A stretch of 64,000 bases of DNA from Achromobacter spanius. GTDB lineage: Bacteria > Pseudomonadota > Gammaproteobacteria > Burkholderiales > Burkholderiaceae_B. Below the pieces are notes generated by a model that saw only the letters and a list, made by a program, of their open reading frames with translations, was not told the DNA's origin and did no database searches. The stretch lies in assembly GCF_029637605.1 (NCBI RefSeq), contig NZ_CP121261.1:5146001-5210000 (forward strand), read 5' to 3'. The translations under genes and the position numbers were made by a program. Shown one piece after another: positions 1 to 64,000 of the stretch (position 1 is its first letter; the number at the start of each line of letters is the position of its first letter).

Positions 1-1953
1 GACTGGGCCGAAGACGTGCACATCGGCTTTTCCACGGCGGTGTCGCTGGGCGACGAGGCGGTGGTGGGGCTGTCGAAGGTGCTGGATTACCTGGCCAGCG
101 ACCCCCGCACTGACAGCATCGTGCTGTACCTGGAAGACGTGGGCCCGGCCCGCGAGTTCATGAGCGCCTTGCGCGCGGCGGCCAGCGTGAAGCCGGTCAT
201 CGTGCTCAAGGCCGGCCGGTCCGACGCCGACAGCGCCGACGCCATTTTCGACGCCGCCTTGCGCCGCGCGGGCGCCGTGCGCGTGCGCTACTTCGTGCAA
301 CTGTTCTCGGCCGTGAAGGTGCTGGGCTATACGCGCCGCCCCAAGGGCCGGCGCGTGGCGCTGATTTCCAACGGCAACGGGCCTCCGCAATTGGCGATGG
401 ACTTGATTGGCCCCGACGCCGCCGTGCTGCGCGCCGACCTTGCTCCCGCCACCCGCCGCGCGCTGGAGGCCATGCTGGAGCCGGACGCGGCCTGTCAGAA
501 CCCGGTCATCACCTACACGCCGCTGACGCCGGAGCGCATACGCGCCATTCTGGAAACGGTGCTGGACGACACGGGTGTGGACGGCGTGCTGGTGCTGCTG
601 GCGCCCGATGCGCTGGCCGACATGCCGGCCGTTGCCCGCGAGCTGGCGCAGATTGCGCCCACGGCCAAGAAGCCGGTCGTCAGTTGTTTCATGGGTGACG
701 CCGGCATGCGGCCCTTGCGGCGCATGCTGGACGACGCGGGCACGCCCGCCTTCCGCACCCCGGAATCGGCCGCCGATGCGTTTGGGGTGCTGGCCTCTCA
801 CCACTACAACCAGCAACTGCTGCTGCAGACGCAACCGCAGGAACCTCCCAGCCATGTGCCGGACCTGACCGCCGCGCGCGAGCTCATCGCACGCGTGCGT
901 GCCGATTGTCGGCGCGAGCTGAACACGTCCGAAATCCGCACGCTGCTGGGCCTGTTCTATGTGCCGCTGCGCGACATGCCCATCGACGTGGCGTCGGCGG
1001 AACCCGAGTCCCGTCCGATGGCCATCCAGGTGTGGCGCGACCCCCAATTCGGCCCGGTCATCCGCTTTGGCGCGGGCGGCCCCGACGCGGTGCTGTCCGT
1101 GTCCGACCGTGGCATGGACCTGCCGCCGCTCAACGGCTTTCTGGCCCGCCAACTGATTGAACGCAGCCGGCTGTGGCGCCGCGTGCTGGCGCCGCGCGTC
1201 GGCCACATGGCGGCGGAAGCCTTGCAGCAGGCGGTGGTGCTGGTGTCTGAACTGGTGTCGGAACTGCCCGACATTGAATCGCTGGATATCGATCCGCTCT
1301 ACGCTGGCGAAACGCATCTGCGCGCGGGTGGGCTGCGCATGACGCTGACCGATACGCCCGGCTGCGAAACGCCGCAGACCTCGGGCTACCCGCACATGGC
1401 GATCCACCCGTACCCGACGCGGCTGGTGCATGTGCGCCGCTTCAACGACGGCATTCCCTGGGTGCTGCGCCCGATTCGTCCGGAAGACGGGGGCGCGCTG
1501 CAGGAATTCATTCGCGGGCTGTCGGAGCGGTCGCGCTACATGCGCTTCGTGTCGATGATGCGCGAACTGACTCCGCGCATGGTGTCGCGCTACACGCAGG
1601 TGGACTATCACCGCGAACTGGCGCTGGTAGCGGCCACGCAGGTGCCCAACCCGGCCAACCGGGGGCATCCGCGCGAGGTGATCGTGGGCTTTGCCCACTA
1701 CCTGCGCAATCCGGATGGGCGCGGCGCGGAGTACGCGCTGGTGATCGGCGACGACTGGCAGCGACGCGGCCTGGGCCGTCAGTTGATGACGGCGCTGATC
1801 GACGCCGCGCGCGAGCAGGGGCTGGAATACATCGATGGCCTGGTGCTGTCGACCAACCGGCCCATGCTGGCGCTGATGACGAGCCTGGGCTTCACGAATG
1901 ACGCGGATCCGGAAGACCCGACGATGCGTCGCGTCTGGCTGAACCTGGCCTGA
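1..1953 (+). CDS. Acyl-CoA synthetase (NDP-forming) / GNAT acetyltransferase fusion, 5' truncated by window
   Basis: The frame is open from base 1 (D-W-A-E-D upstream of the first GTG at 16), so the true start lies before the window. The visible part, about 650 residues, begins in the CoA-binding/ligase region of an ADP-forming acyl-CoA synthetase and ends in a GNAT domain (about the last 170 residues) with an acetyl-CoA loop RRGLGRQL and the late motif LGFTN. This domain order is that of PatZ/YfiQ-type protein lysine acetyltransferases, which acetylate acetyl-CoA synthetase and other metabolic enzymes. The family is usually 800-900 residues, so roughly a quarter is missing on the left. Substrate specificity cannot be read from the sequence. 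Confidence 0.85.
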   Translation, partial: DWAEDVHIGFSTAVSLGDEAVVGLSKVLDYLASDPRTDSIVLYLEDVGPAREFMSALRAAASVKPVIVLKAGRSDADSADAIFDAALRRAGAVRVRYFVQLFSAVKVLGYTRRPKGRRVALISNGNGPPQLAMDLIGPDAAVLRADLAPATRRALEAMLEPDAACQNPVITYTPLTPERIRAILETVLDDTGVDGVLVLLAPDALADMPAVARELAQIAPTAKKPVVSCFMGDAGMRPLRRMLDDAGTPAFRTPESAADAFGVLASHHYNQQLLLQTQPQEPPSHVPDLTAARELIARVRADCRRELNTSEIRTLLGLFYVPLRDMPIDVASAEPESRPMAIQVWRDPQFGPVIRFGAGGPDAVLSVSDRGMDLPPLNGFLARQLIERSRLWRRVLAPRVGHMAAEALQQAVVLVSELVSELPDIESLDIDPLYAGETHLRAGGLRMTLTDTPGCETPQTSGYPHMAIHPYPTRLVHVRRFNDGIPWVLRPIRPEDGGALQEFIRGLSERSRYMRFVSMMRELTPRMVSRYTQVDYHRELALVAATQVPNPANRGHPREVIVGFAHYLRNPDGRGAEYALVIGDDWQRRGLGRQLMTALIDAAREQGLEYIDGLVLSTNRPMLALMTSLGFTNDADPEDPTMRRVWLNLA

Positions 1954-1976
1954 GGCTATGACGGCCAAGGCGCGCG

Positions 1977-1998
1977 GCCGGCCCCGTGACGGGCCGGC
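1977..1998. terminator. GC-rich hairpin between convergent genes
   Basis: An 8-bp stem (GCCGGCCC with GGGCCGGC) closes a 6-nt loop in the 53-nt gap between the plus-strand fusion gene and the minus-strand hydrolase. It lacks a T-run on either side, so it may act as a weak terminator or RNA end-protector only. Confidence 0.35.
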
Positions 1999-2006
1999 GC
2001 TCGCTG

Positions 2007-2699
2007 TCAGGCGGTCTTGCGCACGGCCTGGGCGGACGTCAGTCGCGCCGTCACCTCGTCCACCGACAGCACGTCGCCAAAGAACAGCATCCACCCCTGC
2101 AGCGAATGCTCGTGCTCGGCCGGCGTCACGGCCGCCAGCGCGTCGTCCACCATGATCGTGCGGAAGTCGCGCATCATGGCGTCGCGTGCGGTGGACTCGC
2201 AGCACACGTTGGTGACGGTGCCGGCGATCAGCAGGGTGTCCACGCCCAAGCCGCGCAACAGCGGTTCCAGTTCAGACGAACCCGGCGCCATGGCGCTGTA
2301 AAAGCGCTTGACCACGCGCAGGTCGGTATCGGCCGCATGCAGGTCGGGGTGCAGTTGAAAGCCCGGCGAATCGCGGCGCAGCGTTTCCAGCCGGCGCTTG
2401 CTGCGCTCGGGCGTCAGCATCACGCCGTGATGGTGCGACCAGAAGGCGTCGGCATTGTCGGACGCCGTCTGCACCCACACCACCGTGCCACCCGCCGCGC
2501 GCACCGCGTCGCACAGGCGGTTGACGGGGGCGATGATCTCGCGGGCGGGGGCGCATTCACCCTGATAGCCGGGCAGGGTGAAATACTGCTGCATGTCGAC
2601 CACCACCACCGCGGTACGGCCGGCGGGCAGTTCGTCATACGGATGCAGGCAACCTTGGCGGGCCACGACGCGGTCTTGTACCCATTGCGGAAATTCCAT
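2007..2699 (-). CDS. Isochorismatase-family cysteine hydrolase
   Basis: A 230-residue protein of the isochorismatase-like fold. The family triad is visible: Asp35 in VVVVDMQ, Lys131 in VVKRFY and the nucleophile Cys166 in TNVCCEST. Members hydrolyse amides, ureido compounds or enol ethers; RutB (ureidoacrylate) and nicotinamidase are relatives, but the substrate here is unknown. It is the last gene of a minus-strand operon and starts 9 nt after the ABC permease stop, so it probably acts on the compound that transporter imports or on a derivative. No signal peptide is seen; cytoplasmic. Confidence 0.85.
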   Translation of the reverse strand: MEFPQWVQDRVVARQGCLHPYDELPAGRTAVVVVDMQQYFTLPGYQGECAPAREIIAPVNRLCDAVRAAGGTVVWVQTASDNADAFWSHHHGVMLTPERSKRRLETLRRDSPGFQLHPDLHAADTDLRVVKRFYSAMAPGSSELEPLLRGLGVDTLLIAGTVTNVCCESTARDAMMRDFRTIMVDDALAAVTPAEHEHSLQGWMLFFGDVLSVDEVTARLTSAQAVRKTA

Positions 2700-2708
2700 G
2701 ACGATTCC

Positions 2709-3545
2709 TTATCCGTAACGCCGCGCCACGGCGGCTTCGATGCGGTAGATGATCATGTACATCACGCTGGAAATCAGCGCCAGCATGGTGATGGCGGTCA
2801 TGACGATGTTCAGCTTGAACACCTGGCTGCCGTTCATGATCAGAAAGCCCAACCCGGAATCCGCCGACTGGAATTCGCCCACGATGACGCCCACCAGCGC
2901 CAGGCCGATGTTCATCTTCACGGCGGCGATCAGGGTGGGCACGCTGCCGGGCAGCACCACCTTGGTCAGCACCTGCCAGCGGCTGGCGCCGAAGGTGTGG
3001 GCAAGCTTCACCTTGTTCAGGTCGATGCCGCGAAAGCCCGCGTACACCACCATGATCGTGACGAATACGGCGATGGCGACCGCCATGCCATACACGGCGT
3101 AGTCAGACCCCAGCCACAAGTAGAAGATCGGCACGAAGGCGATCTTGGGCATGGCGTTGGCCACCACCAGAAAGGGGTCCAGCACCTTGTACAGAAAGTC
3201 CGACCACCACAGCGCCGCGGCCACCACGATGCCGATCACCATGCTCAAGGTAAAGCCGACCAGCGTGGCCGACAGCGTGGTCATGATGTGCTTGGCCAGT
3301 TGGCCGTTGGTCCACAGGTCAAGAAAGGTGGGCCATAGCGCGCTGGGGTAACTGGTCAACAGCGGGTTCAGGATGTGCATGCGCGGCAGGATTTCCCATG
3401 CGCACAGGAAGACGACCAGCAGCAGGGCCTGGGTCAGGCGGATGTTGCGCTTCTTGGCGCGGTCGCGCCGCAGGTAGTCCAGGTATTTGGCGCTGGGCGC
3501 GGGTACGGCACGCAGCGGCACGGTATTGGCGATGGGAGCATTCAT
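2709..3545 (-). CDS. ABC transporter permease, NitT/TauT type
   Basis: A 278-residue inner-membrane permease with about six hydrophobic segments and the BPD_transp_1 cytoplasmic loop (FGASRWQVLTKVVLPGSVP), which docks on the ATPase. Family members import nitrate, sulfonates, taurine, cyanate or thiamine precursors. It lies 3 nt downstream of the ATPase gene and upstream of the hydrolase gene. Length is normal for the family. The ligand cannot be assigned from the permease. Confidence 0.9.
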   Translation of the reverse strand: MNAPIANTVPLRAVPAPSAKYLDYLRRDRAKKRNIRLTQALLLVVFLCAWEILPRMHILNPLLTSYPSALWPTFLDLWTNGQLAKHIMTTLSATLVGFTLSMVIGIVVAAALWWSDFLYKVLDPFLVVANAMPKIAFVPIFYLWLGSDYAVYGMAVAIAVFVTIMVVYAGFRGIDLNKVKLAHTFGASRWQVLTKVVLPGSVPTLIAAVKMNIGLALVGVIVGEFQSADSGLGFLIMNGSQVFKLNIVMTAITMLALISSVMYMIIYRIEAAVARRYG

Positions 3546-3548
3546 GGG

Positions 3549-4361
3549 TCAACCCTCCACATGGACGTCCAACTCGTCCCATAGCTGTTTGAAATACACG
3601 TTGAACTCGGGCCGCGATCGCGCCTGGAAGGGCGTGGGCCGCGCGCCGTCGCCATAGTGGATGCGGTACTGGCTTTTCAGCCGGCCGGGCCGGCGCGACA
3701 GCACGATGACGCGGTCGGTCATGGCAATGGCCTCGCCGATATCGTGCGTGACCAGCACCACGGTCTTGCCCTCGCGCCGCAAGATGTCCACGACTTCATC
3801 CGAGATGGCCAGGCGCGTCTGCGAGTCCAGTGCCGAAAAGGGTTCGTCCAGCAGGATCACGTCAGGCTCGGTCACCAGCGTGCGCGCCAGCGCGGCGCGC
3901 TGGCGCATGCCGCCCGACAACTGCCGCGGCGTGTGCGACAGGAATGCACCCAGCCCGCATTTTTCCAGCAGATGCACGGCACGTGCCTCGCTGCGCGCAT
4001 CGCGTCGGCCCTGGATCTCGGCGCCCAGCATCACGTTGTCCAAAATGGTGCGCCATTCAAACAGGTAGTCTTGCTGCAGCATGTAGCCAATGCGCGGGTT
4101 CGGCTTGGTCACGCCTTGGCCGTCGATCATCACCGCGCCGGATGTCGGCGGGATCAGCCCGGCAATCAGCGACAACAGCGTGCTCTTGCCGCAGCCGCTT
4201 TGGCCGATCAGGCTGACCAATTCGCCCGGCGCCAGCGAGAACGACACGTTCGATAGCGCCTCAGTTTCGCCTTCGGCCGTGAAGTACGACAGGCACACGT
4301 CGCGCAGTTCGATCTTCGCCGTGGCGGTGGCGGGCTTCAGGTTGTGGACGGCGGCTCCCAT
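3549..4361 (-). CDS. ABC transporter ATP-binding protein, NitT/TauT type
   Basis: A 270-residue ATPase. Walker A is GQSGCGKST, the signature is LSGGMRQR, Walker B is VILLDEPFSALD, followed by the H-loop VLVTHD. The ATG at 4361 shares its A with the TGA of the upstream binding-protein gene (TGATG), indicating translational coupling; a GTG one codon earlier is the alternative. It energises the permease encoded just downstream. Typical of SsuB/TauB/NrtD-like subunits. Confidence 0.92.
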   Translation of the reverse strand: MGAAVHNLKPATATAKIELRDVCLSYFTAEGETEALSNVSFSLAPGELVSLIGQSGCGKSTLLSLIAGLIPPTSGAVMIDGQGVTKPNPRIGYMLQQDYLFEWRTILDNVMLGAEIQGRRDARSEARAVHLLEKCGLGAFLSHTPRQLSGGMRQRAALARTLVTEPDVILLDEPFSALDSQTRLAISDEVVDILRREGKTVVLVTHDIGEAIAMTDRVIVLSRRPGRLKSQYRIHYGDGARPTPFQARSRPEFNVYFKQLWDELDVHVEG

Positions 4362-5377
4362 CACTGCACCTTGTTGGCAAAGTCGGCCACCACCACATCC
4401 TCGTATTTCACGCGGGCGGTGTCCTTCATCACGGCGCTGGCAATCAGCATGTCTTGCAGCCGGTTCATGGCTTCGGCCGTGACCAGCGGCGTCGTCTTCC
4501 AGATCTGGTATTGCTTGTAGCGCTCGATGGCTTCGGTCACCGCGCCCTGGTCCATGCCCGGGAAGTACGTCATGATCTGCGGCGCCAGCGTGGCGGCAGG
4601 CGTGTCCTTCACGTATTTCTCGGCGCGCGCGACCACATTGGTCCAGGCCTGGATGACCTTGGGGTTGTCGCGTATGTATTTGTCGGTGGCGGTAAAGACG
4701 GTGTAGTCCACCTGGCCGACCTCATGGCCCACTGACGCCACGATGTAGCCCTTGCCATGGCGGACCAGTTCACCGGCCTCGGGTTCCAGGAAGATGCCGT
4801 ATTCACCTTGGCCCGCCATCCATGCGCCGGCACGGGCCGGGATGCCGATGTTGTTCAGCAGCTTCACGTCTTTCTTGGGGTCCACGCCATGCTTGCGCAA
4901 GGCCGTTTCCAGAAACACGATGGGGTTCGACCCAGGCCGAAAGCCGATGACTTCCTTGCCCTTGAGCATGGACCAGTCAAACTTTTCAATCGGCTTGCGC
5001 GCCAGCAGGAAGAAACCGTCGGTGGCGGTCAAGCCCGCGAAGATCTTCGGCTTGACCGGCGATTCGCTGTTCTGCACGTAGATGGACGCCTCGGGCCCGA
5101 TCAGCACGATGTCGGCGCTGCCGGACAAAAGGGCCGTCATGCCCTTGTCGGTGCCTTGCGAGGTTTTCATGGACACGTCCAACCCGGCGTCCTTGAAGTA
5201 ACCCTGCGACAGCGCCACGTATTTCGGCACGTACAGGATGGATCGCACGACCTCTTCGTAGCGGACCTTCACGGGAGGATTCAAGGCTTGGGCCTGCGCG
5301 GCCAAGGGGGCAACCAGCGGGGCGATCAGCGCGAGCAGCGCCGCGCCCGCCAAACGGGGCAATGGCAAGGATTTCAC
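4361..5377 (-). CDS. ABC transporter substrate-binding protein, NMT1/SsuA-like
   Basis: A 338-residue periplasmic binding protein with a Sec signal peptide (hydrophobic core rich in A and L, cleavage probably after AQAQA). The GTG at 5377 is chosen over an ATG 78 nt upstream because an AGGAGA ribosome-binding site sits about 8 nt before it and it gives a clean signal peptide. The mature part is the bilobed NMT1/THI5-like fold used for sulfonates, nitrate or pyrimidine precursors. It is the first gene of a four-gene operon (binding protein, ATPase, permease, hydrolase). The ligand is unknown; an organic amide or ureido compound would fit the hydrolase partner, but that is inference. Confidence 0.85.
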   Translation of the reverse strand: MKSLPLPRLAGAALLALIAPLVAPLAAQAQALNPPVKVRYEEVVRSILYVPKYVALSQGYFKDAGLDVSMKTSQGTDKGMTALLSGSADIVLIGPEASIYVQNSESPVKPKIFAGLTATDGFFLLARKPIEKFDWSMLKGKEVIGFRPGSNPIVFLETALRKHGVDPKKDVKLLNNIGIPARAGAWMAGQGEYGIFLEPEAGELVRHGKGYIVASVGHEVGQVDYTVFTATDKYIRDNPKVIQAWTNVVARAEKYVKDTPAATLAPQIMTYFPGMDQGAVTEAIERYKQYQIWKTTPLVTAEAMNRLQDMLIASAVMKDTARVKYEDVVVADFANKVQ

Positions 5378-5501
5378 GGGACTTTCTCCTGCGTCTTGTA
5401 TGGCACGCCGAAACCCGGCGCAGCATGGCCAATGGGGTGGAATCGACAACAACAACAGGGAAGCCCGAACACCTGCAGCCCGGGCCGATAAGGCATGGAT
5501 C

Positions 5502-5514
5502 GAATACTATATTC
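5502..5514. promoter_or_regulatory. Inverted repeat GAATA-N3-TATTC in ABC operon promoter region
   Basis: A perfect 5-3-5 palindrome in an AT-rich patch about 125 nt upstream of the ABC operon start. Read on the minus strand it contains TATAGT, a plausible -10 hexamer, so a bound repressor would block the promoter. This geometry is common for GntR-type operators, but no regulator gene lies nearby. Confidence 0.4.
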
Positions 5515-5634
5515 AATACAAGAGGGCGACAAGCATTTTGGGATTGGCGTTTTTCTCTATGGACGAGCGCCGTCTGGCCCGGGAGAATCTAGGGCTTGGA
5601 TACTGGTTGGTATACAGAATGGGATTTTGGCATG

Positions 5635-5966
5635 GTGATGGGTTTGCGCGCTGACGTGCAGTGCGCGCGTGACGACCTAGCCGCGCCACACCCATCCTAC
5701 GAACGACAGCCGTACCCCGTAGGATGGGTGCAGCGCGAAATCACGCGCAGCAGATCCCCACGGCCAACCGCGCGAAACCCATCACACCCCCGAGACAGCC
5801 GCACCCCGTAGGATGGGTGCAGCGCGAGATCACGCGCAGCAGATCCCCACCGCCAATCGCGCGAAACCCATCACACCCCCGAGACAGCCGCACCCCGTAG
5901 GATGGGTGCAGCGCGAAATCACGCGCAGCAGATCCCCACCGCCAACCGCGCGAAACCCATCACAGC
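5635..5966. repeat. REP-like nested palindrome with 89-bp tandem array
   Basis: The left outer arm GTGATGGGTTTGCGCG is at 5635-5650. The inner palindrome has arms CACCCATCCTACG (5689-5701) and CGTAGGATGGGTG (5718-5730). The right part, from GTAGGATGGGTG to the outer arm CGCGAAACCCATCAC, is repeated three times with a period of 89 bp: AGGATGGGTG at 5721, 5810 and 5899. The unit is also present as a single, better-preserved copy at 8696-8830. The rest of 5456-5989 shows no credible gene, only the promoter-like patch noted above. Confidence 0.85.
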
Positions 5967-5989
5967 CCCCGCGACAGTCAAACCCATCA

Positions 5990-6667
5990 TCACCCCAGCA
6001 CGTCATTCAAAAACGCCGAAATGTCTCGCACTTCCTCGGCGCAAACCGAATGCGGCATCGGATACGTGTGCCAGCGCACGTCGTAACCCAGGCGCTTCAA
6101 TTCCGTCAACGATGCCTCGGCGCGCGCCAGGGACACGACCGGGTCGTACTGCCCATGCGCCATGAAGATAGGCGTGGCGTTATTGGCGGCGTTGCGTTCC
6201 GCCTCGGCCGTGTCCACCAGCGGCAGATACCCCGACAGCGCCATCATCCCCGCCAGTTTCTCCGGCAGCCGCAAGCCGGTATGCAAGGTCATCGCACTAC
6301 CTTGCGAAAAGCCCGCCAGCACGATGTTCGACGTCGGAATACCCCGCGCATTCTCCCGGGCGATCAGCTTGTGCACGGCCGCTTCCGACGCGCGGATGCC
6401 CTTGGCGTCTTCTACGCGCACCAGGTCCATGACCAGAATGTCGTACCAGGAACGCATCGCCATGCCGTTGTTGATCGTCACGCGCTGAACCGGCGCGTTC
6501 GGGAATACAAAGCGCACCCCCAGGCCCGCGGGCAAGTCCAGTTCCGGCACGATGGGGGCGAAGTCGTTGCCATCGGCGCCCAAGCCATGCAGCCAGATGA
6601 CGGCGTGCGTGGGGTTGGGGGCGGTTTCGATCTCGATGCAATCGAGCAGGTCAGTGGGAGCGTTCAT
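5990..6667 (-). CDS. Alpha/beta-hydrolase, carboxylesterase/phospholipase family
   Basis: A 225-residue serine hydrolase of the bacterial carboxylesterase (Est/YpfH, acyl-protein-thioesterase-like) family. The oxyanion motif is HGLGADG (27-33). The nucleophile Ser121 is in GFSQG (119-123), the acid is in HGQYDPVV, and the histidine is in PMPHSVC. There is no signal peptide, so it should be cytoplasmic, acting on short acyl esters or lysophospholipids. It runs toward the 89-bp repeat array. The upstream gene on the same strand is darP, 33 nt away, so they may be cotranscribed. Confidence 0.88.
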   Translation of the reverse strand: MNAPTDLLDCIEIETAPNPTHAVIWLHGLGADGNDFAPIVPELDLPAGLGVRFVFPNAPVQRVTINNGMAMRSWYDILVMDLVRVEDAKGIRASEAAVHKLIARENARGIPTSNIVLAGFSQGSAMTLHTGLRLPEKLAGMMALSGYLPLVDTAEAERNAANNATPIFMAHGQYDPVVSLARAEASLTELKRLGYDVRWHTYPMPHSVCAEEVRDISAFLNDVLG

Positions 6668-6700
6668 GGCGGCCGCGGGAAAAATTTCAGGAAGTGGGAA

Positions 6701-7252
6701 TCAGAGCGTCAAGGTCTTCAAGGCCTGGAACAAGGCGCGATAGTGCTTCTTTTGCGGTTCCTGGCCTTGCAGCAGCGAGGCATTGCCCAGCTTTTCCTTG
6801 CGCGCGGCGCGGATCAGCGTGCGCAATTGCTGCGCATCGGCTTGCGGGTTTTTCGCCAGCAGCGTGGTCAGCGCGTCGTCGTCGTCCAGCAGCCGGTCGC
6901 GCAGCCCTTCCAGGCGGTGCATGGCGGCGGTTTCCTCGCGCGAGCCGTTTTCCCAGACATCAAGCTGGGCGCGGATTTCGTCAGCGGGCGCGTCGCGCAT
7001 CAGCTTGCCCACAAAGTGGACCTGCCGGCGGCGGCCTTCACGCCCCGTCGTGCGCTGCGCCGTGCGGATCGCTTCATAGAGGCGTTCGGCCAGCGGCAAT
7101 TGCTTGAGGCGGTCGGGGGACAGTTCGATCAGCTGCTTGCCCAGGTCCAGCAAGGCGTGCATTTCACGCTTGACCTGGGACTTGCTGGGACGGTCGTAGC
7201 CGTTCTCGTCGTAACCGTCGTCGACGGATTCTTCTTCAGTATGGGAATTCAT
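6701..7252 (-). CDS. darP: Ribosome biogenesis factor DarP (YjgA, DUF615)
   Basis: A 183-residue protein matching the DUF615/YjgA family, with the conserved start of the domain [17 protein letters not shown] and the basic block [18 protein letters not shown]. In Escherichia coli this protein associates with 50S precursors and helps shape the peptidyl-transferase region. The N-terminus is acidic and probably disordered, usual for the family. It is divergent from pmbA with only about 58 nt between starts; darP-pmbA adjacency is common in proteobacteria. Confidence 0.9.
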
Positions 7253-7310
7253 GGAAAACTGCGCAATGACAGACTTGGCTATGATAACCGTCTCTGCAAA
7301 TTGGACAGCA

Positions 7311-8675
7311 ATGGTTAAATCCTCCTCATCCCTGCCGCTGGCGGCGAATCACGCGCGTTTTTCCGAACTCGTCGAACAAACCCTAGCCTACGCGCGCCAG
7401 ATCGGCGCCTCGGACGCGGCGGCGGAAGTCTCGGAAAGCCTGGGGCTGTCGGTCGCAGTCCGCAAGAACGACATCGAGACCGTTGAGCAGACGCGCGATC
7501 GCTCACTGGACCTGACGGTCTACGCCGGCCAGAGCCGTGGCTCCGCCTCGACCTCCGACTTTTCCGAAGCCGCCCTGCGCCAGACGGTCGAGGCCGCCTG
7601 GCACATCGCCCGCCACACCGCCGCCGACCCGGCCGCCGGCTTGCCCGACGCCGATCAGTTGGCCACTGAATTTCCCAATCTTGACCTGCACCACGCCTGG
7701 ACGGTTTCCACCGAGGAAGCCGCTGAACTGGCGTTGCGCGCCGAGCGTGCCGCGCGTGAAGTCGATCCGCGCATCACCAACACCGACGGCGCCACCGTGG
7801 GTACCTACGAAGGCCAGTTCGTGATGGGCAACAGCCGCGGCTTCCTGGGCGGCTACCCCTATTCGCGGCACAGCCTGTCCGTGGCCCCCATTGCCGGCCG
7901 TGGCAATGGCATGCAGCGCGACTACTGGTACACGTCCGAACGCGATCCCGCCAATCTGGCGTCGCCCGAGTCCATCGGCCGTTATGCCGCCGAGCGCACC
8001 TTGTCGCGCCTGTCGGCTCGCCGCATCCGCACCGGCAAGTTTCCGGTGCTGTTCGAGGCTCCGCTGGCGCTGGGCCTTGTGGGCGCGCTGACCCAAGCCG
8101 TCAATGGCGGGGCGCTGTACCGCAAGGCCAGCTTTCTGCTGGACGCGCTGGGCAAGCCCATCTTCCCCAAGCACATCAACCTGACCGAAGACCCGCATAT
8201 CCCCGGCGCCATGGGCAGTTCGCCTTTCGACGACGAAGGCGTGCGAACCCGTCGCCGCAACGTCGTGTCGGCGGGCGTGCTGGAAGGCTATTTCCTGTCC
8301 AGCTACACGGCGCGCAAGCTGGGCATGGCCACCACAGGCAACGCCGGCGGCTCGCACAACCTGGTGTTCAGCTCCACGCAGACCAAGCGCGGTGACGACT
8401 TCGAAGCCATGCTCAAGAAGATGGGTACGGGCTTTCTGGTTACCGAACTGATCGGGCAGGGCGTCAACTACGTCACGGGCGACTACTCGCGTGGCGCGTT
8501 CGGCTACTGGGTGGAAAACGGCAAGATCCAGCACGCCGTCCAGGAAATCACCATCGCCGGCAATCTGGCCGACATGTTCCAGCAGATCGTGGCAGTGGGC
8601 GCGGACACGATCTCGCGCGGCACGAAGACCACGGGTTCGATCTTGATCGAGCAAATGGCGATTGCAGGGACCTGA
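7311..8675 (+). CDS. pmbA: Metalloprotease PmbA/TldE
   Basis: About 454 residues, close to the usual 450 for PmbA (TldE). With TldD it forms the heterodimeric protease that matures microcin B17 and cleaves small unfolded peptides; PmbA itself lacks the HExxxH zinc motif, and none is seen here. Recognisable segments include the N-terminal domain with [10 protein letters not shown] and the C-terminal [13 protein letters not shown] region ([19 protein letters not shown]). The ATG at 7311 is chosen over frame extensions to 7251 because the latter would overlap the darP start and be longer than the family. tldD is not in the window. Confidence 0.9.
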
Positions 8676-8695
8676 TTGATTGGCGCGCGACAGCC

Positions 8696-8830
8696 GTGAT
8701 GGGTTTGCGCGTTGCCCGCTTCATTCTTTTGGTGACCGTCTCGCGCTACACCCATCCTACGACCGTAGGATGGGTGTAGCGCGGCAACCCCTAAAGCAAA
8801 ACGCAACCCACCACCGCGCAAACCCATCAC
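8696..8830. repeat. REP-like element: two nested perfect inverted repeats
   Basis: Outer arms GTGATGGGTTTGCGCG (8696-8711) and CGCGCAAACCCATCAC (8815-8830) are exact complements, 16 nt each. Inside, 20-nt arms at 8742-8761 and 8764-8783 (starting CGCGCTACACCCATC) are also exact complements, separated by AC. The same motifs form the array at 5635-5966. It lies just after pmbA and could form a large cruciform or RNA stem. Nothing else is seen between pmbA and the TRAP binding protein. Confidence 0.9.
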
Positions 8831-8966
8831 CATCACCACCGCGCAAACACCCCCAACCCACCACCAACAGCCCGGGAATTCCTCTACTCACCCACCCCCG
8901 CTCAACGTGTAATATCCGGCGGGTATTGCTCGAAGTCCCTAGAAGCTGCTGGTCAGGAGCATCGCG

Positions 8967-10061
8967 ATGCAACGACGTTCATTCTTGAAGCACGCAGGGC
9001 TTGGCGCCGTTGCAACGGGCGCCGTGGTCAGCACGCCCGCGTTCGCGCAAGACATGCCGTCGCTAAGTTGGCGCATGGCTTCCGCCTTTCCCGCTGCGCT
9101 GGACTTGCGCATTGGCGCCGGCGAGCAATTCTGCAAGTTCGTGTCGGAATCCACGGGCGGAAAATTCAACATCCGCCACTTCCCCGAAGGCGAGATCGTG
9201 CCCGCGGCTGACCTGCTGGAAGCGGTCTCCACCAACAAGGTGGAATGCGGGCACGGTTCTTCTCGCGCCTTTCACGCAAAGAGCCCGGCGTTTTGTTTTG
9301 ATGCCTCTGTGCCGTTTGGGCTGAACGCCCGTCAGATGAACGCCTGGATGAGCGAGGGCGACGGCCTGCGCCTCACGCGCGAACTCTTCAAGCCGGAAAA
9401 AATCATCAATTTCCCGCTGGGCAATACGGGCGCGCAGATGGACGGCTGGTACACCAAGGAAATCAAGCGCCAGGCTGATCTGAAAGATCTGAAGATGCAG
9501 GTGGCCGGGCTTGCCGCCGACGTGCTGGCGCGCTTGGGCGTGGCGCCGCAGCCCGTAAGTCAGGCTCCGCTAGCGGAAGCGTTCGAGAAAGAGGGCTTGC
9601 AGGGCATCGCCGGAGCAGGTGCCTATGACGATGCCAAACTTGAGCTGAATAAAGTAGCCAAGTATTACTACGGACCCGGCTGGTGCGTCCCCGGTGAGCA
9701 GTTGTCGCTCTATATCAATGACGACGCCTGGAACAAGCTGCCCAAGCATTACCAATCGGTGCTGCAGGCCGCCGCGTTGGCGGCCCACGGGTCGCTGACG
9801 GCGCGCTATGACGCGCGCAACCCGGCAGCACTGGCGCAATTGTCGGCAAATGGCACGCAAGTGCGCGCATTTCCACGGTCCATCATGGACATGGCGTTTG
9901 AAGCCACCCAACAGGTCTACCAGGATTTGTCCGCCAAAGACGCGCGGTTCAAGGCAATACACGACAGTTACATGGGCTTTCGCGACAGCGAAATGCACTG
10001 GTTCCGCTTGACGGAAAACGCCTACGGCCAGTATGTGGCCGTGGCGCTTTCCGGCAGGTAG
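8967..10061 (+). CDS. TRAP transporter substrate-binding protein, DctP type, Tat-exported
   Basis: A 364-residue periplasmic binding protein. The N-terminus has a twin-arginine motif (QRRSFLK) followed by a short hydrophobic stretch and cleavage near TPAFA, so export in folded form by Tat is likely. The mature part has the DctP features NTGAQMDGWYTKEI and the conserved region around LKMQVAGLAADVLARLG. TRAP proteins of this subgroup bind 2-oxo acids or other carboxylates. The start is supported by AGGAG 7-8 nt upstream. No DctQ or DctM membrane gene is adjacent on either side, which is unusual: it is an orphan or its partners are encoded elsewhere. Confidence 0.88.
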   Translation: MQRRSFLKHAGLGAVATGAVVSTPAFAQDMPSLSWRMASAFPAALDLRIGAGEQFCKFVSESTGGKFNIRHFPEGEIVPAADLLEAVSTNKVECGHGSSRAFHAKSPAFCFDASVPFGLNARQMNAWMSEGDGLRLTRELFKPEKIINFPLGNTGAQMDGWYTKEIKRQADLKDLKMQVAGLAADVLARLGVAPQPVSQAPLAEAFEKEGLQGIAGAGAYDDAKLELNKVAKYYYGPGWCVPGEQLSLYINDDAWNKLPKHYQSVLQAAALAAHGSLTARYDARNPAALAQLSANGTQVRAFPRSIMDMAFEATQQVYQDLSAKDARFKAIHDSYMGFRDSEMHWFRLTENAYGQYVAVALSGR

Positions 10062-10321
10062 CAGGGAGGGCGCCGACGGCCGAATGGCATTCGGTGCAAA
10101 GTAGGGTTTTTGCTAGCAATACCGCATTTTTTACAAAAAAATGGGCGGTTTTCGGGCTTTTCTCGAACCACATTCGAGTTTCGGCCTGATACAAAGGAGT
10201 AATATCGCGGGTCTTGACGCGCAACCATGGCGCCTTTAGGCGGCATATGACGTCAATCCGGCGGGATTACACCAGCCCGGATTACCAATATTCCGAGACA
10301 GACTTTAAGGTGGTATCAACC

Positions 10322-11476
10322 ATGCAATCCAAGACCAAGAAGCTGCTGGCCGCGCTGATCGCCGCCGGTATCGTCCCGGCTGCGCACGCGGCTGACATCA
10401 AGCTGGGTGTGGCGGAAGCCCTGTCCGGCGGCGCCGCTCAGTATGGCGTGTCGATCCGCAACGGTTTCCAGCTTGCCGCTGACGAAATCAACGCCGCGGG
10501 CGGCGTCAACGGCAACAAGCTGGTGCTGGTGGTTGAAGACGAACAAGGCAAGAAAGAAGAAGCCATCAACGTCTTCAAGAAGCTGATCTTCAAAGACAAC
10601 GTCCTGATGGTCTTCGGCCCGACGCTGTCGAACTCGGCCCAGGCCGCCGACCCGGTCGCCCAAGCCGCCAAGACGGTCGCCTTCGGCACCTCCAATACCG
10701 CCGACGGCATCACCTCCATTGGCGACTACGTGTTCCGCAACTCGGTCACTGAAGCCGACGTGCTGCCGGCCACGATCTCTACCGTCAAGGCAAAGACCGG
10801 CCTGAAGAACGTGGCTGTGCTTTACGGCAACGACGACGTCTTCACCAAGAGCGGCTACGACAACTTCAAGAAGGCCCTGGAAGACCAGAAGATTCCGGTC
10901 ACCACGACCGAAACGTTCGCCAAGGGCGACGTGGACTTCAAGGCTCAACTGACCAAGATCAAGGGCACCAACCCCGACGCCATCGTGCTTTCCGCACTGC
11001 TGGCCGAAGGCGCGCCCATCATGGTGCAGGCCCGCCAATTGGGCCTGAACGTGCCCGTCATCGGCGGCAACGGCATGAACTCGGTCAAGATTTTCGATCT
11101 GGCCCCCGGCGGCGCATCGAACAATCTGTGGATCGGCAGCCCGTGGTCCATCGAGAACAAGGCCCCCGAGAACGTCAAGTTCATCGACGCCTACAAGGCC
11201 AAGTTCAATGGCTCGCCCGACCAGTTCGCGGCGCAGTCGTATGACGCCATGTACATCGTGGCCCAGGCACTGAAGAACACCAAGATCACCGGCGACCTCG
11301 CCAAGGACCGCACGGCCCTGCGCGACGCATTGCCCGCCGTGACCTGGACCGGCGCCACTGGCCCGTTCAAGTTCCGTCAGGCCACCAACCGTGCCGGCAA
11401 GCCCGCCGGCTACGATGCCGACCAGTCGCCGATCGTCAGCGTGACCAAGGACGGCAAGTACGTCATCGAAAAGTAA
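10322..11476 (+). CDS. livK: Branched-chain amino acid ABC transporter, periplasmic binding protein
   Basis: A 384-residue type I binding protein (Peripla_BP_6) with a signal peptide ending PAAHAA and the mature start DIKLGVAEALSGGAAQYG typical of LivJ/LivK. The start at 10322 is chosen because it begins the signal peptide and has AAGGTGG upstream; the frame is open further upstream. It delivers leucine/isoleucine/valine or related amino acids to LivHM. A strong terminator follows, so the abundant binding protein can be made in excess over the membrane genes downstream. The 260 nt upstream hold an A/T-rich patch and presumably the promoter. Confidence 0.92.
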   Translation: MQSKTKKLLAALIAAGIVPAAHAADIKLGVAEALSGGAAQYGVSIRNGFQLAADEINAAGGVNGNKLVLVVEDEQGKKEEAINVFKKLIFKDNVLMVFGPTLSNSAQAADPVAQAAKTVAFGTSNTADGITSIGDYVFRNSVTEADVLPATISTVKAKTGLKNVAVLYGNDDVFTKSGYDNFKKALEDQKIPVTTTETFAKGDVDFKAQLTKIKGTNPDAIVLSALLAEGAPIMVQARQLGLNVPVIGGNGMNSVKIFDLAPGGASNNLWIGSPWSIENKAPENVKFIDAYKAKFNGSPDQFAAQSYDAMYIVAQALKNTKITGDLAKDRTALRDALPAVTWTGATGPFKFRQATNRAGKPAGYDADQSPIVSVTKDGKYVIEK

Positions 11477-11503
11477 GCGGTACGCATCCCCGCGCGGGGG
11501 GAT

Positions 11504-11546
11504 GCGCCTTGCGGACGGTCGTCAGGCAGTCCGCAAGGCGCTTTTT
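11504..11546 (+). terminator. Rho-independent terminator after livK
   Basis: A 13-bp perfect stem (GCGCCTTGCGGAC with GTCCGCAAGGCGC) followed by TTTTT. It sits between livK and livH and probably gives partial termination, lowering expression of the membrane and ATPase genes. Confidence 0.9.
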
Positions 11547-11648
11547 ATCGCAGGGCCGTCCCAATAAAAGCCATGCCGTCTTCGCGGGCGGCGTCAGGCC
11601 ATGCAGTGGGCGCTGCATGGGGCCCTCATAGATCTGGAAAGTCCCATC

Positions 11649-12530
11649 ATGTTCGAACAACAATTCGTCAATGCCTTGTCGCTGGGCTGTGTGTATGCAC
11701 TGTTCGCGCTGGGCTTCACGCTGATCTTCGGCGTGCTCGGGGTGATCAACCTGGCGCATGGCGCCGTCTTCATGGTTGGCGCCTACGCGGCACTGTTCGT
11801 GGTCCAGCAATTCGGCCTGCCCCTGTGGGCGGCGCTGATGGCCGCGTTCTTCGTGGCAGGCTTCACCGGGGTCATCATCGACTATCTGGTGCTCAAGCCG
11901 CTGCGCAAGCGCAACGCGCCCCACTTGATCCCCATGATCGCCACCATCGGCGTAGGCATCATCCTGAATAACGGCGCCCAGAGCATCTTCGGCGCCAGCA
12001 ACCTGCGCTTCCCGCACGGCACCGTGCCCGAAGAAGTGATCGAAGTCGCGGGCCTGCACCTGACCGTCATCGAACTGGGCATCATCTTCCTGTCGTTCGC
12101 GCTGATGGCCGTGCTGATGTACGTGATGCGCCGCACGCAGTTCGGCCGCGCGCTGCGCGCCATTGCCGAGTCGCCCAAGGCCGCCTGGCTGCTGGGCATC
12201 AACGTCGAAAAGCTGTTCGTCACGACCTCGTTCGCCGCTGCCGCCCTGGGTGGCGTGGCCGGCGTGCTGATCGGCCTGTACTCGAATGCGCTGTTCCCGC
12301 TGATGGGCCAGCCGATGCTGCACAAGGGCATCGCGGTCATCATCCTGGGCGGCATGGGCGACATTCGCGGCGCCATGCTGGGCGGTCTGTTCCTGGGATT
12401 CGCCGAGGTGCTGTCGGTGGCCTACATCGGCTCCACCATGCGCGACGCGGTGGCTTTCGGCCTGCTGTTCCTGATCCTGCTGGTGCGCCCGCAAGGTCTG
12501 TTCGGCAAAGTGGTTCAACGCAAGGCTTAA
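11649..12530 (+). CDS. livH: Branched-chain amino acid ABC transporter permease LivH
   Basis: About 293 residues with eight or so hydrophobic segments. The family motif GVINLAHGA near residue 35 and the C-terminal GGMGDIRGAMLGG loop identify LivH. ATG 11649 is preferred over the upstream ATG at 11601 because the shorter protein begins like other LivH proteins (FEQQFVNALSLG) and GGAAAG precedes it. It forms the translocation pore with LivM; the livM ATG follows 3 nt after the stop. Confidence 0.92.
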   Translation: MFEQQFVNALSLGCVYALFALGFTLIFGVLGVINLAHGAVFMVGAYAALFVVQQFGLPLWAALMAAFFVAGFTGVIIDYLVLKPLRKRNAPHLIPMIATIGVGIILNNGAQSIFGASNLRFPHGTVPEEVIEVAGLHLTVIELGIIFLSFALMAVLMYVMRRTQFGRALRAIAESPKAAWLLGINVEKLFVTTSFAAAALGGVAGVLIGLYSNALFPLMGQPMLHKGIAVIILGGMGDIRGAMLGGLFLGFAEVLSVAYIGSTMRDAVAFGLLFLILLVRPQGLFGKVVQRKA

Positions 12531-12533
12531 AGA

Positions 12534-13415
12534 ATGAGCGGATTCGAAAACTTCTGGGCCATTTACGGCAATCTGGTGCTCACGCTGGGCACCAACGCGT
12601 TGCTGGCCCTCTCCATCTGGCTGACCCTGGCCTGCGGCATGCTGGCCATGGCCAACGCCGCCTTCATGGGCATCGGGGCGTATACCGCCGCGCTGCTCAC
12701 CATGAACTACGACGCCCCGTTCACGGTCGCGCTTGCCGGGGGCATGGCCGCGCCCGCGCTGGTGGCGGCCTTGATCGGCTTGCCGACCTTGCGATTGTCA
12801 GGGGTCTATCTGGCCATGGCCACGCTGGGCTTTGGCGAAGTGGTGCGCGTCACCATCCTGAACACCGATTCGCTCACTGGCGGCGCGCTGGGCCTGAACG
12901 GCATTCCGCAGCTAACCCAGTGGTGGCATGTGGTGCTGGCGGTGGTCATTGTCCTGTTCGTGCTGTGGCGCGTGCGCGCGTCCAAGATTGGACGTTCGTT
13001 CGACGCCATTCGTGGCGACGAAACGGCGGCTGGCCTGATGGGCATCGACGTGCGCGCCAACAAAATGCTGGCGTTCGTGGCCGGCGCGATGATCGCAGGT
13101 CTGGCGGGCGCCTTGAACGCGCACCTGACCTTCTTCATCGGTCCTAATGAATACGGCTTTGACCGTGGCGTTGAAATCCTGACCATGGCCATCCTGGGCG
13201 GCATCGGCGGCTTGGCCGGTCCCGTGCTGGGCAGCTTCATCATTACCGTGCTGCCGGAATTGTTGCGCGGTTTTGCGGATCTGCGCCTGGTCGCCAACGG
13301 AGTGATTCTGGTGGTGATTGTGTTGTTCCTGCCGCAAGGCATCTGGGATCCGGTGCGCTTCAAGCGCTGGATGCGTCAAGGCCGAGGCGGCCAGGGAGGC
13401 AAGCGTCATGCTTGA
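12534..13415 (+). CDS. livM: Branched-chain amino acid ABC transporter permease LivM
   Basis: A 293-residue polytopic membrane protein with the LivM hallmarks MANAAFMGIGAYTAALL near residue 40 and GGIGGLAGPVLGS near residue 220. It pairs with LivH. The gene follows livH by 3 nt and its end overlaps livG by 8 nt, an arrangement consistent with coupled translation and fixed stoichiometry. Confidence 0.92.
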   Translation: MSGFENFWAIYGNLVLTLGTNALLALSIWLTLACGMLAMANAAFMGIGAYTAALLTMNYDAPFTVALAGGMAAPALVAALIGLPTLRLSGVYLAMATLGFGEVVRVTILNTDSLTGGALGLNGIPQLTQWWHVVLAVVIVLFVLWRVRASKIGRSFDAIRGDETAAGLMGIDVRANKMLAFVAGAMIAGLAGALNAHLTFFIGPNEYGFDRGVEILTMAILGGIGGLAGPVLGSFIITVLPELLRGFADLRLVANGVILVVIVLFLPQGIWDPVRFKRWMRQGRGGQGGKRHA

Positions 13416-14196
13416 GCTGACTTCCGTCTCCAAGAGCTTCGGCGGCCTGCATGTGCTGCATGACGTCAGCCTGTCCGTGCCCGAAGGTTCCATCTTCGGC
13501 TTGATCGGCCCCAACGGCGCCGGCAAAACGACGGTGTTCAACCTGATCACCGGTCTGCTGCCGCCCAGCGGCGGCACCATCACGTTTCAGGGCCAAAGCG
13601 TTCTGGCCAAGAAGCCGCACAGCATCACGCGCATGGGCATTGCCCGCACGTTCCAGAACATTCGTCTCTTCAAAGAGATGACGCTGCTGGAAAACGTGGT
13701 GGTCGGCGCCTACCGGCACATGAATTACGGCTTTCCCAGCCTGCTGCTGGGCCTGTCGGGCTATCGCGAGCACGAACAGCGCGCCCGCGAACGCGCGCAC
13801 GAACTGCTGACGTGGATGCGCCTGGATCACAAGGCCAACGATCTGGCCGACAACCTGTCCTACGGCGAACAGCGCCGCCTGGAGCTGGCGCGCGCGCTGG
13901 CCACCGAGCCCAAGCTGCTGCTGCTGGACGAGCCGGTTGCCGGCATGAACACCAACGAGCGCGCCGAGCTCATGCGCGAAATCCTCGCCATTCGCGATCG
14001 CGGCTACACCATCCTGATGATCGAGCACGACATGCGCTTCGTCATGGGCTTGTGCGAACGCATCGCGGTGCTGAACTTCGGCAAGATCATCGCTTGCGGC
14101 GGCCCTGACGAAATCCGCAACAACGAGCAAGTCATCGAGGCCTATCTGGGCCGCGAAGACGACGAAGACACCGAACAAGTGGAGGCCGCCAAATGA
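13408..14196 (+). CDS. livG: Branched-chain amino acid ABC transporter ATPase LivG
   Basis: A 262-residue ATPase starting at the ATG inside the end of livM. Walker A is GPNGAGKTT (about 34-42), the signature LSYGEQRRLELARAL and Walker B LLLLDEPVAGMN; the C-terminal BCA_ABC_TP tail (VIEAYLGRED) confirms the LivG subtype. It drives import together with LivF. Confidence 0.92.
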   Translation: MLELTSVSKSFGGLHVLHDVSLSVPEGSIFGLIGPNGAGKTTVFNLITGLLPPSGGTITFQGQSVLAKKPHSITRMGIARTFQNIRLFKEMTLLENVVVGAYRHMNYGFPSLLLGLSGYREHEQRARERAHELLTWMRLDHKANDLADNLSYGEQRRLELARALATEPKLLLLDEPVAGMNTNERAELMREILAIRDRGYTILMIEHDMRFVMGLCERIAVLNFGKIIACGGPDEIRNNEQVIEAYLGREDDEDTEQVEAAK

Positions 14197-14251
14197 GTCG
14201 CTGGGCCGCTCCCAAGACGAATACCGTAGCGCGTTGCGCGGAGGTTGCACA

Positions 14252-14962
14252 ATGAGCGCGATGCTGGAAGTCCGCGGGCTCGAGGTCAACTACGGCCATA
14301 TCGAAGCCGTTCGCGGCATCGACCTGGACCTGAACGCCAACGAGATCACCGCCCTGGTCGGCGCCAATGGCGCCGGCAAATCGACCACGCTGCTGGCGCT
14401 GTCGGGTCTGTTGCCCAAGGCGCGCGGCCGCGTCTTGTTCGAAGGCGAAGACATCACCAATCTGGCGCCGCATCAACTGGTGGCGCGCGGCATCGTGCAG
14501 GTGCCTGAGGGCCGGGCAATCCTGACCACCATGACGGTGCAGGAAAACCTGGAGCTGGGCGCCTATCGCCGGGGCCTGAAGAATGTGGGGCCTGACCTGG
14601 AATACGTGTTCAACCTGTTTCCGCGCCTGAAGGAACGGATCACGGGTATTGCCGGCAACCTGTCCGGCGGCGAACAGCAGATGCTGGCCATTGGCCGGGC
14701 CTTGATGGCCAAGCCGCGCCTGTTGCTGCTGGACGAGCCGTCGATGGGCCTGGCGCCGATCGTCGTGCAGGAAATCTTTCGTTCGCTGCGCGCCATCAAC
14801 GCCGACGGCCTGACGCTGTTCCTGGTGGAACAAAACGTGCGCCAGGCGTTGAAGATTGCCCAAAGCGGCTATGTGCTGGAAAACGGCGCGATGGCGCTGA
14901 CGGGCACGGGCCGCGAATTGCTGGGCCATCCGCGGGTGCTGGAAGCGTATCTGGGCGCCTGA
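14252..14962 (+). CDS. livF: Branched-chain amino acid ABC transporter ATPase LivF
   Basis: A 236-residue ATPase with Walker A GANGAGKST, signature LSGGEQQMLAIGRALM and Walker B LLLLDEPSMGLAPIV, ending VLEAYLGA as LivF proteins do. The ATG at 14252 has GGAGG about 8 nt upstream, better than the ATG at 14234. There is a 55-nt gap after livG, longer than the other junctions in the operon. It ends the livKHMGF unit. Confidence 0.92.
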   Translation: MSAMLEVRGLEVNYGHIEAVRGIDLDLNANEITALVGANGAGKSTTLLALSGLLPKARGRVLFEGEDITNLAPHQLVARGIVQVPEGRAILTTMTVQENLELGAYRRGLKNVGPDLEYVFNLFPRLKERITGIAGNLSGGEQQMLAIGRALMAKPRLLLLDEPSMGLAPIVVQEIFRSLRAINADGLTLFLVEQNVRQALKIAQSGYVLENGAMALTGTGRELLGHPRVLEAYLGA

Positions 14963-15055
14963 CCGCGCGTTTTGTTCCGGGGGTTTGTCCCCGAATTTTC
15001 ATGTGCGCTGGCTGCAACGTTGCTTGCGGCCTGCCGCCGCCTGAGTTCTTTTCGC

Positions 15056-15086
15056 TTGCCCAATCTTTGAGCAGCCGTGTTAGAAT
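15056..15086 (+). promoter_or_regulatory. Possible promoter of rplM-rpsI
   Basis: TTGCCC (15056-15061) and TAGAAT (15081-15086) are spaced 19 nt, a long but usable gap. If used, the rplM leader would be about 190 nt. The rest of the 319-nt region between livF and rplM holds the leader hairpin listed next and no gene. Confidence 0.35.
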
Positions 15087-15232
15087 TTCAGGCTTTCCCT
15101 CATTTTGACCATTGCACGGGCGGGTAATAACGCTTAGGCGGGACGTCGATAAAGGCAAAACCAAAGGCAAAAACCCGAACCAAAATTCGTGGTTTTTAGT
15201 TCATCAGGTTTTGTCCAGTTGGGGAAAGAACA

Positions 15233-15253
15233 CTGGCTAGACGTTCTAGCCAG
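15233..15253 (+). promoter_or_regulatory. Leader hairpin just upstream of rplM
   Basis: CTGGCTAG (15233-15240) pairs perfectly with CTAGCCAG (15246-15253) across ACGTT, followed by a T-rich stretch and the rplM ATG 28 nt later. In Escherichia coli, L13 represses its own rplM-rpsI mRNA by binding the leader. This stem is the obvious candidate site here, by analogy only. Confidence 0.5.
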
Positions 15254-15281
15254 CAAGAACTTTTTATTCTTAGGAACCATC

Positions 15282-15710
15282 ATGAAGACCTTTGTGGCCA
15301 AGCCGCATGAAGTCCAACGTGACTGGTTTGTGATCGACGCCAAGGGCAAAGTCCTCGGTCGTGTGGCCAGCGAAGTCGCACGTCGTCTGCGTGGCAAGCA
15401 CAAACCTGAATTCACGCCGCACGTTGATACTGGCGATTACATCGTCATCATCAACGCTTCCGATATCGTCGTTACCGGTACCAAGGCGAAGGACAAGAAG
15501 TACTTCCGCCACACCACGTACCCGGGCGGTATCCGCGAAACGAACTTCGAGAAAATGCAAGAGCGTTTTCCCGGTCGCGCCATTCAGAAGGCCGTTAAGG
15601 GCATGCTGCCCAAGGGTCCTCTGGGCTACGCCATGATCAAGAAGCTGAAGGTCTATGCTGGTGCCGAGCACCCGCACACCGCCCAGCAGCCCAAGACGCT
15701 GGATATCTAA
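15282..15710 (+). CDS. rplM: 50S ribosomal protein L13
   Basis: A 142-residue protein, exactly the usual length of L13, with the conserved [18 protein letters not shown] and HPHTAQQP segments. L13 binds 23S rRNA early in large-subunit assembly. The ATG at 15282 gives the standard N-terminus [10 protein letters not shown]; the open frame upstream is leader. rpsI follows after 9 nt in the conserved rplM-rpsI operon. Confidence 0.98.
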
Positions 15711-15719
15711 GGAAACGCC

Positions 15720-16112
15720 ATGATCGGTAACTGGAATTACGGAACCGGCCGTCGCAAAACTTCGGTGGCTCGCGTTTTCATCAAGAAGGGCACGGGTAAG
15801 ATCGTTGTCAACGGCAAGCCCGTCGACGATTTCTTCGCCCGCGAAACTGGTCGCATGATCGTGCGCCAACCGCTGGAATTGACCGGCCACCTGGAATCGT
15901 TCGACATCAAAGTCAACGTCCACGGCGGCGGTGAAACCGGCCAGGCTGGCGCAGTCCGTCACGGCATCACGCGTGCCTTGATCGACTACGACGCGACCCT
16001 GAAGCCCGCACTGTCGCAAGCTGGCTTTGTGACCCGCGATGCCCGTGAAGTCGAACGTAAGAAGGTCGGCTTCCGCAAGGCACGTCGTCGCAAGCAGTTC
16101 AGCAAGCGTTAA
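15720..16112 (+). CDS. rpsI: 30S ribosomal protein S9
   Basis: A 130-residue S9, full length, with the N-terminal [11 protein letters not shown] and the basic C-terminal tail ending QFSKR, whose last residues reach the P-site tRNA in the ribosome. AAGGAAA precedes the ATG. Terminated by a strong hairpin immediately downstream. Confidence 0.98.
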
Positions 16113-16121
16113 TGTTGCTGC

Positions 16122-16153
16122 AAAAAACCCGCTTCGGCGGGTTTTTTGTTTTT
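16122..16153 (+). terminator. Rho-independent terminator after rpsI
   Basis: AAAAAACCCGC-TTCG-GCGGGTTTTTT: a GC stem with a TTCG tetraloop and a run of six T. The flanking A and T tracts extend the stem and make it usable on both strands. Confidence 0.95.
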
Positions 16154-16331
16154 GGGCGGTGACGAAAGCACGACGTCTGATTCGCGCCGCCGGCTTCGGC
16201 AACGCGGAACTCCGCCCATTCACGCCGGTCGGAAGAGTCCAGATTGCCCATCGCGATGCTCGCGTTGGCGCGACCTTGTATTCTCCGGGCGATACAATCT
16301 GTTTTCGTCCTACGAAGAGTTCATACCTATC

Positions 16332-17396
16332 ATGGCCCAAGCATCGAATACCCGTATCAAGGTTGGTATTGTCGGCGGCACCGGTTATACCGGCGTCGAG
16401 CTGCTGCGCTTGCTGTCGCAGCATCCCAACGTGGAATTGACCGCCATCACCTCCCGCAAGGAAGATGGGCTGCCGGTCGCTGATATGTACCCGAACCTGC
16501 GAGGCCGCGTGAACCTGGCCTTCTCCGCGCCGGAAAAAGCGTCGTTGACGGATTGCGACGTGGTGTTCTTCGCCACGCCCCATGGCGTCGCCATGGCACA
16601 AGCCCAGGAACTGATTGCCTCGGGCACCCGCGTCATCGACCTGGCTGCTGATTTCCGCCTGCAAGACATCCCTACGTTCGAACGCTGGTACAAGATTCCC
16701 CACACCTGCCCCGACATCCTGGCCGAATCCCAGTATGGCCTGGTGGAACTGAACCGCGACGCCATCGCCAAGGCGCGCGTCATCGGCAACCCGGGCTGCT
16801 ACCCGACCACGGTGCTGTTGGGTCTGGCCCCGCTGCTGGAAGGTGGGAAGTCGCTGGTGGATGCGCAAACGCTGATCGCCGATTGCAAATCCGGCGTGTC
16901 GGGCGCAGGCCGCAAGGCCGAAGTGGGCTCGCTGTTCTCGGAAGCGTCCGACAATTTCAAGGCTTATGGCGTGTCGGGCCACCGGCATCATCCTGAAATC
17001 GTTGCGCAATTGGAGAAAATCGCCGGGGGCAAGGTTGGCCTGACGTTCGTGCCGCACCTGGTGCCGATGATCCGCGGCATGTTCTCCACCCTTTATGCCC
17101 GCATCCTGCCAGAGGCCCGCGACACTGACTTCCAGGCGCTGTTTGAAGCGCGTTACGCCAATGAACCGTTCGTTGACGTCATGCCGGCCGGCAGCCTGCC
17201 CGAAACCCGTTCGGTACGCGCGTCGAACAACTTGCGCATCGCACTCAGCCGACCGGGCAATGGTGACCAATTGATCGTCATGGTCGTCCAGGACAATCTG
17301 GTCAAGGGCGCCGCCGGCCAAGCGGTGCAGAACATGAACTTGATGTTCGGCGTTGCCGAGTCCACGGGTCTGGACCAGGTGGCCATTCTGCCTTGA
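16332..17396 (+). CDS. argC: N-acetyl-gamma-glutamyl-phosphate reductase
   Basis: A 354-residue NADPH-dependent enzyme of the arginine pathway, reducing N-acetylglutamyl phosphate to the semialdehyde. It has the dinucleotide loop GGTGYTG (15-21), the catalytic Cys156 in GNPGCYPT and the conserved HRHHPEI motif. The start at 16332 gives the normal N-terminus; the frame is open for another 186 nt upstream without family similarity. rpsI-argC order is shared by many betaproteobacteria. Confidence 0.96.
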
Positions 17397-17442
17397 GGCC
17401 CTGTGCGGGTCGGCGGCGTGCGCCGCCGGCCTTGCTTGCTTT

Positions 17443-18198
17443 ATGCCAGTCGATCGCCCATCCCCCAACCCGCAACCCCGCTCCTTGAGTGGGCTGCTGC
17501 GCGTGCTTGCGGGGCTGCTGATAGGCGTGCTGTTAGGTGGCGCCGCTGGCTATGGGGTCGCGCTGCGACAAGCGCGGCCGCAAGATGCCGTGGTGATCAG
17601 CGCGCAACAGGCCGAGGCGCAGGCCGAAGCCATGCGTCAGCAGGGCGCGCAGTTGCGCTACACCCAAGGCCAGTTGGATACGGCCGACGGCGAACTTGTT
17701 ATCGAGCGGGCGGCGCGGCAAGAACTTGAAACCCAGTTACGCGCCGCTCAGGCCGAGGTCGGCAGGGTGCGCGACCAATTGGCGTTCTACGAGCAGCTCT
17801 TGCCCGCCGGGCCGGAAGGGTCCGTGGACATTCGCGGTGTGCAAATTGACCGTGAAGGCGGTGGCTTGCGCTACAAAGTGCTGCTGATGCGCAGTGGCCG
17901 CAATGGCGGCGCTTCTTTTGCGGGCGCCCTGCGGTTCCAGGCCACGGGTGTGCTCATGGGCGAAACCGTCACGGTGGAACTTGCACCCATGCAGGTCAAG
18001 GCCGAAGCCGGCCCGGTGTCGGCCGCGGCCGCCGCCGAGTCGACTTCGGCAGCTTTGCTGGCCTTGCAATTTGATCAGTACCAACGCAGCCAGGGCATCC
18101 TGGCGATCCCCGAGGGATTTGTCCCCGAAAGCGTGACCGTCAGCGTCCTGGAAGGCGAAACCGTCCGCGCCTCGCGAAGTGTCAAACTGGAACTTTGA
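17443..18198 (+). CDS. Membrane-anchored coiled-coil protein (DUF6776-like)
   Basis: About 251 residues: a short cytoplasmic N-terminus, one transmembrane helix (about residues 14-38, GLLRVLAGLLIGVLLGG), a coiled coil rich in A, Q and E (about 45-120), then a mostly beta-strand domain. Function is unknown. It lies between argC and erpA, a position where betaproteobacteria commonly carry a hypothetical protein of this type. There is no good ribosome-binding site before the ATG at 17443, so expression may depend on argC translation. Confidence 0.7.
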   Translation: MPVDRPSPNPQPRSLSGLLRVLAGLLIGVLLGGAAGYGVALRQARPQDAVVISAQQAEAQAEAMRQQGAQLRYTQGQLDTADGELVIERAARQELETQLRAAQAEVGRVRDQLAFYEQLLPAGPEGSVDIRGVQIDREGGGLRYKVLLMRSGRNGGASFAGALRFQATGVLMGETVTVELAPMQVKAEAGPVSAAAAAESTSAALLALQFDQYQRSQGILAIPEGFVPESVTVSVLEGETVRASRSVKLEL

Positions 18199-18223
18199 GT
18201 CTAGTCAAGCCCTGCGCTATAGT
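18195..18223 (+). promoter_or_regulatory. Sigma70-type promoter for erpA
   Basis: TTGAGT (18195-18200), 17-nt spacer and TATAGT (18218-18223). The -35 box overlaps the stop codon of the upstream gene. Transcription would start about 55 nt before the erpA ATG. No IscR-like operator was recognised. Confidence 0.75.
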
Positions 18224-18284
18224 GACACTATGCGAGCGCCGTTGCCGCTCACCGAAATATGGCCGATCCGGCCAGGAGTGAACC

Positions 18285-18656
18285 ATGAATGCAGTAACCG
18301 AAACCGTCGATCTTCAGGCCGCCCCGCCTGTGCCCTTGGTATTTACCGACTCGGCTGCCGCCAAAGTGAAGGATTTGCTGGCCGAAGAAGGCAACCCCGA
18401 CCTGAAGCTGCGCGTCTTCGTCCAAGGTGGCGGCTGTTCGGGCTTTCAATACGGCTTCACGTTTGACGAAGTTGTGAACGAAGACGATACCGTGCTGGAC
18501 AAGGCTGGCGTTCAACTGCTGGTTGACCCGATGAGCTTCCAATACCTGGTCGGTGCTGAAATCGACTACAAGGAAGACCTGGAAGGCGCCCAGTTCGTCA
18601 TCCGCAACCCCAACGCCAGCACCACCTGCGGCTGCGGTTCCTCGTTCTCGGTGTAA
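18285..18656 (+). CDS. erpA: Iron-sulfur cluster insertion protein ErpA
   Basis: A 123-residue A-type carrier with the three invariant cysteines at 51 ([11 protein letters not shown]), 115 and 117 (TTCGCGSSF). It delivers Fe-S clusters to target apoproteins. GGAG lies 7 nt before the ATG. It has its own promoter and is followed by a terminator, so it is probably a single-gene unit. Confidence 0.96.
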
Positions 18657-18674
18657 TCACCCTGGCAGGAAATT

Positions 18675-18705
18675 AAAAGCCCTTCGGCGTGCCGAAGGGC
18701 TTTTT
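18675..18705. terminator. Bidirectional terminator between erpA and anmK
   Basis: AAAAGCCCTTCGGC and GCCGAAGGGCTTTTT form a 14-bp stem with a 2-nt GT loop region. A and T runs on both sides serve the convergent erpA (+) and anmK (-) transcripts. Confidence 0.92.
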
Positions 18706-18768
18706 GCATGGGCCTCGCCGATACGATACGCGATGCGCGCTTTGAGCCCTTGTGGTCCCCCAAGGCCG

Positions 18769-19902
18769 TTATGCCGGATACAGCGCGCCCAGGACCCGTG
18801 GGCCGCGAGCCCCGGTCACCGCCGGCAGCCCGGCCGGCTTGCGTTGGACGAAGGCCTGCGCAAGCCATGCGAACGCCAGCGCCTCGACTTGCTGCGCCGG
18901 TACACCAAGCGCGTCGGTCGGGTGCACGGGGCGCTGCAGGCAATACGCCAGCTCCTGCATAAGGCCGGCGTTGCGGGCACCACCGCCACAGACAAAAACT
19001 TCCTGCGTGTGCGCGGCGGCCGCGTCGATGGCGTTGGCGACAGTTCGGGCGGTCAGGCGCTGCAACGTCGCCTGCACGTCCTGGGGCGCTGGTGTGGGGC
19101 CGTCAAAGGCCGCCAGGCGGTCATCCAGCCATTGCAGGTTGAACAGATCGCGCCCGGTGGATTTGGGCGCTGGCAGGGCGAACCAGGGTTCGCTGGCGAT
19201 CAATTGTTCAAGCAGGGGGGCGACGACCTTGCCCGTGGCAGCCCAACGGCCATCAGCGTCAAAGGGTTGTCCCAGGTGCCGTTGGCACCAGGCGTCCAGA
19301 AAGACATTGGCAGGCCCCGTATCGAAGCCGCGTACGGGAAGACCGGGCGCAAGCAGCGTGACGTTGGCGATGCCGCCCAGGTTAAGGACGGCTCGTCCTT
19401 GCGGCGCGCCGAAGATCGCTGCGTGAAAGGGCGGAACCAGCGGCGCGCCCTGGCCGCCAGCGGCCACGTCGCGGCTGCGGAAATCCGCCACCACGTCAAT
19501 AGCGCTCAGCTCTGCAAGCAGCGCCGGTGCATTGAGTTGCACGGTATAGCCGCTGTCCGGGCGGTGCCGGACGGTTTGGCCGTGGGCGCCGATGGCGGTC
19601 ACATCGCGGGCATGCAAGCGCGCGTCTCGCAGCAAGTCGGACACGGCCTGGGCATACAGCCTGGCCAGCGCGTTGGCGGCAAGGCTGGCGCGCGCCAGTT
19701 CGTCGTCGCCAGGCCGATTCAAGGCCAACAGCTCGCGACGCAGGTTTTCCGGCATGGGCAGGCTGGCGCTGGCCAGCACCTGCGGCGCCTGCGTGTCACT
19801 CAAGCGCACCAGCACACCATCCACGCCGTCCACGCTGGTGCCGGACATCAAGCCGATATAGAGCGCCGCGCTGGCGGGCGATACAGGTACGGTGGAGCTC
19901 AC
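18769..19902 (-). CDS. anmK: Anhydro-N-acetylmuramic acid kinase
   Basis: A 377-residue kinase of peptidoglycan recycling that hydrolyses and phosphorylates 1,6-anhydro-MurNAc to MurNAc-6-phosphate. The N-terminal signature [17 protein letters not shown] and the conserved GQTVRHRP and GFDTGP motifs are present; length is normal. It starts with GTG at 19902 with GAGGCG upstream. The gene lies downstream of an M23 endopeptidase gene on the same strand but beyond a terminator, so its expression may rely on readthrough. Confidence 0.94.
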
Positions 19903-19913
19903 GGGCGCCTCGA

Positions 19914-19957
19914 AGAAAGAAAAAAGGCGGCCGGCAGAATGTGCGCGGGCCGCCTTT
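19914..19957 (-). terminator. Terminator between the M23 peptidase gene and anmK
   Basis: On the minus strand an 11-bp stem (AAAAGGCGGCC with GGCCGCCTTTT, 15-nt loop) is followed by T-rich sequence. It ends the M23 transcript and is only about 12 nt from the anmK start. Confidence 0.8.
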
Positions 19958-19982
19958 TGGGACGTTTGCTGCTACACGCTGT

Positions 19983-21392
19983 CTAGCGGCTGGCCACGTT
20001 GGTCAGCGCGTCGGGCAGCGTCTGCTGGAACTGCGTCAGCAGCAGGATCTGTTGCTTGTAGGGCGCCACGGCCTGGTTGAATGCGCGGGCTTCGGCCGGC
20101 TCCAGGGCGCGGGCAACTGGCAGGTCGACCGACAGCGGGTCGATCGGCACGTTGTTGACGCGGAACTCGTAGTGCAGGTGCGGGCCGGTGGCCCAGCCGG
20201 TTGAGCCGACATAACCCAGCAACTGGCCCTGTGAAACCTTGGAGCCCTTGGTGACGCCCGCGGCGATGCGGCTCTGGTGCGCATACAGCGTTGAATACTT
20301 GCCGTGATGCTTCACGATGACCACGTTGCCATAGCCGTTCTGCCAGCCCGAAAACTCAACCGTGCCGTCCGCCGTGGCGTGGATCGGCGTGCCCGAAGGC
20401 GCGGCGTAGTCCACGCCCTTGTGGCCCGTCCAGGTTTTGTGGATGGGGTGCATGCGCATGCCGAACGTGGAGCTGATGCGGCTGAACTTCAGCGCGGTGC
20501 GCAAAAAGGCACCGCGCAGGCTGGTGCCGTCGAAGTCGTAATACGAGCCGGACTTTTCGTCCGGGCTGAACCACACGGCGTTGTAGGACTTGCCGCCGTT
20601 GATGAATTCCAAAGCCAGCACGCGGCCTGCGCCGGCATAGCGGCCGTCGTGCGAACGGACCTCATAGACCACGCGGAATTGGTCGCCCTTGCGCAGGTCG
20701 CGCAGGAAGTCAATCTTGGCGCTGAGAATGTCGGCCATCTGCATGGTGACCGAATCCGGGATGCCGGCGCCATCCGTGGCGCCGAAGAGCGACGACTTGA
20801 TCGTGCCCACGGCCACCCGGGTTTGGCGGTCGGTGTTTTCGGTGATTTCCTCGGCCTTGTAGCTATCGCCGGACGGGGCAACATGCAGCATGCGCGTCAC
20901 GACCTGGCCGTCAGATTCATTGCCGGGCGTATGGATGTAGCGCAACCAGACCAGCTTGCCTTGCTCATCCGTGGCGGCTTGTACCGAGCGCCCCGGATAC
21001 AGCTTGTAGATGCTGCGGGCGCTGGCGTCGTGCGTCAGGAAGCTTTGCAGGTTGGGCGCGTCCAGTTCCAGCCGTTGCAATACAGCGGAAAGCGTGTCGC
21101 CTGGGCGGATACGGGTTTCGCTGATGTACGGCGCGGCGCTCGGCGTGCTGACTTCGACTTGCTCGGCGGTCAGCGGCAGAACGCTCTGGATGATGCGGGA
21201 CGGGGGGAGTTCGGAGCGGTCGGGTTGCTGCACCATGCCCAAGGCGGCGGCGCCGGCAAACAAACCGATTGCGGTGACGAGAAGAGTGCGGCGGAAAAGT
21301 CCCGAGCGATGGGGCTTGGGCTCAACGGGCGCAAACAGGGCAGCAACTTTGCGCTTGATGCTACTCGCCAGTTCGTGGAGGCCACGATTCAT
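19983..21392 (-). CDS. M23-family peptidoglycan endopeptidase, MepM-like
   Basis: A 469-residue protein with one N-terminal transmembrane helix (about 32-52), a LysM/OapA-like segment (RIRPGDTLSAVLQRL, about 95-110), a CsgC-like middle region and a C-terminal M23 domain. Zinc ligands are intact: HKGVDYAAP and HLHYEFRVN. MepM relatives cleave cross-links between peptidoglycan stems to allow wall growth, in the periplasm. It is divergent from tyrS; anmK follows on the same strand, so both neighbours serve cell-wall turnover. Confidence 0.9.
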   Translation of the reverse strand: MNRGLHELASSIKRKVAALFAPVEPKPHRSGLFRRTLLVTAIGLFAGAAALGMVQQPDRSELPPSRIIQSVLPLTAEQVEVSTPSAAPYISETRIRPGDTLSAVLQRLELDAPNLQSFLTHDASARSIYKLYPGRSVQAATDEQGKLVWLRYIHTPGNESDGQVVTRMLHVAPSGDSYKAEEITENTDRQTRVAVGTIKSSLFGATDGAGIPDSVTMQMADILSAKIDFLRDLRKGDQFRVVYEVRSHDGRYAGAGRVLALEFINGGKSYNAVWFSPDEKSGSYYDFDGTSLRGAFLRTALKFSRISSTFGMRMHPIHKTWTGHKGVDYAAPSGTPIHATADGTVEFSGWQNGYGNVVIVKHHGKYSTLYAHQSRIAAGVTKGSKVSQGQLLGYVGSTGWATGPHLHYEFRVNNVPIDPLSVDLPVARALEPAEARAFNQAVAPYKQQILLLTQFQQTLPDALTNVASR

Positions 21393-21520
21393 CGTGAAGA
21401 AACCCTCTCAGGTAGCTGGGCTCGCAGGGTGCGTGACACGATCGGCCCCCGCGCACCACGATATCCGGGGCAAGGGCTGGCGCTAGGCGCATCTTGTGAA
21501 CAACGGGTGGTAGGCCGAAC

Positions 21521-21547
21521 CGCAACTGCGTATAGATAGCAGTTGCG
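21521..21547. promoter_or_regulatory. Inverted repeat in the M23-tyrS divergent region
   Basis: CGCAACTGC (21521-21529) and GCAGTTGCG (21539-21547) are perfect 9-nt arms around a 9-nt spacer containing TATAGATA. A TAGAAT box lies downstream at 21579-21584 beside a second small repeat (CTAGC/GCTAG). The 256-nt divergent region otherwise shows no gene. Confidence 0.45.
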
Positions 21548-21648
21548 TATGATTGGGCGGTATCCTAGCTGATTCGGCTAGAATTTTCGATAGTTTTCGT
21601 CACTTTTTACACCTTTTTGTCGGCTGAAGCCGCTTTGGTCCCCCTGCC

Positions 21649-22878
21649 ATGTCTCCCTCTGAAGCCCCTATTTCCCCTGAAGTCGAAGCCGATCTGCGTA
21701 TAGCCAAGCGCGGCTGCGACGAATTGCTGGTCGAATCCGAGTTTGCTCGCAAGCTGGCCAAGAGCCGTGCGACCGGCGTGCCGCTGCGCATCAAGCTGGG
21801 GCTGGACCCCACCGCGCCGGACATCCACCTGGGTCATACGGTGGTGCTGAACAAGATGCGCCAATTGCAGGACCTGGGGCACAACGTCATCTTCCTGATC
21901 GGCGACTTCACCTCCACCATTGGCGACCCCAGCGGCCGCAACAGCACCCGGCCGCCGCTGACCCGTGAACAGATCGAGTCCAACGCCAAGACCTACTACG
22001 CGCAAGCCAGCCTGGTGCTGGATCCGGCACGCACCGAGATCCGTTACAACTCCGAATGGTGCGATCCCCTGGGTGCGCGCGGCATGATCCAACTGGCCTC
22101 GCGCTATACGGTGGCCCGCATGATGGAACGCGAAGACTTCACCAAGCGGTTCAAGGGCGGCATCCCGATTTCGGTGCACGAATTCCTTTATCCCTTGATG
22201 CAGGGTTATGACTCCGTGGCGCTGAAGTCCGATCTGGAGCTGGGGGGCACCGATCAGAAATTCAACCTGCTGGTGGGCCGCGAGCTGCAAAAGGAATATG
22301 GCCAGGAACCTCAGTGCATTTTGACGATGCCGCTGCTGGTGGGTACGGACGGCGTCGAGAAAATGTCCAAGTCCAAGGGCAACTACATCGGTATTTCGGA
22401 GTCGCCCGATTCGATGTTCGGCAAGCTCATGTCGATTTCCGACACCCTGATGTGGCGCTACTTCGAACTGCTCTCGTTCCGCTCGCTGGAAGACATCGCC
22501 GCTCTCAAGCAAGAGACGGATGGCGGCCGCAACCCCCGCGATGCGAAAGTCATGCTGGCCCAGGAAATCATCACGCGCTTCCATTCCGCCAAGGCGGCGG
22601 ATGATGCCCTGGCATCCTTCGAGGCGCGCTTTCGCGACGGCGCCATCCCCGAAGACATGCCTGAAGTGAACGTCGGCGGCGCGCCGGTGGGCATCCTGAA
22701 GCTGCTGCGCGAGGCGGGCCTGGTGGCTTCCGGTTCGGAAGCCCAGCGCAACGTGGAGCAGGGTGGCGTACGCGTCAACGGCGATCGGGTCGAAGATAAA
22801 TCGTTGCAATTGCCGGCTGGAACTTACGTGGTGCAGGTGGGCAAGCGCAAGTTCGCGCGTGTTAACTTGAACCCATGA
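21649..22878 (+). CDS. tyrS: Tyrosyl-tRNA synthetase
   Basis: A 409-residue class I aminoacyl-tRNA synthetase. The HIGH-like motif is HLGHT (60-64), the KMSKS motif is complete at 238-242, and an S4 RNA-binding domain occupies about the last 65 residues. Length and motif spacing match the TyrZ-like subgroup common in betaproteobacteria. Essential, cytoplasmic. Confidence 0.97.
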
Positions 22879-22950
22879 TTGCGAAGTTTTGATACGCTGA
22901 GCAAACGGACAGGGGCTGGTACGCCTTTGCGGCATTTCAAGGAGCACGAC

Positions 22951-23607
22951 ATGGAACTTTCGAGTTTGTCTTTTTCCGATCACGAGTCGATTCCGGAGCG
23001 CTATGCGTTCGGCAAGATCGATGCGCAATCGCACGTCGCGCTGGCAGATAACTACAACCCGCAGTTTTCCTGGGACAACGTCCCGGAAGGCACGCAGTCG
23101 TTCGCGTTGATCTGCCATGATCCGGACGTGCCGTCGCGGCCCGATGACGTCAACCAGGAAGGCCGCGAAGTCCCGGCCGACCTGCCGCGTGTTGATTTCT
23201 TCCACTGGGTGTTGGTGGATCTGCCGGCGGATCTGCGGGACATCGACGAAGGTGCCTTCTCCAATGGCATTACGCCGCGCGGAAAAGGCGGCCCGCTGGC
23301 GCCGATGGATGCTCGCCAGGGCATCAACTCGTACTCCTCGTGGTTCGCCAACGATCACGACATGAGCGGCGACTACTTCGGCTATGACGGCCCGTGCCCG
23401 CCCTGGAACGATTCCATCGTGCACCGCTACGTGTTCACCCTGTATGCGCTGGACGTCGGCAGCCTGAACCTGAACGGCTCATTTACAGGCGAAGACGCGC
23501 TGCGCGCCATGCAGAAGCACGTGCTGGCCCAGGCCTCCGTCACGGGCACCTACACGCTGAACCCCCGGCTGGCGCCCAAGCAGATCGGCGCGACCTCCGC
23601 CTCGTAA
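22951..23607 (+). CDS. YbhB/YbcL-type Raf kinase inhibitor-like (PEBP) protein
   Basis: A 218-residue protein of the phosphatidylethanolamine-binding protein superfamily. The ligand-pocket motifs are seen: HDPDVPSRP and GPCPPWNDSIVHRYVFTLYALD, with FHWVLVDLP between. Bacterial members have no firm function. ATG 22951 has AAGGAG upstream; there is no signal peptide. It follows tyrS by 72 nt and ends at a strong terminator. Confidence 0.88.
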   Translation: MELSSLSFSDHESIPERYAFGKIDAQSHVALADNYNPQFSWDNVPEGTQSFALICHDPDVPSRPDDVNQEGREVPADLPRVDFFHWVLVDLPADLRDIDEGAFSNGITPRGKGGPLAPMDARQGINSYSSWFANDHDMSGDYFGYDGPCPPWNDSIVHRYVFTLYALDVGSLNLNGSFTGEDALRAMQKHVLAQASVTGTYTLNPRLAPKQIGATSAS

Positions 23608-23640
23608 CTGCTTGGCCTGTTTGGCCTGGTCGGCAACGTC

Positions 23641-23676
23641 AAAAAAACCGCGATAGCGATATCGCGGTTTTTTTTC
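23641..23676 (+). terminator. Rho-independent terminator after the PEBP-family gene
   Basis: Stem CCGCGATA/TATCGCGG with a GCGA loop, flanked by A7 on the left and a T run of about nine. The remaining 267 nt to glyA hold no gene; a TTGACT box at 23849-23854 may belong to the glyA promoter, but its -10 is unclear. Confidence 0.95.
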
Positions 23677-23943
23677 GTTCTCCTTCCGTACGCGGCCCCG
23701 CAGCTACTAGCGAGTAGCTTCTTGGCTTGCCGGTTTGCATGAAAGTTGCTCAAGTCGGATTGAGAGCGGTTTTCGGGCGCCGCGCGATAGCGTGGTTTTC
23801 GTGCCCGTCGCGCGTTTTTTGCTCGCCTTCGGCGCATTTTGGCGGCAATTGACTCCGGCTGACGGGGTAAACTAAGCGAATTCTTCGGGTTTACCCACCC
23901 GACACTGCTTTCTCCTCTCTTACCGCCTCAGGAATCCCCCGTC

Positions 23944-25194
23944 ATGTTTGACCGCAACCTCACCTTGTCCAAGGCTGACCCGGACGTTTGGGCCGCCATC
24001 CAGAAGGAAGACGTACGCCAAGAGCAGCACATCGAGCTGATCGCTTCGGAGAACTACGCCAGCCCGGCCGTCATGCAGGCCCAGGGCACGCAGCTTACGA
24101 ACAAGTACGCCGAAGGCTACCCGGGCAAGCGTTACTACGGCGGTTGCGAGTACGTGGACGTGGTTGAACAACTGGCCATTGATCGCCTGAAGCAGATCTT
24201 TGGCGCCGAAGCCGCCAACGTGCAGCCCAACTCGGGTTCGCAGGCCAACCAGGGCGTGTACATGGCCGTGCTGAAGCCGGGTGACACCGTGTTGGGCATG
24301 AGCCTGGCCGAAGGCGGCCACCTGACGCACGGCGCGTCGGTCAACGCTTCGGGCAAGCTGTACAACTTCATCTCGTATGGCCTGGACGAAAACGAAGTCC
24401 TGAACTACGCGCAAGTCGAACAGCTGGCCAAGGAACACAAGCCCAAGCTGATCGTCGCGGGTGCATCTGCCTATGCCCTGCATATCGATTTCGAGCGCAT
24501 GGCCCGCATCGCGCGCGAAAACGGCGCGCTGTTCATGGTCGACATCGCCCACTACGCGGGTCTGGTTGCCGGCGGCGCCTACCCCAATCCGGTTCCGCAC
24601 GCCGACTTCGTCACGTCGACCACGCACAAGTCGCTGCGCGGCCCGCGCGGCGGCGTCATCATGATGAAGGCCGAACACGAAAAAATCATCAATTCGGCCA
24701 TCTTCCCGGGCATTCAAGGCGGCCCGCTGATGCACGTCATCGCCGGCAAGGCCGTGGCGTTCAAGGAAGCCCTGGACCCCAGCTTCAAGGACTACGCGCA
24801 GCAAGTGGTCAAGAACGCCAAGGTCTTGGCGGATACGCTGGTCAAGCGTGGCCTGCGCATCGTCTCCGGTCGCACTGAAAGCCACGTCATGCTGGTTGAC
24901 CTGCGCTCCAAGGGCATCACGGGCAAGGAAGCGGAAGCGGTGCTGGGCCAGGCCCACATCACGGTCAACAAGAACGCCATCCCGAACGATCCGGAAAAGC
25001 CCTTCGTGACCAGCGGCATCCGCCTGGGTACGCCCGCCATGACCACGCGCGGCTTCACCGAAGCCGAGGCCGAACTCACCGCCAACCTGATCGCCGACGT
25101 GCTGGACAATCCGCGCGACGAAGCCAACATCGCCGCCGTGCGCGCCCGCGTCAATGAACTGACCTCGCGCCTGCCTGTCTACAGCAAGCAATAA
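23944..25194 (+). CDS. glyA: Serine hydroxymethyltransferase
   Basis: A 416-residue PLP enzyme interconverting serine and glycine with tetrahydrofolate as one-carbon acceptor. The Schiff-base lysine is Lys229 in [14 protein letters not shown]; the conserved [13 protein letters not shown] and NSGSQANQ segments are present. Residues 174-177 read ASAY where many family members have GASAYSR; this is within normal variation for the region. An essentially full-length, intact gene followed by a terminator. Confidence 0.97.
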
Positions 25195-25244
25195 GTAGTC
25201 AGCGGCAAACCTTCGACGGGCTTCCCGCCGAAGGGCCAATAAAG

Positions 25245-25280
25245 AAAGGGACGGCCCCGCAAGGCGCCGTCCCTTTGCTT
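25245..25280 (+). terminator. Terminator after glyA
   Basis: AAAGGGACGGC pairs with GCCGTCCCTTT across a 10-nt loop, followed by GCTTT. A second small stem (CTTCG..CGAAG) precedes it at 25210-25235. Confidence 0.8.
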
Positions 25281-25413
25281 TCAGGGCGACGGGCGCTATC
25301 CTCGTTCCTAGCCGTGATGATATTGGGGACGAATTAACCCGTTTCGACGCTTCGCGGGGGAGCGTCGTTACAATATGCTCAAATTTTGCAATCCGTGCCT
25401 ATAGGGAACACAC

Positions 25414-25893
25414 ATGCGGTGTCCATTTTGCGGCCATGCCGAAACGCAGGTTGTCGACAGCCGGGTCTCGGAAGAGGGTGATGCGATTCGTCGTCGCCGC
25501 CGTTGCCTGTCCTGTGACAAGCGCTTCACCACCTATGAACGGGTTGAGCTCGCCATGCCTTCCATCGTGAAGCGCAACGGCAGCCGCAGCGACTACGACC
25601 CCGTCAAGTTGCGCGCCAGCCTGAGCCTGGCGCTGCGCAAGCGCCCCGTCAGCACTGAAGACGTGGATGCCGCGGTTGCGCGTATCGAAGAGCAGTTGCT
25701 GGCCAGCGGGCTGCGTGAAGTGCCGTCTGAGCATATTGGCGAACTCGTCATGAACGAACTACGCAAGCTGGACAAGGTGGCTTACGTGCGCTTTGCGTCC
25801 GTCTATAAAAGCTTTGAAGACATCGGCGAATTCGTTGAAGCGATCCGCGAGATGCAAGGGCCGCTGCTGCCTGGCAAGCTGCGCAAAGAGTAA
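25414..25893 (+). CDS. nrdR: Transcriptional repressor NrdR
   Basis: A 159-residue ribonucleotide-reductase regulator. Zinc ribbon cysteines are at 3, 6, 31 and 34, and an ATP-cone domain spans about residues 48-138. NrdR senses ATP/dATP and represses nrd operons through NrdR boxes. glyA-nrdR-ribD is a frequent gene order; here a GlxA-type regulator and a hydrolase are inserted before ribD. Confidence 0.96.
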
Positions 25894-25913
25894 ACGCTGT
25901 TCACGTGTAGGCG

Positions 25914-25939
25914 AATAACGGCGCTTCGGCGCCGTTATT
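25914..25939. terminator. Hairpin between convergent nrdR and glxA-type gene
   Basis: AATAACGGCGC-TTCG-GCGCCGTTATT, an 11-bp perfect stem with a TTCG tetraloop. It overlaps the stop codon of the minus-strand regulator. T-tracts are short, so termination strength is uncertain. Confidence 0.65.
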
Positions 25940-26918
25940 GCATGGGGGCCGACCGCGCCAGGCTAGGTGTATTCGGCTGGAACTTGCGCCAAACCCGGCG
26001 CATGTGTTGCGCGGAGCCGAAACCGGACTTCTCCGCCACGCGCTCCAGGTCCAATCGCGTTTCGCGCAGCAGGTCGCGCGCCAGCGCCACCCGGATCTGA
26101 TAGAGGTAGTCCATCGGCGTGCAGCCCGCGTGTTCGCGAAACAGACGCGTCAGGTGGCGCGGGCTGGTGTGCGCCTGATCCGCCAAGGATTGTGCGGACC
26201 AAGGCGCGGCGGGATTGCGGATGACCGCGTCCTGGACGCGATGCACGCCGGGATGCATGTGGCTGCGGTGCGCAAGCCACGGCGACAGCGTGGTGTCCGT
26301 GCCCGCGCGGCGCTGGTAGACGACCATGTCACGCGCCACTTCGCTGGCCACGCGCGGCCCGCAATGGCGCGCCACCATATGTAGCGCAAGGTCGATGCCC
26401 GCGGTGATGCCGGCGCTGCTGACCAAGTTGCCGTCTTCAACGAAGATGCGGTTGTCGTGCACGCGCGCACTGGGGTCGATGTCCGCCAATTGCGCAAGGC
26501 AGGAATGATGCGTGGTGCACTCGCGCTGGCGGGTCAGCCCGGCGGCTGCCGCGAACAGCGCGCCCGCGCACACCGTCATCAGCGTGAACTGGTCCGCGGG
26601 CTGGCGCAGGGCTAGCCAGTCGATGATGGCGCGCGCATCCGGCGAGTCCAGGCGCGTGTGTTTGCCCACGACGCCCGAAATAATCACAAGCGCGTTGGCG
26701 GGCAGGGCGGTCGGCAACGGCTGAATCCGCGCCAGATTCAAGCCCGGCAGGCCGCTTTCCACTTCCGCCGTCGGGCCGCAGAAGTGTTGTTCGAATGTCC
26801 CCGGGCATCGCTTTTCGGCGACACGGAACGCCTCGGCGGGGCCCGCCAGGTCCAGCAGGACGATGCCCCGCGTCAGGACGAAATACACGGGAATCATGGG
26901 TGACTCTGCCTGGCTCAA
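25935..26918 (-). CDS. GlxA-family transcriptional regulator (DJ-1/PfpI plus AraC domains)
   Basis: A 327-residue protein with an N-terminal DJ-1/PfpI-like domain (about 10-190, including VCAGALFAAAAGL around the conserved cysteine) and a C-terminal AraC-type double helix-turn-helix (HTSPRHLTRLFREH and LERVAEKSGFGSAQHMRRVWRK). Such regulators respond to small metabolites and often control nearby catabolic genes. Its start overlaps the end of the cysteine hydrolase gene by 4 nt, so the two are cotranscribed. Confidence 0.9.
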   Translation of the reverse strand: MSQAESPMIPVYFVLTRGIVLLDLAGPAEAFRVAEKRCPGTFEQHFCGPTAEVESGLPGLNLARIQPLPTALPANALVIISGVVGKHTRLDSPDARAIIDWLALRQPADQFTLMTVCAGALFAAAAGLTRQRECTTHHSCLAQLADIDPSARVHDNRIFVEDGNLVSSAGITAGIDLALHMVARHCGPRVASEVARDMVVYQRRAGTDTTLSPWLAHRSHMHPGVHRVQDAVIRNPAAPWSAQSLADQAHTSPRHLTRLFREHAGCTPMDYLYQIRVALARDLLRETRLDLERVAEKSGFGSAQHMRRVWRKFQPNTPSLARSAPMQ

Positions 26919-27478
26919 CTGGCCAATGCGTCAGCCGCGTGGGTGATGCGGGCAAAGCGGCCGTTCAGTACCAGCTCGGTGTGGTCCCGGATTTCGGCCG
27001 GGGTGTAGTGCTTGCCCGACGGGCTTTGCATGGCGAAGGTCAGCGTGGCGTCCGTCGGGAACACCACTTTGAAGCCAGCGTCGCTGGCGTGGCGTGAGGT
27101 CGTTTCGCAGCACTGCTCGGTACGGATGCCGCTGACTATGATCCCGTCGATGCCGTTGTCGCGCAGCCAATCGTGTAGCGTCGCGCCGTTTGCGTCCTGT
27201 GCATACAGCGACGAATGCACGGTTTTGTGGAACACGGCTGCCGGGGAAATACGCAATTCTTCAAGCGTCCTGACGTGCCCCGAGGCCAGTGAAAATGGGT
27301 TGGCGGCATCGTCGGACGGGCTTTTGTGAAACACCTGAAGCACCGGAATTCCCTGGGCGCTGGCTGCATCGATCAAGCCCTGGATCTTTTCCAGAAATGC
27401 GGGGTACTCGGCTTCGTCCCAAAACGGACGGTGACGGAAGGACTCTTGTACGTCGATGACGATCAGTGCTTGCTTCAT
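26915..27478 (-). CDS. Isochorismatase-family cysteine hydrolase
   Basis: A 187-residue cytoplasmic hydrolase with triad Asp9 (IVIDVQ), Lys85 (VFHKTVHSS) and Cys123 (TEQCCETT). AGGAG precedes the ATG. It overlaps the GlxA-type regulator gene by 4 nt, suggesting the regulator controls this enzyme or senses its substrate. It is clearly different from the other family member at 2007-2699 (shorter, different motif sequences). Substrate unknown. Confidence 0.88.
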   Translation of the reverse strand: MKQALIVIDVQESFRHRPFWDEAEYPAFLEKIQGLIDAASAQGIPVLQVFHKSPSDDAANPFSLASGHVRTLEELRISPAAVFHKTVHSSLYAQDANGATLHDWLRDNGIDGIIVSGIRTEQCCETTSRHASDAGFKVVFPTDATLTFAMQSPSGKHYTPAEIRDHTELVLNGRFARITHAADALAS

Positions 27479-27674
27479 GTTCCGGGCTCCTGGTTTAGGA
27501 ATTTAGAGGGGGTGAACGCATTCTGCGGGTAATTTCTGCCCCCGGCGAGATCGTCCCAAGCCACGTAACGGCCCAAAACGGACATGCACGTAAAAGGCGC
27601 GTTTGACGCCAGCATACCCCTTGCCAGTGGGCGGGGAACCACCGCGCGCCTGCGGCCGGACATACAATTCCGCC

Positions 27675-28829
27675 ATGACGACCCCAAGCAATTCCGACGA
27701 TATCTTCTGGATGCGGCGCGCCCTGGCGCAGGCCGAAAGCGTGCTCTACACCACCGCGCCCAATCCTCGCGTGGGTTGTGTGATCGTGCGAGACGGCCGT
27801 GTGCTGGGCGAGGGGGCAACTCAACCGCCTGGTGGCCCCCATGCCGAAATCCGCGCCTTGCTTGATGCGCAGGCGCGTAACGAGACAGTCGAGGGGGCCA
27901 CCCTGTATGTCACGTTGGAGCCTTGCAGCCACTTCGGGCGCACGCCGCCTTGCGTGGATGCGGTGCTGGCGGCCAAGCCCGCGCGCGTGGTCGTGGCCAT
28001 CGGCGATCCCAACCCGCTGGTCAACGGCCAGGGGCTTGCGCGCTTGCGCGCGGCTGGCATCGCGGTCACGACGGGTGTCTGCGTCGAACAAGCGCTGGCA
28101 ATCAATGCCGGTTTCATCTCGCGAATGAGCCGTGGCCTGCCATGGGTATGGATGAAAATGGCCGCGTCCCTTGATGGTCGCAGCGCCTTGCATAACGGCA
28201 TGTCCCAATGGATCACCGGCCCTGAAGCACGCGCCGACGGCCATCATTGGCGCGCGCGTAGTTGTGTGGTGCTGACCGGCATGGGCACTGTGCTGAAAGA
28301 TGATCCGCTGCTTAACGTGCGCGAGGTTGAAACGCCGCGTCAGCCGCGAAGGGCGGTGGTGGACGGCCTGTTCGGCATTCCCGAAAGCGCCCGCCTGTTC
28401 GATGGTGGACCCGTTATCGTTTTCACTGCGCGCGAAGACGCTGCCAAAGCGGCGCGCCTGGCGGCCAAGAACGTGCAAGTCGTGGTCTTGCCGGGACCGA
28501 CGCCAGGGCGCGTGGACCTTGTCGGCATGATGCAATGGTTCGCCCAGGCGCAGTTCAATGAGGTCCATGTCGAGGCCGGAGCGGGCTTGAGCGGCGCGCT
28601 GGTGGCCGCGGGTTGCGTGGATGAGTTGCTGTTGTATCTGGCGCCTGTGCTGCTTGGCGATGCGGCGGGCATGGTGCGCTTGCCGATGCTTGAGCATCTG
28701 GACGCCGCGCGGCGTTACGCATTCATCGATAGCGCACAAGTGGGCGCGGATTTGCGCCTGCGTGCGCGGGTGGAAGGCGCGTGGCGCACTCTGATGCAGC
28801 GCGTGGCGTTGCCGCCGATTGCGTCGTGA
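27675..28829 (+). CDS. ribD: Bifunctional riboflavin biosynthesis deaminase/reductase RibD
   Basis: A 384-residue enzyme: an N-terminal CMP/dCMP-deaminase-type domain with zinc ligands in PHAEIRAL and LEPCSHFGRTPPC, and a C-terminal NADPH-dependent reductase (about 155-384). It converts the pyrimidinone from GTP cyclohydrolase II to the ribitylamino-uracil phosphate precursor of riboflavin. ATG 27675 starts the normal N-terminus; the frame is open 72 nt further upstream. Other rib genes are outside the window. Confidence 0.95.
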   Translation: MTTPSNSDDIFWMRRALAQAESVLYTTAPNPRVGCVIVRDGRVLGEGATQPPGGPHAEIRALLDAQARNETVEGATLYVTLEPCSHFGRTPPCVDAVLAAKPARVVVAIGDPNPLVNGQGLARLRAAGIAVTTGVCVEQALAINAGFISRMSRGLPWVWMKMAASLDGRSALHNGMSQWITGPEARADGHHWRARSCVVLTGMGTVLKDDPLLNVREVETPRQPRRAVVDGLFGIPESARLFDGGPVIVFTAREDAAKAARLAAKNVQVVVLPGPTPGRVDLVGMMQWFAQAQFNEVHVEAGAGLSGALVAAGCVDELLLYLAPVLLGDAAGMVRLPMLEHLDAARRYAFIDSAQVGADLRLRARVEGAWRTLMQRVALPPIAS

Positions 28830-29590
28830 ATACTGTGTGGCGGCGAGCAAGCCGCTGCTCCATTTCGCGCGTGCTAGCACTCAAGCTCAATGGCTGCTAA
28901 TCGCGCGCGCAAGTCGTATTGGCGATGCTCTGCGTCGCGTTCAGCAAGGCAATTGAGGCAAGTTTGCGAGTGTTTGCACGCATGGTTTTCTTGCTGAAAA
29001 CCCGCATTACGATTTTGATCATTACGCCAAATGAATTGCCACAAAAGCGTCAATTGGCTTTAGCATAGGCACATGACTTGGCGATTCGTGCATACGGCCA
29101 TCACCGAACAGCGCTACACGCCCTCGTCACCACGGATTCCCGTGCCGCGATATCGGCGCTTTTCATAACCGAACCGGCATGCTGCTGAACGAAGCGCAAC
29201 GCGCTCTTCAGAACGTTCGCCGCCATCGCATGGCGGACGCATCGGGCTACTGCCCGAATCATAAGAATCCACCGGGATATCGCTCATCCCTTCAATTCAT
29301 TGCTGACCATTTCATGTGCAGTCGCACCACGCGTGTCTGCCATAGCAATATTCTGAAGACGAGCCAGTTAACTTATTCACGTAAGTTGCATTCCCTGACG
29401 GAACTTGTGTCCGATGGGTGCAGCCTAAACGGAAAGGGCCCGACCGTGCTTCATCGTTGTTGTGTGGCGAAAGCAACATAACAACTGGCCGAAAATGCTA
29501 ATCGCGAGATTGTCTAGTAATGCGCAGGCACTGAGGCACAATGGGGACACGTAGGCGTAGTGAATTTTTCGCGTGTTGTAGGAGGTTTCC
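28830..29590 (+). other. Long non-coding leader region upstream of prkA
   Basis: 761 nt with no convincing gene. Base composition is visibly less GC-rich than the flanks. A 100-codon frame at 29179-29481 has no ribosome-binding site and an atypical composition. No tRNA, array or clear sigma70 pair was found; it probably contains the promoter and regulator sites of the prkA operon. Confidence 0.6.
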
Positions 29591-31516
29591 GTGCAAAACA
29601 TCGTCGAAGGCTTCAAGTCGCAGTATGCAAGAGAGCAGGAGTCAGAGCTTTCTCTTGAGGAGTATCTGAACCTCGCCAAACGTGATCCCATGGCGTACGC
29701 CAGTCCCGCTGAGCGCATGCTGGCGGCAATCGGTGAACCCGAAGTCGTGGATACACGCAACGACCCACGTCTTTCCCGTTTGTTTTCCAACCGGACCATC
29801 CGGCGCTATCCGGCGTTTCAGGAGTTCTACGGCATGGAGGACGTGATCGGGCAGATCGTCGCGTTCTTCAAACACGCCGCGCAGGGGCTGGAAGAGCGCA
29901 AGCAAATCCTCTATCTGTTGGGCCCCGTGGGCGGCGGCAAGTCGTCCATCGCGGAGCGGCTGAAGGCCCTGATGGAAAGCTATCCCATCTATGCCCTGAA
30001 AGGCTCGCCCGTCAACGAATCTCCGCTTGGCCTGTTCCATCCGGAACGCTTTGGCGACACGCTTGAAAAGGAATACGGCATTCCGCGCCGCTACCTGACG
30101 GGCATCATGTCACCCTGGGCGGTCAAGCGCTTGAAAGAGTTTGATGGCGACATCTCGCAATTCCGCGTCGTGCGCCTGAACCCCTCGGTGCTGCGCCAGG
30201 TGGCCATCGCCAAGACCGAGCCGGGCGACGAAAACAACCAGGACATTTCCTCGCTGGTCGGCAAGGTTGATATCCGCAAGCTCGACCGCCATTCACAAGA
30301 CGACCCGGATGCCTACAGCTATTCCGGTGGCCTGTGCCTGGCGAATCAGGGCTTGCTGGAATTCGTCGAGATGTTCAAGGCCCCGATCAAGATGCTGCAT
30401 CCCCTGCTGACGGCCACGCAGGAAGGCAACTTCAAGGGCACCGAAGGCTTCTCCGCGATCCCCTTCAACGGCACGATCCTGGCCCACTCGAACGAGTCCG
30501 AATGGCAGACCTTCCGCAACAACAAGCACAACGAAGCGTTCCTTGACCGTATCTATATCGTCAAGGTGCCTTACTGCTTGCAGGTGTCCGAGGAAGTTCG
30601 CATCTACGAAAAGCTGCTGCATCACAGCTCGTTGTCGGCCGCCCCGTGCGCGCCGGGAACGCTGGACATGATGGCGCAGTTCTCGGTGCTGACCCGACTG
30701 AAAGAACCCGAGAACTCCAGCATCTATTCGAAGCTGCGCGTCTATGACGGTGAAAGCCTGAAGGATGTGGACCCGAAGGCCAAGGCCTTGCAGGAATACA
30801 AGGACTACGCCGGCACGGACGAAGGCATGAACGGGGTGTCCACGCGATTCGCGTACAAGATCCTGTCCAGCGTCTTCAACTACGACCAAACGGAAGTGGC
30901 CGCGAACCCGGTGCATTTGATGTACGTGCTGGAACAACGGATCGGCCGCGAAGACTATCCGGAAGAGATCCGCCGGCGCTATCTTGAGTTCATCAAGGGC
31001 TTTCTGGCGCCGCGTTATGCGGAATTCATCGGCAAGGAAATTCAGACCGCCTATCTGGAATCGTATTCGGAGTACGGCCAGAACATCTTTGACCGCTACG
31101 TCACGTTTGCCGATTGCTGGATTCAGGACGAAGAGTTCCGCGATCCGGAAACGGGCGAAAGCTTCGATCGCAGCGCGTTGAACGACGAGCTGGAAAAGAT
31201 TGAAAAGCCGGCTGGAATTGCGAACCCGAAGGACTTCCGCAACGAGATCGTGAACTTCGTGCTGCGGGCGCGTGCCAATAACAACGGCCGCAACCCGAAC
31301 TGGACCAGCTATGAAAAGCTGCGCGAAGTGATCGAGAAGAAGATGTTCTCGAACACGGAAGATCTGCTGCCGGTGATTTCGTTCAACGCCAAGGCTTCGG
31401 CCGAGGACAAGTCGAAACACCAGAGCTTCGTGGATCGCATGGTGGAAAAGGGCTACACGGAAAAGCAGGTCAGGCTGCTGTGCGAGTGGTACCTCCGAGT
31501 GAGGAAGTCTTCCTGA
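29591..31516 (+). CDS. prkA: PrkA-family serine protein kinase (YeaG)
   Basis: A 641-residue protein with an AAA-like N-terminal domain (P-loop GPVGGGKSS at 111-119) and the PrkA C-terminal kinase-like domain. It begins with GTG preceded by GGAGG. In Escherichia coli, YeaG works with YeaH in adaptation to sustained nitrogen starvation and is induced in stationary phase. It is the first gene of a three-gene operon with yeaH- and spoVR-like genes, a set conserved across many proteobacteria. Confidence 0.94.
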   Translation: MQNIVEGFKSQYAREQESELSLEEYLNLAKRDPMAYASPAERMLAAIGEPEVVDTRNDPRLSRLFSNRTIRRYPAFQEFYGMEDVIGQIVAFFKHAAQGLEERKQILYLLGPVGGGKSSIAERLKALMESYPIYALKGSPVNESPLGLFHPERFGDTLEKEYGIPRRYLTGIMSPWAVKRLKEFDGDISQFRVVRLNPSVLRQVAIAKTEPGDENNQDISSLVGKVDIRKLDRHSQDDPDAYSYSGGLCLANQGLLEFVEMFKAPIKMLHPLLTATQEGNFKGTEGFSAIPFNGTILAHSNESEWQTFRNNKHNEAFLDRIYIVKVPYCLQVSEEVRIYEKLLHHSSLSAAPCAPGTLDMMAQFSVLTRLKEPENSSIYSKLRVYDGESLKDVDPKAKALQEYKDYAGTDEGMNGVSTRFAYKILSSVFNYDQTEVAANPVHLMYVLEQRIGREDYPEEIRRRYLEFIKGFLAPRYAEFIGKEIQTAYLESYSEYGQNIFDRYVTFADCWIQDEEFRDPETGESFDRSALNDELEKIEKPAGIANPKDFRNEIVNFVLRARANNNGRNPNWTSYEKLREVIEKKMFSNTEDLLPVISFNAKASAEDKSKHQSFVDRMVEKGYTEKQVRLLCEWYLRVRKSS

Positions 31517-31528
31517 GCGAGGTGAATC

Positions 31529-32788
31529 ATGAATTCACTGATCGATCGCCGTCTTAACGGGCGCAATAAAAGCGCCGTCAACCGCGAGCGTTTTTTGCGG
31601 CGCTACAAGGACCAGATCCGCAAGGCGGTTCACGGGATGATCCGTGACCGCTCCATTCAGGATATGGATCAAGGCGGAGAGATCAACCTGCCCGCCCGGG
31701 ATATTTCCGAGCCTACGTTCCGGCACGGCTCGGGCGGTGACCGCGAGATGGTGCACCCTGGCAATCGCGAATTTGCCAAGGGCGACACCATCGACCGGCC
31801 GCAGGGCGGCCAAGGCGAGGGCGGGTCCGACCCGGGTGAAGGGGAATCGGTAGATCAATTCACCTTCAGCCTGTCGCGGGCCGAGTTCCTTAACCTGTTC
31901 TTCGAGGATCTGGAACTGCCGCATCTGGCGCGCAACCAGTTGGGTGAAGTCAGCCAGAAAAAATGGCAGCGTGCCGGTTACACCACGACCGGCTCGCCCA
32001 GCATGTTGAGCATCAGCCGCACGCTCAAGTCATCGTTGGCGCGGCGTGTTGCGCTGAACGTGAAAGCGCGCGCCGATCTTGAAGACGCTGAAAAGGCCTT
32101 GGCCGATGCGCGGGCGGCGGGCGCGCCTGCCGCAACCATCCGCACGCTGGAGCAGGACGTCGAGGACTGCCGCGAGCGCCTTGCCCGCGTGCCGTTCCTG
32201 GACGACCTGGACCTGCGCTATCGCAATCGGGTGTCGGTGGCCATTCCGATGGCGCGCGCGGTCATGTTCTGCCTGATGGACGTGTCGGGGTCCATGGACG
32301 AAGGCAAGAAGGACCTGGCCAAGCGCTTCTTTACGCTGCTGTACCTGTTCCTGTCTCGCAAGTACGAGCACGTGGACCTGGTCTTCATCCGTCATACGGA
32401 CAACGCCGAGGAAGTGGACGAGCAAACGTTCTTCTACGACCCCAAGAGCGGTGGCACCATCGTGCTGTCCGCGCTGGAGCTGATGCGCGAGATTCTGGAG
32501 AAGCGCTATCCGCCCTCGGGGTGGAACGTGTATGCGGCGCAAGCCAGCGACGGCGATTCGTTCGGCGCCGACGCGGGCAAGAGCGCGCGCTTTCTGGCGG
32601 AGCATCTGCTGCCGTCGACACGGTATTTCGCCTATATCGAAATTCCCGACTCGCAAGAGGCTCGCAAGAGCAGCCTGTGGGCCGAGTATGAACAGAAGCT
32701 GGAGCCGCATTTCGTCATGCGGCGCATCTGCGATCGCGGCGAGATCTTTCCCGTGTTCCATGACCTGTTCAAGAAGGAAACCGCATGA
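31529..32788 (+). CDS. yeaH: YeaH/YhbH family protein (DUF444, VWA-like)
   Basis: A 419-residue protein. The N-terminal half is polar with a glycine-rich linker (about 92-106) and a coiled-coil stretch (about 180-220). The C-terminal half is a von Willebrand A-like domain with the metal site DVSGS at 251-255 and a further threonine/aspartate region (HTDNAEEVDE). It is the usual partner of PrkA/YeaG. The start lies 12 nt after prkA, and the end overlaps the spoVR gene by 4 nt (ATGA). Confidence 0.93.
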   Translation: MNSLIDRRLNGRNKSAVNRERFLRRYKDQIRKAVHGMIRDRSIQDMDQGGEINLPARDISEPTFRHGSGGDREMVHPGNREFAKGDTIDRPQGGQGEGGSDPGEGESVDQFTFSLSRAEFLNLFFEDLELPHLARNQLGEVSQKKWQRAGYTTTGSPSMLSISRTLKSSLARRVALNVKARADLEDAEKALADARAAGAPAATIRTLEQDVEDCRERLARVPFLDDLDLRYRNRVSVAIPMARAVMFCLMDVSGSMDEGKKDLAKRFFTLLYLFLSRKYEHVDLVFIRHTDNAEEVDEQTFFYDPKSGGTIVLSALELMREILEKRYPPSGWNVYAAQASDGDSFGADAGKSARFLAEHLLPSTRYFAYIEIPDSQEARKSSLWAEYEQKLEPHFVMRRICDRGEIFPVFHDLFKKETA

Positions 32789-34338
32789 ATGCCATCGTGG
32801 GTGCTCTCGTGGAGCCGGATACGGCCGGCGGCGCTCGGCCGATATCCCAAGGCTCAGAATGGACGTTCGAACTGATCCAGTCCTATGACGACGCGATCTC
32901 CAAGGTCGCGGCCGAGTACGGCCTGGACACGTATCCGAACCAGATCGAGGTGATTACCTCGGAACAGATGCTGGATGCTTATGCGTCGGCCGGGCTGCCT
33001 ATCGGCTATCCGCACTGGTCATACGGCAAGGAATTCATCCGCAACGAGCAATACTACCGGCGCGGCATGCAGGGCCTGGCGTACGAGATCGTCATCAATT
33101 CCAACCCGTGCATCTCTTATCTCATGGAAGAAAACTCCATGACGATGCAGGCGCTGGTGATTGCGCATGCGTGCTATGGGCATAACTCGTTTTTCAAGGG
33201 CAACTACCTGTTCCGGCAATGGACCGACGCCGATGGGGTGCTGGACTACCTGGTATTCGCGCGCAAGTATGTGATGTCGTGCGAAGACCGCTACGGCATC
33301 GACGCGGTGGAATCGCTGCTGGATTCCTGCCATGCGCTGTCGCACCACGGGGTGGACCGCTACAAGCGGCCCGCGCCGATGTCATTCAAGGAAGAGGCCG
33401 CGCGTCAGGCCGAGCGCAAGGAACACGCGCGTCTGCAATACAACGACTTGTGGCGCACGTTGCCGCGCCTGGAAGCCGACAAGGACACGCGCACTGATGC
33501 GCCGGTGTTTCCGCCGGAACCCGAAGAGAACCTGCTGTACTTCATTGAGAAGTACTCGCCCAAGCTGGCTCCGTGGCAGAAAGAGCTGGTGCGCATCGTG
33601 CGCAAGATTGCCCAGTACTTTTACCCGCAGACCCAGACCAAGGTCATGAACGAAGGGTGGGCCACGTTCTGGCACTACACCATCCTGAACCGCTTGCATG
33701 AAAAAGGGCTGGTCAACGACGGCTTCATGATGGAGTTCCTGCAAAGCCATACCAACGTTGTCAGCCAACGCGGCTTTGACGAACGCGGCTATGGCGGCAT
33801 CAACCCGTATGCGCTGGGCTTTGCGATGATGACGGACATCCGCCGGATCTGCGAAGCGCCCACGCCTGAAGACCGAAAGTGGTTTCCCGATATTGCGGGC
33901 GGCGATTGGCAGAAGACGCTGGACTTCGCCATGCGCAACTTCAAGGACGAGTCCTTCATCTCGCAGTACCTGTCCCCGCGGCTGATCCGCGAGTTCCGCT
34001 TGTTTGCGATCTCGGACCATCAGTCGAACCCGAAGCTGGAAGTGGCCGCCATCCACAACGACGAGGGCTACCGCGACATTCGCCGCCTGCTGGCCGCGCA
34101 GCACAACCGCGACAACCAGGTGCCGGACATCCAGGTGGTGCGTTTCAATCGCGATTCGGACCGTTCATTGGTGCTGCGGCATTTGAAGAGCCGTGGCCGC
34201 CCCTTGGCGGGCGAGGATGCCGAGCAGGTCATGAAGCATCTGGCGCGCCTGTGGGGCTTCAGGGTCAGGCTGGAAGAAACCGAGCCGGACGGCACGGTCA
34301 GTTCTTACCGCGAGCAGGAACCCCCAGCTCCGCACTAA
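32785..34338 (+). CDS. ycgB: SpoVR family protein (YcgB)
   Basis: A 517-residue SpoVR-like protein, normal length, with conserved segments PHWSYGKEF, HACYGHNSFFKGNYLF and NEGWATFWHYTILNRL; the histidines and glutamate in these look like a metal-binding set. The Bacillus homologue is needed for spore cortex formation; the role in non-sporulating bacteria is unresolved but linked to stationary phase. Translationally coupled to yeaH. Confidence 0.94.
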   Translation: MNAIVGALVEPDTAGGARPISQGSEWTFELIQSYDDAISKVAAEYGLDTYPNQIEVITSEQMLDAYASAGLPIGYPHWSYGKEFIRNEQYYRRGMQGLAYEIVINSNPCISYLMEENSMTMQALVIAHACYGHNSFFKGNYLFRQWTDADGVLDYLVFARKYVMSCEDRYGIDAVESLLDSCHALSHHGVDRYKRPAPMSFKEEAARQAERKEHARLQYNDLWRTLPRLEADKDTRTDAPVFPPEPEENLLYFIEKYSPKLAPWQKELVRIVRKIAQYFYPQTQTKVMNEGWATFWHYTILNRLHEKGLVNDGFMMEFLQSHTNVVSQRGFDERGYGGINPYALGFAMMTDIRRICEAPTPEDRKWFPDIAGGDWQKTLDFAMRNFKDESFISQYLSPRLIREFRLFAISDHQSNPKLEVAAIHNDEGYRDIRRLLAAQHNRDNQVPDIQVVRFNRDSDRSLVLRHLKSRGRPLAGEDAEQVMKHLARLWGFRVRLEETEPDGTVSSYREQEPPAPH

Positions 34339-34398
34339 AGGATAGAAGGGGAGCACACTGAGCAACGCCGCTCGGTGCGTCCCTCTTTCTTGCACGGC

Positions 34399-34428
34399 TT
34401 GCTGCGCTGCGCCGAAACCTGCTAGAAT
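34399..34428 (+). promoter_or_regulatory. Promoter for tRNA-Ser
   Basis: TTGCTG (34399-34404), 18-nt spacer and TAGAAT (34423-34428), about 50 nt before the mature tRNA 5' end. Confidence 0.65.
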
Positions 34429-34479
34429 CGCGGATTCGCAATTTTCGTAGTGACTTTTTGCCTACGAAAATACCGATTA

Positions 34480-34570
34480 GGACAGGTGGCCGAGCGGTTG
34501 AAGGCGCACGCCTGGAAAGCGTGTATACGTCAAAAGCGTATCGGGGGTTCGAATCCCCCTCTGTCCGCCA
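34480..34570 (+). tRNA. tRNA-Ser (anticodon GGA)
   Basis: A 91-nt class II tRNA with encoded CCA. The acceptor pairs GGACAGG with TCTGTCC, the D-arm has GGCCGAGCGGTTGAAGGC, the anticodon stem-loop CGCCTGGAAAGCG carries GGA, a long variable arm follows, and the T-arm contains GGTTCGAATCC. It reads UCC and UCU serine codons. The gene stands alone between the prkA operon and the fimbrial locus. Confidence 0.97.
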
Positions 34571-34630
34571 AGAACTCTGATGGCAATCGCCATCCAAGCT
34601 ATACCGGACCCGGTACAGATGAAATACATA

Positions 34631-34665
34631 AGGCCCTCGACTTCAATGAAGCCGAGGGCCTTTTT
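34631..34665 (+). terminator. Terminator after tRNA-Ser
   Basis: AGGCCCTCG and CGAGGGCCT form a 9-bp stem, followed by TTTTT. Two smaller hairpins (GATGGC..GCCATC, ACCGG..CCGGT) lie between the tRNA and this terminator. It can also serve the converging fimbrial transcript. Confidence 0.9.
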
Positions 34666-34686
34666 GTATTGCAACCTGCTGCGCGG

Positions 34687-35391
34687 CTACAGGTAGCGCA
34701 ACGTGAACGTCACCGAACCATCCAGTGGAATTTCCTTGGACGTTGGCAAGGCAGCGGTTCCGTTCAACACGGGTGTCACGGCCAAGCTGACGGACGCAGT
34801 CGTGATGGGAGTGGCGGTGGCATCTTTGCCGAACGAGTATTCGTCCGCCGGATTCACGTTGATGGTGTCCATGCCCGATTGAACAGGCCAGCTTGCGCTG
34901 CCGCTGGGACGGGAAAGAACCACGGACGTACTGTTGAACGGCGGGATGCCGTCAACCACCGTGGCCTCGGGGCGCACCAACAGCACGACGGCACCGATCT
35001 TGACATCGTCGATACGGCCCAATCCCCAAGCGTGAGGCGCGCCGTTCTGCGGGTTTTGATAGGGCCATGGCATGCCGTCGGCGATGGCTTCCTGATGTGT
35101 GATGGCAGTGTCCGGACGGTTCTCGTGAACCGTGAAAGAGACGCGTGTCGGGCTGCCGCACGCGATCTCCATGCGTGGACGCTGTTCGGGCAGCAGCGTT
35201 CCGTTGCGGTTCAGCGACTGAAAAGGCAGGGTGCCGAAGTCGACGGCGCTTCCACTACCAAAGCCCATGCTGCAGGCTGGCGGGGTGAGTTGGCCGCCGA
35301 TGAGCAGATCGGCTTGATTGGTGCCTGCATGCGTGGTGCAAGCGGCGGCCAGAGTCAAGCCGGCGCAAAGGCGTGGCAGGGTTTTCATCAT
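34687..35391 (-). CDS. DUF1120-type fimbrial subunit, third of three in tandem
   Basis: About 234 residues with a signal peptide ending THAGT-like (AACTTHAG). The mature N-terminus (ADLLIGGQLTPPAC) resembles a donor strand followed by the first conserved cysteine; the second is in MEIACGSPTRVSF. The protein ends GSVTFTLRYL, with the penultimate tyrosine typical of chaperone-recognised pilus subunits. The start is uncertain: ATG at 35391 or 35388, with a TTG at 35409 also possible. It is closest in sequence to the next upstream gene (shared WPYQNPQNG and ITFTLRYL-type end), suggesting duplication. Confidence 0.85.
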   Translation of the reverse strand: MMKTLPRLCAGLTLAAACTTHAGTNQADLLIGGQLTPPACSMGFGSGSAVDFGTLPFQSLNRNGTLLPEQRPRMEIACGSPTRVSFTVHENRPDTAITHQEAIADGMPWPYQNPQNGAPHAWGLGRIDDVKIGAVVLLVRPEATVVDGIPPFNSTSVVLSRPSGSASWPVQSGMDTINVNPADEYSFGKDATATPITTASVSLAVTPVLNGTAALPTSKEIPLDGSVTFTLRYL

Positions 35392-35436
35392 GTGAGCGAA
35401 GAGAGTCAAATTCGAGCGGATGCCATTGGAACGTGG

Positions 35437-36138
35437 TTACAGGTAACGCAACGTGAACGTGATCGAGCCGTCCAACGGAATTTCGTTCGCTGCGGGCAAG
35501 GTTGACGGTTGGCCGATCATGGGGGAGAGTCCGACCGCCAACTGCGCGTTCGTAATCGGTACGGCGGGGCCGCCCGTCGGGCCGAACGAGTATTCAAGAT
35601 CGGGGCTGAGGTTGACTGAATAGTGCGATGACCCTATCGACCAGATATTGCTTCCCGTGGGGCGCGCAAGGATCTTTTGCACCCCCGCTTCGGTCAGGAG
35701 CGCTCCGTCGACCATGGTGCTGGCGGGAATAATCAGCGCGATCAATGCGCCCGTCTTGATCTGTTTGCCGTCTGCAAAGCCCAACCCCCAGGAATACTTG
35801 GTGCCGTTCTGCGGGTTTTGGTATGGCCAGTTGAGATTGGGCGCTTCCTGAAGCGTGATGCCCGAGCCTGCCCGGTTGTCCAGCGCGACAACGCTGACGC
35901 GCGTGGGGGTGCCGCAATCGATCTGCAGGAGGGTGTCTTTGCTGCCGAGTTTCGTGCCGTTGTTGTCCAAGGCGTTAAATGCGATGGCGTCGAAGTCGAG
36001 CGTTGCATTACCGTCAAAATGGGCGTTGCATGCCGGTGGTGTGAGCTTGCCCGTCACGGTGAGATTGCTATTGCCGGCAGCGTGCGATGTGGCAGCCAAC
36101 GTGACCAACGCCACGCCGACAAAGAATTGGTTTTTCAT
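35437..36138 (-). CDS. DUF1120-type fimbrial subunit, second of three in tandem
   Basis: A 233-residue secreted subunit; AGGAAAG before ATG 36138 fixes the start, and the signal peptide ends TSHAA. Same plan as its neighbours: donor-strand-like segment NLTVTGKLTPPAC, a second cysteine in LQIDCGTPTRVSV, and C-terminal GSITFTLRYL. It shares the WPYQNPQNG motif and the C-terminus with the downstream paralogue. Likely assembled on the cell surface by the chaperone and usher encoded at 38.6-41.9 kb. Confidence 0.87.
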   Translation of the reverse strand: MKNQFFVGVALVTLAATSHAAGNSNLTVTGKLTPPACNAHFDGNATLDFDAIAFNALDNNGTKLGSKDTLLQIDCGTPTRVSVVALDNRAGSGITLQEAPNLNWPYQNPQNGTKYSWGLGFADGKQIKTGALIALIIPASTMVDGALLTEAGVQKILARPTGSNIWSIGSSHYSVNLSPDLEYSFGPTGGPAVPITNAQLAVGLSPMIGQPSTLPAANEIPLDGSITFTLRYL

Positions 36139-36316
36139 GATTAGCTTTCCTGATGTCAACAAATGCCGTCCTCGGAGGGCAATGAACCACCTGACCCGAC
36201 TTTGCGCACATGCAGCGGGGCCGAGCGACCTTGTGGAGCCGCACGGTCGAATGCTGCATTTGTCTTGGGGATATTCGATTGCAGGAGGGCGCCACAGCGC
36301 GCCCTCCGCGCTACCG

Positions 36317-37036
36317 TTACAGGTAAACGAGCGAGATCGTGGCGCTGCCGTCCAGCGGGATGGCGGCGGTCGTGGGGAGTTCGCTGGCGCGGTTGATCGT
36401 GGGCATTACGGTCAGCGAACCGGCTACCGCCGTGACCGGTACCGGCGTGGCGTTGGCGCCCGGGGAGCCCAGGAAGAATGAGTAGGTGAAATTCGGGCTG
36501 ATGAACTGCCGCAATACGGCTTCGGCGGACCAGGTGCGCTTGTCCGCGCTGTAGAGCACGGTAGCCTTGCTGCCGTTGGCTTGGACGTCGCCTTCCTTGA
36601 AGCCGAACATGTAGCCGCCGATGGGAATCTGCGTGTCGTTGGCGCCAGCGACGGAGCCGAGCCCAAAGATGTAGGCGTCGGTGATGTTGGAGCTGATGGA
36701 GCCCCAGGCGTTGATGTTCAACGAGGCTTTCAGAACTTTGCTGCTGGCGCGGTTGTCTACCACGTGCAGGCCGACGCGCGTGGCGCCGTCGCAAGTGATG
36801 TTCAGGCCAACCGTTTTTTCGGTCAGCTTGGTGCCGTCGACGTTGAGCGAATTGAATGCGCGGTCGCCGAAATCAAGCACGCCGTTGCCGGCCAGGGAAA
36901 GGTCGCAGGACGGGGGCGTGATGCGACCGGTGATCTTGAGTTCAGCTGAGGGAGCCGCTTGGGCGGATGCGGCGATCAAAAAGCTTGCGGCCAAGAGGTA
37001 GCGCAGGGTGGGCAGGGGGCGTACCGAGTAATTCAT
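36317..37036 (-). CDS. DUF1120-type fimbrial subunit, first of three in tandem
   Basis: A 239-residue protein with a signal peptide ending SAQAA, donor-strand-like ELKITGRITPPSC, a second cysteine in LNITCDGATRVGL, and C-terminal GSATISLVYL with penultimate tyrosine. It diverges from the other two in the central region (GSISSNITDAYIFGLGS). It is the promoter-proximal gene of a three-gene minus-strand unit; a 178-nt gap separates it from the next gene, which may hold processing or partial termination signals. The operator-like palindrome at 37098-37111 lies 62 nt upstream. Confidence 0.87.
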   Translation of the reverse strand: MNYSVRPLPTLRYLLAASFLIAASAQAAPSAELKITGRITPPSCDLSLAGNGVLDFGDRAFNSLNVDGTKLTEKTVGLNITCDGATRVGLHVVDNRASSKVLKASLNINAWGSISSNITDAYIFGLGSVAGANDTQIPIGGYMFGFKEGDVQANGSKATVLYSADKRTWSAEAVLRQFISPNFTYSFFLGSPGANATPVPVTAVAGSLTVMPTINRASELPTTAAIPLDGSATISLVYL

Positions 37037-37068
37037 GACTATCCAGTTTCTGGTGGGACAAAGGAATC

Positions 37069-37111
37069 ACTCTAGGAAACGGATGACTTTTGGGATATAG
37101 GCATGCGCCTA
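37069..37111 (-). promoter_or_regulatory. Palindromic operator and promoter of the fimbrial subunit operon
   Basis: TAGGC-ATGC-GCCTA (37098-37111), preceded by GATA on the plus strand. Read toward the subunit genes, 19 nt after the motif end comes TAGAGT (37074-37069), a good -10. The palindrome therefore sits over the -35 position. The same motif and geometry occur upstream of the fimbrial chaperone at 41961-42004. Confidence 0.65.
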
Positions 37112-37216
37112 ATCTTCATTACGGTTGCGTAAACAGCTGCGTTACTATTTGTCCACGTTGGTTTTTCGTTCAACGAGAAACAGTGGAAAATCTGGGCTCT
37201 ACCGGGGAATTCCATA

Positions 37217-37906
37217 TTGTCAGCATCCAATTTTCGTCCGTTGCGCATCGCGATCCTGGATGACCATCCGGTGGTACGGGCAGGCATGTCTGCGTACTTG
37301 TCGCAAAACCGCGACATTGTTGTCATCGGCGAGTACGAAACCAGCCGGGACCTGATCCAGGCGCTTGCGAACCAGACCGCCGACGTCTTGTTGATCGATT
37401 ACTCGTTGGGCCCCGCCGAGGTCGACGGCATCTCGCTGATCAAAACGCTGCGTATCAAGTTTCCCGACGCGCGCATCCTGGTGTTCTCCGCGCTTTATGA
37501 CCCCGCCACTGTTGCGCTGGCCTTGCGATCCGGCGCGCACGGTTTCGTGGGCAAGGGCGGACGCGAAGAGGAAATCGTGCTGGCGGTGCGCAAGGTTGCC
37601 GCGGGAGGCACGTATTGCGATGCGCAGATGACGTACTTGTTGTCCGGTGCAAGCACCGAGCAGACTGAACCGCCACCAGGCGATCCCGCCTTGCTGCCGT
37701 CGGCATGTGGCGTGCTGGATGGCGCGTCGCTGTCGGACCGCGAGCGCGAGGTGATTCGTTGCCTGCTGGCTGGGATGACAATCTCTGACATTGCCGTCAA
37801 ATTCGGGCGCAGCCCAAAAACCATCAGCGCGCAGAAGGGCACCGCTTATCGCAAGCTGGGCGTGACGACGGACAACGGCCTGTTCAAGCTGTGCGGGCTC
37901 TTGTAG
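37217..37906 (+). CDS. Orphan LuxR/FixJ-family response regulator in the fimbrial locus
   Basis: A 229-residue two-domain regulator. The receiver domain has the acidic pair D15-D16, phosphoacceptor D61 in LLIDYSLG, S91 and K113; the C-terminal LuxR-type HTH is about 171-225 (LSDREREVIRCLLAGMTISDIAVKFGRSPKTIS). The start codon is TTG, with GGGGA about 10 nt upstream. Overall shape is that of BvgA, RcsB or FimZ. No histidine kinase is encoded in the window. It is the only plus-strand gene inside the fimbrial locus and is divergent from the subunit operon, so it probably controls that locus. Confidence 0.88.
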   Translation: MSASNFRPLRIAILDDHPVVRAGMSAYLSQNRDIVVIGEYETSRDLIQALANQTADVLLIDYSLGPAEVDGISLIKTLRIKFPDARILVFSALYDPATVALALRSGAHGFVGKGGREEEIVLAVRKVAAGGTYCDAQMTYLLSGASTEQTEPPPGDPALLPSACGVLDGASLSDREREVIRCLLAGMTISDIAVKFGRSPKTISAQKGTAYRKLGVTTDNGLFKLCGLL

Positions 37907-37945
37907 AGCCGCTTTGCAACGGTGAGCCGCAGCGCGGCCGAGCCT

Positions 37946-38551
37946 TCAAGGATCCAGCAATTCAAACTGCAGCGTGGCGGACCATTGCGTCTGGTCGGTG
38001 ACGCGAACGTCGGCATCGGCCACTTGAGGTTGCAACACGATTTGAGCGGTAATGCTGCGCGCGGCTCGGCCCTGTTCCAGCGCTATCGTGTCGCCGGGCT
38101 GCATGGCGATCTGGGTCTGTGGGCCATGAGGCGAATTCGGATTGAAGACCCGGGTCGCCACGCCGTCAACCGTGACGTGGCCAAGCTCGACCTGCACGGC
38201 GCCGGCTCCCGCGAATTTCGCAGCCCCATCGTGGCGCGCGGGCGCGTTCAGGCGCAAGACAATAGGACGCGCGCTTGGGCAGTTGATGGTCAACGGCACA
38301 GAGCGGCGCTCAAGTTGATAGCGACGACTTGCGTCCAGTGTCAGTTGCCCAGCTGTGAAGCTGCCGTAATCCACGGTGGCCAGCCCAAATGCCATGACGC
38401 ACCCGGCCATCGGCATCGCAGGCGCCGGGCGCGCCATGGGTGGCGATGGCTGCGCCACAGCCTGGAGCGTCCAGCTACCTGCAAGCAGCAACGTGGCTGC
38501 CGCCAAAGCGGCCCGAGCGCGCGGGAGGATGCAGGGCCTTGTAAGAATCAT
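37946..38551 (-). CDS. Fimbrial subunit-like protein next to usher, possible tip component
   Basis: A 201-residue secreted protein with signal peptide (cleavage near AVAQ). The mature N-terminus is proline- and methionine-rich (PPMARPAPAMPMAGC) and lacks the alternating hydrophobic donor strand seen in the three tandem subunits. Cysteines in AGCVMAFG and LTINCPSARP match the DUF1120 pair. The C-terminus (ATLQFELLDP) lacks the penultimate tyrosine. It starts 34 nt after the usher stop, so it belongs to the chaperone-usher unit. A subunit that accepts but does not donate a strand would cap the tip; this is inference. Confidence 0.75.
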   Translation of the reverse strand: MILTRPCILPRARAALAAATLLLAGSWTLQAVAQPSPPMARPAPAMPMAGCVMAFGLATVDYGSFTAGQLTLDASRRYQLERRSVPLTINCPSARPIVLRLNAPARHDGAAKFAGAGAVQVELGHVTVDGVATRVFNPNSPHGPQTQIAMQPGDTIALEQGRAARSITAQIVLQPQVADADVRVTDQTQWSATLQFELLDP

Positions 38552-38584
38552 GGTGTGGTCCTATGCGGGTTGGGGCGGGTTCGT

Positions 38585-41044
38585 CTATGGGCGGCACGTG
38601 GCTAGCGCGCGTTCGTACAGCGCGTCCAGGTTCGGCGCGGAGGGAAGGTCAAAGTCGAGCGTGCAGGCCGCGTCGTCCGTTGGTGCAACGCTGTATGGCG
38701 CGCCGTCCGCCTGCAAATCAGGTAGGAATATCTGGCCGCCGCTCGCCACCAGCGTAATGAAGGCCCCTTTCGCATCCAGCACGGCAGCGCCCTTGGGCAC
38801 GGGTGAGCCATCGGCGTAGGTGGCGGTCAGCAAGGCGCGGCGGACCGTGACAACGGCGAAGTCAACCGCTGAAACCGAGCCGCGCGCGGGCTCCAGGCTG
38901 TAGCGGCCGTTGATCAAATCCACATTGCGCGCCAATGATGTCGTGGCCACCTGGATCTGCCCGTTGCGATAGGCGGGCAGTGATGGAATGACGGCGCGGC
39001 CCCACGGGTCAGTCCACACGCTGCCGGCAGGCGTGCTCAAACGCACGCCGGACAGGCCGCCCACGGACGCGATGGCGAATGTGTCCTGTACCCGGTAGGG
39101 CGAAAAGCTCAGGCCTTGCGCGTGCCCGACGAGCCCGCCGCGCATGCGCACGGAATGGCTGTATCCACCGGTGAAGCTGCTTGCCGCGACGTTCAGCTGT
39201 GTATAGGCGGAATTCATGCCGACCGAGCCTGAATAGCTGGTCTGGCCTTGGGAACTGGTGGTGGCCCCCAGCGCGTAGCTGCTCCCCTCGCCGATGGACG
39301 CGCTGGTGTTAACGCCGTAGCTCGTGCCATTGTCCTGCCGCTGCATGGATGCGCTGACGCTTTGCTTGCCCAAGGGCAGGCTGACGTTCAGGTACATCAG
39401 GCTGCCCTGGGTGCGATGGCTGGAACCCATGTCTCGTTCGAACGACACCGACAGGCTGGCGCGACTGAAGCTCTTGCCCCAGCTCAATATGCCGCGTCGC
39501 GACGCGTTGCCGCGGGTGTTCAGGGATTCGCTGTAATTGGCGCTGAAGCCGCCCAGCGTCGATCCACTCCAGCCAAGCCCGGCGCTTATCTGCTGCTTGA
39601 TGCGGTATTCGTGATGGGGCGGGTAAAGGTGCGCCTCGTCCTGCCGCCTGTGCCGTGGCCGTGTGCCGCTGCTGTCGAGCACGTCGCTGTAGCCATCCGT
39701 GCGTCGCAGGAAAGAGATGTTCGAAGACACACCCGGCAGCAACTGGGCAGAGGCCGACACGATGTGCTGCGCGCCGCTGCGCTCCGTACGCGAGTTTTGC
39801 GAATACGTGCTCTGCATGCCAGCCTGGATGCTGCCGGGCAGCACCATGTCGGAGCGTCCGCTGATGGCGCGATAGTCCTGGGTGAGCAGGGCGCCGGCCG
39901 CGATATTGGCGCGTTTGCCCAGTGGGATGCCGTACTCCGCTGCCGCGACCGGCCTGGTGTTGGCGTCGGTGGTGCCGGTCTGTCGCAGCATGCCAAGGCC
40001 GCCGCTGAAGCCAGCGGCCGCGCCCACGCGGTCTACCTGCAGCGCTGCCGCAGGGACGTAGAACACGCGCTCTTCGCCCGACGCTTCGTGAATCACAACC
40101 TTGATGTCTTGAGTCAGCGAGCGCGGCTGCACGTCGGTCATGGTGAAGGGGCCAGGGGGAACGATGAGGGACGCCAACGGTATGCCGTTCTGCCAGACCT
40201 CCACGCGTGCCTGCGTATGCGCGATTCCGCTGATGGGCGGGCCTTCATGCTGATGGCTTTGCAAGGCGGTTTCGGGGAAGAGTTGAAGCCCCGTGACCGG
40301 CACGCCGCCAAACAGCGTGCCCTGCAGATTGATCTGCCCCGCCTGGAAAGTCGTCCCCCATGCGGGCAGCGTGCGTTGCGCATAGGCATCGATATGGTTC
40401 CACGTCGACGTTCCGCCGATGTTGGAATAGGTGCTATTGCTGCGCAGGATCCAATCGTTCGCGTTCAGGCCCAGTTCGGTATAGGCCTGCAGGTAATTGC
40501 TTTTTCCGCCGATATAACGCGTCTGGTTTGAGAGCACGTCGTAGTTCAGGATGACGGCACGTCCGCCCGATTGATACGTCGTCGCGCCTGCCACTCTGTT
40601 CATTGCGCCAGGCGGCGCCACGATTTCGACGGTCATGCGTTCTGGCTGCAGCGAGATCGTGGTCGTGGGCCATGCTTGCAGAAACGCGTCAGGACAGACA
40701 GGCGCGTCGTTGCCTTGCGACACGGGCACTTTCAGCTCTGCCTGTGTCAGCAGCGCATTGGTCAGACAGAGCTTGCCGTCGGTATCGAAAGTGGCTTGTG
40801 TGCGCCCCACGTTGCGGCCATTGACGGTAAGGTGCACCGTTTGATGGCCGGGCAGGAATTGCGGGCCGTTCTGAAAATGTGACGCGATGGCGGGATTCAG
40901 TCCACGGCTTTTCAGGATTTCAAGGTCAAAGCCGCCGGCGCCGGATTGCGCATAGGCAGACCAGTGCAGGCACAACAGTAGGCTCGCGGTGGCCAGGGTG
41001 CGACCACGAGCGTTGCGTAAGCAGAGACAGAACATGAAAGCCAT
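38585..41044 (-). CDS. Fimbrial outer-membrane usher protein (FimD/PapC family)
   Basis: About 819 residues. Signal peptide, N-terminal periplasmic domain (FDLEILKSRGLNPAIASHF, about 30-150), 24-strand barrel with plug region (FFPETALQ-like LFPETALQSHQ and GIAHTQARVEVWQNG), and C-terminal domains (YADGSPVPKGAAVLD, about 735-819). It forms the outer-membrane channel that receives chaperone-subunit complexes. ATG 41044 is chosen because it starts the signal peptide; a longer open frame to 41341 would read through GC-rich repeats and the end of the chaperone gene. Confidence 0.92.
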   Translation of the reverse strand: MAFMFCLCLRNARGRTLATASLLLCLHWSAYAQSGAGGFDLEILKSRGLNPAIASHFQNGPQFLPGHQTVHLTVNGRNVGRTQATFDTDGKLCLTNALLTQAELKVPVSQGNDAPVCPDAFLQAWPTTTISLQPERMTVEIVAPPGAMNRVAGATTYQSGGRAVILNYDVLSNQTRYIGGKSNYLQAYTELGLNANDWILRSNSTYSNIGGTSTWNHIDAYAQRTLPAWGTTFQAGQINLQGTLFGGVPVTGLQLFPETALQSHQHEGPPISGIAHTQARVEVWQNGIPLASLIVPPGPFTMTDVQPRSLTQDIKVVIHEASGEERVFYVPAAALQVDRVGAAAGFSGGLGMLRQTGTTDANTRPVAAAEYGIPLGKRANIAAGALLTQDYRAISGRSDMVLPGSIQAGMQSTYSQNSRTERSGAQHIVSASAQLLPGVSSNISFLRRTDGYSDVLDSSGTRPRHRRQDEAHLYPPHHEYRIKQQISAGLGWSGSTLGGFSANYSESLNTRGNASRRGILSWGKSFSRASLSVSFERDMGSSHRTQGSLMYLNVSLPLGKQSVSASMQRQDNGTSYGVNTSASIGEGSSYALGATTSSQGQTSYSGSVGMNSAYTQLNVAASSFTGGYSHSVRMRGGLVGHAQGLSFSPYRVQDTFAIASVGGLSGVRLSTPAGSVWTDPWGRAVIPSLPAYRNGQIQVATTSLARNVDLINGRYSLEPARGSVSAVDFAVVTVRRALLTATYADGSPVPKGAAVLDAKGAFITLVASGGQIFLPDLQADGAPYSVAPTDDAACTLDFDLPSAPNLDALYERALATCRP

Positions 41045-41069
41045 GATTGGTCTTGGCGCAATACCGTTG

Positions 41070-41190
41070 CGGCCCCGGGGGCCGGGGCCGTTCGCGTGTA
41101 GCCAAGCGTGTTGGTGCCGAGGTCGGGCAGCCCGGGCGTGGCCGCCCAGTGGGGCCGCCGAGGTGGGGCCGCCGAGGTGGGGCCGCCGAG
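41070..41190. repeat. 14-bp tandem repeat and GC hairpin between chaperone and usher genes
   Basis: GTGGGGCCGCCGAG is repeated three times in a row at 41149-41190. A second structure, CGGCCCC/GGGGCCG (41070-41090), forms a 7-bp stem close to the usher start. The 163-nt gap separates two genes that are usually tightly linked; the structures could lower usher expression relative to chaperone. Confidence 0.75.
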
Positions 41191-41207
41191 GCCAGGCCGA
41201 GATACGG

Positions 41208-41912
41208 TCAGTGCTTGATCGGTGCGTCGAACGACGACACTTGATAGCCGTAAACGCTGGCGGGGTAGAGACGCACGGTGCTCTGCCCTTGCAGCGGGGC
41301 GCCCGTGGTGGCGAGTTGCAGCGTTTCGCCGGGCAAGACATAGGTTTTGGGTAGGGTCAGCGCCTGATTCGAGGGCTGAGCATGGACCTGCTGGTCCATC
41401 CGTACGATGTAGGGGCTGGGATTGTGCACGGTCAGTGTGCCGTCACGAACTTCCCACTGAAGCTTGCGCCAGGGGGCGTTATCGTTCGGCACCCCCTTGG
41501 GGAGCGCGATCAGGGGGAGGTCTTGGCGTATGGTCAGGCGCAGTTTGTTGCCTTGCTCGCCAGATTGCGGAATGCCTTCGAACACGGCGCGCTTCATGCG
41601 TTGCGTGTCCAGGGGTTTGTCGCTGGTCAGCAGAAACCGGACCAATTGCGTTTTGCCGGGGGCCAGCACGGCGGCGGGCGGCGACACCGTGACCCAATCG
41701 TCCTGGTCTTCCTGGATGTTTTCAATGATGGACACCAAGAGCACGGGTTCGTCACCCGTATTCTTGATGCCGATGGTGCCTTCGCCGGTATTTTCGTGCA
41801 CGAGCACGACCGACGTTTCAGGCTGGATGCCCATTGCAAGGGCTTGGCTGGTGGGGAACAGGAGGGCGAATAGAGATGCCGCGACGATGCGCGGAAAGGA
41901 ATTTTTGAACAT
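41208..41912 (-). CDS. Periplasmic fimbrial chaperone (PapD-like)
   Basis: A 234-residue two-domain immunoglobulin-like chaperone. Signal peptide ends ALAM-like (QALAMG). The G1-strand/conserved region is QTQ-type: APGKTQLVRFLL near 90, with R and K positions used to anchor subunit C-termini, followed by RLTIRQDLPLIALP. The C-terminal domain ends QVSSFDAPIKH. It captures DUF1120 subunits in the periplasm and passes them to the usher. First gene of the chaperone-usher unit. Confidence 0.92.
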   Translation of the reverse strand: MFKNSFPRIVAASLFALLFPTSQALAMGIQPETSVVLVHENTGEGTIGIKNTGDEPVLLVSIIENIQEDQDDWVTVSPPAAVLAPGKTQLVRFLLTSDKPLDTQRMKRAVFEGIPQSGEQGNKLRLTIRQDLPLIALPKGVPNDNAPWRKLQWEVRDGTLTVHNPSPYIVRMDQQVHAQPSNQALTLPKTYVLPGETLQLATTGAPLQGQSTVRLYPASVYGYQVSSFDAPIKH

Positions 41913-41960
41913 GGGGGGATATCGCTAAGGCATCGGCCCAAAGGGCCTTGAAAGCGTAGC

Positions 41961-42004
41961 AGTGTAGAAACGGGTGGCCCCCGCTTGATATAGGCGAGCG
42001 CCTA
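41961..42004 (-). promoter_or_regulatory. Palindromic operator and promoter of the chaperone-usher operon
   Basis: TAGGC-GAGC-GCCTA (41991-42004), again preceded by GATA on the plus strand. Read toward the chaperone, 20 nt after the motif end comes TACACT (41966-41961), a -10-like box, and both sites share CCGTTTC just before it. The match in sequence, orientation and position to 37069-37111 argues for a common activator. Confidence 0.65.
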
Positions 42005-42102
42005 TTTCCCGTGTTCAAGTGCAGCGGGCCGAACCGTTGCCGGTCCGGCCCGCACGCTAACCGTGTCGATGCGGCTAGCGCATCATCGCTCGTGGCGCTG
42101 CG

Positions 42103-42333
42103 TCAGGTTTTGCGGTTCTCGTAGGACGTATCCAGCACATCGTCCTCGGGCGTGATGACGCCGGGTTCTCCGGGTTGCGCAATGGCGCGTCCGTCGCGTG
42201 GCATGCCAGCTACTTGCTTGCTTTGATCCGGCATCGGTAGCGTTTCCGTGCCTTTGCGCGGGTCGGTGGGCGGGCGTGGGTCGACGGCCTTGGCGTCGGC
42301 CGGGGCTTGGGGGTCGGGGGCAGTTTTCAACAT
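42103..42333 (-). CDS. Small hydrophilic hypothetical protein
   Basis: 76 residues, rich in proline, aspartate and lysine, without membrane segment or cysteines; probably disordered. GGAG lies about 9 nt before the ATG, and codon use is like the neighbours, which supports a real gene. No family recognised. It is divergent from the NrtR-like regulator gene. Confidence 0.55.
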   Translation of the reverse strand: MLKTAPDPQAPADAKAVDPRPPTDPRKGTETLPMPDQSKQVAGMPRDGRAIAQPGEPGVITPEDDVLDTSYENRKT

Positions 42334-42510
42334 GGCTCTTGCTCCGCTTGCGGGCGTCCCAGGATGGCGACGCGCCTGAGTACCTGCGGTTTATCTTAGA
42401 CCTTGCGCGCGCCCTCGCGGCCATCCAGCCTGTCACGTTTGCAAGGGGCTGTTGCAGCATCGGAACCTTATAATTCCGGCTCCTCGCCGATAAGCGGCCA
42501 GGCCTGTGCA

Positions 42511-43485
42511 ATGCGCTGGCTCACCTCTTTGCCTACCCCTTCGCGACCTCTATCCTTGACCGAATCCGTCGAACGCTCTGTCCATACCGAACTCGTCGCC
42601 GTGCTGGTGGCCGTGACCAACGGCGAACCGCGCGTGTTGACCACGGATGACGCGCGCGCCTTGCCGGCTGGGCCGTTCGAATTGTCGCATCGTTCGTTGC
42701 AAGCCGGCCTGCGCGCCTGGGTGGAGACGCAGACGCATCATCCCTTGGGCTATGTGGAACAGCTCTACACCTTTGCCGACGGCGACCGTTCCGACGAATC
42801 CGGCGCGCGCGTCATGTCGGTCAGCTACCTGGGCCTGACGCGCGAAGCCGGCGAAACCGGCGTGGCGCAGGTCGGCTGGCAAGACTGGTACCGCTATTTC
42901 CCGTGGGAAGACCGGCGTGCCGGCGCGCCCGCGCTGGTCGAGGATTTGATCGTGCCGTGGTTGGCGCAATGGTGCGAGGCCAGCGCCGACCCGGCCGTGC
43001 GCACACGCCGCCGGCAGCGTGCCGCCATCACGTTCGGTCTGGACGGCGCGGCATGGAATGAAGATATGGTGTTGCAGCGCTACGAGCTTCTGTTCGAGGC
43101 GGGGGCCGTGCCCGAGGCCGTGCGGCGCGGGGGCGGCAAGGCCGTGTTGCCCGGTGAGCCGATGCGCCACGATCACCGCCGCATTCTGGCCACCGGCATT
43201 GCGCGCTTGCGTGCCAAGATCAAGTACCGCCCCGTGGTGTTTGAATTGATGCCGGCCCAGTTCACCTTGCTACAACTGCAGTTGGCCGTCGAGGCCTTGG
43301 CGGGAAGGGCATTGCACAAGCAGAATTTCCGTCGCCTGATCGAGCAACAGGCACTGGTAGAAGAAACGGGCGAGATGGCGACGGGTACGGCGGGCCGGCC
43401 AGCCAAGCTGTTCCGTTTCCGGCGCGACGTGCTGCTGGAACGCGCCATTGCCGGCAGCAAATTGCCTTTGTCCCGGACCTTGTGA
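42511..43485 (+). CDS. NrtR-like Nudix-related transcriptional regulator of NAD metabolism
   Basis: About 324 residues. The N-terminal part follows the Nudix fold but the catalytic box is degenerate (GPFELSHRSLQAGLRAWVETQT in two halves lacks the RE-xx-EE core), as in non-catalytic NrtR regulators. The C-terminal winged helix is characteristic: FTLLQLQLAVEALAG, KQNFRRLIEQ and GRPAKLFRFRR. NrtR proteins bind ADP-ribose-type ligands and control NAD genes. nadC starts 82 nt downstream on the same strand. The start is uncertain; ATG 42511 is chosen, with a TATAAT at 42469-42474 upstream. Confidence 0.85.
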   Translation: MRWLTSLPTPSRPLSLTESVERSVHTELVAVLVAVTNGEPRVLTTDDARALPAGPFELSHRSLQAGLRAWVETQTHHPLGYVEQLYTFADGDRSDESGARVMSVSYLGLTREAGETGVAQVGWQDWYRYFPWEDRRAGAPALVEDLIVPWLAQWCEASADPAVRTRRRQRAAITFGLDGAAWNEDMVLQRYELLFEAGAVPEAVRRGGGKAVLPGEPMRHDHRRILATGIARLRAKIKYRPVVFELMPAQFTLLQLQLAVEALAGRALHKQNFRRLIEQQALVEETGEMATGTAGRPAKLFRFRRDVLLERAIAGSKLPLSRTL

Positions 43486-43488
43486 CGC

Positions 43489-43519
43489 TTGACAAGGCTT
43501 ATGCTCGTATTTAGCATAA
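43489..43519 (+). promoter_or_regulatory. nadC promoter with embedded operator
   Basis: TTGACA (43489-43494), 17-nt spacer and TAGCAT (43512-43517) form a near-consensus sigma70 promoter. The inverted repeat TTATGCT-N7-AGCATAA (43499-43505 / 43513-43519) covers the spacer and -10. A protein bound there would occlude RNA polymerase; the NrtR-like neighbour is the obvious candidate. Confidence 0.7.
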
Positions 43520-43567
43520 CTAGTGCGCAATCTCTGCGCGCCTTTTTTTAACTCACAAATACTCAAA

Positions 43568-44452
43568 ATGAGCATTAAAGCCGAAGTGCCTTCGAATGCC
43601 TTTCGCCTGACTGTCCCGCCTCTGCCGGACGTCATGCTCTTGCCGCTGGTTCAAGCTGCCTTGCTTGAAGATCTGGGCCGGGCCGGCGACTTGACCACCG
43701 ATGCCATCGTGCCGGCCGACGCCGTCGCGGAAACCCGGCTGGTGTCACGCCAAGAGGGCGTGTTGGCCGGTTTGGACCTGGCTCGCCTGGCATTTCAAAC
43801 CATGGATCCGGGGATCCGCTTCAGCGCATCGCTGCGCGACGGCGCTGACCTGTCACCCGGCACCGAGATTGCGCGCTTGCATGGCAATGCCAGGGCGATG
43901 TTGACCGCGGAGCGGGTGGCGCTGAACTTCCTGTGCCACCTGAGCGGAGTGGCCAGCGCCACGGCGTCAATTGCGCGAGCCATTTCCGGCTACGGCGCGC
44001 GCGTTACCTGCACCCGCAAGACCCTGCCGGGCTTGCGCGCCGTGCAAAAGTACGCGGTGCGCGTGGGCGGGGGCAGCAACCATCGCTTCGGGCTGGATGA
44101 CGCCGTGCTCATCAAAGACAACCACATTGCGCTGGCCGGCGGCGTCGCCAACGCCGTGCAGCGCGCGCGGGCGGGCGTGGGCCACATGGTCAAGATCGAG
44201 CTGGAGGTGGACACGCTGGCACAACTGGAAGTGGCGCTGTCGCTAGGCGTGGACGTGGTGTTGCTGGACAACATGAGCCTGGATGAGCTGCGCCGCGCCG
44301 TCGACATGGCGCGTGGCCGGGCGGTTACCGAAGCCTCGGGCCGCATCACGCCCGAAACTGCCGCCGCCGTGGCCGCCACCGGCGTGGACCAGATTGCCGT
44401 CGGCTGGTTGACCCACAGCGCCAAGGTGCTGGACATCGGCCTGGACGCCTGA
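43568..44452 (+). CDS. nadC: Nicotinate-nucleotide diphosphorylase (carboxylating)
   Basis: A 294-residue quinolinate phosphoribosyltransferase that makes nicotinate mononucleotide from quinolinate and PRPP. Conserved segments: [43 protein letters not shown] and the late LLDNMS. nadA and nadB are not adjacent. The gene has its own promoter with an operator-like repeat and lies next to the NrtR-like gene, which supports transcriptional control by NAD status. Confidence 0.95.
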
Positions 44453-44461
44453 GAGCCTGAT

Positions 44462-45451
44462 ATGAAAAACCTGCTTCGACTTTGCCTTGCGTTGTGCGCC
44501 GTTCTTCCGCTGGCGTCCTGCGGTAATTCACCCTCGGGCGATGCGGCGACTGACGCCTCCTACCCTGCGCACCCCATCACGATCGTGGTGACGTTTCCGC
44601 CCGGCGGGGGCACGGATTTGCTGGCGCGTCGCATCGGCGCCAGCCTGCAAGAGCAACTGGGCCAGCCGGTGATCGTCGAGAACCGACCCGGCGCTAGCGG
44701 CAATATCGGCGCACGCATCGTGGCCGAGGCGCCGCCGGACGGCTACACCGTACTGATGGTGAACAGTTCATTCGCCATCAATCCCGGGGTCTATCGGAAC
44801 CTGGATTTTTCGCCGAAGCAGGACTTTGCCGCCGTGATCAATGTGGCGTTCGTACCGTCCGTCTTCGTGGTGCCGGCCGCATCGCCGCTGCAAACCTTGG
44901 GCGATGCGCTGGCCGTGGCCGTGCCAGGCAAACCCTTGCCGTTCGCATCGTGCGGCAACGGCACGCCGCAACACCTGGCGGGGGAAATGCTGGCGCGATC
45001 CAGCGGCGCGGTGCTGCAGCAAGTGCCTTACAAGGGATGTGGCCCCGCGCTGAAAGACGTGACGGCCGGCCAGGTGGCGATGGGTATCGTGACGGCGTCC
45101 AGCGCGGCGCCCCTGATTGCCGCGGGCAAGCTGCGCGCGCTGGCGGTGACGTCTCCAGCGCGTTCTCCGTTGATGCCCACCGTGCCCACGGTCGCCGAGC
45201 AAGGCATTGCGGGCTACGCGTTGGACCAGTGGCATGGTTTGCTGGCGCCTGCCGCCACGCCGCGAGCGGTGGTCGACAAGCTGAACGCCGCCGTGACGAA
45301 GATCGTGCGGCGGCCCGAGATGCAAGCCGCGCTGCGTGAACAGGGTTTCACGCCCGCCAGCAGCACGCCCAAAGAGTTTCAGTCGATGATCAACGCCGAC
45401 ATCGACCGCTATACGGCATTGACGGCATCGATCGGCTTGCGCGCGGATTGA
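44462..45451 (+). CDS. Bug-family tricarboxylate-type binding protein, predicted lipoprotein
   Basis: A 329-residue TctC-like (Bug) protein, recognised by PITIVVTFPPGGGTDLLARR, VIVENRPGASGNIGA and PDGYTVLM. The signal sequence ends in a lipobox LASC with Cys20, followed by G-N, so it should be lipidated and probably kept at the outer membrane. Most Bug proteins are soluble periplasmic. Bug genes are greatly expanded in Bordetella and Achromobacter; most are orphans without TctA/TctB genes, as here. Ligand unknown; a carboxylate or aromatic acid such as nicotinate is possible given nadC 9 nt upstream. Confidence 0.88.
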   Translation: MKNLLRLCLALCAVLPLASCGNSPSGDAATDASYPAHPITIVVTFPPGGGTDLLARRIGASLQEQLGQPVIVENRPGASGNIGARIVAEAPPDGYTVLMVNSSFAINPGVYRNLDFSPKQDFAAVINVAFVPSVFVVPAASPLQTLGDALAVAVPGKPLPFASCGNGTPQHLAGEMLARSSGAVLQQVPYKGCGPALKDVTAGQVAMGIVTASSAAPLIAAGKLRALAVTSPARSPLMPTVPTVAEQGIAGYALDQWHGLLAPAATPRAVVDKLNAAVTKIVRRPEMQAALREQGFTPASSTPKEFQSMINADIDRYTALTASIGLRAD

Positions 45452-45463
45452 ACAACCGTTGGG

Positions 45464-45498
45464 GGAGATGGCGTCGGCGGTGCGCCGACGCCATCTCC
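45464..45498. terminator. Bidirectional terminator between Bug protein and YebE-like gene
   Basis: A perfect 16-bp stem (starting GGAGATGGCGTCGGCG) with a 3-nt GTG loop, between convergent genes. The T-tract is weak (CTTCATT), but the stem is very stable. Confidence 0.8.
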
Positions 45499-45503
45499 TT
45501 CAT

Positions 45504-46196
45504 TCAGGCGACCGCGCTCTTGGCATGCTGTTCCAGCTTTTCCTTCAAGCCGGGCTCCAGCCGGAGCTGACGCGCCAATTCGTCCAGGTAGGCGCGTTCC
45601 ATATAGCTTTCCTCGTCCACGACGAGCAGGCTGGCCAAGTACATTTCCGCGGCCATTTCCGGCGTCTTGGCGGACTGGGCCACGGCAGCCGGGTCCAGCG
45701 GTCGCGACAATTCCGTTTCCAGCCACTGGCGGTCTTGGGCATCGGATGACAGCTTGGCCAATTCGGTTTCGAGCAGGCCGCGTTCTTCGGGGCCGATGTG
45801 GCCGTCGGCCTTGGCCGCGCCGATCATGGCGGTCAGCACGGCGTTGCTGTGTTGCTCGGCCTCGGGCGCGGGCAGGCGGTCCAGGGTTTGGGGCGGCGCG
45901 GCTTGTGCGCCACCGGCCTGGTTGCGCTGCCAGTCGCCATAAGCGCGATAGGCCAGCGCGCCCAGCGCCGCCATGCCGCCATACATGGCGACTTTGCCGC
46001 CGATCTTGCGTGCCTTCTTGCTGCCCATCAACAAGCCCAGCGCGCCTGCACCCAGCGCACCCCCACCCAGGCCGGTCAGGAACGAACCCTTGCCGCCTGC
46101 CGAGCCGCCCGTCGCGCCTTGCACGCGGTTGGTGGCGTCCGATAGCAGGCCTTGGCCCGATTGCAGCAATTGATCAAGAAGTTGTCTGGCGCTCAT
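45504..46196 (-). CDS. YebE/TerB-like inner-membrane protein (DUF533)
   Basis: A 230-residue protein: an N-terminal helix (ARQLLDQLLQSGQGLL), a glycine-rich membrane segment (about 38-60), then an alanine/glutamine linker and a C-terminal helical TerB-like domain (about 100-230) with the acidic motif GEAKADGHIGPEE-like AAKADGHIGPEERGL. Function unknown; Escherichia coli YebE is induced by envelope stress. Single-gene unit. Confidence 0.85.
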   Translation of the reverse strand: MSARQLLDQLLQSGQGLLSDATNRVQGATGGSAGGKGSFLTGLGGGALGAGALGLLMGSKKARKIGGKVAMYGGMAALGALAYRAYGDWQRNQAGGAQAAPPQTLDRLPAPEAEQHSNAVLTAMIGAAKADGHIGPEERGLLETELAKLSSDAQDRQWLETELSRPLDPAAVAQSAKTPEMAAEMYLASLLVVDEESYMERAYLDELARQLRLEPGLKEKLEQHAKSAVA

Positions 46197-46354
46197 GCGT
46201 CCCCCTAAGTCAGTTCATGAATTGCGGATAGGGATATCCGACCAGTGGTGTGCCAATAAGTTCAGCATTTCGTCAGGTGTGGATGACGCTGGCGGATGCT
46301 ACAAATTGGGCTTGCGGCATCCGCGACGGACACCGAACCCAGGAGAATGAATTC

Positions 46355-46753
46355 ATGAGCATCCGCGTCCACCAGAATGCGCCCGACACGTTGCAATTCA
46401 CCGCCACGGCCGAGGGCCACGACTTGCCGTTGGCGATGCCGCGGCCGCAAGGAGAAGGCCCCGATCCGCATGATTATTTCGACACCGCGCTGGGCGGATG
46501 CAAGGCGATGACGCTGATGGTCTACGCCCAGCGCAAGGAGCTGCCGCTGAAGTCGGTGGATGTGGAGGTGGTGCGCGACGCCAGCGAGGAGCGCAAGGGC
46601 GTGTATCGCCTGACGGCCAAGCTGACACTGCATGGCGACCTGTCAGACGCGCAGATTGATGAGCTTCTGGCGGTGGCCGAGAAATGCCCGATCCACAAGC
46701 TGATGACGGCGGTGGACGTGCAGGTGTCCACGTTGGTGGTACGGCCGGCTTGA
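46355..46753 (+). CDS. OsmC-family redox protein
   Basis: A 132-residue OsmC/YhfA-like protein with the two reactive cysteines Cys49 (GGCKAMT) and Cys111 (KCPIHKLM). Members reduce organic hydroperoxides using these thiols. AGGAGA before ATG 46355 fixes the start. It is convergent with fabI. Whether it is a peroxiredoxin or a YhfA-type protein of unknown role cannot be told here. Confidence 0.88.
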   Translation: MSIRVHQNAPDTLQFTATAEGHDLPLAMPRPQGEGPDPHDYFDTALGGCKAMTLMVYAQRKELPLKSVDVEVVRDASEERKGVYRLTAKLTLHGDLSDAQIDELLAVAEKCPIHKLMTAVDVQVSTLVVRPA

Positions 46754-46757
46754 GCTG

Positions 46758-46794
46758 GCCGTGGGGCGGGGGGAAAACCGCCCCGCCCCACGGC
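46758..46794. terminator. Hairpin between convergent osmC-like gene and fabI
   Basis: GCCGTGGGGCGGGG and CCCCGCCCCACGGC form a 14-bp stem around a 9-nt A-containing loop. No T-run follows; probably a bidirectional transcript end. Confidence 0.7.
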
Positions 46795-46799
46795 AAGTA

Positions 46800-47585
46800 T
46801 CAGCCTTCCATGCCCGGGACGACGGTCGAGAAGCCGGCGTCCACGTGGGTGATTTCGCCGGTGACGCCGGCGGCCAGGTCCGACAGCATGAACGCCGCTA
46901 CGTTGCCCACGTCGTCAATGGTGACGTTGCGGCGCAGCGGCGCCTGCGATTCCACGAACTTCAGGATGGACGAGAAGTCCTTGATGCCGCTTGCGGCCAG
47001 CGTCTTGATGGGACCGGCCGAAATGCCGTTGGCGCGAATGCCGCGCGGGCCCAGCGCCGTGGCCAGGTAGCGCACGCTGGCTTCCAGCGATGCCTTGGCC
47101 AGACCCATGGTGTTGTAGTTGGGAACCACACGCTCGGCACCCAGGTAGGTCAGGGTCAGCACCGACCCGTTGCGGCCTTCCATCAGCGGCAGCGCGGCCT
47201 TGGCCATGGCGGCAAAGCTGTAGGCGGAAATGTCGTGGGCGATGCGGAAGCCTTCACGCGACAAGCCGTCAAGGAAGTTGCCGGCGATGGCCTCGCGGGG
47301 GGCGAAGCCGATGGAATGCACCAGGCCGTCCAGGCCATCCCAATGCTGGGCCAGCTCGGTGAACGCGCCTTCAATCTGGCTGTCTTCGGCCACATCGCAA
47401 GGCAGCACGATCTTGCTGCCGAATTCTGCGGCGAATTCGACCACGCGATCCTTGAAGCGGTCGCCCACATAGGTGAACGCCAGTTCGGCGCCTTGCTGGT
47501 GACAGGCGCGCGCAATGCCGTAGGCGATGGATCGGTTTGAAAGCACTCCCGTAACGAGAATGCGCTTGCCGGCGAGAAAGCCCAT
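46800..47585 (-). CDS. fabI: Enoyl-[acyl-carrier-protein] reductase (NADH)
   Basis: A 261-residue short-chain dehydrogenase of type II fatty acid synthesis, catalysing the last reduction of each elongation cycle. The FabI-type cofactor loop [13 protein letters not shown] is at 13-25, and the catalytic set is Tyr147, Tyr157 and Lys164 in YNTMGLAK spacing. Normal length. It is the target of triclosan-type inhibitors in other species. Single gene between an osmC-like gene and mltD. Confidence 0.96.
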
Positions 47586-47656
47586 GATGGTTCCTTTAGT
47601 TTTTTTCCTGCGGAAAGACCGCCCATTTTAAGGAGTTTGGCGGTATCCGCGTACGT

Positions 47657-47686
47657 GTAAAAACGGCGCCCACAGGGGGCGCCGTT
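47657..47686 (-). terminator. Terminator after mltD
   Basis: On the minus strand, AACGGCGCC pairs with GGCGCCGTT around a 7-nt loop, followed by TTTTTACAC. It separates mltD from fabI. Confidence 0.88.
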
Positions 47687-47708
47687 CTGTGGTGACGACT
47701 GGCGGATA

Positions 47709-49127
47709 TCAGCCGCGGGCGTTGGTGCCCGGCACACGCAAAGGGGTGCCGATCTTCAGGGCGCTGCCCTTGATGTTGTTCAGGGCGCGCAAGGCGTTGA
47801 CCGAGGTGCCGTACTGCTTGGCCAATGAGAACAGCGTGTCGCCCTGGCGGACCTTGTGGGTGCGCACATTGGGGCGGGCGCTGGCAACGCGGGCCGCGGG
47901 CGCCGGTGCGGCGCGGCCGCGCGGGGCGGCAGCCTTGTTGTCGGATGGCGCCTGCTCCAGTGCGCCCACCGGCGCTGCCAGTGACGCCAGTTGCACGCCA
48001 CCGTTGCCGGGGTCGCCGGGTACCAGCAGAGCCTGGCCCGACGCGGACTTCTGGCGCGAGCTGATGTCGTTGGTTTCGCGCAGTTCGGCCAGGGTCACGC
48101 CAAAACGCTTCGCGATCGAGGCGTAGGATTCGCCACGGCGCGAGTGATAGATCTTCCAGGCGCTCAGGTCGCCCTTGTAGTTCGTGAGGTTGGCGTTGAA
48201 GATTTCGACGCGGTCGGCCGGCAGCAGCAGGGTCGGGCCGTGATCGCCACGGATGACCGGGCGGTTGAACGACGGGTTCAGCGCCTTGAATTCGTCCAGC
48301 GGCATCTCGGCCAGCTTGGCGGCGATTTCAACGTCGATGTCGCTGTTCTTCTGCACCGTCACGAAGTAGGGCGTGTTGCCCACGGGGGGCAGCGACACCG
48401 CGTAGCGTTGCGGGTCGGCGATGATGTTCTTGATGGCCTGCAGCTTGGGCACGTAGTTGCGGGTTTCGCTGGGCATGTTCAAGGACAGGTAGTCCGTGTT
48501 CAAGCCGGCCGCTTCGTTCTTGGCCATGGCGCGTTGCACCGAGCCTTCGCCCCAGTTGTAGGAGGCCAGCGCCAGGTACCAGTCGCCCTGCATCTCAAAC
48601 AGCTTTTCCAGATAGTCCAGCGCGGCGTTGGTCGACGCGATGGGGTCGCGGCGTTCGTCACGCCACCAATCCTGCTTCAAGTTGAAGTGCTGGCCGGTGG
48701 CCGGCACGAACTGCCACAGGCCCGAAGCCTGGGCGCGCGACAGGGCGGTGGGGTTGTAGGCGCTTTCCACGAAGGGCAGCAGCGCCAACTCCGTCGGCAG
48801 TCCGCGGCGGTTGATTTCGTCGACGATGAAGTACAGGTACTTGCCCGCGCGTTCGGCCATGCGCTGAACGGACTCGGGGTGGGACGCGTAGTAGTCGGTC
48901 CACTGCTGCGAGAGCTCGGTGTTCAGGTTGGGGATGGCGAAACCGCGGCGGATGCGGTCCCAGGCGTCGCTCGGCGGGTTGGTCAGGTCAACCGTTCGGG
49001 ACGTATCCCGGGCGATGTAACGCCCTTGGGAATTGGTGGTGAGATTTTTACTGTCGGGGGCTTTCGTTCCTGCGCAACCGGCGAGGACTGCCACCATGAG
49101 TGGCAGAAGGAGTCGGGATAGATTCAT
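47709..49127 (-). CDS. mltD: Membrane-bound lytic murein transglycosylase D
   Basis: A 472-residue lipoprotein: lipobox LAGC with Cys18, a family 23 lytic transglycosylase domain (about 95-240, catalytic Glu121 in FVESAYNP, with ASGLWQF and YNWGEG motifs) and two LysM repeats (about 345-388 and 425-468). It cleaves glycan strands to 1,6-anhydro-muropeptides, the substrates recycled through AnmK. ATG 49127 is used because it starts the lipoprotein signal. It begins 7 nt after the gloB stop, so the two are cotranscribed. Confidence 0.94.
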   Translation of the reverse strand: MNLSRLLLPLMVAVLAGCAGTKAPDSKNLTTNSQGRYIARDTSRTVDLTNPPSDAWDRIRRGFAIPNLNTELSQQWTDYYASHPESVQRMAERAGKYLYFIVDEINRRGLPTELALLPFVESAYNPTALSRAQASGLWQFVPATGQHFNLKQDWWRDERRDPIASTNAALDYLEKLFEMQGDWYLALASYNWGEGSVQRAMAKNEAAGLNTDYLSLNMPSETRNYVPKLQAIKNIIADPQRYAVSLPPVGNTPYFVTVQKNSDIDVEIAAKLAEMPLDEFKALNPSFNRPVIRGDHGPTLLLPADRVEIFNANLTNYKGDLSAWKIYHSRRGESYASIAKRFGVTLAELRETNDISSRQKSASGQALLVPGDPGNGGVQLASLAAPVGALEQAPSDNKAAAPRGRAAPAPAARVASARPNVRTHKVRQGDTLFSLAKQYGTSVNALRALNNIKGSALKIGTPLRVPGTNARG

Positions 49128-49134
49128 CAGGCGG

Positions 49135-49956
49135 TCACTTGAAATCGTTCTTCCATTCACGCAGGGAGGCAAAGACCTCTACCGGCGTAGGTTGAGTGTG
49201 TCCGGCCCAGCTGGCTGCGGCACGGATGACGTCGACTTGCTGCGTACGCAGAAACGGGTTCGTCGCGCGTTCCTGGCCGATAGTCGACGGAAGCGTGGGA
49301 CGTCCTTCTGCACGTAATTGCTGGGCTCGCTGATACCACTGAAGCAGGGTGCGGTTGGCGGGATCCACAGCCAATGCCCAGCGCAAGTTCGCTAGAGTGT
49401 ACTCGTGCGCGCAAAAAACCTGTGTATCTGGCGGTAAAACAGAAAATTTTTCCAAGGATTCATGCATTTGCGCGGGAGTTCCCTCGAAAAGCCGACCGCA
49501 GCCCCCGGCAAACAGCGTGTCGCCACAGAACAGAACGGGTTCTATTCCGGCCGCCCGACCGGTGTAGGCAATGTGTCCGGCGGTGTGCCCCGGCACGTCC
49601 AGCACGCGCAGATCCAGATCCAGCTCGGGCAGCGCCACGCGGTCCCCTTCGGCCAACGCCACATCGCAGCGTGGCAGGCGTTCCCGAGCCGGACCGTATA
49701 CGGTAAGGTCCGCCATGCGTGACAATTCGAGAACACCACCCACATGGTCGCCATGATGGTGCGTGAGTAGAATGGCGCGCAGCCTCAAGCCTTCCTGCTC
49801 AAGCCATCGCAGTACCGGGCCCGCTTCACCGGGGTCCACCACGGCGGCGTTTTCGCCATGGACGATGGCCCAGATGTAGTTGTCGGTGAAGGCGGGTAGA
49901 GGCAAGACCGCGGCATGTTGCTCGCGGCCGCCTGCGGGGGCGGTCAAGGCTTGCAT
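49135..49956 (-). CDS. gloB: Hydroxyacylglutathione hydrolase (glyoxalase II)
   Basis: A 273-residue metallo-beta-lactamase-fold enzyme that hydrolyses lactoylglutathione to lactate and glutathione. Metal motif THHHGDH (65-71) and downstream ligands in PGHTAGHI, CGDTLFAGGCGRLFEGT and CAHEYTLANL are intact. ATG 49956 avoids overlap with the divergent methyltransferase gene starting at 49977. The gloB/methyltransferase/rnhA/dnaQ neighbourhood is conserved in many proteobacteria. Confidence 0.95.
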   Translation of the reverse strand: MQALTAPAGGREQHAAVLPLPAFTDNYIWAIVHGENAAVVDPGEAGPVLRWLEQEGLRLRAILLTHHHGDHVGGVLELSRMADLTVYGPARERLPRCDVALAEGDRVALPELDLDLRVLDVPGHTAGHIAYTGRAAGIEPVLFCGDTLFAGGCGRLFEGTPAQMHESLEKFSVLPPDTQVFCAHEYTLANLRWALAVDPANRTLLQWYQRAQQLRAEGRPTLPSTIGQERATNPFLRTQQVDVIRAAASWAGHTQPTPVEVFASLREWKNDFK

Positions 49957-49976
49957 GAGATCCGAAGGAATAGAAC

Positions 49977-50756
49977 GTGGCAGAAGAAACTCCGCCGATT
50001 GTAGAACTGGCCGAATGGTTCCAGACGCCACCGGGGCAGTACGCCCTGGCCTGGGAACGGGCCCAGTTCGACGCGGCTGTCGCGGATGTGTTTGGCTATT
50101 ATGCCTGGCAGGTCGGCCTGGCCGACATGAATCTGCTGCGTGCCAACCGCATGCCTTTCAAGGGCTACGTGGGAACGGAAACCCCCTCGGCGGAAAGCGT
50201 TGCTGACTGGCAGTCGCGGGTGGTGCTGGCCGAACCCGAGGCCCTGCCATTCGAATCGCAAAGCGTGGACCTGCTGATTCTGCCGCATGCCTTTGAATGC
50301 ACGCAGGACCCGCACAACGTCCTGCGCGAGGTCGAGCGCGTGCTGGTGCCGGAGGGGAGGGTCGTGATTTCCGGCTTCAACCCCTGGAGCATGTGGGGCG
50401 CGCGCACGCGCATGCCCGGCATGGAGCCCTGGCTGCCGCAACCTCCCTCGTCGCAAGTGTCGCTGCCGCGCCTGAAAGACTGGTTCAAGCTGCTGTCTCT
50501 TGAGGTCGAGGAAAGCCAGTTCGGCTGCTATGCGCCGGCCTGCCGCAGCGAAAAATGGCTGCAGCGCTGGGGCTTCCTGGAGTCGGCCGGCGCCCGCTGG
50601 TGGAGCGTGGGCGGGGCGGTATATATGGTGTCGGCCGTCAAGCGCGTGGCCGGCATGCGTATCATCGGGGCGCCCTGGAAGACCAAGCCCAAGCGCGCGC
50701 GCGCCGCCTCCGTGGTGGTCAACCGCCACGCGGACGACGGTGTCGACCCCTCTTGA
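49977..50756 (+). CDS. SAM-dependent methyltransferase
   Basis: A 259-residue class I methyltransferase-like protein of the type encoded between gloB and rnhA. The SAM-binding region is degenerate at motif I but the later [23 protein letters not shown] (in two halves) and the [21 protein letters not shown] segments are typical Methyltransf_11. It begins with GTG, with AAGGAA 8 nt upstream. Substrate unknown. It is followed by rnhA after 52 nt. Confidence 0.85.
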
Positions 50757-50808
50757 GCGCGGCGCCGCGCGTTTTACTTTGCACGAACAAGGACTATCAA
50801 GCAGCACC

Positions 50809-51270
50809 ATGCAGGACAACAAAGCGATCGACCAGAAAGTGGAAATGTGGACCGACGGTGCCTGCAAGGGCAACCCGGGTCCGGGCGGCTGGGGCGTATT
50901 GCTGCGCGCGGGTGGCCACGAGAAAACCCTGCATGGCGGCGAACTCCAGACCACCAACAACCGCATGGAGCTCATGGCCGTCATTGAAGGCCTGCGGGCG
51001 CTCAAGCGCACTTGCGTCGTCACTATCCACACGGACTCGCAGTACGTGATGAAGGGCATGACCGAGTGGCTGGTGAACTGGAAGCGCCGTGGCTGGATGA
51101 CCGCGGAGAAGAAGCCGGTCAAGAACGCCGATCTGTGGCAGGCGCTGGACGAGCAGGTGCAGCGGCATCAGGTGTCGTGGCGTTGGGTGCGCGGCCACAC
51201 GGGCGACGAGGGCAACGAGCGGGCCGACCAGTTGGCGAATCTGGGCGTGGAAGTGGCCCGGCGGGCCTGA
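50809..51270 (+). CDS. rnhA: Ribonuclease HI
   Basis: A 154-residue RNase H1 removing RNA from RNA-DNA hybrids. Catalytic carboxylates are in [11 protein letters not shown] (Asp16), NNRMELMAV and HTDSQYV, with the final aspartate in ERADQLAN. Normal length. Followed by a hairpin terminator and, unusually, an RND pump operon before dnaQ. Confidence 0.97.
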
Positions 51271-51290
51271 AGACATCGGGAAATACCCTG

Positions 51291-51320
51291 AAATCCGCCT
51301 GGAGAGGCGGATTTAGTTCT
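51291..51320 (+). terminator. Terminator after rnhA
   Basis: AAATCCGCCT-GGAG-AGGCGGATTT, a 10-bp stem with 4-nt loop, followed by AGTTCTTTC. Confidence 0.7.
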
Positions 51321-51459
51321 TTCATCCGGCTTCTGGATTGTTCCAGTATGTAAGTCCGGGTGCTACAGTGCCTTCCCCATTCCAGTTCCTGCGGCGTCGT
51401 ACCAGTGGGGAATTCGGCGTGCGCCGCATCATAGCCACCTTCCACCGCCACATTCGCGC

Positions 51460-52545
51460 ATGAAAAAAGCTGTACTGCTGGCCGCTGTTGCGGCCGGGTT
51501 GGCCGCGGGGGCCGCATTGGGCGTTTTTGTGCCGCGATGGCTGGCGCCCGGCGCAACCCCGTCCGCTCAGAACGCCGCCCAGCCGGTTGCCGCGCCTGCC
51601 GCACCCGTTCGGGTCGAGGTTGCCGCCGTCAAGGAAATTCCATTCGCGCGCGGCCTGTCCGCCGTGGGAAGCTTGCGATCGGATGAATCCGTCGTGTTGC
51701 GGCCGGAAGTGGCGGGGCGGATCCAAGCCATTGAATTCAAGGAAGGCCAGCCGGTGACCCGGGGCCAGGTGCTGATCCGGCTGGACGATTCCGTGCCGCG
51801 CGCCGAATTGGCGCAGGCGCGCGCCAACTTGACGCTGGCGCAAAGTCATTACCGGCGTGCCGTGGAGTTGCAGGGCAAGGGTTTCGTCAGTCAGCAGGCG
51901 CGCGACGAGTCCGCCAGCACACTGAAAGTGCAGGAGGCGGCCGTGGCGTTGGCGCAGGCGCGCCTGGACAAGATGACGATTTTGGCGCCGTTTGCCGGCA
52001 TCGTGGGCTTGCGCAGCGTGTCCGTGGGCGACTACGTCAACCAGGGGCAGGACCTGGCGCCGCTGGAAGCGATCGACCCCTTGAAAGTGGACTTTCGCGT
52101 GCCCGAAATGTACTTGAGCAAGGTGCGCGTGGGCCAGCAACTGACGCTGCGCCTGGACGCGTTGCCGGGGCAAGAGCGCCAAGGCCAGGTCTATGCTGTC
52201 AGCCCGTTGGTTGACGCGGGCGGCCGGTCCATCCTGCTGCGCGCCACGGTTAACAACAATGACGCGGTGCTGCGCCCGGGCATGTTCGCGCGCGTGCAGT
52301 TGATGTTCAATCAGGACAAGGCGCTGGTGGCGCCGGAAGCCGCATTGTCGCCGTCGGGTGAAACGCAGTACGTTTACCGGGTCAAGGACGGCAAGGCTGA
52401 AAAGCGCGAAGTCACCATCGGCGAGCGCCGCGAAGGCCGCGTGGAAATCCTGACTGGCGTGGCGGTGGGCGACCAGCTTGTGGTGGCGGGCATACAGCGC
52501 GTGACGGACGGCGCCGCCGTCAACGTCGTCGGCGGCGGCTCGTGA
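51460..52545 (+). CDS. RND efflux pump periplasmic adaptor (membrane fusion protein)
   Basis: A 361-residue HlyD/AcrA-type adaptor. One N-terminal membrane helix (about 3-25) and no lipobox; barrel-sandwich halves around VAGRIQAIEFKEGQPV and ILAPFAGIVGLRSVSVGDYV flank a coiled coil (about 115-165). The beta-barrel and membrane-proximal domains follow. It links the RND permease encoded downstream to an outer-membrane channel, which is not encoded nearby. Confidence 0.92.
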   Translation: MKKAVLLAAVAAGLAAGAALGVFVPRWLAPGATPSAQNAAQPVAAPAAPVRVEVAAVKEIPFARGLSAVGSLRSDESVVLRPEVAGRIQAIEFKEGQPVTRGQVLIRLDDSVPRAELAQARANLTLAQSHYRRAVELQGKGFVSQQARDESASTLKVQEAAVALAQARLDKMTILAPFAGIVGLRSVSVGDYVNQGQDLAPLEAIDPLKVDFRVPEMYLSKVRVGQQLTLRLDALPGQERQGQVYAVSPLVDAGGRSILLRATVNNNDAVLRPGMFARVQLMFNQDKALVAPEAALSPSGETQYVYRVKDGKAEKREVTIGERREGRVEILTGVAVGDQLVVAGIQRVTDGAAVNVVGGGS

Positions 52546-52578
52546 GCGCGGCCCCTCTCTCTTTTTAGCGGTGACGCA

Positions 52579-55500
52579 ATGCGTATCTCGGAAACCTGCA
52601 TCAAGCGGCCGGTGTTTGCGTCGGTACTGTCGCTGATCATTGTCCTGATTGGGCTGATCTCGTATTCGCGCCTGACGGTGCGCGAATATCCGAAGATCGA
52701 CGAACCCATTGTTTCGGTGGATACGACCTACAAGGGCGCCTCGCCCGAGGTGATCGAATCCCAGGTGACCAAGCCGCTGGAAGACCAGTTGGCCGGCATC
52801 GAGGGCGTAAACGTGATGACCTCGCGCAGCCGCTCCGAACGCAGCCTGATCAACATCAAGTTCAACCTGTCTCGCGACCCCGACGCGGCGGCCGCGGAAG
52901 TGCGCGACAAAGTCTCGCGCGCACGGCGCTTTTTGCCCGATGAGATCGACGAGCCCATCATCGGCAAGGTCGAGGCTGATTCCCAACCCATCATGTACAT
53001 CGCGGTGGAAGCGGGGTCGTATTCGGCGATCCAGACGTCCGACTACATCAACCGCTACATCAAGACCCGGCTGTCCGTGCTGCCGGGGGCGGCGGAAGTG
53101 CGTGTGTTTGGTGAACGCCTGCCGTCCATGCGCATCTACGTGGACCGCGACAAGCTGGCCGCCTACGGCTTGACCGTGCAAGACGTGGAAGCCGCGCTGC
53201 GCAGCCAGAACGTGGAGATTCCGGCCGGGCGCATTGAATCGCGGGCCCGCGAGTTTTCGGTGGTGTCATCGACCGACCTGCAAACGCCTGCGCAGTTCGA
53301 AGACGTGATTGTCGCAAACGTGAAGGGTTACCCGGTACGCCTGCGCGACGTTTCCACGGTAGAGATCGGCGCGGCCAACGACCGCATACTGTCGCGCTTC
53401 AACGGCAAGCCCGCCATCAATATCGGGCTCACCAAGCAATCCACCGCCAACCCGCTTGAGCTTTCCAAGGCGGCTCGCGAGGAGGTGGCGCGACTGAACG
53501 AAACGCTGCCGGCGGGCATGAAGCTGAACATCGCCTACGACTCGTCGGTGTTCATCGAGCGTTCCATCGATTCCGTGTTCCACACCATCGGCGAAGCCAT
53601 CGTCCTGGTGGTGCTGGTGATCTTTTTCTTTTTGCGTAATCTGCGCGCCAGCATCATCCCCATCGTCACCATTCCTGTGTCGCTGGTGGGGGCCTGCGCG
53701 CTGATGTACCTGTTCGGCTTCTCGATCAACACGCTCACGCTGCTGGCCATGGTGCTGGCCATCGGGCTGGTGGTGGATGACGCCATCGTAGTGCTGGAAA
53801 ACATTTTCCGGCACATCGAGGAAGGCATGCCGCGCAAGGAAGCGGCGCTGCGAGGGTCCAAGGAAATCGGCTTCGCCGTGGTGGCCATGACGATGACGCT
53901 GGTGACCGTTTACGCGCCGTTGGCGTTTGCCACGGGCCGCACCGGGCGGCTGTTCATTGAATTCGCGTTGGCGCTGGCCGGCGCGGTGCTGGTCTCGGGT
54001 TTCGTGGCCCTGACGCTGACACCCATGATGTGCTCGGTGCTGCTGCGCCATAAAAGCAGCCACAACCGCTGGTACAACCTCATCGAAGGCTGGCTTAACG
54101 CCTGGAGCAACGGCTATCGCCGCCTGCTGGGCGCGTCGCTGCGTCATCGTTGGCTGGTGGTGGTGATTGGCGTGGCGGTGGCGGCGGGCAGCGGCGTGCT
54201 GTTCAAGGTCGTCAAAAGTGAATTGGCGCCTGTGGAAGACCGTGGCGTGGTGTTCGGCATCGTCAATGCGCCCGAAGGCGCCACGCTGAATTACACGCTG
54301 GACAGCATGCTGGGCATCGAGAAGTTCTATGCAAATATTCCCGAGGCCAGCGGCAGTCAGGTCACGGTGGGCTTTCCCACCGTGACGGACGGCACCGCGA
54401 TTCTGCGTCTGAAGCCCTGGGAAGAGCGCAGCCGCAAGCAGCAGGAAATCACCCGGCTGTTGCAGCCGCAATTCGCTTCCCTGCCGGGCGTGCGGGCATT
54501 TCCCACCAACCCGCCATCACTGGGCCAGTCCGCCCGGTCCAAGCCGATCGAATTCATCATCATGAGCCAGGCGTCCTACCCGGAATTGGCGCGTCTGACC
54601 GAGGTCTTCCTGACCGAGCTGCGCAAGTATCCCGGCCTGCTCAACCTGGATACGGACCTGCGCTTGAACACCCCCGAATTGCGGGTGCGGGTGGACCGCG
54701 ACAAGATGGCCGACGTGGGCGCCAACGTGGACACCGTGGGCCGCACGCTGGAGTCCATGTTGGGCGGGCGCCAGGTCACGCGCTACAAGGACGAGGGCGA
54801 GCAGTACGACGTGATTGTGCAGGTCACGCCACGCGACCGCGCCAACCCCACTGATATTTCCGGCATCTACGTGCGGGCGCGCGATGGCAGCATGGTGCAG
54901 TTGGACAACCTGCTGGGCGTGCATGAAGGCGTGTCGCCGCAGTCGCTGAACCACTTCAACCGTCTGCGCGCGGTCAAGATCGATGCGGCGGTCGCGCCGG
55001 GCTACGCGCTGGGCGAAGTGCTGACGCACATGCACCAGGTGGCGCGCGACGTGCTGCCCAACACCATCATCACGGACCTGGATGGCCAGTCGCGCGAGTT
55101 CCGCGATTCATCGGGCAGCATTTACCTGGTCTTTGGCATGGCGCTGGCCTTCATCTACCTGGTGCTGGCCGCGCAATTCGAAAGCTGGCGCAACCCCTTC
55201 ATCATCATGTTGTCGGTGCCGCTGTCCATGACGGGAGCGCTGCTGGCGCTGTGGTTGACGGGCGGCACGCTGTCGATTTACAGCCAGATCGGCCTGATCA
55301 CGCTGGTGGGCTTGATTACCAAGCACGGCATTCTGATCGTGGAGTTCACCAACCAGTTGCGCGACGAAGGCAAGGAACTGTTCACCGCGGTGATCGAGGC
55401 CAGCGTGCTGCGGCTGCGCCCCATTTTGATGACGACGGGGGCGATGGTGCTGGGCACCGTGCCGCTGGCCTTGTCCACGGGGGCCGGGGCAGAATCGCGC

Positions 55501-55695
55501 CAGCAGATCGGCTGGGTGCTGGTGGGTGGGCTGTTGCTGGGTACACTACTGACCTTGTTCGTCGTGCCGGTGGCCTATACGCTGATTGCCACCGCACGCA
55601 AGAAACCCGGCCACGCCGGTAGCGCGGAGCACCCGCCGGCCCACCCGCCGGGCGCCCACACGCCGCCGTCTTCGGCCAATGCAGCGTCGGAATAA
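52579..55695 (+). CDS. RND efflux pump inner-membrane transporter (HAE-1/AcrB type)
   Basis: A 1038-residue proton-driven exporter with two sets of six membrane helices and two large periplasmic loops. TM4 contains the proton-relay pair in GLVVDDAIVVLENI; N-terminal MRISETCIKRPVFASVLSL is typical. The adaptor gene precedes it by 33 nt; no TolC-type gene follows. dnaQ starts 3 nt after its stop, an unusual fusion of an efflux operon with a replication gene. Substrates unknown. Confidence 0.93.
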   Translation: MRISETCIKRPVFASVLSLIIVLIGLISYSRLTVREYPKIDEPIVSVDTTYKGASPEVIESQVTKPLEDQLAGIEGVNVMTSRSRSERSLINIKFNLSRDPDAAAAEVRDKVSRARRFLPDEIDEPIIGKVEADSQPIMYIAVEAGSYSAIQTSDYINRYIKTRLSVLPGAAEVRVFGERLPSMRIYVDRDKLAAYGLTVQDVEAALRSQNVEIPAGRIESRAREFSVVSSTDLQTPAQFEDVIVANVKGYPVRLRDVSTVEIGAANDRILSRFNGKPAINIGLTKQSTANPLELSKAAREEVARLNETLPAGMKLNIAYDSSVFIERSIDSVFHTIGEAIVLVVLVIFFFLRNLRASIIPIVTIPVSLVGACALMYLFGFSINTLTLLAMVLAIGLVVDDAIVVLENIFRHIEEGMPRKEAALRGSKEIGFAVVAMTMTLVTVYAPLAFATGRTGRLFIEFALALAGAVLVSGFVALTLTPMMCSVLLRHKSSHNRWYNLIEGWLNAWSNGYRRLLGASLRHRWLVVVIGVAVAAGSGVLFKVVKSELAPVEDRGVVFGIVNAPEGATLNYTLDSMLGIEKFYANIPEASGSQVTVGFPTVTDGTAILRLKPWEERSRKQQEITRLLQPQFASLPGVRAFPTNPPSLGQSARSKPIEFIIMSQASYPELARLTEVFLTELRKYPGLLNLDTDLRLNTPELRVRVDRDKMADVGANVDTVGRTLESMLGGRQVTRYKDEGEQYDVIVQVTPRDRANPTDISGIYVRARDGSMVQLDNLLGVHEGVSPQSLNHFNRLRAVKIDAAVAPGYALGEVLTHMHQVARDVLPNTIITDLDGQSREFRDSSGSIYLVFGMALAFIYLVLAAQFESWRNPFIIMLSVPLSMTGALLALWLTGGTLSIYSQIGLITLVGLITKHGILIVEFTNQLRDEGKELFTAVIEASVLRLRPILMTTGAMVLGTVPLALSTGAGAESRQQIGWVLVGGLLLGTLLTLFVVPVAYTLIATARKKPGHAGSAEHPPAHPPGAHTPPSSANAASE

Positions 55696-55698
55696 GTC

Positions 55699-56421
55699 AT
55701 GCGCCAGATCATCTTTGACACGGAAACCACCGGACTGGACCCCGCACAGGGTCACCGCATCGTTGAGATCGGCTGCGTGGAACTGGTCAACCGGATGCCC
55801 ACGGGCAATAACCTGCACATCTACTTGAATCCGGACCGCGACAGCGACCCCGAGGCCCTGGCGGTACACGGGCTGACGACGGAGTTCCTGTCCGACAAGC
55901 CGCGCTTTGCCGAGGTGGCGGACAAGTTCGTCGAGTTCATCCAGGGCGCCGAACTGATCGCGCACAACGCCGCGTTCGATGTGAAGTTCTTCAACGCCGA
56001 GCTGGCCAAGACGGGCCGCGGCCCGATCTCCGAGTTCTGCGAAGCCATCACTGATTCACTGCTGCACGCTCGGTCGCTATTCCCGGGCAAGCGAAATTCG
56101 CTGGACGCCCTGTGCGACCGCTTCGGCATTTCGAACGCACACCGCACGCTGCACGGCGCATTGCTGGACTCGCAATTGCTGGCGGAAGTGTGGCTGGCCA
56201 TGACGCGCGGGCAGGACGCCCTGCTGATCGATGTGGACGACAACGATGGCGCGGGCAGCGACGGCATCGTGTTGGCGAAGTTTGACGCTTCGGGTCTGAT
56301 CGTGCTGAAGGCCAGCGATGAAGAGCTGGCCGAGCATGACGCCTATCTGGCCGCGCTGGACAAATCGGTGGGCGGCGAGTGCGTGTGGCGCAAGCTGGAT
56401 GCGCCGGTGACGGCGGCGTAA
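55699..56421 (+). CDS. dnaQ: DNA polymerase III epsilon subunit, proofreading exonuclease
   Basis: A 240-residue DEDDh exonuclease. Exo I is FDTETTG (Asp7, Glu9), Exo II HNAAFDVKF, Exo III HGALLDSQLL. The C-terminal part, which binds the alpha subunit, is present. It starts 3 nt after the RND transporter stop, so it is at least partly expressed from that operon unless an internal promoter exists. Confidence 0.94.
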   Translation: MRQIIFDTETTGLDPAQGHRIVEIGCVELVNRMPTGNNLHIYLNPDRDSDPEALAVHGLTTEFLSDKPRFAEVADKFVEFIQGAELIAHNAAFDVKFFNAELAKTGRGPISEFCEAITDSLLHARSLFPGKRNSLDALCDRFGISNAHRTLHGALLDSQLLAEVWLAMTRGQDALLIDVDDNDGAGSDGIVLAKFDASGLIVLKASDEELAEHDAYLAALDKSVGGECVWRKLDAPVTAA

Positions 56422-56439
56422 ATAATCGCCCCGTTCCGC

Positions 56440-56469
56440 TTGCGCACGTTTTTAAATCTATGCTATTAT
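56440..56469 (+). promoter_or_regulatory. Promoter for tRNA-Val
   Basis: TTGCGC (56440-56445), 18-nt spacer rich in A and T, and TATTAT (56464-56469), 13 nt before the mature tRNA 5' end. Confidence 0.7.
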
Positions 56470-56482
56470 TTCGCCTCTTTCA

Positions 56483-56557
56483 GGGTGGTTAGCTCAGTGG
56501 TAGAGCACTGCCTTCACACGGCAGGGGTCACAAGTTCGAAACTTGTACCACCCACCA
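56483..56557 (+). tRNA. tRNA-Val (anticodon CAC)
   Basis: A 75-nt tRNA with encoded CCA. Acceptor GGGTGGT/ACCACCC, D-arm AGCTCAGTGGTAGAGC, anticodon stem CTGCC/GGCAG with loop TTCACAC (CAC), and T-arm with AGTTCGAAACT. It reads GUG. Single gene between dnaQ and small membrane-protein gene. Confidence 0.97.
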
Positions 56558-56734
56558 AAGACCCTTGGAAGGCTGCGCGGGAATTCATTTATTGCCGTTG
56601 TTGCCCAAGCAAAGCGTGAAAGCGCAGTGTCATTTGGAACTAGCAAACCAGTTGAAAAACTGGAGAGCAAAGAAGAAAGAAAAAGAAAGGAAAAAAAAAG
56701 CAAAGCAAGCCAACCCTAACCGGTTGGCTTTTTT
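56558..56734 (+). ncRNA. Structured trailer of tRNA-Val, possible small RNA
   Basis: About 150 nt separate the tRNA from its terminator. The segment holds a 6-bp hairpin with GAAA tetraloop (CCAGTT-GAAA-AACTGG, 56648-56663), then about 45 nt of almost pure purine, A-rich sequence, then the terminator stem. That hairpin / single-strand / terminator order is typical of small RNAs released from tRNA transcripts. Confidence 0.35.
56707..56734 (+). terminator. Terminator after tRNA-Val unit
   Basis: AAGCCAACC and GGTTGGCTT form a 9-bp stem with a 6-nt loop, followed by TTTTT and a further T-rich stretch. Confidence 0.92.
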
Positions 56735-56849
56735 GTTTTCTTGACCTGGCGCAAGCACCGCGCTTGCCGTTGTGCGCGATCGCGTCCCGGCGTCCCTATG
56801 ATTGTTTTGCGGCAACCTGAGCTTGCCGGAACATAGGCGGGAGACGTCC

Positions 56850-57017
56850 ATGCATGCCCACACCAACACCATGTTGATCATTGTCGTCACGGGCGTGGCG
56901 ATGATGCTGATCGGCTTCGGCTTTCGCGACCGCAATATCGGGATGGGATTGATGGGCGTTGGCCTGATCACGGCCATCGGCACCATCTTGTACAAGGCCT
57001 ACATCACTTTTTATTGA
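56850..57017 (+). CDS. Small membrane protein, unknown function
   Basis: 55 residues with two predicted membrane helices ([19 protein letters not shown] and [17 protein letters not shown]) joined by a basic loop RDRN. GGGAGA lies 7 nt before ATG 56850. No family recognised. Its last codons overlap the end of the convergent yaiI-like gene by 14 nt. Confidence 0.6.
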
Positions 57018-57456
57018 GACGCGCCAGCAGCGTATCCAACTGATTGGCGAACGCCTTGCGGTCGGCCTGGCTGAACGATGACGGGCCGCCCGTATCGATA
57101 CCGGCGGCTCGTAGTTCTTCCATCATGTCGCGCATCGCCAGCCTTTCCCGGATGGTTTCTGGCGAATAGCGCTCGCCCCTCGGGTTAAGCGCCATCGCGC
57201 CTTTGGCCAGCACTTCGGCGGCCAGCGGAATGTCGGCGGTAATGACAAGGTCGCCGGGTTCCGCGCGTTCGACGATGTGTGCGTCGGCCACGTCGAAGCC
57301 GCGCGGCACCTGTACGGCGCGGATCAGTGGCGAAGGGGGCGTGAATAGCGCCTGGTTGGCCACCAAGGTCAGCGGCACCTGCCAGCGCTGCGCTGCGCGG
57401 AACAAAATGTCTTTGATGACTACGGGACAGGCGTCCGCGTCGACCCAGATGTGCAT
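57004..57456 (-). CDS. YaiI/YqxD family protein (UPF0178, DUF188)
   Basis: A 150-residue protein with the family N-terminus [16 protein letters not shown] and conserved [20 protein letters not shown] and [12 protein letters not shown]. The fold is PIN/NYN-like, so a nuclease role has been suggested but not shown. It follows the ribbon-helix-helix-like gene by 6 nt. Confidence 0.88.
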
Positions 57457-57462
57457 AAAAGC

Positions 57463-57729
57463 TTATTCGCCCAAGGCTTTCTGCAGGACGTCGGCCACGA
57501 TGTCATTCGTGGACACGCCGCGTTCGGCGGCCAGGGCACGCAGCTTGTCAGCGTGCGCCTGCGACAGCTTCAGCGGAAACGGCACCAGGCCAGCCGCTTG
57601 GTCCAGCTTGCGCTGTTCACGGCGGTCGGGCGCCTGCGAGGCCACGCCGAAGCGGTCGGGGGTGGCGGACTGCTTGAGCTGGCCGGCCAATTTCAAGGCC
57701 TGGTTCTTTTGGAGGTCGAATTTATTCAT
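57463..57729 (-). CDS. Small protein, possibly ribbon-helix-helix type
   Basis: 88 residues, AGGAA before the ATG. The C-terminal part (PFPLKLSQAHADKLRALAAERGVSTNDIVADVLQKAL, read in two halves) has the strand-helix-helix pattern of Arc/MetJ-type DNA-binding proteins. The N-terminal 45 residues are basic and polar. It forms an operon with the YaiI-like gene. Function unknown. Confidence 0.65.
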   Translation of the reverse strand: MNKFDLQKNQALKLAGQLKQSATPDRFGVASQAPDRREQRKLDQAAGLVPFPLKLSQAHADKLRALAAERGVSTNDIVADVLQKALGE

Positions 57730-57771
57730 GGGAATTCCTGATTAGGAGCGCAATCATAAGCGCATCCGCGA

Positions 57772-59268
57772 TCAGCGCGGCGTGGCGCGCTCCAACCCGG
57801 CCAAACCTTCCTCGGCGCCGTCATGCAGCGGCACGCTCAGGCCGCGTCGCGCATTGGCAACCGACACCTGCGCGCCTTGCGCCGAGCCAGCGGCGAGCAG
57901 GTCCTGGCCAGTCTGGTAAACGGCACGCACCATCACCAGTGCTTCGTCGCGGGTCAGGTTTGCCGTAGTGAGCAACAGCGCGGCCGTGCCGACGGTGGCG
58001 ATGGGGGCGGGCTGATTGGGATACGTGCCTGCCGCGATCTCCAACGGCATCAGGTCGCCATTGCCTGCCGTCAGCGATTTGATGGCGGCGGGGTCCAGGG
58101 GCAGCAGTTTCAACTGCGCCTGGGTCAGCGCATCGCGTAGCGGCGTGGCGGGTACGCCGATCACTTGAGCCGCCGCATCCACCGTACCGGCGTTCAGCGC
58201 GGGCAATGACGTGGCGAAAGGCGTGTCGGCCACCGTGTAATCGCGCCCCGGTTGCAGCCCGTGGGCGGCCAGTACCGTTTCCAGCGTGGCGCGCACGGCG
58301 GAACCTTCTGGCCCCAACGCAATGGTCTTGCCCTTCAGGTCGCGCACGCCCCGTATCGCGGGGTCGTCGCGCACCACGATATGAACCAGTTCCGGATACA
58401 GGCTGCCCAGCGCGCGCAGGCTACCGAAGGCTCCTTGTGCGGCGAACGGGCCGCGGCCTTCATAGGCCAGGCGCGCGGTGTCGGCTTGCGCCAGCCCCAC
58501 CACGGCGTCGCCACTGCGCAGCAATGCAATGTTCTCGGCACCGCCGCCGGTAATGAGCGGCGTTACGCGGATTTGGCGGGCGCGTGCCACGGCGCTTAGC
58601 GCACGCGCGAACGCCACGTACTCGCCACGATCGGGGCCCCCCGCCAGCGGGTAGCCTTGTTGCAGACGCGCCAACCGGCCGTTGATGCGCGCGACCGACC
58701 GTTCCAGTTCCTGTTGCACAACATTCTGTGCGGTGCTTGACGCGCTGTAGGCGACGGAATGGGTGATCTGATCCAGCGCGTCCAGCAATCGCCGGGTGAC
58801 GGGCGGCGGAGCACCAGTATCCAGCGATGGCGCTTCCGCTGCCTTGAAGCCGGCCGGCGTGACGCGCTTCCAGGTGTCGCCCTCTTGGCGGTAGATGGCG
58901 CTGGCGTGCGCGACCAGGCGGTCGCCGGCCTGGTTGCCGCCGGACTTCACGCCGATGATGCTGCGCGGACCCGCGCCCAGCAATGTCACCAACGACGCCG
59001 CGCCGGGTTGGTCCCAGGCTCCCAGTGCGATGTCGCGCCCCAAGGTCAGTTCGACGTCGTAATACACCACGCGGCGGCTTTCGCCCGCCGGCGCATTGCT
59101 GTCGGCGGCTGAGCCGCGTCGTTTCAGGTCGGTAATGCGGAACAGCCCTTCGCCATAGGTGGTGGCCAGGGCGGTGTCGACGTCGGCACGTAGCGCATCG
59201 GCGTCGGGCGCACGGCTGCAAGCGGCCAGCATCAGGCAGAGCGCGATCAGGACAAGGCGTTTGAACAT
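57772..59268 (-). CDS. TAXI-family binding lipoprotein with N-terminal extension
   Basis: A 498-residue predicted lipoprotein (lipobox LAAC, Cys17 from ATG 59268). The C-terminal 290 residues are a TAXI-type solute-binding domain: GEYVAFARALSAVA, LITGGGAENIALLRSG, and VRDLKGKTIALGPEGSAVRATLE. About 180 residues precede it, mostly strands, with no family recognised; TAXI proteins are normally near 320 residues. Instead of TRAP membrane genes, the neighbour is gltS: the ATG lies 2 nt after the gltS stop, and a GTG inside the gltS end is the alternative start. Confidence 0.82.
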   Translation of the reverse strand: MFKRLVLIALCLMLAACSRAPDADALRADVDTALATTYGEGLFRITDLKRRGSAADSNAPAGESRRVVYYDVELTLGRDIALGAWDQPGAASLVTLLGAGPRSIIGVKSGGNQAGDRLVAHASAIYRQEGDTWKRVTPAGFKAAEAPSLDTGAPPPVTRRLLDALDQITHSVAYSASSTAQNVVQQELERSVARINGRLARLQQGYPLAGGPDRGEYVAFARALSAVARARQIRVTPLITGGGAENIALLRSGDAVVGLAQADTARLAYEGRGPFAAQGAFGSLRALGSLYPELVHIVVRDDPAIRGVRDLKGKTIALGPEGSAVRATLETVLAAHGLQPGRDYTVADTPFATSLPALNAGTVDAAAQVIGVPATPLRDALTQAQLKLLPLDPAAIKSLTAGNGDLMPLEIAAGTYPNQPAPIATVGTAALLLTTANLTRDEALVMVRAVYQTGQDLLAAGSAQGAQVSVANARRGLSVPLHDGAEEGLAGLERATPR

Positions 59269-59270
59269 GG

Positions 59271-60479
59271 TCACATGCCCCCCACGAACGGCAAGGAGAT
59301 CAAGGACGTCAACACGATGACGTTCAGGATGTCGACCAGGAATGCGCCCGTGACCGGCACCACGATGAATGCTTCCGGCGCGGGGCCGTGCCGGCGCGTC
59401 AGGGCTTGCATGTTGGCGATGGCGGTGGCGGTGGCGCCCAGGCCGAAGCCGCAGAATGCGGCCGACATAATGGCTGCTTCGTAGTCGCGCTTGAGCAGCC
59501 GGAACACCACCCAGGCGGCGTACAGCGCGCAGAACAGCGTCTGCACCAGCAGCATCAGGGCCAGCGGGCCGGCCAGCCGCGCCACGCTGGACAGGTCCAG
59601 CGTCATCATGGTCATGCCCAGGAAGAGCGACAGCGCGATGGTGCCGATGATCTCAGTGGCGCGGTCGTCCAGCTTCAGGCCGAGGCGGGCGCCGCCATTG
59701 CGGATGAGCACGCCGGTGGCCAGACACCACAGGAAGTTGGGCAGGCTGACGGGGGCGCCCTCGACCAGCATGGCCAAATAACCGCCCACAACCAGGCAGA
59801 CAAACGCCGCCGTCATCGACCCGATGAACGACCCGGCGGTGGCGGGCTGCGTGGGCTCGGCAAGGTCGGGCACGTGGTTGCCGGCGTGTGCCTGGGGGTC
59901 CAGGCTGCCGGCCAGCTTGTGCCGGCGCATCAGCCATTCCGCCACCGGTCCGCCCACCACGCCGCCCAGCACCAGGCCCAGGGTGGCGGACGTCATCGCC
60001 AGCGCCATCACGTCCTGGATGTTGTTGAAGTCGGCGAAGCGCGTTGCATAGGCCGCGCCGGTTCCATGTCCGCCCACCAGGGTGATCGTGCCACCCAAGA
60101 GGCCCATCAGCGGATGCATGTCCAGCAGCCAGGCCATGCCCAGACCCAGGGCGTTCTGCAAAACCAGGAATGGGATCAGCGCCAGCAGAAAGGCGATCAG
60201 GCGGGGGCCGCCCTTGGCCAGCAATTTCAGGTTTGCCGTGAGGCCAATGCAGCCGAAGAACAGCAGCAGCAGGGTCGGCCTGATGCTGGTTTCCATCGAC
60301 ACGGAAACGCCGCCCCAGTTCGCCAGTGCGTAGGCCAGGATGGCAAACAACAGACCGCCCACGATGGGGTCGGGAATGCTGTAGCGGCGCAGGATGCCGA
60401 TGTTGTTGGTCAGCACGCGGCCGATGACTAGCACCAGGCAGCAGGCAAGCAGGGACTGGACGGGCGAAAGCGAAATCAT
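59271..60479 (-). CDS. gltS: Sodium/glutamate symporter
   Basis: A 402-residue secondary transporter with ten or more membrane helices and the GltS re-entrant motifs (GGTITLVGGHGTGAAYATRF and GLGATATAIANMQALT, each in a paired half). It takes up glutamate with sodium. It is the first gene of a two-gene unit with the TAXI lipoprotein, which is unusual for a binding-protein-independent carrier. Confidence 0.93.
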   Translation of the reverse strand: MISLSPVQSLLACCLVLVIGRVLTNNIGILRRYSIPDPIVGGLLFAILAYALANWGGVSVSMETSIRPTLLLLFFGCIGLTANLKLLAKGGPRLIAFLLALIPFLVLQNALGLGMAWLLDMHPLMGLLGGTITLVGGHGTGAAYATRFADFNNIQDVMALAMTSATLGLVLGGVVGGPVAEWLMRRHKLAGSLDPQAHAGNHVPDLAEPTQPATAGSFIGSMTAAFVCLVVGGYLAMLVEGAPVSLPNFLWCLATGVLIRNGGARLGLKLDDRATEIIGTIALSLFLGMTMMTLDLSSVARLAGPLALMLLVQTLFCALYAAWVVFRLLKRDYEAAIMSAAFCGFGLGATATAIANMQALTRRHGPAPEAFIVVPVTGAFLVDILNVIVLTSLISLPFVGGM

Positions 60480-60642
60480 ATAAACCTTCGCGCCCGGGCG
60501 GGGCGCAGCAAGTCAGACTATCGGAACCGTTGCCGCCACTTCTTTTGGACTGCGGCCCTATATTACGGCTGCGCATGTCCCGATGTATAGAAAAGAAGCG
60601 TCAACGCGGGGCGCTTGCAATGCAAGGCCCGGGAAGGGGCGG

Positions 60643-61197
60643 CTACAGCGGAAAGCTGCGCGCCATGTAGCTGGCTTGAGGGCCGTAGCCCGCCAATTTG
60701 TCGGCCAAGGCCAGATCGTTTTGATCAGGCCCGGCATTTTTTTCGGACGCCCCGTTGGCGGCGGATACGGGGCGGTAGCCATGGCGGTGCCAGTAGCTTG
60801 CCGCCGACGCCAGCGACACCAGGCTTGCGCGTTGTAGTCCGCATTCCATGGCGCGCGCGGCCGCGGTGCGCAGCAGCGCCTGGCCCACCCCCAGCCCTTG
60901 CGCCGACGGCGCCACGGCGCAGTCGTGCAGGAACCAGTGGTCCGCTTGCGGGGGCAGTCTCGTCAACGCCACGTCCAGGGCAGGCGGCAAGCCCGCGTCC
61001 CAGGGATACGAAATCAGATAGCCCAGCAGGGCGTCATCGTCTGACCCGCAAGCGACCCAGCAGTGATCGGGCGCGAGCGTCCAGCGATTCAGGAAAAACG
61101 CAGCGCTTTCCAGCAGAAAGTCGGGATAGGCAAGGGCCTGGGTATCCAAGATGCCGTCCACGTCGGTGGCAAGCATAGGTCGGACTCGATATTGCAT
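60643..61197 (-). CDS. GNAT-family N-acetyltransferase
   Basis: A 184-residue acetyltransferase: N-terminal YRVRPMLATDVDGIL, acetyl-CoA loop QGLGVGQALL (about 112-121) preceded by HDCAVAPSA, and late SYWHRHGYRPV. Substrate unknown. The 160-nt gap to gltS shows no terminator or gene. Confidence 0.88.
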   Translation of the reverse strand: MQYRVRPMLATDVDGILDTQALAYPDFLLESAAFFLNRWTLAPDHCWVACGSDDDALLGYLISYPWDAGLPPALDVALTRLPPQADHWFLHDCAVAPSAQGLGVGQALLRTAAARAMECGLQRASLVSLASAASYWHRHGYRPVSAANGASEKNAGPDQNDLALADKLAGYGPQASYMARSFPL

Positions 61198-61413
61198 GAC
61201 GGCCTGTAAAGATAAAAACTGGCGCGCATTTTAACGATGCGGGCCGGGATGCCACTACGCGGGGCGTTACGAATGGGGGACGTATAGCAGCGGTCACGCG
61301 GTTTGCGCCGGGCGGTCTGGCAGGGCGCGCGCTGGGCTATTTCATGAAAATTCGACGCAGTGCCGCACATACTTCGCGTCATTGCATTCCCTGCATTTCT
61401 AGACCAGCGTCTT

Positions 61414-62514
61414 ATGCATCTTCATCTCCGGTCTGACCCGATCCCTCGGCGCGCGCTGCCCCACCCGTACCCGCTGGAAACGCCCCGGTCAGCGAAAGCG
61501 GCGGTCGTCTCCGCCGACGCGCCAGCCTTGGTGGCCGCGGTGGTCCCCGTAGCGGTGCCATATGACAGTTGTATCTCCTGCGTGGTTCCCTGCCTGAACG
61601 AAGCCGAGAATCTGCGTGTCCTGTTGCCGCTCTTGCGTAGCCGGCTGTCGGCGCTCTGCACCCGCTGGGAAATCATCGTTGCGGACGATGGCAGCACGGA
61701 CGCCACGGAATCGCTGATGGCCGAATGGACGCAGCACGCGGGCTTTCGCTACGTGCAGCTATCCCGCAACTTTGGCAAGGAAGCCGCGCTGAGCGCCGGG
61801 CTGCAAGACGCGACCGGCGACGCCGTGATCTGCCTGGATGCAGACCTGCAGCATCCGCCCGCGTTGATCGAACAGATGCTGGCCCGCTGGGCCGCGGGCG
61901 CGGAGATGGTTTACGCCGTGCGCGAAAGCCGGCATGACGAATCGTGGTTCAAGCGTTCCGGCGCGCGCTGGTTCTACAAGCTGTTGAGCAGTGCTCGTGG
62001 CGTGGATGTGCCGGCGCACGCGGGCGACTTCCGCCTGATGGACCGGGGCGTGGTGGACGCGCTGAACGCCTTGCCCGAACGCACCCGCTTCATGAAGGGC
62101 TTGTACGCCTGGGTCGGCTTCAAAGGCGAGGCGCTGCCTTACACGCCTGACGAACGCATGCATGGCGACAGCCGTTTCGGCGGCCTGCGCCTGTTTCGCC
62201 TGGCGCTGGACGGTTTGACGGCCTTTACCACCTGGCCGTTGCGGCTGGTAAGCCTGGCAGGCGTGGCCTTCGCGTTCGCCGCGATGTCTTATGCGGCCTA
62301 TCTGGTGGGCGACTACCTGCACTCTGGCAACCCCGTTTCGGGGTGGACGACCATCGTCACTGCCGTGCTTTTCTTTGCCGGCGTGAACCTAATTTCGTTG
62401 GGCGTCGTGGGCGAATACGTTGCCCGCATCTTTGACGAGGTCAAGGGGCGACCGCTTTATGTGGTCCGCCAACGGCGCGGCCAAACCATGGACGCCGGCA
62501 AGCCCGGGGTCTGA
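61414..62514 (+). CDS. Family 2 glycosyltransferase, ArnC/DPM-like (LgmA-like)
   Basis: About 366 residues: a cytoplasmic GT-A domain with VADDGSTDAT and CLDADLQHP, then two C-terminal membrane helices (about 265-340). This is the architecture of polyprenyl-phosphate glycosyltransferases such as ArnC. The extended N-terminus (about 50 residues) makes the start uncertain; ATG 61360 is an alternative. With the GtrA and ChbG genes that follow it resembles the Bordetella lgm set, which prepares undecaprenyl-phosphate glucosamine for lipid A modification; LgmA adds N-acetylglucosamine to the carrier lipid. Confidence 0.85.
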   Translation: MHLHLRSDPIPRRALPHPYPLETPRSAKAAVVSADAPALVAAVVPVAVPYDSCISCVVPCLNEAENLRVLLPLLRSRLSALCTRWEIIVADDGSTDATESLMAEWTQHAGFRYVQLSRNFGKEAALSAGLQDATGDAVICLDADLQHPPALIEQMLARWAAGAEMVYAVRESRHDESWFKRSGARWFYKLLSSARGVDVPAHAGDFRLMDRGVVDALNALPERTRFMKGLYAWVGFKGEALPYTPDERMHGDSRFGGLRLFRLALDGLTAFTTWPLRLVSLAGVAFAFAAMSYAAYLVGDYLHSGNPVSGWTTIVTAVLFFAGVNLISLGVVGEYVARIFDEVKGRPLYVVRQRRGQTMDAGKPGV

Positions 62515-62534
62515 GCCCGGGGCACGTGCGCCGT

Positions 62535-62927
62535 TCAGGTGGCGGGCTTGCGAAACGCCCACAGCCTGCTGGCCACGAATGTGGCGAACGCCAGGGCGAT
62601 CAGGATCAGGGCCAGCAAGACGTCGTAGCGGATGTTGGTGGTGTGCAGCAACAGCGCATAGGCCGACTCGTTGATGACGAAGCCCGCTGCTGAAATCAAG
62701 AAGAAACGACGGATTGCTATGGTCCAGGGAATTTGGGCATGTTTGAACGTCAGCCGATAGTGGCCCGCGAACGACACCGCGAAGGCGGCCAGCCATCCGA
62801 TCAGGTTGGCAGCCAGCGGCGGCATGGCGAAGGCCTCGACGCAGCCGACGGCAACCGCCCAATGAGTTGCGGCCGCGGCACATCCGACGGCAATAAAGAG
62901 GCTGATCTGATGAAGCAAGGCGCGCAT
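62535..62927 (-). CDS. GtrA-family membrane protein (LgmD-like)
   Basis: A 130-residue protein with four membrane helices, typical of GtrA-type proteins that help move lipid-linked sugars across the inner membrane. It ends in a basic tail RLWAFRKPAT. ATG 62927 is chosen over longer frames that run into the ChbG gene. It lies between the glycosyltransferase and deacetylase genes on the opposite strand. Confidence 0.85.
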   Translation of the reverse strand: MRALLHQISLFIAVGCAAAATHWAVAVGCVEAFAMPPLAANLIGWLAAFAVSFAGHYRLTFKHAQIPWTIAIRRFFLISAAGFVINESAYALLLHTTNIRYDVLLALILIALAFATFVASRLWAFRKPAT

Positions 62928-62963
62928 TGGGCCAGCGTGAATGGGAATCTTGAGGGAAACGCA

Positions 62964-63773
62964 ATGAGCAAACGAGTCATTGTCTGCGGCGACGATTTTG
63001 GCATGAATGCCGACATCGATGAAGGCATGATCGCGTTGGCCGACATGCGCCGAATCAGTGCGGTCAGTTGCCTGGCGCTGGGTCCCACGTTCGCCGCCAA
63101 CGCTCGCCGCCTGGCCGAACGCAACGTCGACATCGGCCTGCACGTGAATCTGACCGAAGCGCTGGGCGCCGGGGCCATGCCCATGCCTTCCTTGGGCAAG
63201 CTGATCTTCAGTGCGTATGCGGGCCGCCTGGACACTGACTGGGTCCGGACGCAGTTGAACCAGCAGTTCGATGCGTTTGAGGCCGCGTTCGGCCGCGCGC
63301 CGGACTATGTCGACGGTCATCAGCACGTGCATCAGTTGCCGGGCATACGCGATCAGGTGTTGTCGCAGTTGAAGCGGCGTCAGGGCACGCACCAGCCCTG
63401 GTTACGCCAGACCGCGCCGGGCATGCTTTGCGGCATTCCGCTCAAGGAATCGATCAAGGCGCGCGTCATCGGAGCGTTGGGTGGGGGGGCGTTGGCGCGC
63501 CAGGCTAGCCGCGACGGGTTACGTACCAATCGTCGGCTGCTGGGCGTGTATGGATTCGACGGCGGCAAGCGGCGTTATGCGGATCTACTGCAGAACTGGT
63601 TGTTCAATGCGCGCGATGGGGACTTGCTGATGTGCCACCCGGCCATGCGCGTCCAGGAGGGCGATCCGATGTCGAACCAACGTCGTGCCGAGTTCGATGT
63701 GCTGGCCAGCCCCAAGCTGGGTGACTGGATGAACGCCAATGGCGTGCGCATCTCTCGGCTGCCCGCGTATTGA
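62964..63773 (+). CDS. ChbG/HpnK (YdjC) family carbohydrate deacetylase (LgmC-like)
   Basis: A 269-residue TIM-barrel deacetylase with metal ligands in CGDDFGMN, GLHVNLTEA and DGHQHVHQLPG. Family members remove N-acetyl groups from sugars; the Bordetella LgmC homologue is proposed to deacetylate lipid-linked GlcNAc. GAGGGA precedes ATG 62964. A run of seven G lies within the gene at 63483-63489. Divergent from the GtrA gene by 36 nt. Confidence 0.87.
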   Translation: MSKRVIVCGDDFGMNADIDEGMIALADMRRISAVSCLALGPTFAANARRLAERNVDIGLHVNLTEALGAGAMPMPSLGKLIFSAYAGRLDTDWVRTQLNQQFDAFEAAFGRAPDYVDGHQHVHQLPGIRDQVLSQLKRRQGTHQPWLRQTAPGMLCGIPLKESIKARVIGALGGGALARQASRDGLRTNRRLLGVYGFDGGKRRYADLLQNWLFNARDGDLLMCHPAMRVQEGDPMSNQRRAEFDVLASPKLGDWMNANGVRISRLPAY

Positions 63774-63791
63774 GTTCCGGCAAGGCGCTGA

Positions 63792-64000
63792 TCAGCCCTG
63801 CCGGGGCGCGTCGCGCGTCAGGCTGTCCAGCAGCCACGCACCCGCCGGCCCCAAGGCGCGGCGGGTCGACCATACGGCATCGACGCGGATGTGGCGGGGC
63901 CAACCCGGTACCGTCAATTCCACGAGCTGGTCGCGGCCAAAGCGTTGAATCATCCAGCGGGGCAGTTCGGCCCAGCCAAAGCCCAGGCTCGCCATTTCCA
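63792..64000 (-). CDS. LysR-family regulator, C-terminal part (5' end beyond window)
   Basis: The frame is open to the window edge (codon GAA at 63998-63996). The visible 69 residues read like the end of a LysR substrate-binding domain (ASLGFGWAELPRWM, VWSTRRALGPAGAWLLDSL). The rest, including the DNA-binding helix-turn-helix, is outside the window. Target genes unknown. Confidence 0.75.
   Translation of the reverse strand, partial: EMASLGFGWAELPRWMIQRFGRDQLVELTVPGWPRHIRVDAVWSTRRALGPAGAWLLDSLTRDAPRQG

Follow-up and report, generated by a model that had tools for sequence, protein, structure and literature searches.

A palindrome shared by two fimbrial promoters of Achromobacter spanius is the putative operator of an RcsB-like response regulator

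Introduction

The fimbrial locus described here is divided into two transcription units with a response regulator gene between them. Response regulators of this class are known to activate fimbrial promoters, in Bordetella BvgA acts on the fim promoters through heptad-type sites and has a linked sensor, BvgS. Literature searches found no description of this Achromobacter fimbria. A first-pass annotation of the window (the whole stretch of 64,000 nucleotides that was analysed) had noticed the same palindrome upstream of both units and had proposed the LuxR-type regulator as its binder. The present analysis provides a concrete operator and regulator candidate for this fimbria, both of which are open to testing. 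We consider it likely, judging from sequence comparison, that the RcsB-like regulator, bound at a class II position, activates both fimbrial units, and it probably controls its own gene as well.

Results and Discussion

Genes of the fimbrial locus

Both fimbrial units are encoded on the minus strand. The first subunit gene belongs to the DUF1120 family (36317..37036) and is accompanied by second and third DUF1120-type subunit genes (35437..36162 and 34687..35409). The second unit begins with a PapD-type chaperone gene (41208..41912), which is followed by an outer-membrane usher gene (listed ORF, 38585..41341) and a last gene (37946..38551). The product of this last gene resembles NCBIfam PRK15301 at 39.8 bits, below the cut-off of 226, and a Pfam scan of it gave no match. 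The main alignment of the usher starts at residue 67-123 in five of six orthologous loci (at residue 2 in G036), the true usher start is therefore probably further in than the listed ORF start. The regulator gene (37217..37906, plus strand, TTG start) encodes a NarL/FixJ-type, RcsB-like protein of 229 amino acids, the proposed binder of both operators. It adjoins the usher, the PapD chaperone and the DUF1120 subunits, an adjacency that is characteristic of the Roc and RcsCB systems. An NrtR-like winged-helix DNA-binding protein is encoded near the chaperone-side palindrome (42403-43485), and a quinolinate phosphoribosyltransferase gene comes after it.

The palindrome and its distribution

The palindrome TAGGC-N4-GCCTA is a 14-bp core with 10 fixed bases. 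It is found at the two places where it had first been seen, as operator 1 (37098..37111) where the first subunit gene and the regulator gene diverge, and as operator 2 (41991..42004) upstream of the chaperone gene; neither is assigned a strand. A whole-genome search, which the first-pass annotation had suggested, shows that the motif is not frequent away from fimbrial promoters, the 6.47-Mb genome has two exact copies and both are at this locus. The reversed control pattern has eight copies in the same genome, and when the window was shuffled 100 times with its dinucleotides kept, no exact copy of the palindrome arose.

The fimbrial locus with both sites is also present in six other Achromobacter genomes, giving seven locus genomes with each operator in all seven orthologous loci. 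Towards the promoter the core continues into a conserved TATA extension, GCCTATAT being kept in 14/14 sites. The extended form TAGGC-N4-GCCTATAT occurs exactly twice per genome in all seven locus genomes and is absent from 36 other Achromobacter genomes. Without the extension the 14-bp core is not as exclusive, with 13 copies in nine of these 36 genomes and three extra copies across the locus genomes G035 and G036. An 18-base motif had been described originally; its TATA extension is conserved, its fixed inner GC is not. The seven locus genomes probably form one clade in which the locus was inherited once, and the 14 sites therefore do not count as independent. Seven loci that encode a related chaperone but lack a regulator orthologue do not have the core.

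The spacers diverge among the orthologous loci, the lowest pairwise identities of the two regions being 62% and 48%. In the alignment of the chaperone-side promoter the longest invariant runs coincide with the -10 box and with each half-site. A core as short as this one, with its 10 fixed bases, could in principle reflect a chance likeness of the two promoter regions or a functionless relic of duplication. This explanation has a negligible probability, it is already contradicted by the shuffles, by conservation in seven genomes and by the position of the invariant runs.

Two further sets of matches were set aside. Nine single matches outside the genus have none of the seven cluster proteins in their loci of about 3 kb, and they are regarded as background because the control gave 15 matches in the same 225 genomes. 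A related sequence, CAGGC-N4-GCCTATAT, is present at G000:C1:14923 and recurs in five of the seven locus genomes. It was considered as a third member of the regulon and rejected; in four aligned loci it falls within a reading frame that is conserved and that we take to be purD, and it is therefore probably a coding coincidence.

Promoter architecture

The predicted -10 box of the subunit promoter is TAGAGT (37069..37074, minus strand), 23 nt from operator 1, with hexamer and spacing the same in 7/7 orthologous loci. The chaperone-usher promoter has a predicted TACACT box (41961..41966, minus strand) 24 nt from operator 2; the hexamer is again the same in all seven loci, the gap is 23 nt in five and 24 nt in two. 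The distances of 19 and 20 nt reported earlier hold for the extended motif (GATA...); counting from the 14-bp core gives 23 and 24 nt. From core to start codon we count 61 and 78 nt, in place of 62 and 79. The sequence CCGTTTC, said to precede both boxes, does so in this genome, but what all seven orthologous loci share is limited to T.TCCTAGAGTG and T..CTACACTG.

TTGACA was compared with the hexamers at spacers of 16-18 nt in the 14 fimbrial promoters, the best match was 3/6 and none exceeded it. Counting from the predicted -10 boxes, the centre of operator 1 lies near -42.5 of the subunit promoter; that of operator 2 lies near -43.5 here and at -42.5 in five of the seven loci. Class II activator sites are located near -41.5 at promoters with a weak or missing -35, and these predicted centres agree with that arrangement. 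The idea that both fimbrial promoters have a common operator at their -35 region is supported by sequence and spacing conserved in seven genomes and by genome-wide exclusivity.

We propose that an unlinked kinase phosphorylates the regulator (37217-37906), a dimer of which would bind TAGGC-N4-GCCTA just upstream of the missing -35 of both fimbrial promoters and partly replace it (centre about -42.5). The bound regulator would then recruit RNA polymerase as a class II activator, and the subunit unit and the chaperone-usher unit would be switched on together. The sites abut or overlap the expected sigma contact at the -35 region, which would also suit a local regulator that holds both fimbrial promoters off while bound and turns them on by its release. 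Such repression is improbable. No -35 hexamer at the 14 promoters exceeds 3/6, which leaves a repressor little basal promoter to act on, and related regulators activate fimbrial operons, namely RocA3 on cupB (PMC12051241) and RcsB on cupD (PMC3842833).

On the other side of operator 1 the regulator gene has a predicted -10 box, TACTAT (37143..37148, plus strand), at 31 nt. Hexamer and spacing are the same in 7/7 loci despite the diverged spacer, and this fixed distance strengthens the suggestion that operator 1 controls the regulator's own gene. Operator 1 would also serve this divergent promoter, and the probable autocontrol would more likely be positive than negative. The centre of operator 1 at about -50.5, again from the predicted -10 box, is an unusual activator position.

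The regulator and its kinase

The regulator contains a receiver domain (PF00072, 8e-17) and a GerE/LuxR helix-turn-helix domain (PF00196, 1.5e-10), which places it in the NarL/FixJ class. Its residues 9-223 align with RcsB (E 4.5e-23), and in this alignment the phosphorylation residues D15, D16, D61, S91 and K113 are all present. The recognition helix reads KTISAQK, compared with KTISSQK in RcsB; at the base-contact positions K201 matches K180 and A205 replaces S184. The NCBIfam RcsB equivalog model gives 99.1 bits against a cut-off of 235, a score at which the protein does not qualify as an RcsB orthologue.

No histidine kinase was found among the seven cluster proteins or the nine flanking proteins scanned (29591-49172). 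This raises the question of which kinase feeds a regulator that has all its phosphorylation residues but no adjoining kinase gene. In four scanned loci of the regulator's relatives, picked for having a long ORF after the regulator, this ORF encodes an unorthodox kinase. A search of the genome with the kinase of one relative gave no clear counterpart, the best match being 41% over the kinase core. The genome has a Roc-like cluster at about 3.1725-3.1807 Mb with a 1119-aa kinase. Homologues of this kinase are present in 40/43 genomes of the genus, its co-occurrence with the regulator is therefore uninformative and does not mark it as the partner.

Comparison with known systems

The operator and regulator most likely belong to the known Roc/RcsB type of fimbrial control, from whose other members they differ in the half-site and in the lack of a linked kinase. 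In Pseudomonas aeruginosa PA14, RcsB acts on cupD1 through a site resembling the RcsAB box, which lies about 75 nt before the first fimbrial gene and is backed by promoter mutation (PMC3842833). Both systems have an RcsB-type regulator with chaperone-usher genes nearby, in PA14 on the same island. PA14 has RcsC, PvrS and PvrR, whereas the Achromobacter regulator has no kinase beside it; the PA14 half-site contains GAA, whereas Achromobacter has TAGGC and a locus split into two units, each with a single site.

In the Pseudomonas Roc system (RocS-RocA-RocR) response regulators control cup operons, and one kinase can serve several regulators (PMC12051241). The combination of a response regulator with chaperone-usher operons is common to both, but the Achromobacter regulator has neither a kinase nor an EAL-type regulator beside it and so differs from the linked-kinase arrangement of Roc and RcsCB. 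Enterobacterial RcsB contacts the half-site TTAGGAA with helix alpha-9 through K180 and S184 (PMC5829831). The recognition helix is nearly the same in the Achromobacter regulator and K180 is kept, but S184 corresponds to A205 and the half-site ends in C, not A.

Palindromes beside related regulators

A palindrome with the same geometry, TAGGA-N4-TCCTA, is present in 13 of 76 loci of the regulator's relatives; the mean over 30 letter permutations, itself included, is 0.9 loci. At every other gap from 0 to 9 the TAGGA palindrome is found in 0-1 of the 76 loci. The exact form is missing from 63/76 loci, several GC-rich half-sites are more widespread among the loci than TAGGA (GCGCG, for example, is in 32/76), and TAGGC-N4-GCCTA is in 0/76. 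Within Achromobacter a NarL-type regulator gene adjoins the TAGGA-N4-TCCTA site in 17 of the 23 loci examined (one per genome, from 36 sites).

The RcsB-type recognition helix, these palindromes of like geometry and the exclusivity of the motif together favour the LuxR-type regulator as the candidate binder. The link between regulator and site is putative, and an NrtR-type winged-helix protein is encoded next to operator 2; that protein (42403-43485) or an unlinked one might bind the palindrome while the response regulator acts elsewhere. We regard this as quite unlikely, as it fits poorly with the restriction of the extended motif within the genus to genomes with the response regulator (7/7 against 0/36), the lack of the site at the seven chaperone loci without a regulator orthologue, and the geometry shared with the relatives' sites.

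The recognition helix of the response regulator does not account for the A-to-C change in the half-site. Covariation of A205 with the half-site C was not supported in 19 chosen loci (17 of 78 relatives' loci plus L050 and L051), 11 of which have alanine at the helix position. Of these, L083 and L099 have TAAGA or TCGGA...TCCTA, L086 has TCGGA...TCCTA plus a mixed TAGGC...TCCTA, L106 has TAAGA...TCCTA plus the same mixed site, and L137 has TAGGC...GCCTG and TAGGA...TCCGA; no such site was found in the remaining six. Related regulators and half-sites (TAGGA, TCGGA, TAGGC) form a natural series in which the operator specificity of RcsB-type proteins could be dissected.

A more speculative reading, which we hold only tentatively, is that of a self-contained two-promoter regulon. 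The linked kinase would have been lost, and an ancestral TAGGA-N4-TCCTA operator would have become TAGGC-N4-GCCTA at both fimbrial promoters and the regulator's own, owing to changes in the protein elsewhere than at the classic helix contacts, insulating the system from paralogues of the genus whose genes adjoin TAGGA-type sites. A whole-genome search found no TAGGA-N4-TCCTA in the source Achromobacter genome, which speaks against this reading, as insulation from an exact TAGGA site is not needed here. The palindrome does occur in G013, G018, G034 and G036, four of the six further locus genomes.

The spacing to the -10 box gives a weak comparison with the relatives. A -10-like hexamer lies at 23 nt in 4 of 48 oriented flanks, two of which are near-identical Pseudomonas loci with TACACT 23 nt after the TAGGA site; the next highest count is three, at 30 nt.

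Two putative operators and their predicted promoters

The fimbrial genes lie on the minus strand in two units, the first comprising three DUF1120-type subunit genes (34687–37036) and the second a chaperone, an usher and one further fimbrial protein (37946–41912). The response regulator is encoded between them on the opposite strand (37217–37906). The first-pass annotation had reported the palindrome TAGGC-N4-GCCTA at 37098–37111 (operator 1) and 41991–42004 (operator 2), and both copies are located there. This 14-bp core is absent from all 100 dinucleotide-preserving shuffles of the window. The genome-wide search which the annotation had proposed (6,474,880 bases, one contig) confines the exact core to these two fimbrial copies, the same pattern read backwards occurring eight times. 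The annotation's 18-base motif also has exact matches at these two positions only; when up to three mismatches are allowed, there are 36 forward matches and 37 reverse ones, and the control yields 27 of each, so the weak matches are mostly background.

The spacings of 19 and 20 nt to the -10 boxes, as annotated, hold when counted from the extended motif, and become 23 and 24 nt from the core. In the seven orthologous Achromobacter loci the core is always 23 nt from TAGAGT at the subunit promoter; at the chaperone promoter it is 23 nt from TACACT in five and 24 nt in two (the window's genome and G035). Numbering from the predicted -10 box, whose first base is set to -12, puts the centre of the palindrome at -42.5 (or -43.5) for the fimbrial promoters, and no hexamer with a 16–18 nt spacer matches TTGACA at more than three of six positions in any of these 14 promoters. 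On the other side of the core, the regulator gene has a likely -10 box, TACTAT, at a distance of 31 nt in all seven loci, across a diverged spacer. This centres the palindrome at about -50.5 at the predicted regulator promoter, and the seven such promoters have no -35 hexamer in common. Given the fixed spacings to -10 boxes on both sides, operator 1 very probably serves two divergent promoters.

Conservation with the regulator

The regulator is encoded at 81% identity or more in seven of 43 genus genomes, those of the window, A. kerstersii (G013), A. piechaudii (G018) and G034–G037. All six others contain genes for the chaperone, the usher and one or more subunits together with the two palindromes, arranged as in the window. 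TAGGC-N4-GCCTATAT is found exactly twice in each of the seven and is absent from the remaining 36; across 225 further genomes of the family there are nine occurrences, against 15 for the reversed control. The core alone is less exclusive, with 13 copies across nine of the 36 and three extra copies in G035 and G036. The seven genomes probably form one clade, so the 14 sites are orthologous, not independent. A kinase encoded elsewhere in the genome is 76–95% identical in five of the six other locus genomes and at most 62% identical outside them; G034, which is 57% complete, is without a close match to it. Pairwise identity among the seven loci falls to 62% in the divergent region and 48% on the chaperone side, yet the two half-sites, TATAT and the three -10 boxes do not vary. 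Judged from sequence, the case rests on conserved elements standing out against a diverged background. The number of subunit genes differs between species: A. piechaudii (loci L045 and L078) has only two, with no orthologue of the second subunit, and A. kerstersii (L048) has a fourth subunit-like gene that extends beyond the fetched stretch.

A related chaperone (43–48% identical) provides a natural control. It is present in six other Achromobacter genomes and at a second locus of G013, and five of these seven stretches encode a different NarL-type regulator (32–33% identical). TAGGC-N4-GCCTA is found in none of the seven, and their only TAGG-N6-CCTA match (TAGGG...CCCTA, L183 position 469) is some 1.3 kb past the usher match. 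On this comparison, the operator goes with the regulator rather than with the fimbria.

Relatives of the regulator were sought by alignment and the best 78 of their loci kept. Two of these are this same locus in Achromobacter; the other 76, from Pseudomonas, Ralstonia, Burkholderia, Stenotrophomonas and others, were counted. TAGGA forms an exact palindrome with a 4-base gap in 13 of the 76, some closely related to one another, against a mean of 0.9 loci over the 30 permutations of its letters (TAGGA among them) and 0–1 loci for TAGGA with any other gap between 0 and 9. None of the 76 has TAGGC with gap 4, and several GC-rich half-sites are found in more loci than TAGGA (GCGCG in 32). The looser pattern TAGG-N6-CCTA has 28 sites in the 78 loci, of which four belong to the two Achromobacter copies; its reversed control has 13. 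In three Stenotrophomonas loci (L124, L126 and L127, position 6862) TAGGA-N4-TCCTAATCT always starts 139 nt before the regulator match, and in a Pseudomonas putida locus a TAGGA-type palindrome is followed by FimA-type and PapD genes. Pseudomonas protegens 14B2 (L092, 7001–12899) has a similar fimbrial type with a 46% identical chaperone, a directly adjoining regulator relative and an imperfect TAGGA...GCCTA palindrome ahead of the subunit gene.

Within Achromobacter, TAGGA-N4-TCCTA has 36 sites in 23 of 43 genomes and none in that of the window. One site per genome was examined (23 of 36). Of these 23, 17 have a NarL-type regulator match in the surrounding ~3 kb, and in 14 of the 17 (among L203–L223) the site, GTAGGA-N4-TCCTAC, is 9–34 nt past this gene. 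The recognition helix is KT[IV]STYK in 16 of the 17, so these regulators mostly belong to another subfamily; GTAGGA-N4-TCCTAC is a probable operator of the gene neighbouring them. Together, the counts beside relatives and beside Achromobacter NarL-type genes indicate that TAGG-N6-CCTA palindromes accompany this regulator class, TAGGC-N4-GCCTA being the form of this clade.

The regulator and its possible partner

Most of the regulator aligns with RcsB (E 4.5e-23), but its score is well under the RcsB equivalog cut-off; it keeps all phosphorylation residues. Its recognition helix is SPKTISAQK, against SIKTISSQK in RcsB. RcsB K180 and S184 are described as contacting bases of TTAGGAA (PMC5829831); K180 is kept as K201 and S184 is replaced by A205. 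The loci scanned give no support to A205 as the cause of the A-to-C change in the half-site. Two relatives (L023 in G033 and L024 in G022) have LDSH and MEYF in the receiver where this protein has LDDH and IDYS, and because of these altered residues may be phosphorylation-independent.

In the best reading, the regulator would be phosphorylated by an unlinked kinase and, as a class II activator, would switch on both fimbrial units together while feeding back on its own expression. No histidine kinase is found among nine scanned flanking proteins (29591–34338 and 42403–49172). The long ORF after the regulator is an unorthodox kinase in all four relatives' loci scanned, which were picked because they contain an ORF there. 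A possible partner is a Roc-like cluster at another place in the genome (L166 4533–12668, about 3.1725–3.1807 Mb of G000:C1). It encodes a hybrid kinase, an EAL-domain response regulator, an unorthodox kinase with Hpt and a NarL-type regulator, and its second kinase has a homologue in 40 of 43 genus genomes.

Our literature search, at the level of its entries, found no account of this locus. Known systems offer an analogy. RcsB overproduction is reported to induce cupD in P. aeruginosa PA14, where the cupD promoter depends on an RcsAB-like site some 75 nt upstream of the gene (PMC3842833), and cupB and cupC are described as under the control of Roc regulators (PMC12051241). The Achromobacter case may work in the same way; unlike these systems, its regulator has no adjacent kinase and the half-site is different.

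The flanking scan also identified an NrtR-like winged-helix DNA-binding protein (42403–43485), divergent from the chaperone gene and adjoining a quinolinate phosphoribosyltransferase gene (43523–44452). A 14-bp GC-rich unit, TGGGGCCGCCGAGG, is present in three exact head-to-tail copies at 41150–41191. Since these lie just beyond the chaperone stop (41208, minus strand), within the extra N-terminal stretch of the usher ORF as listed, they probably sit in a short chaperone–usher gap.
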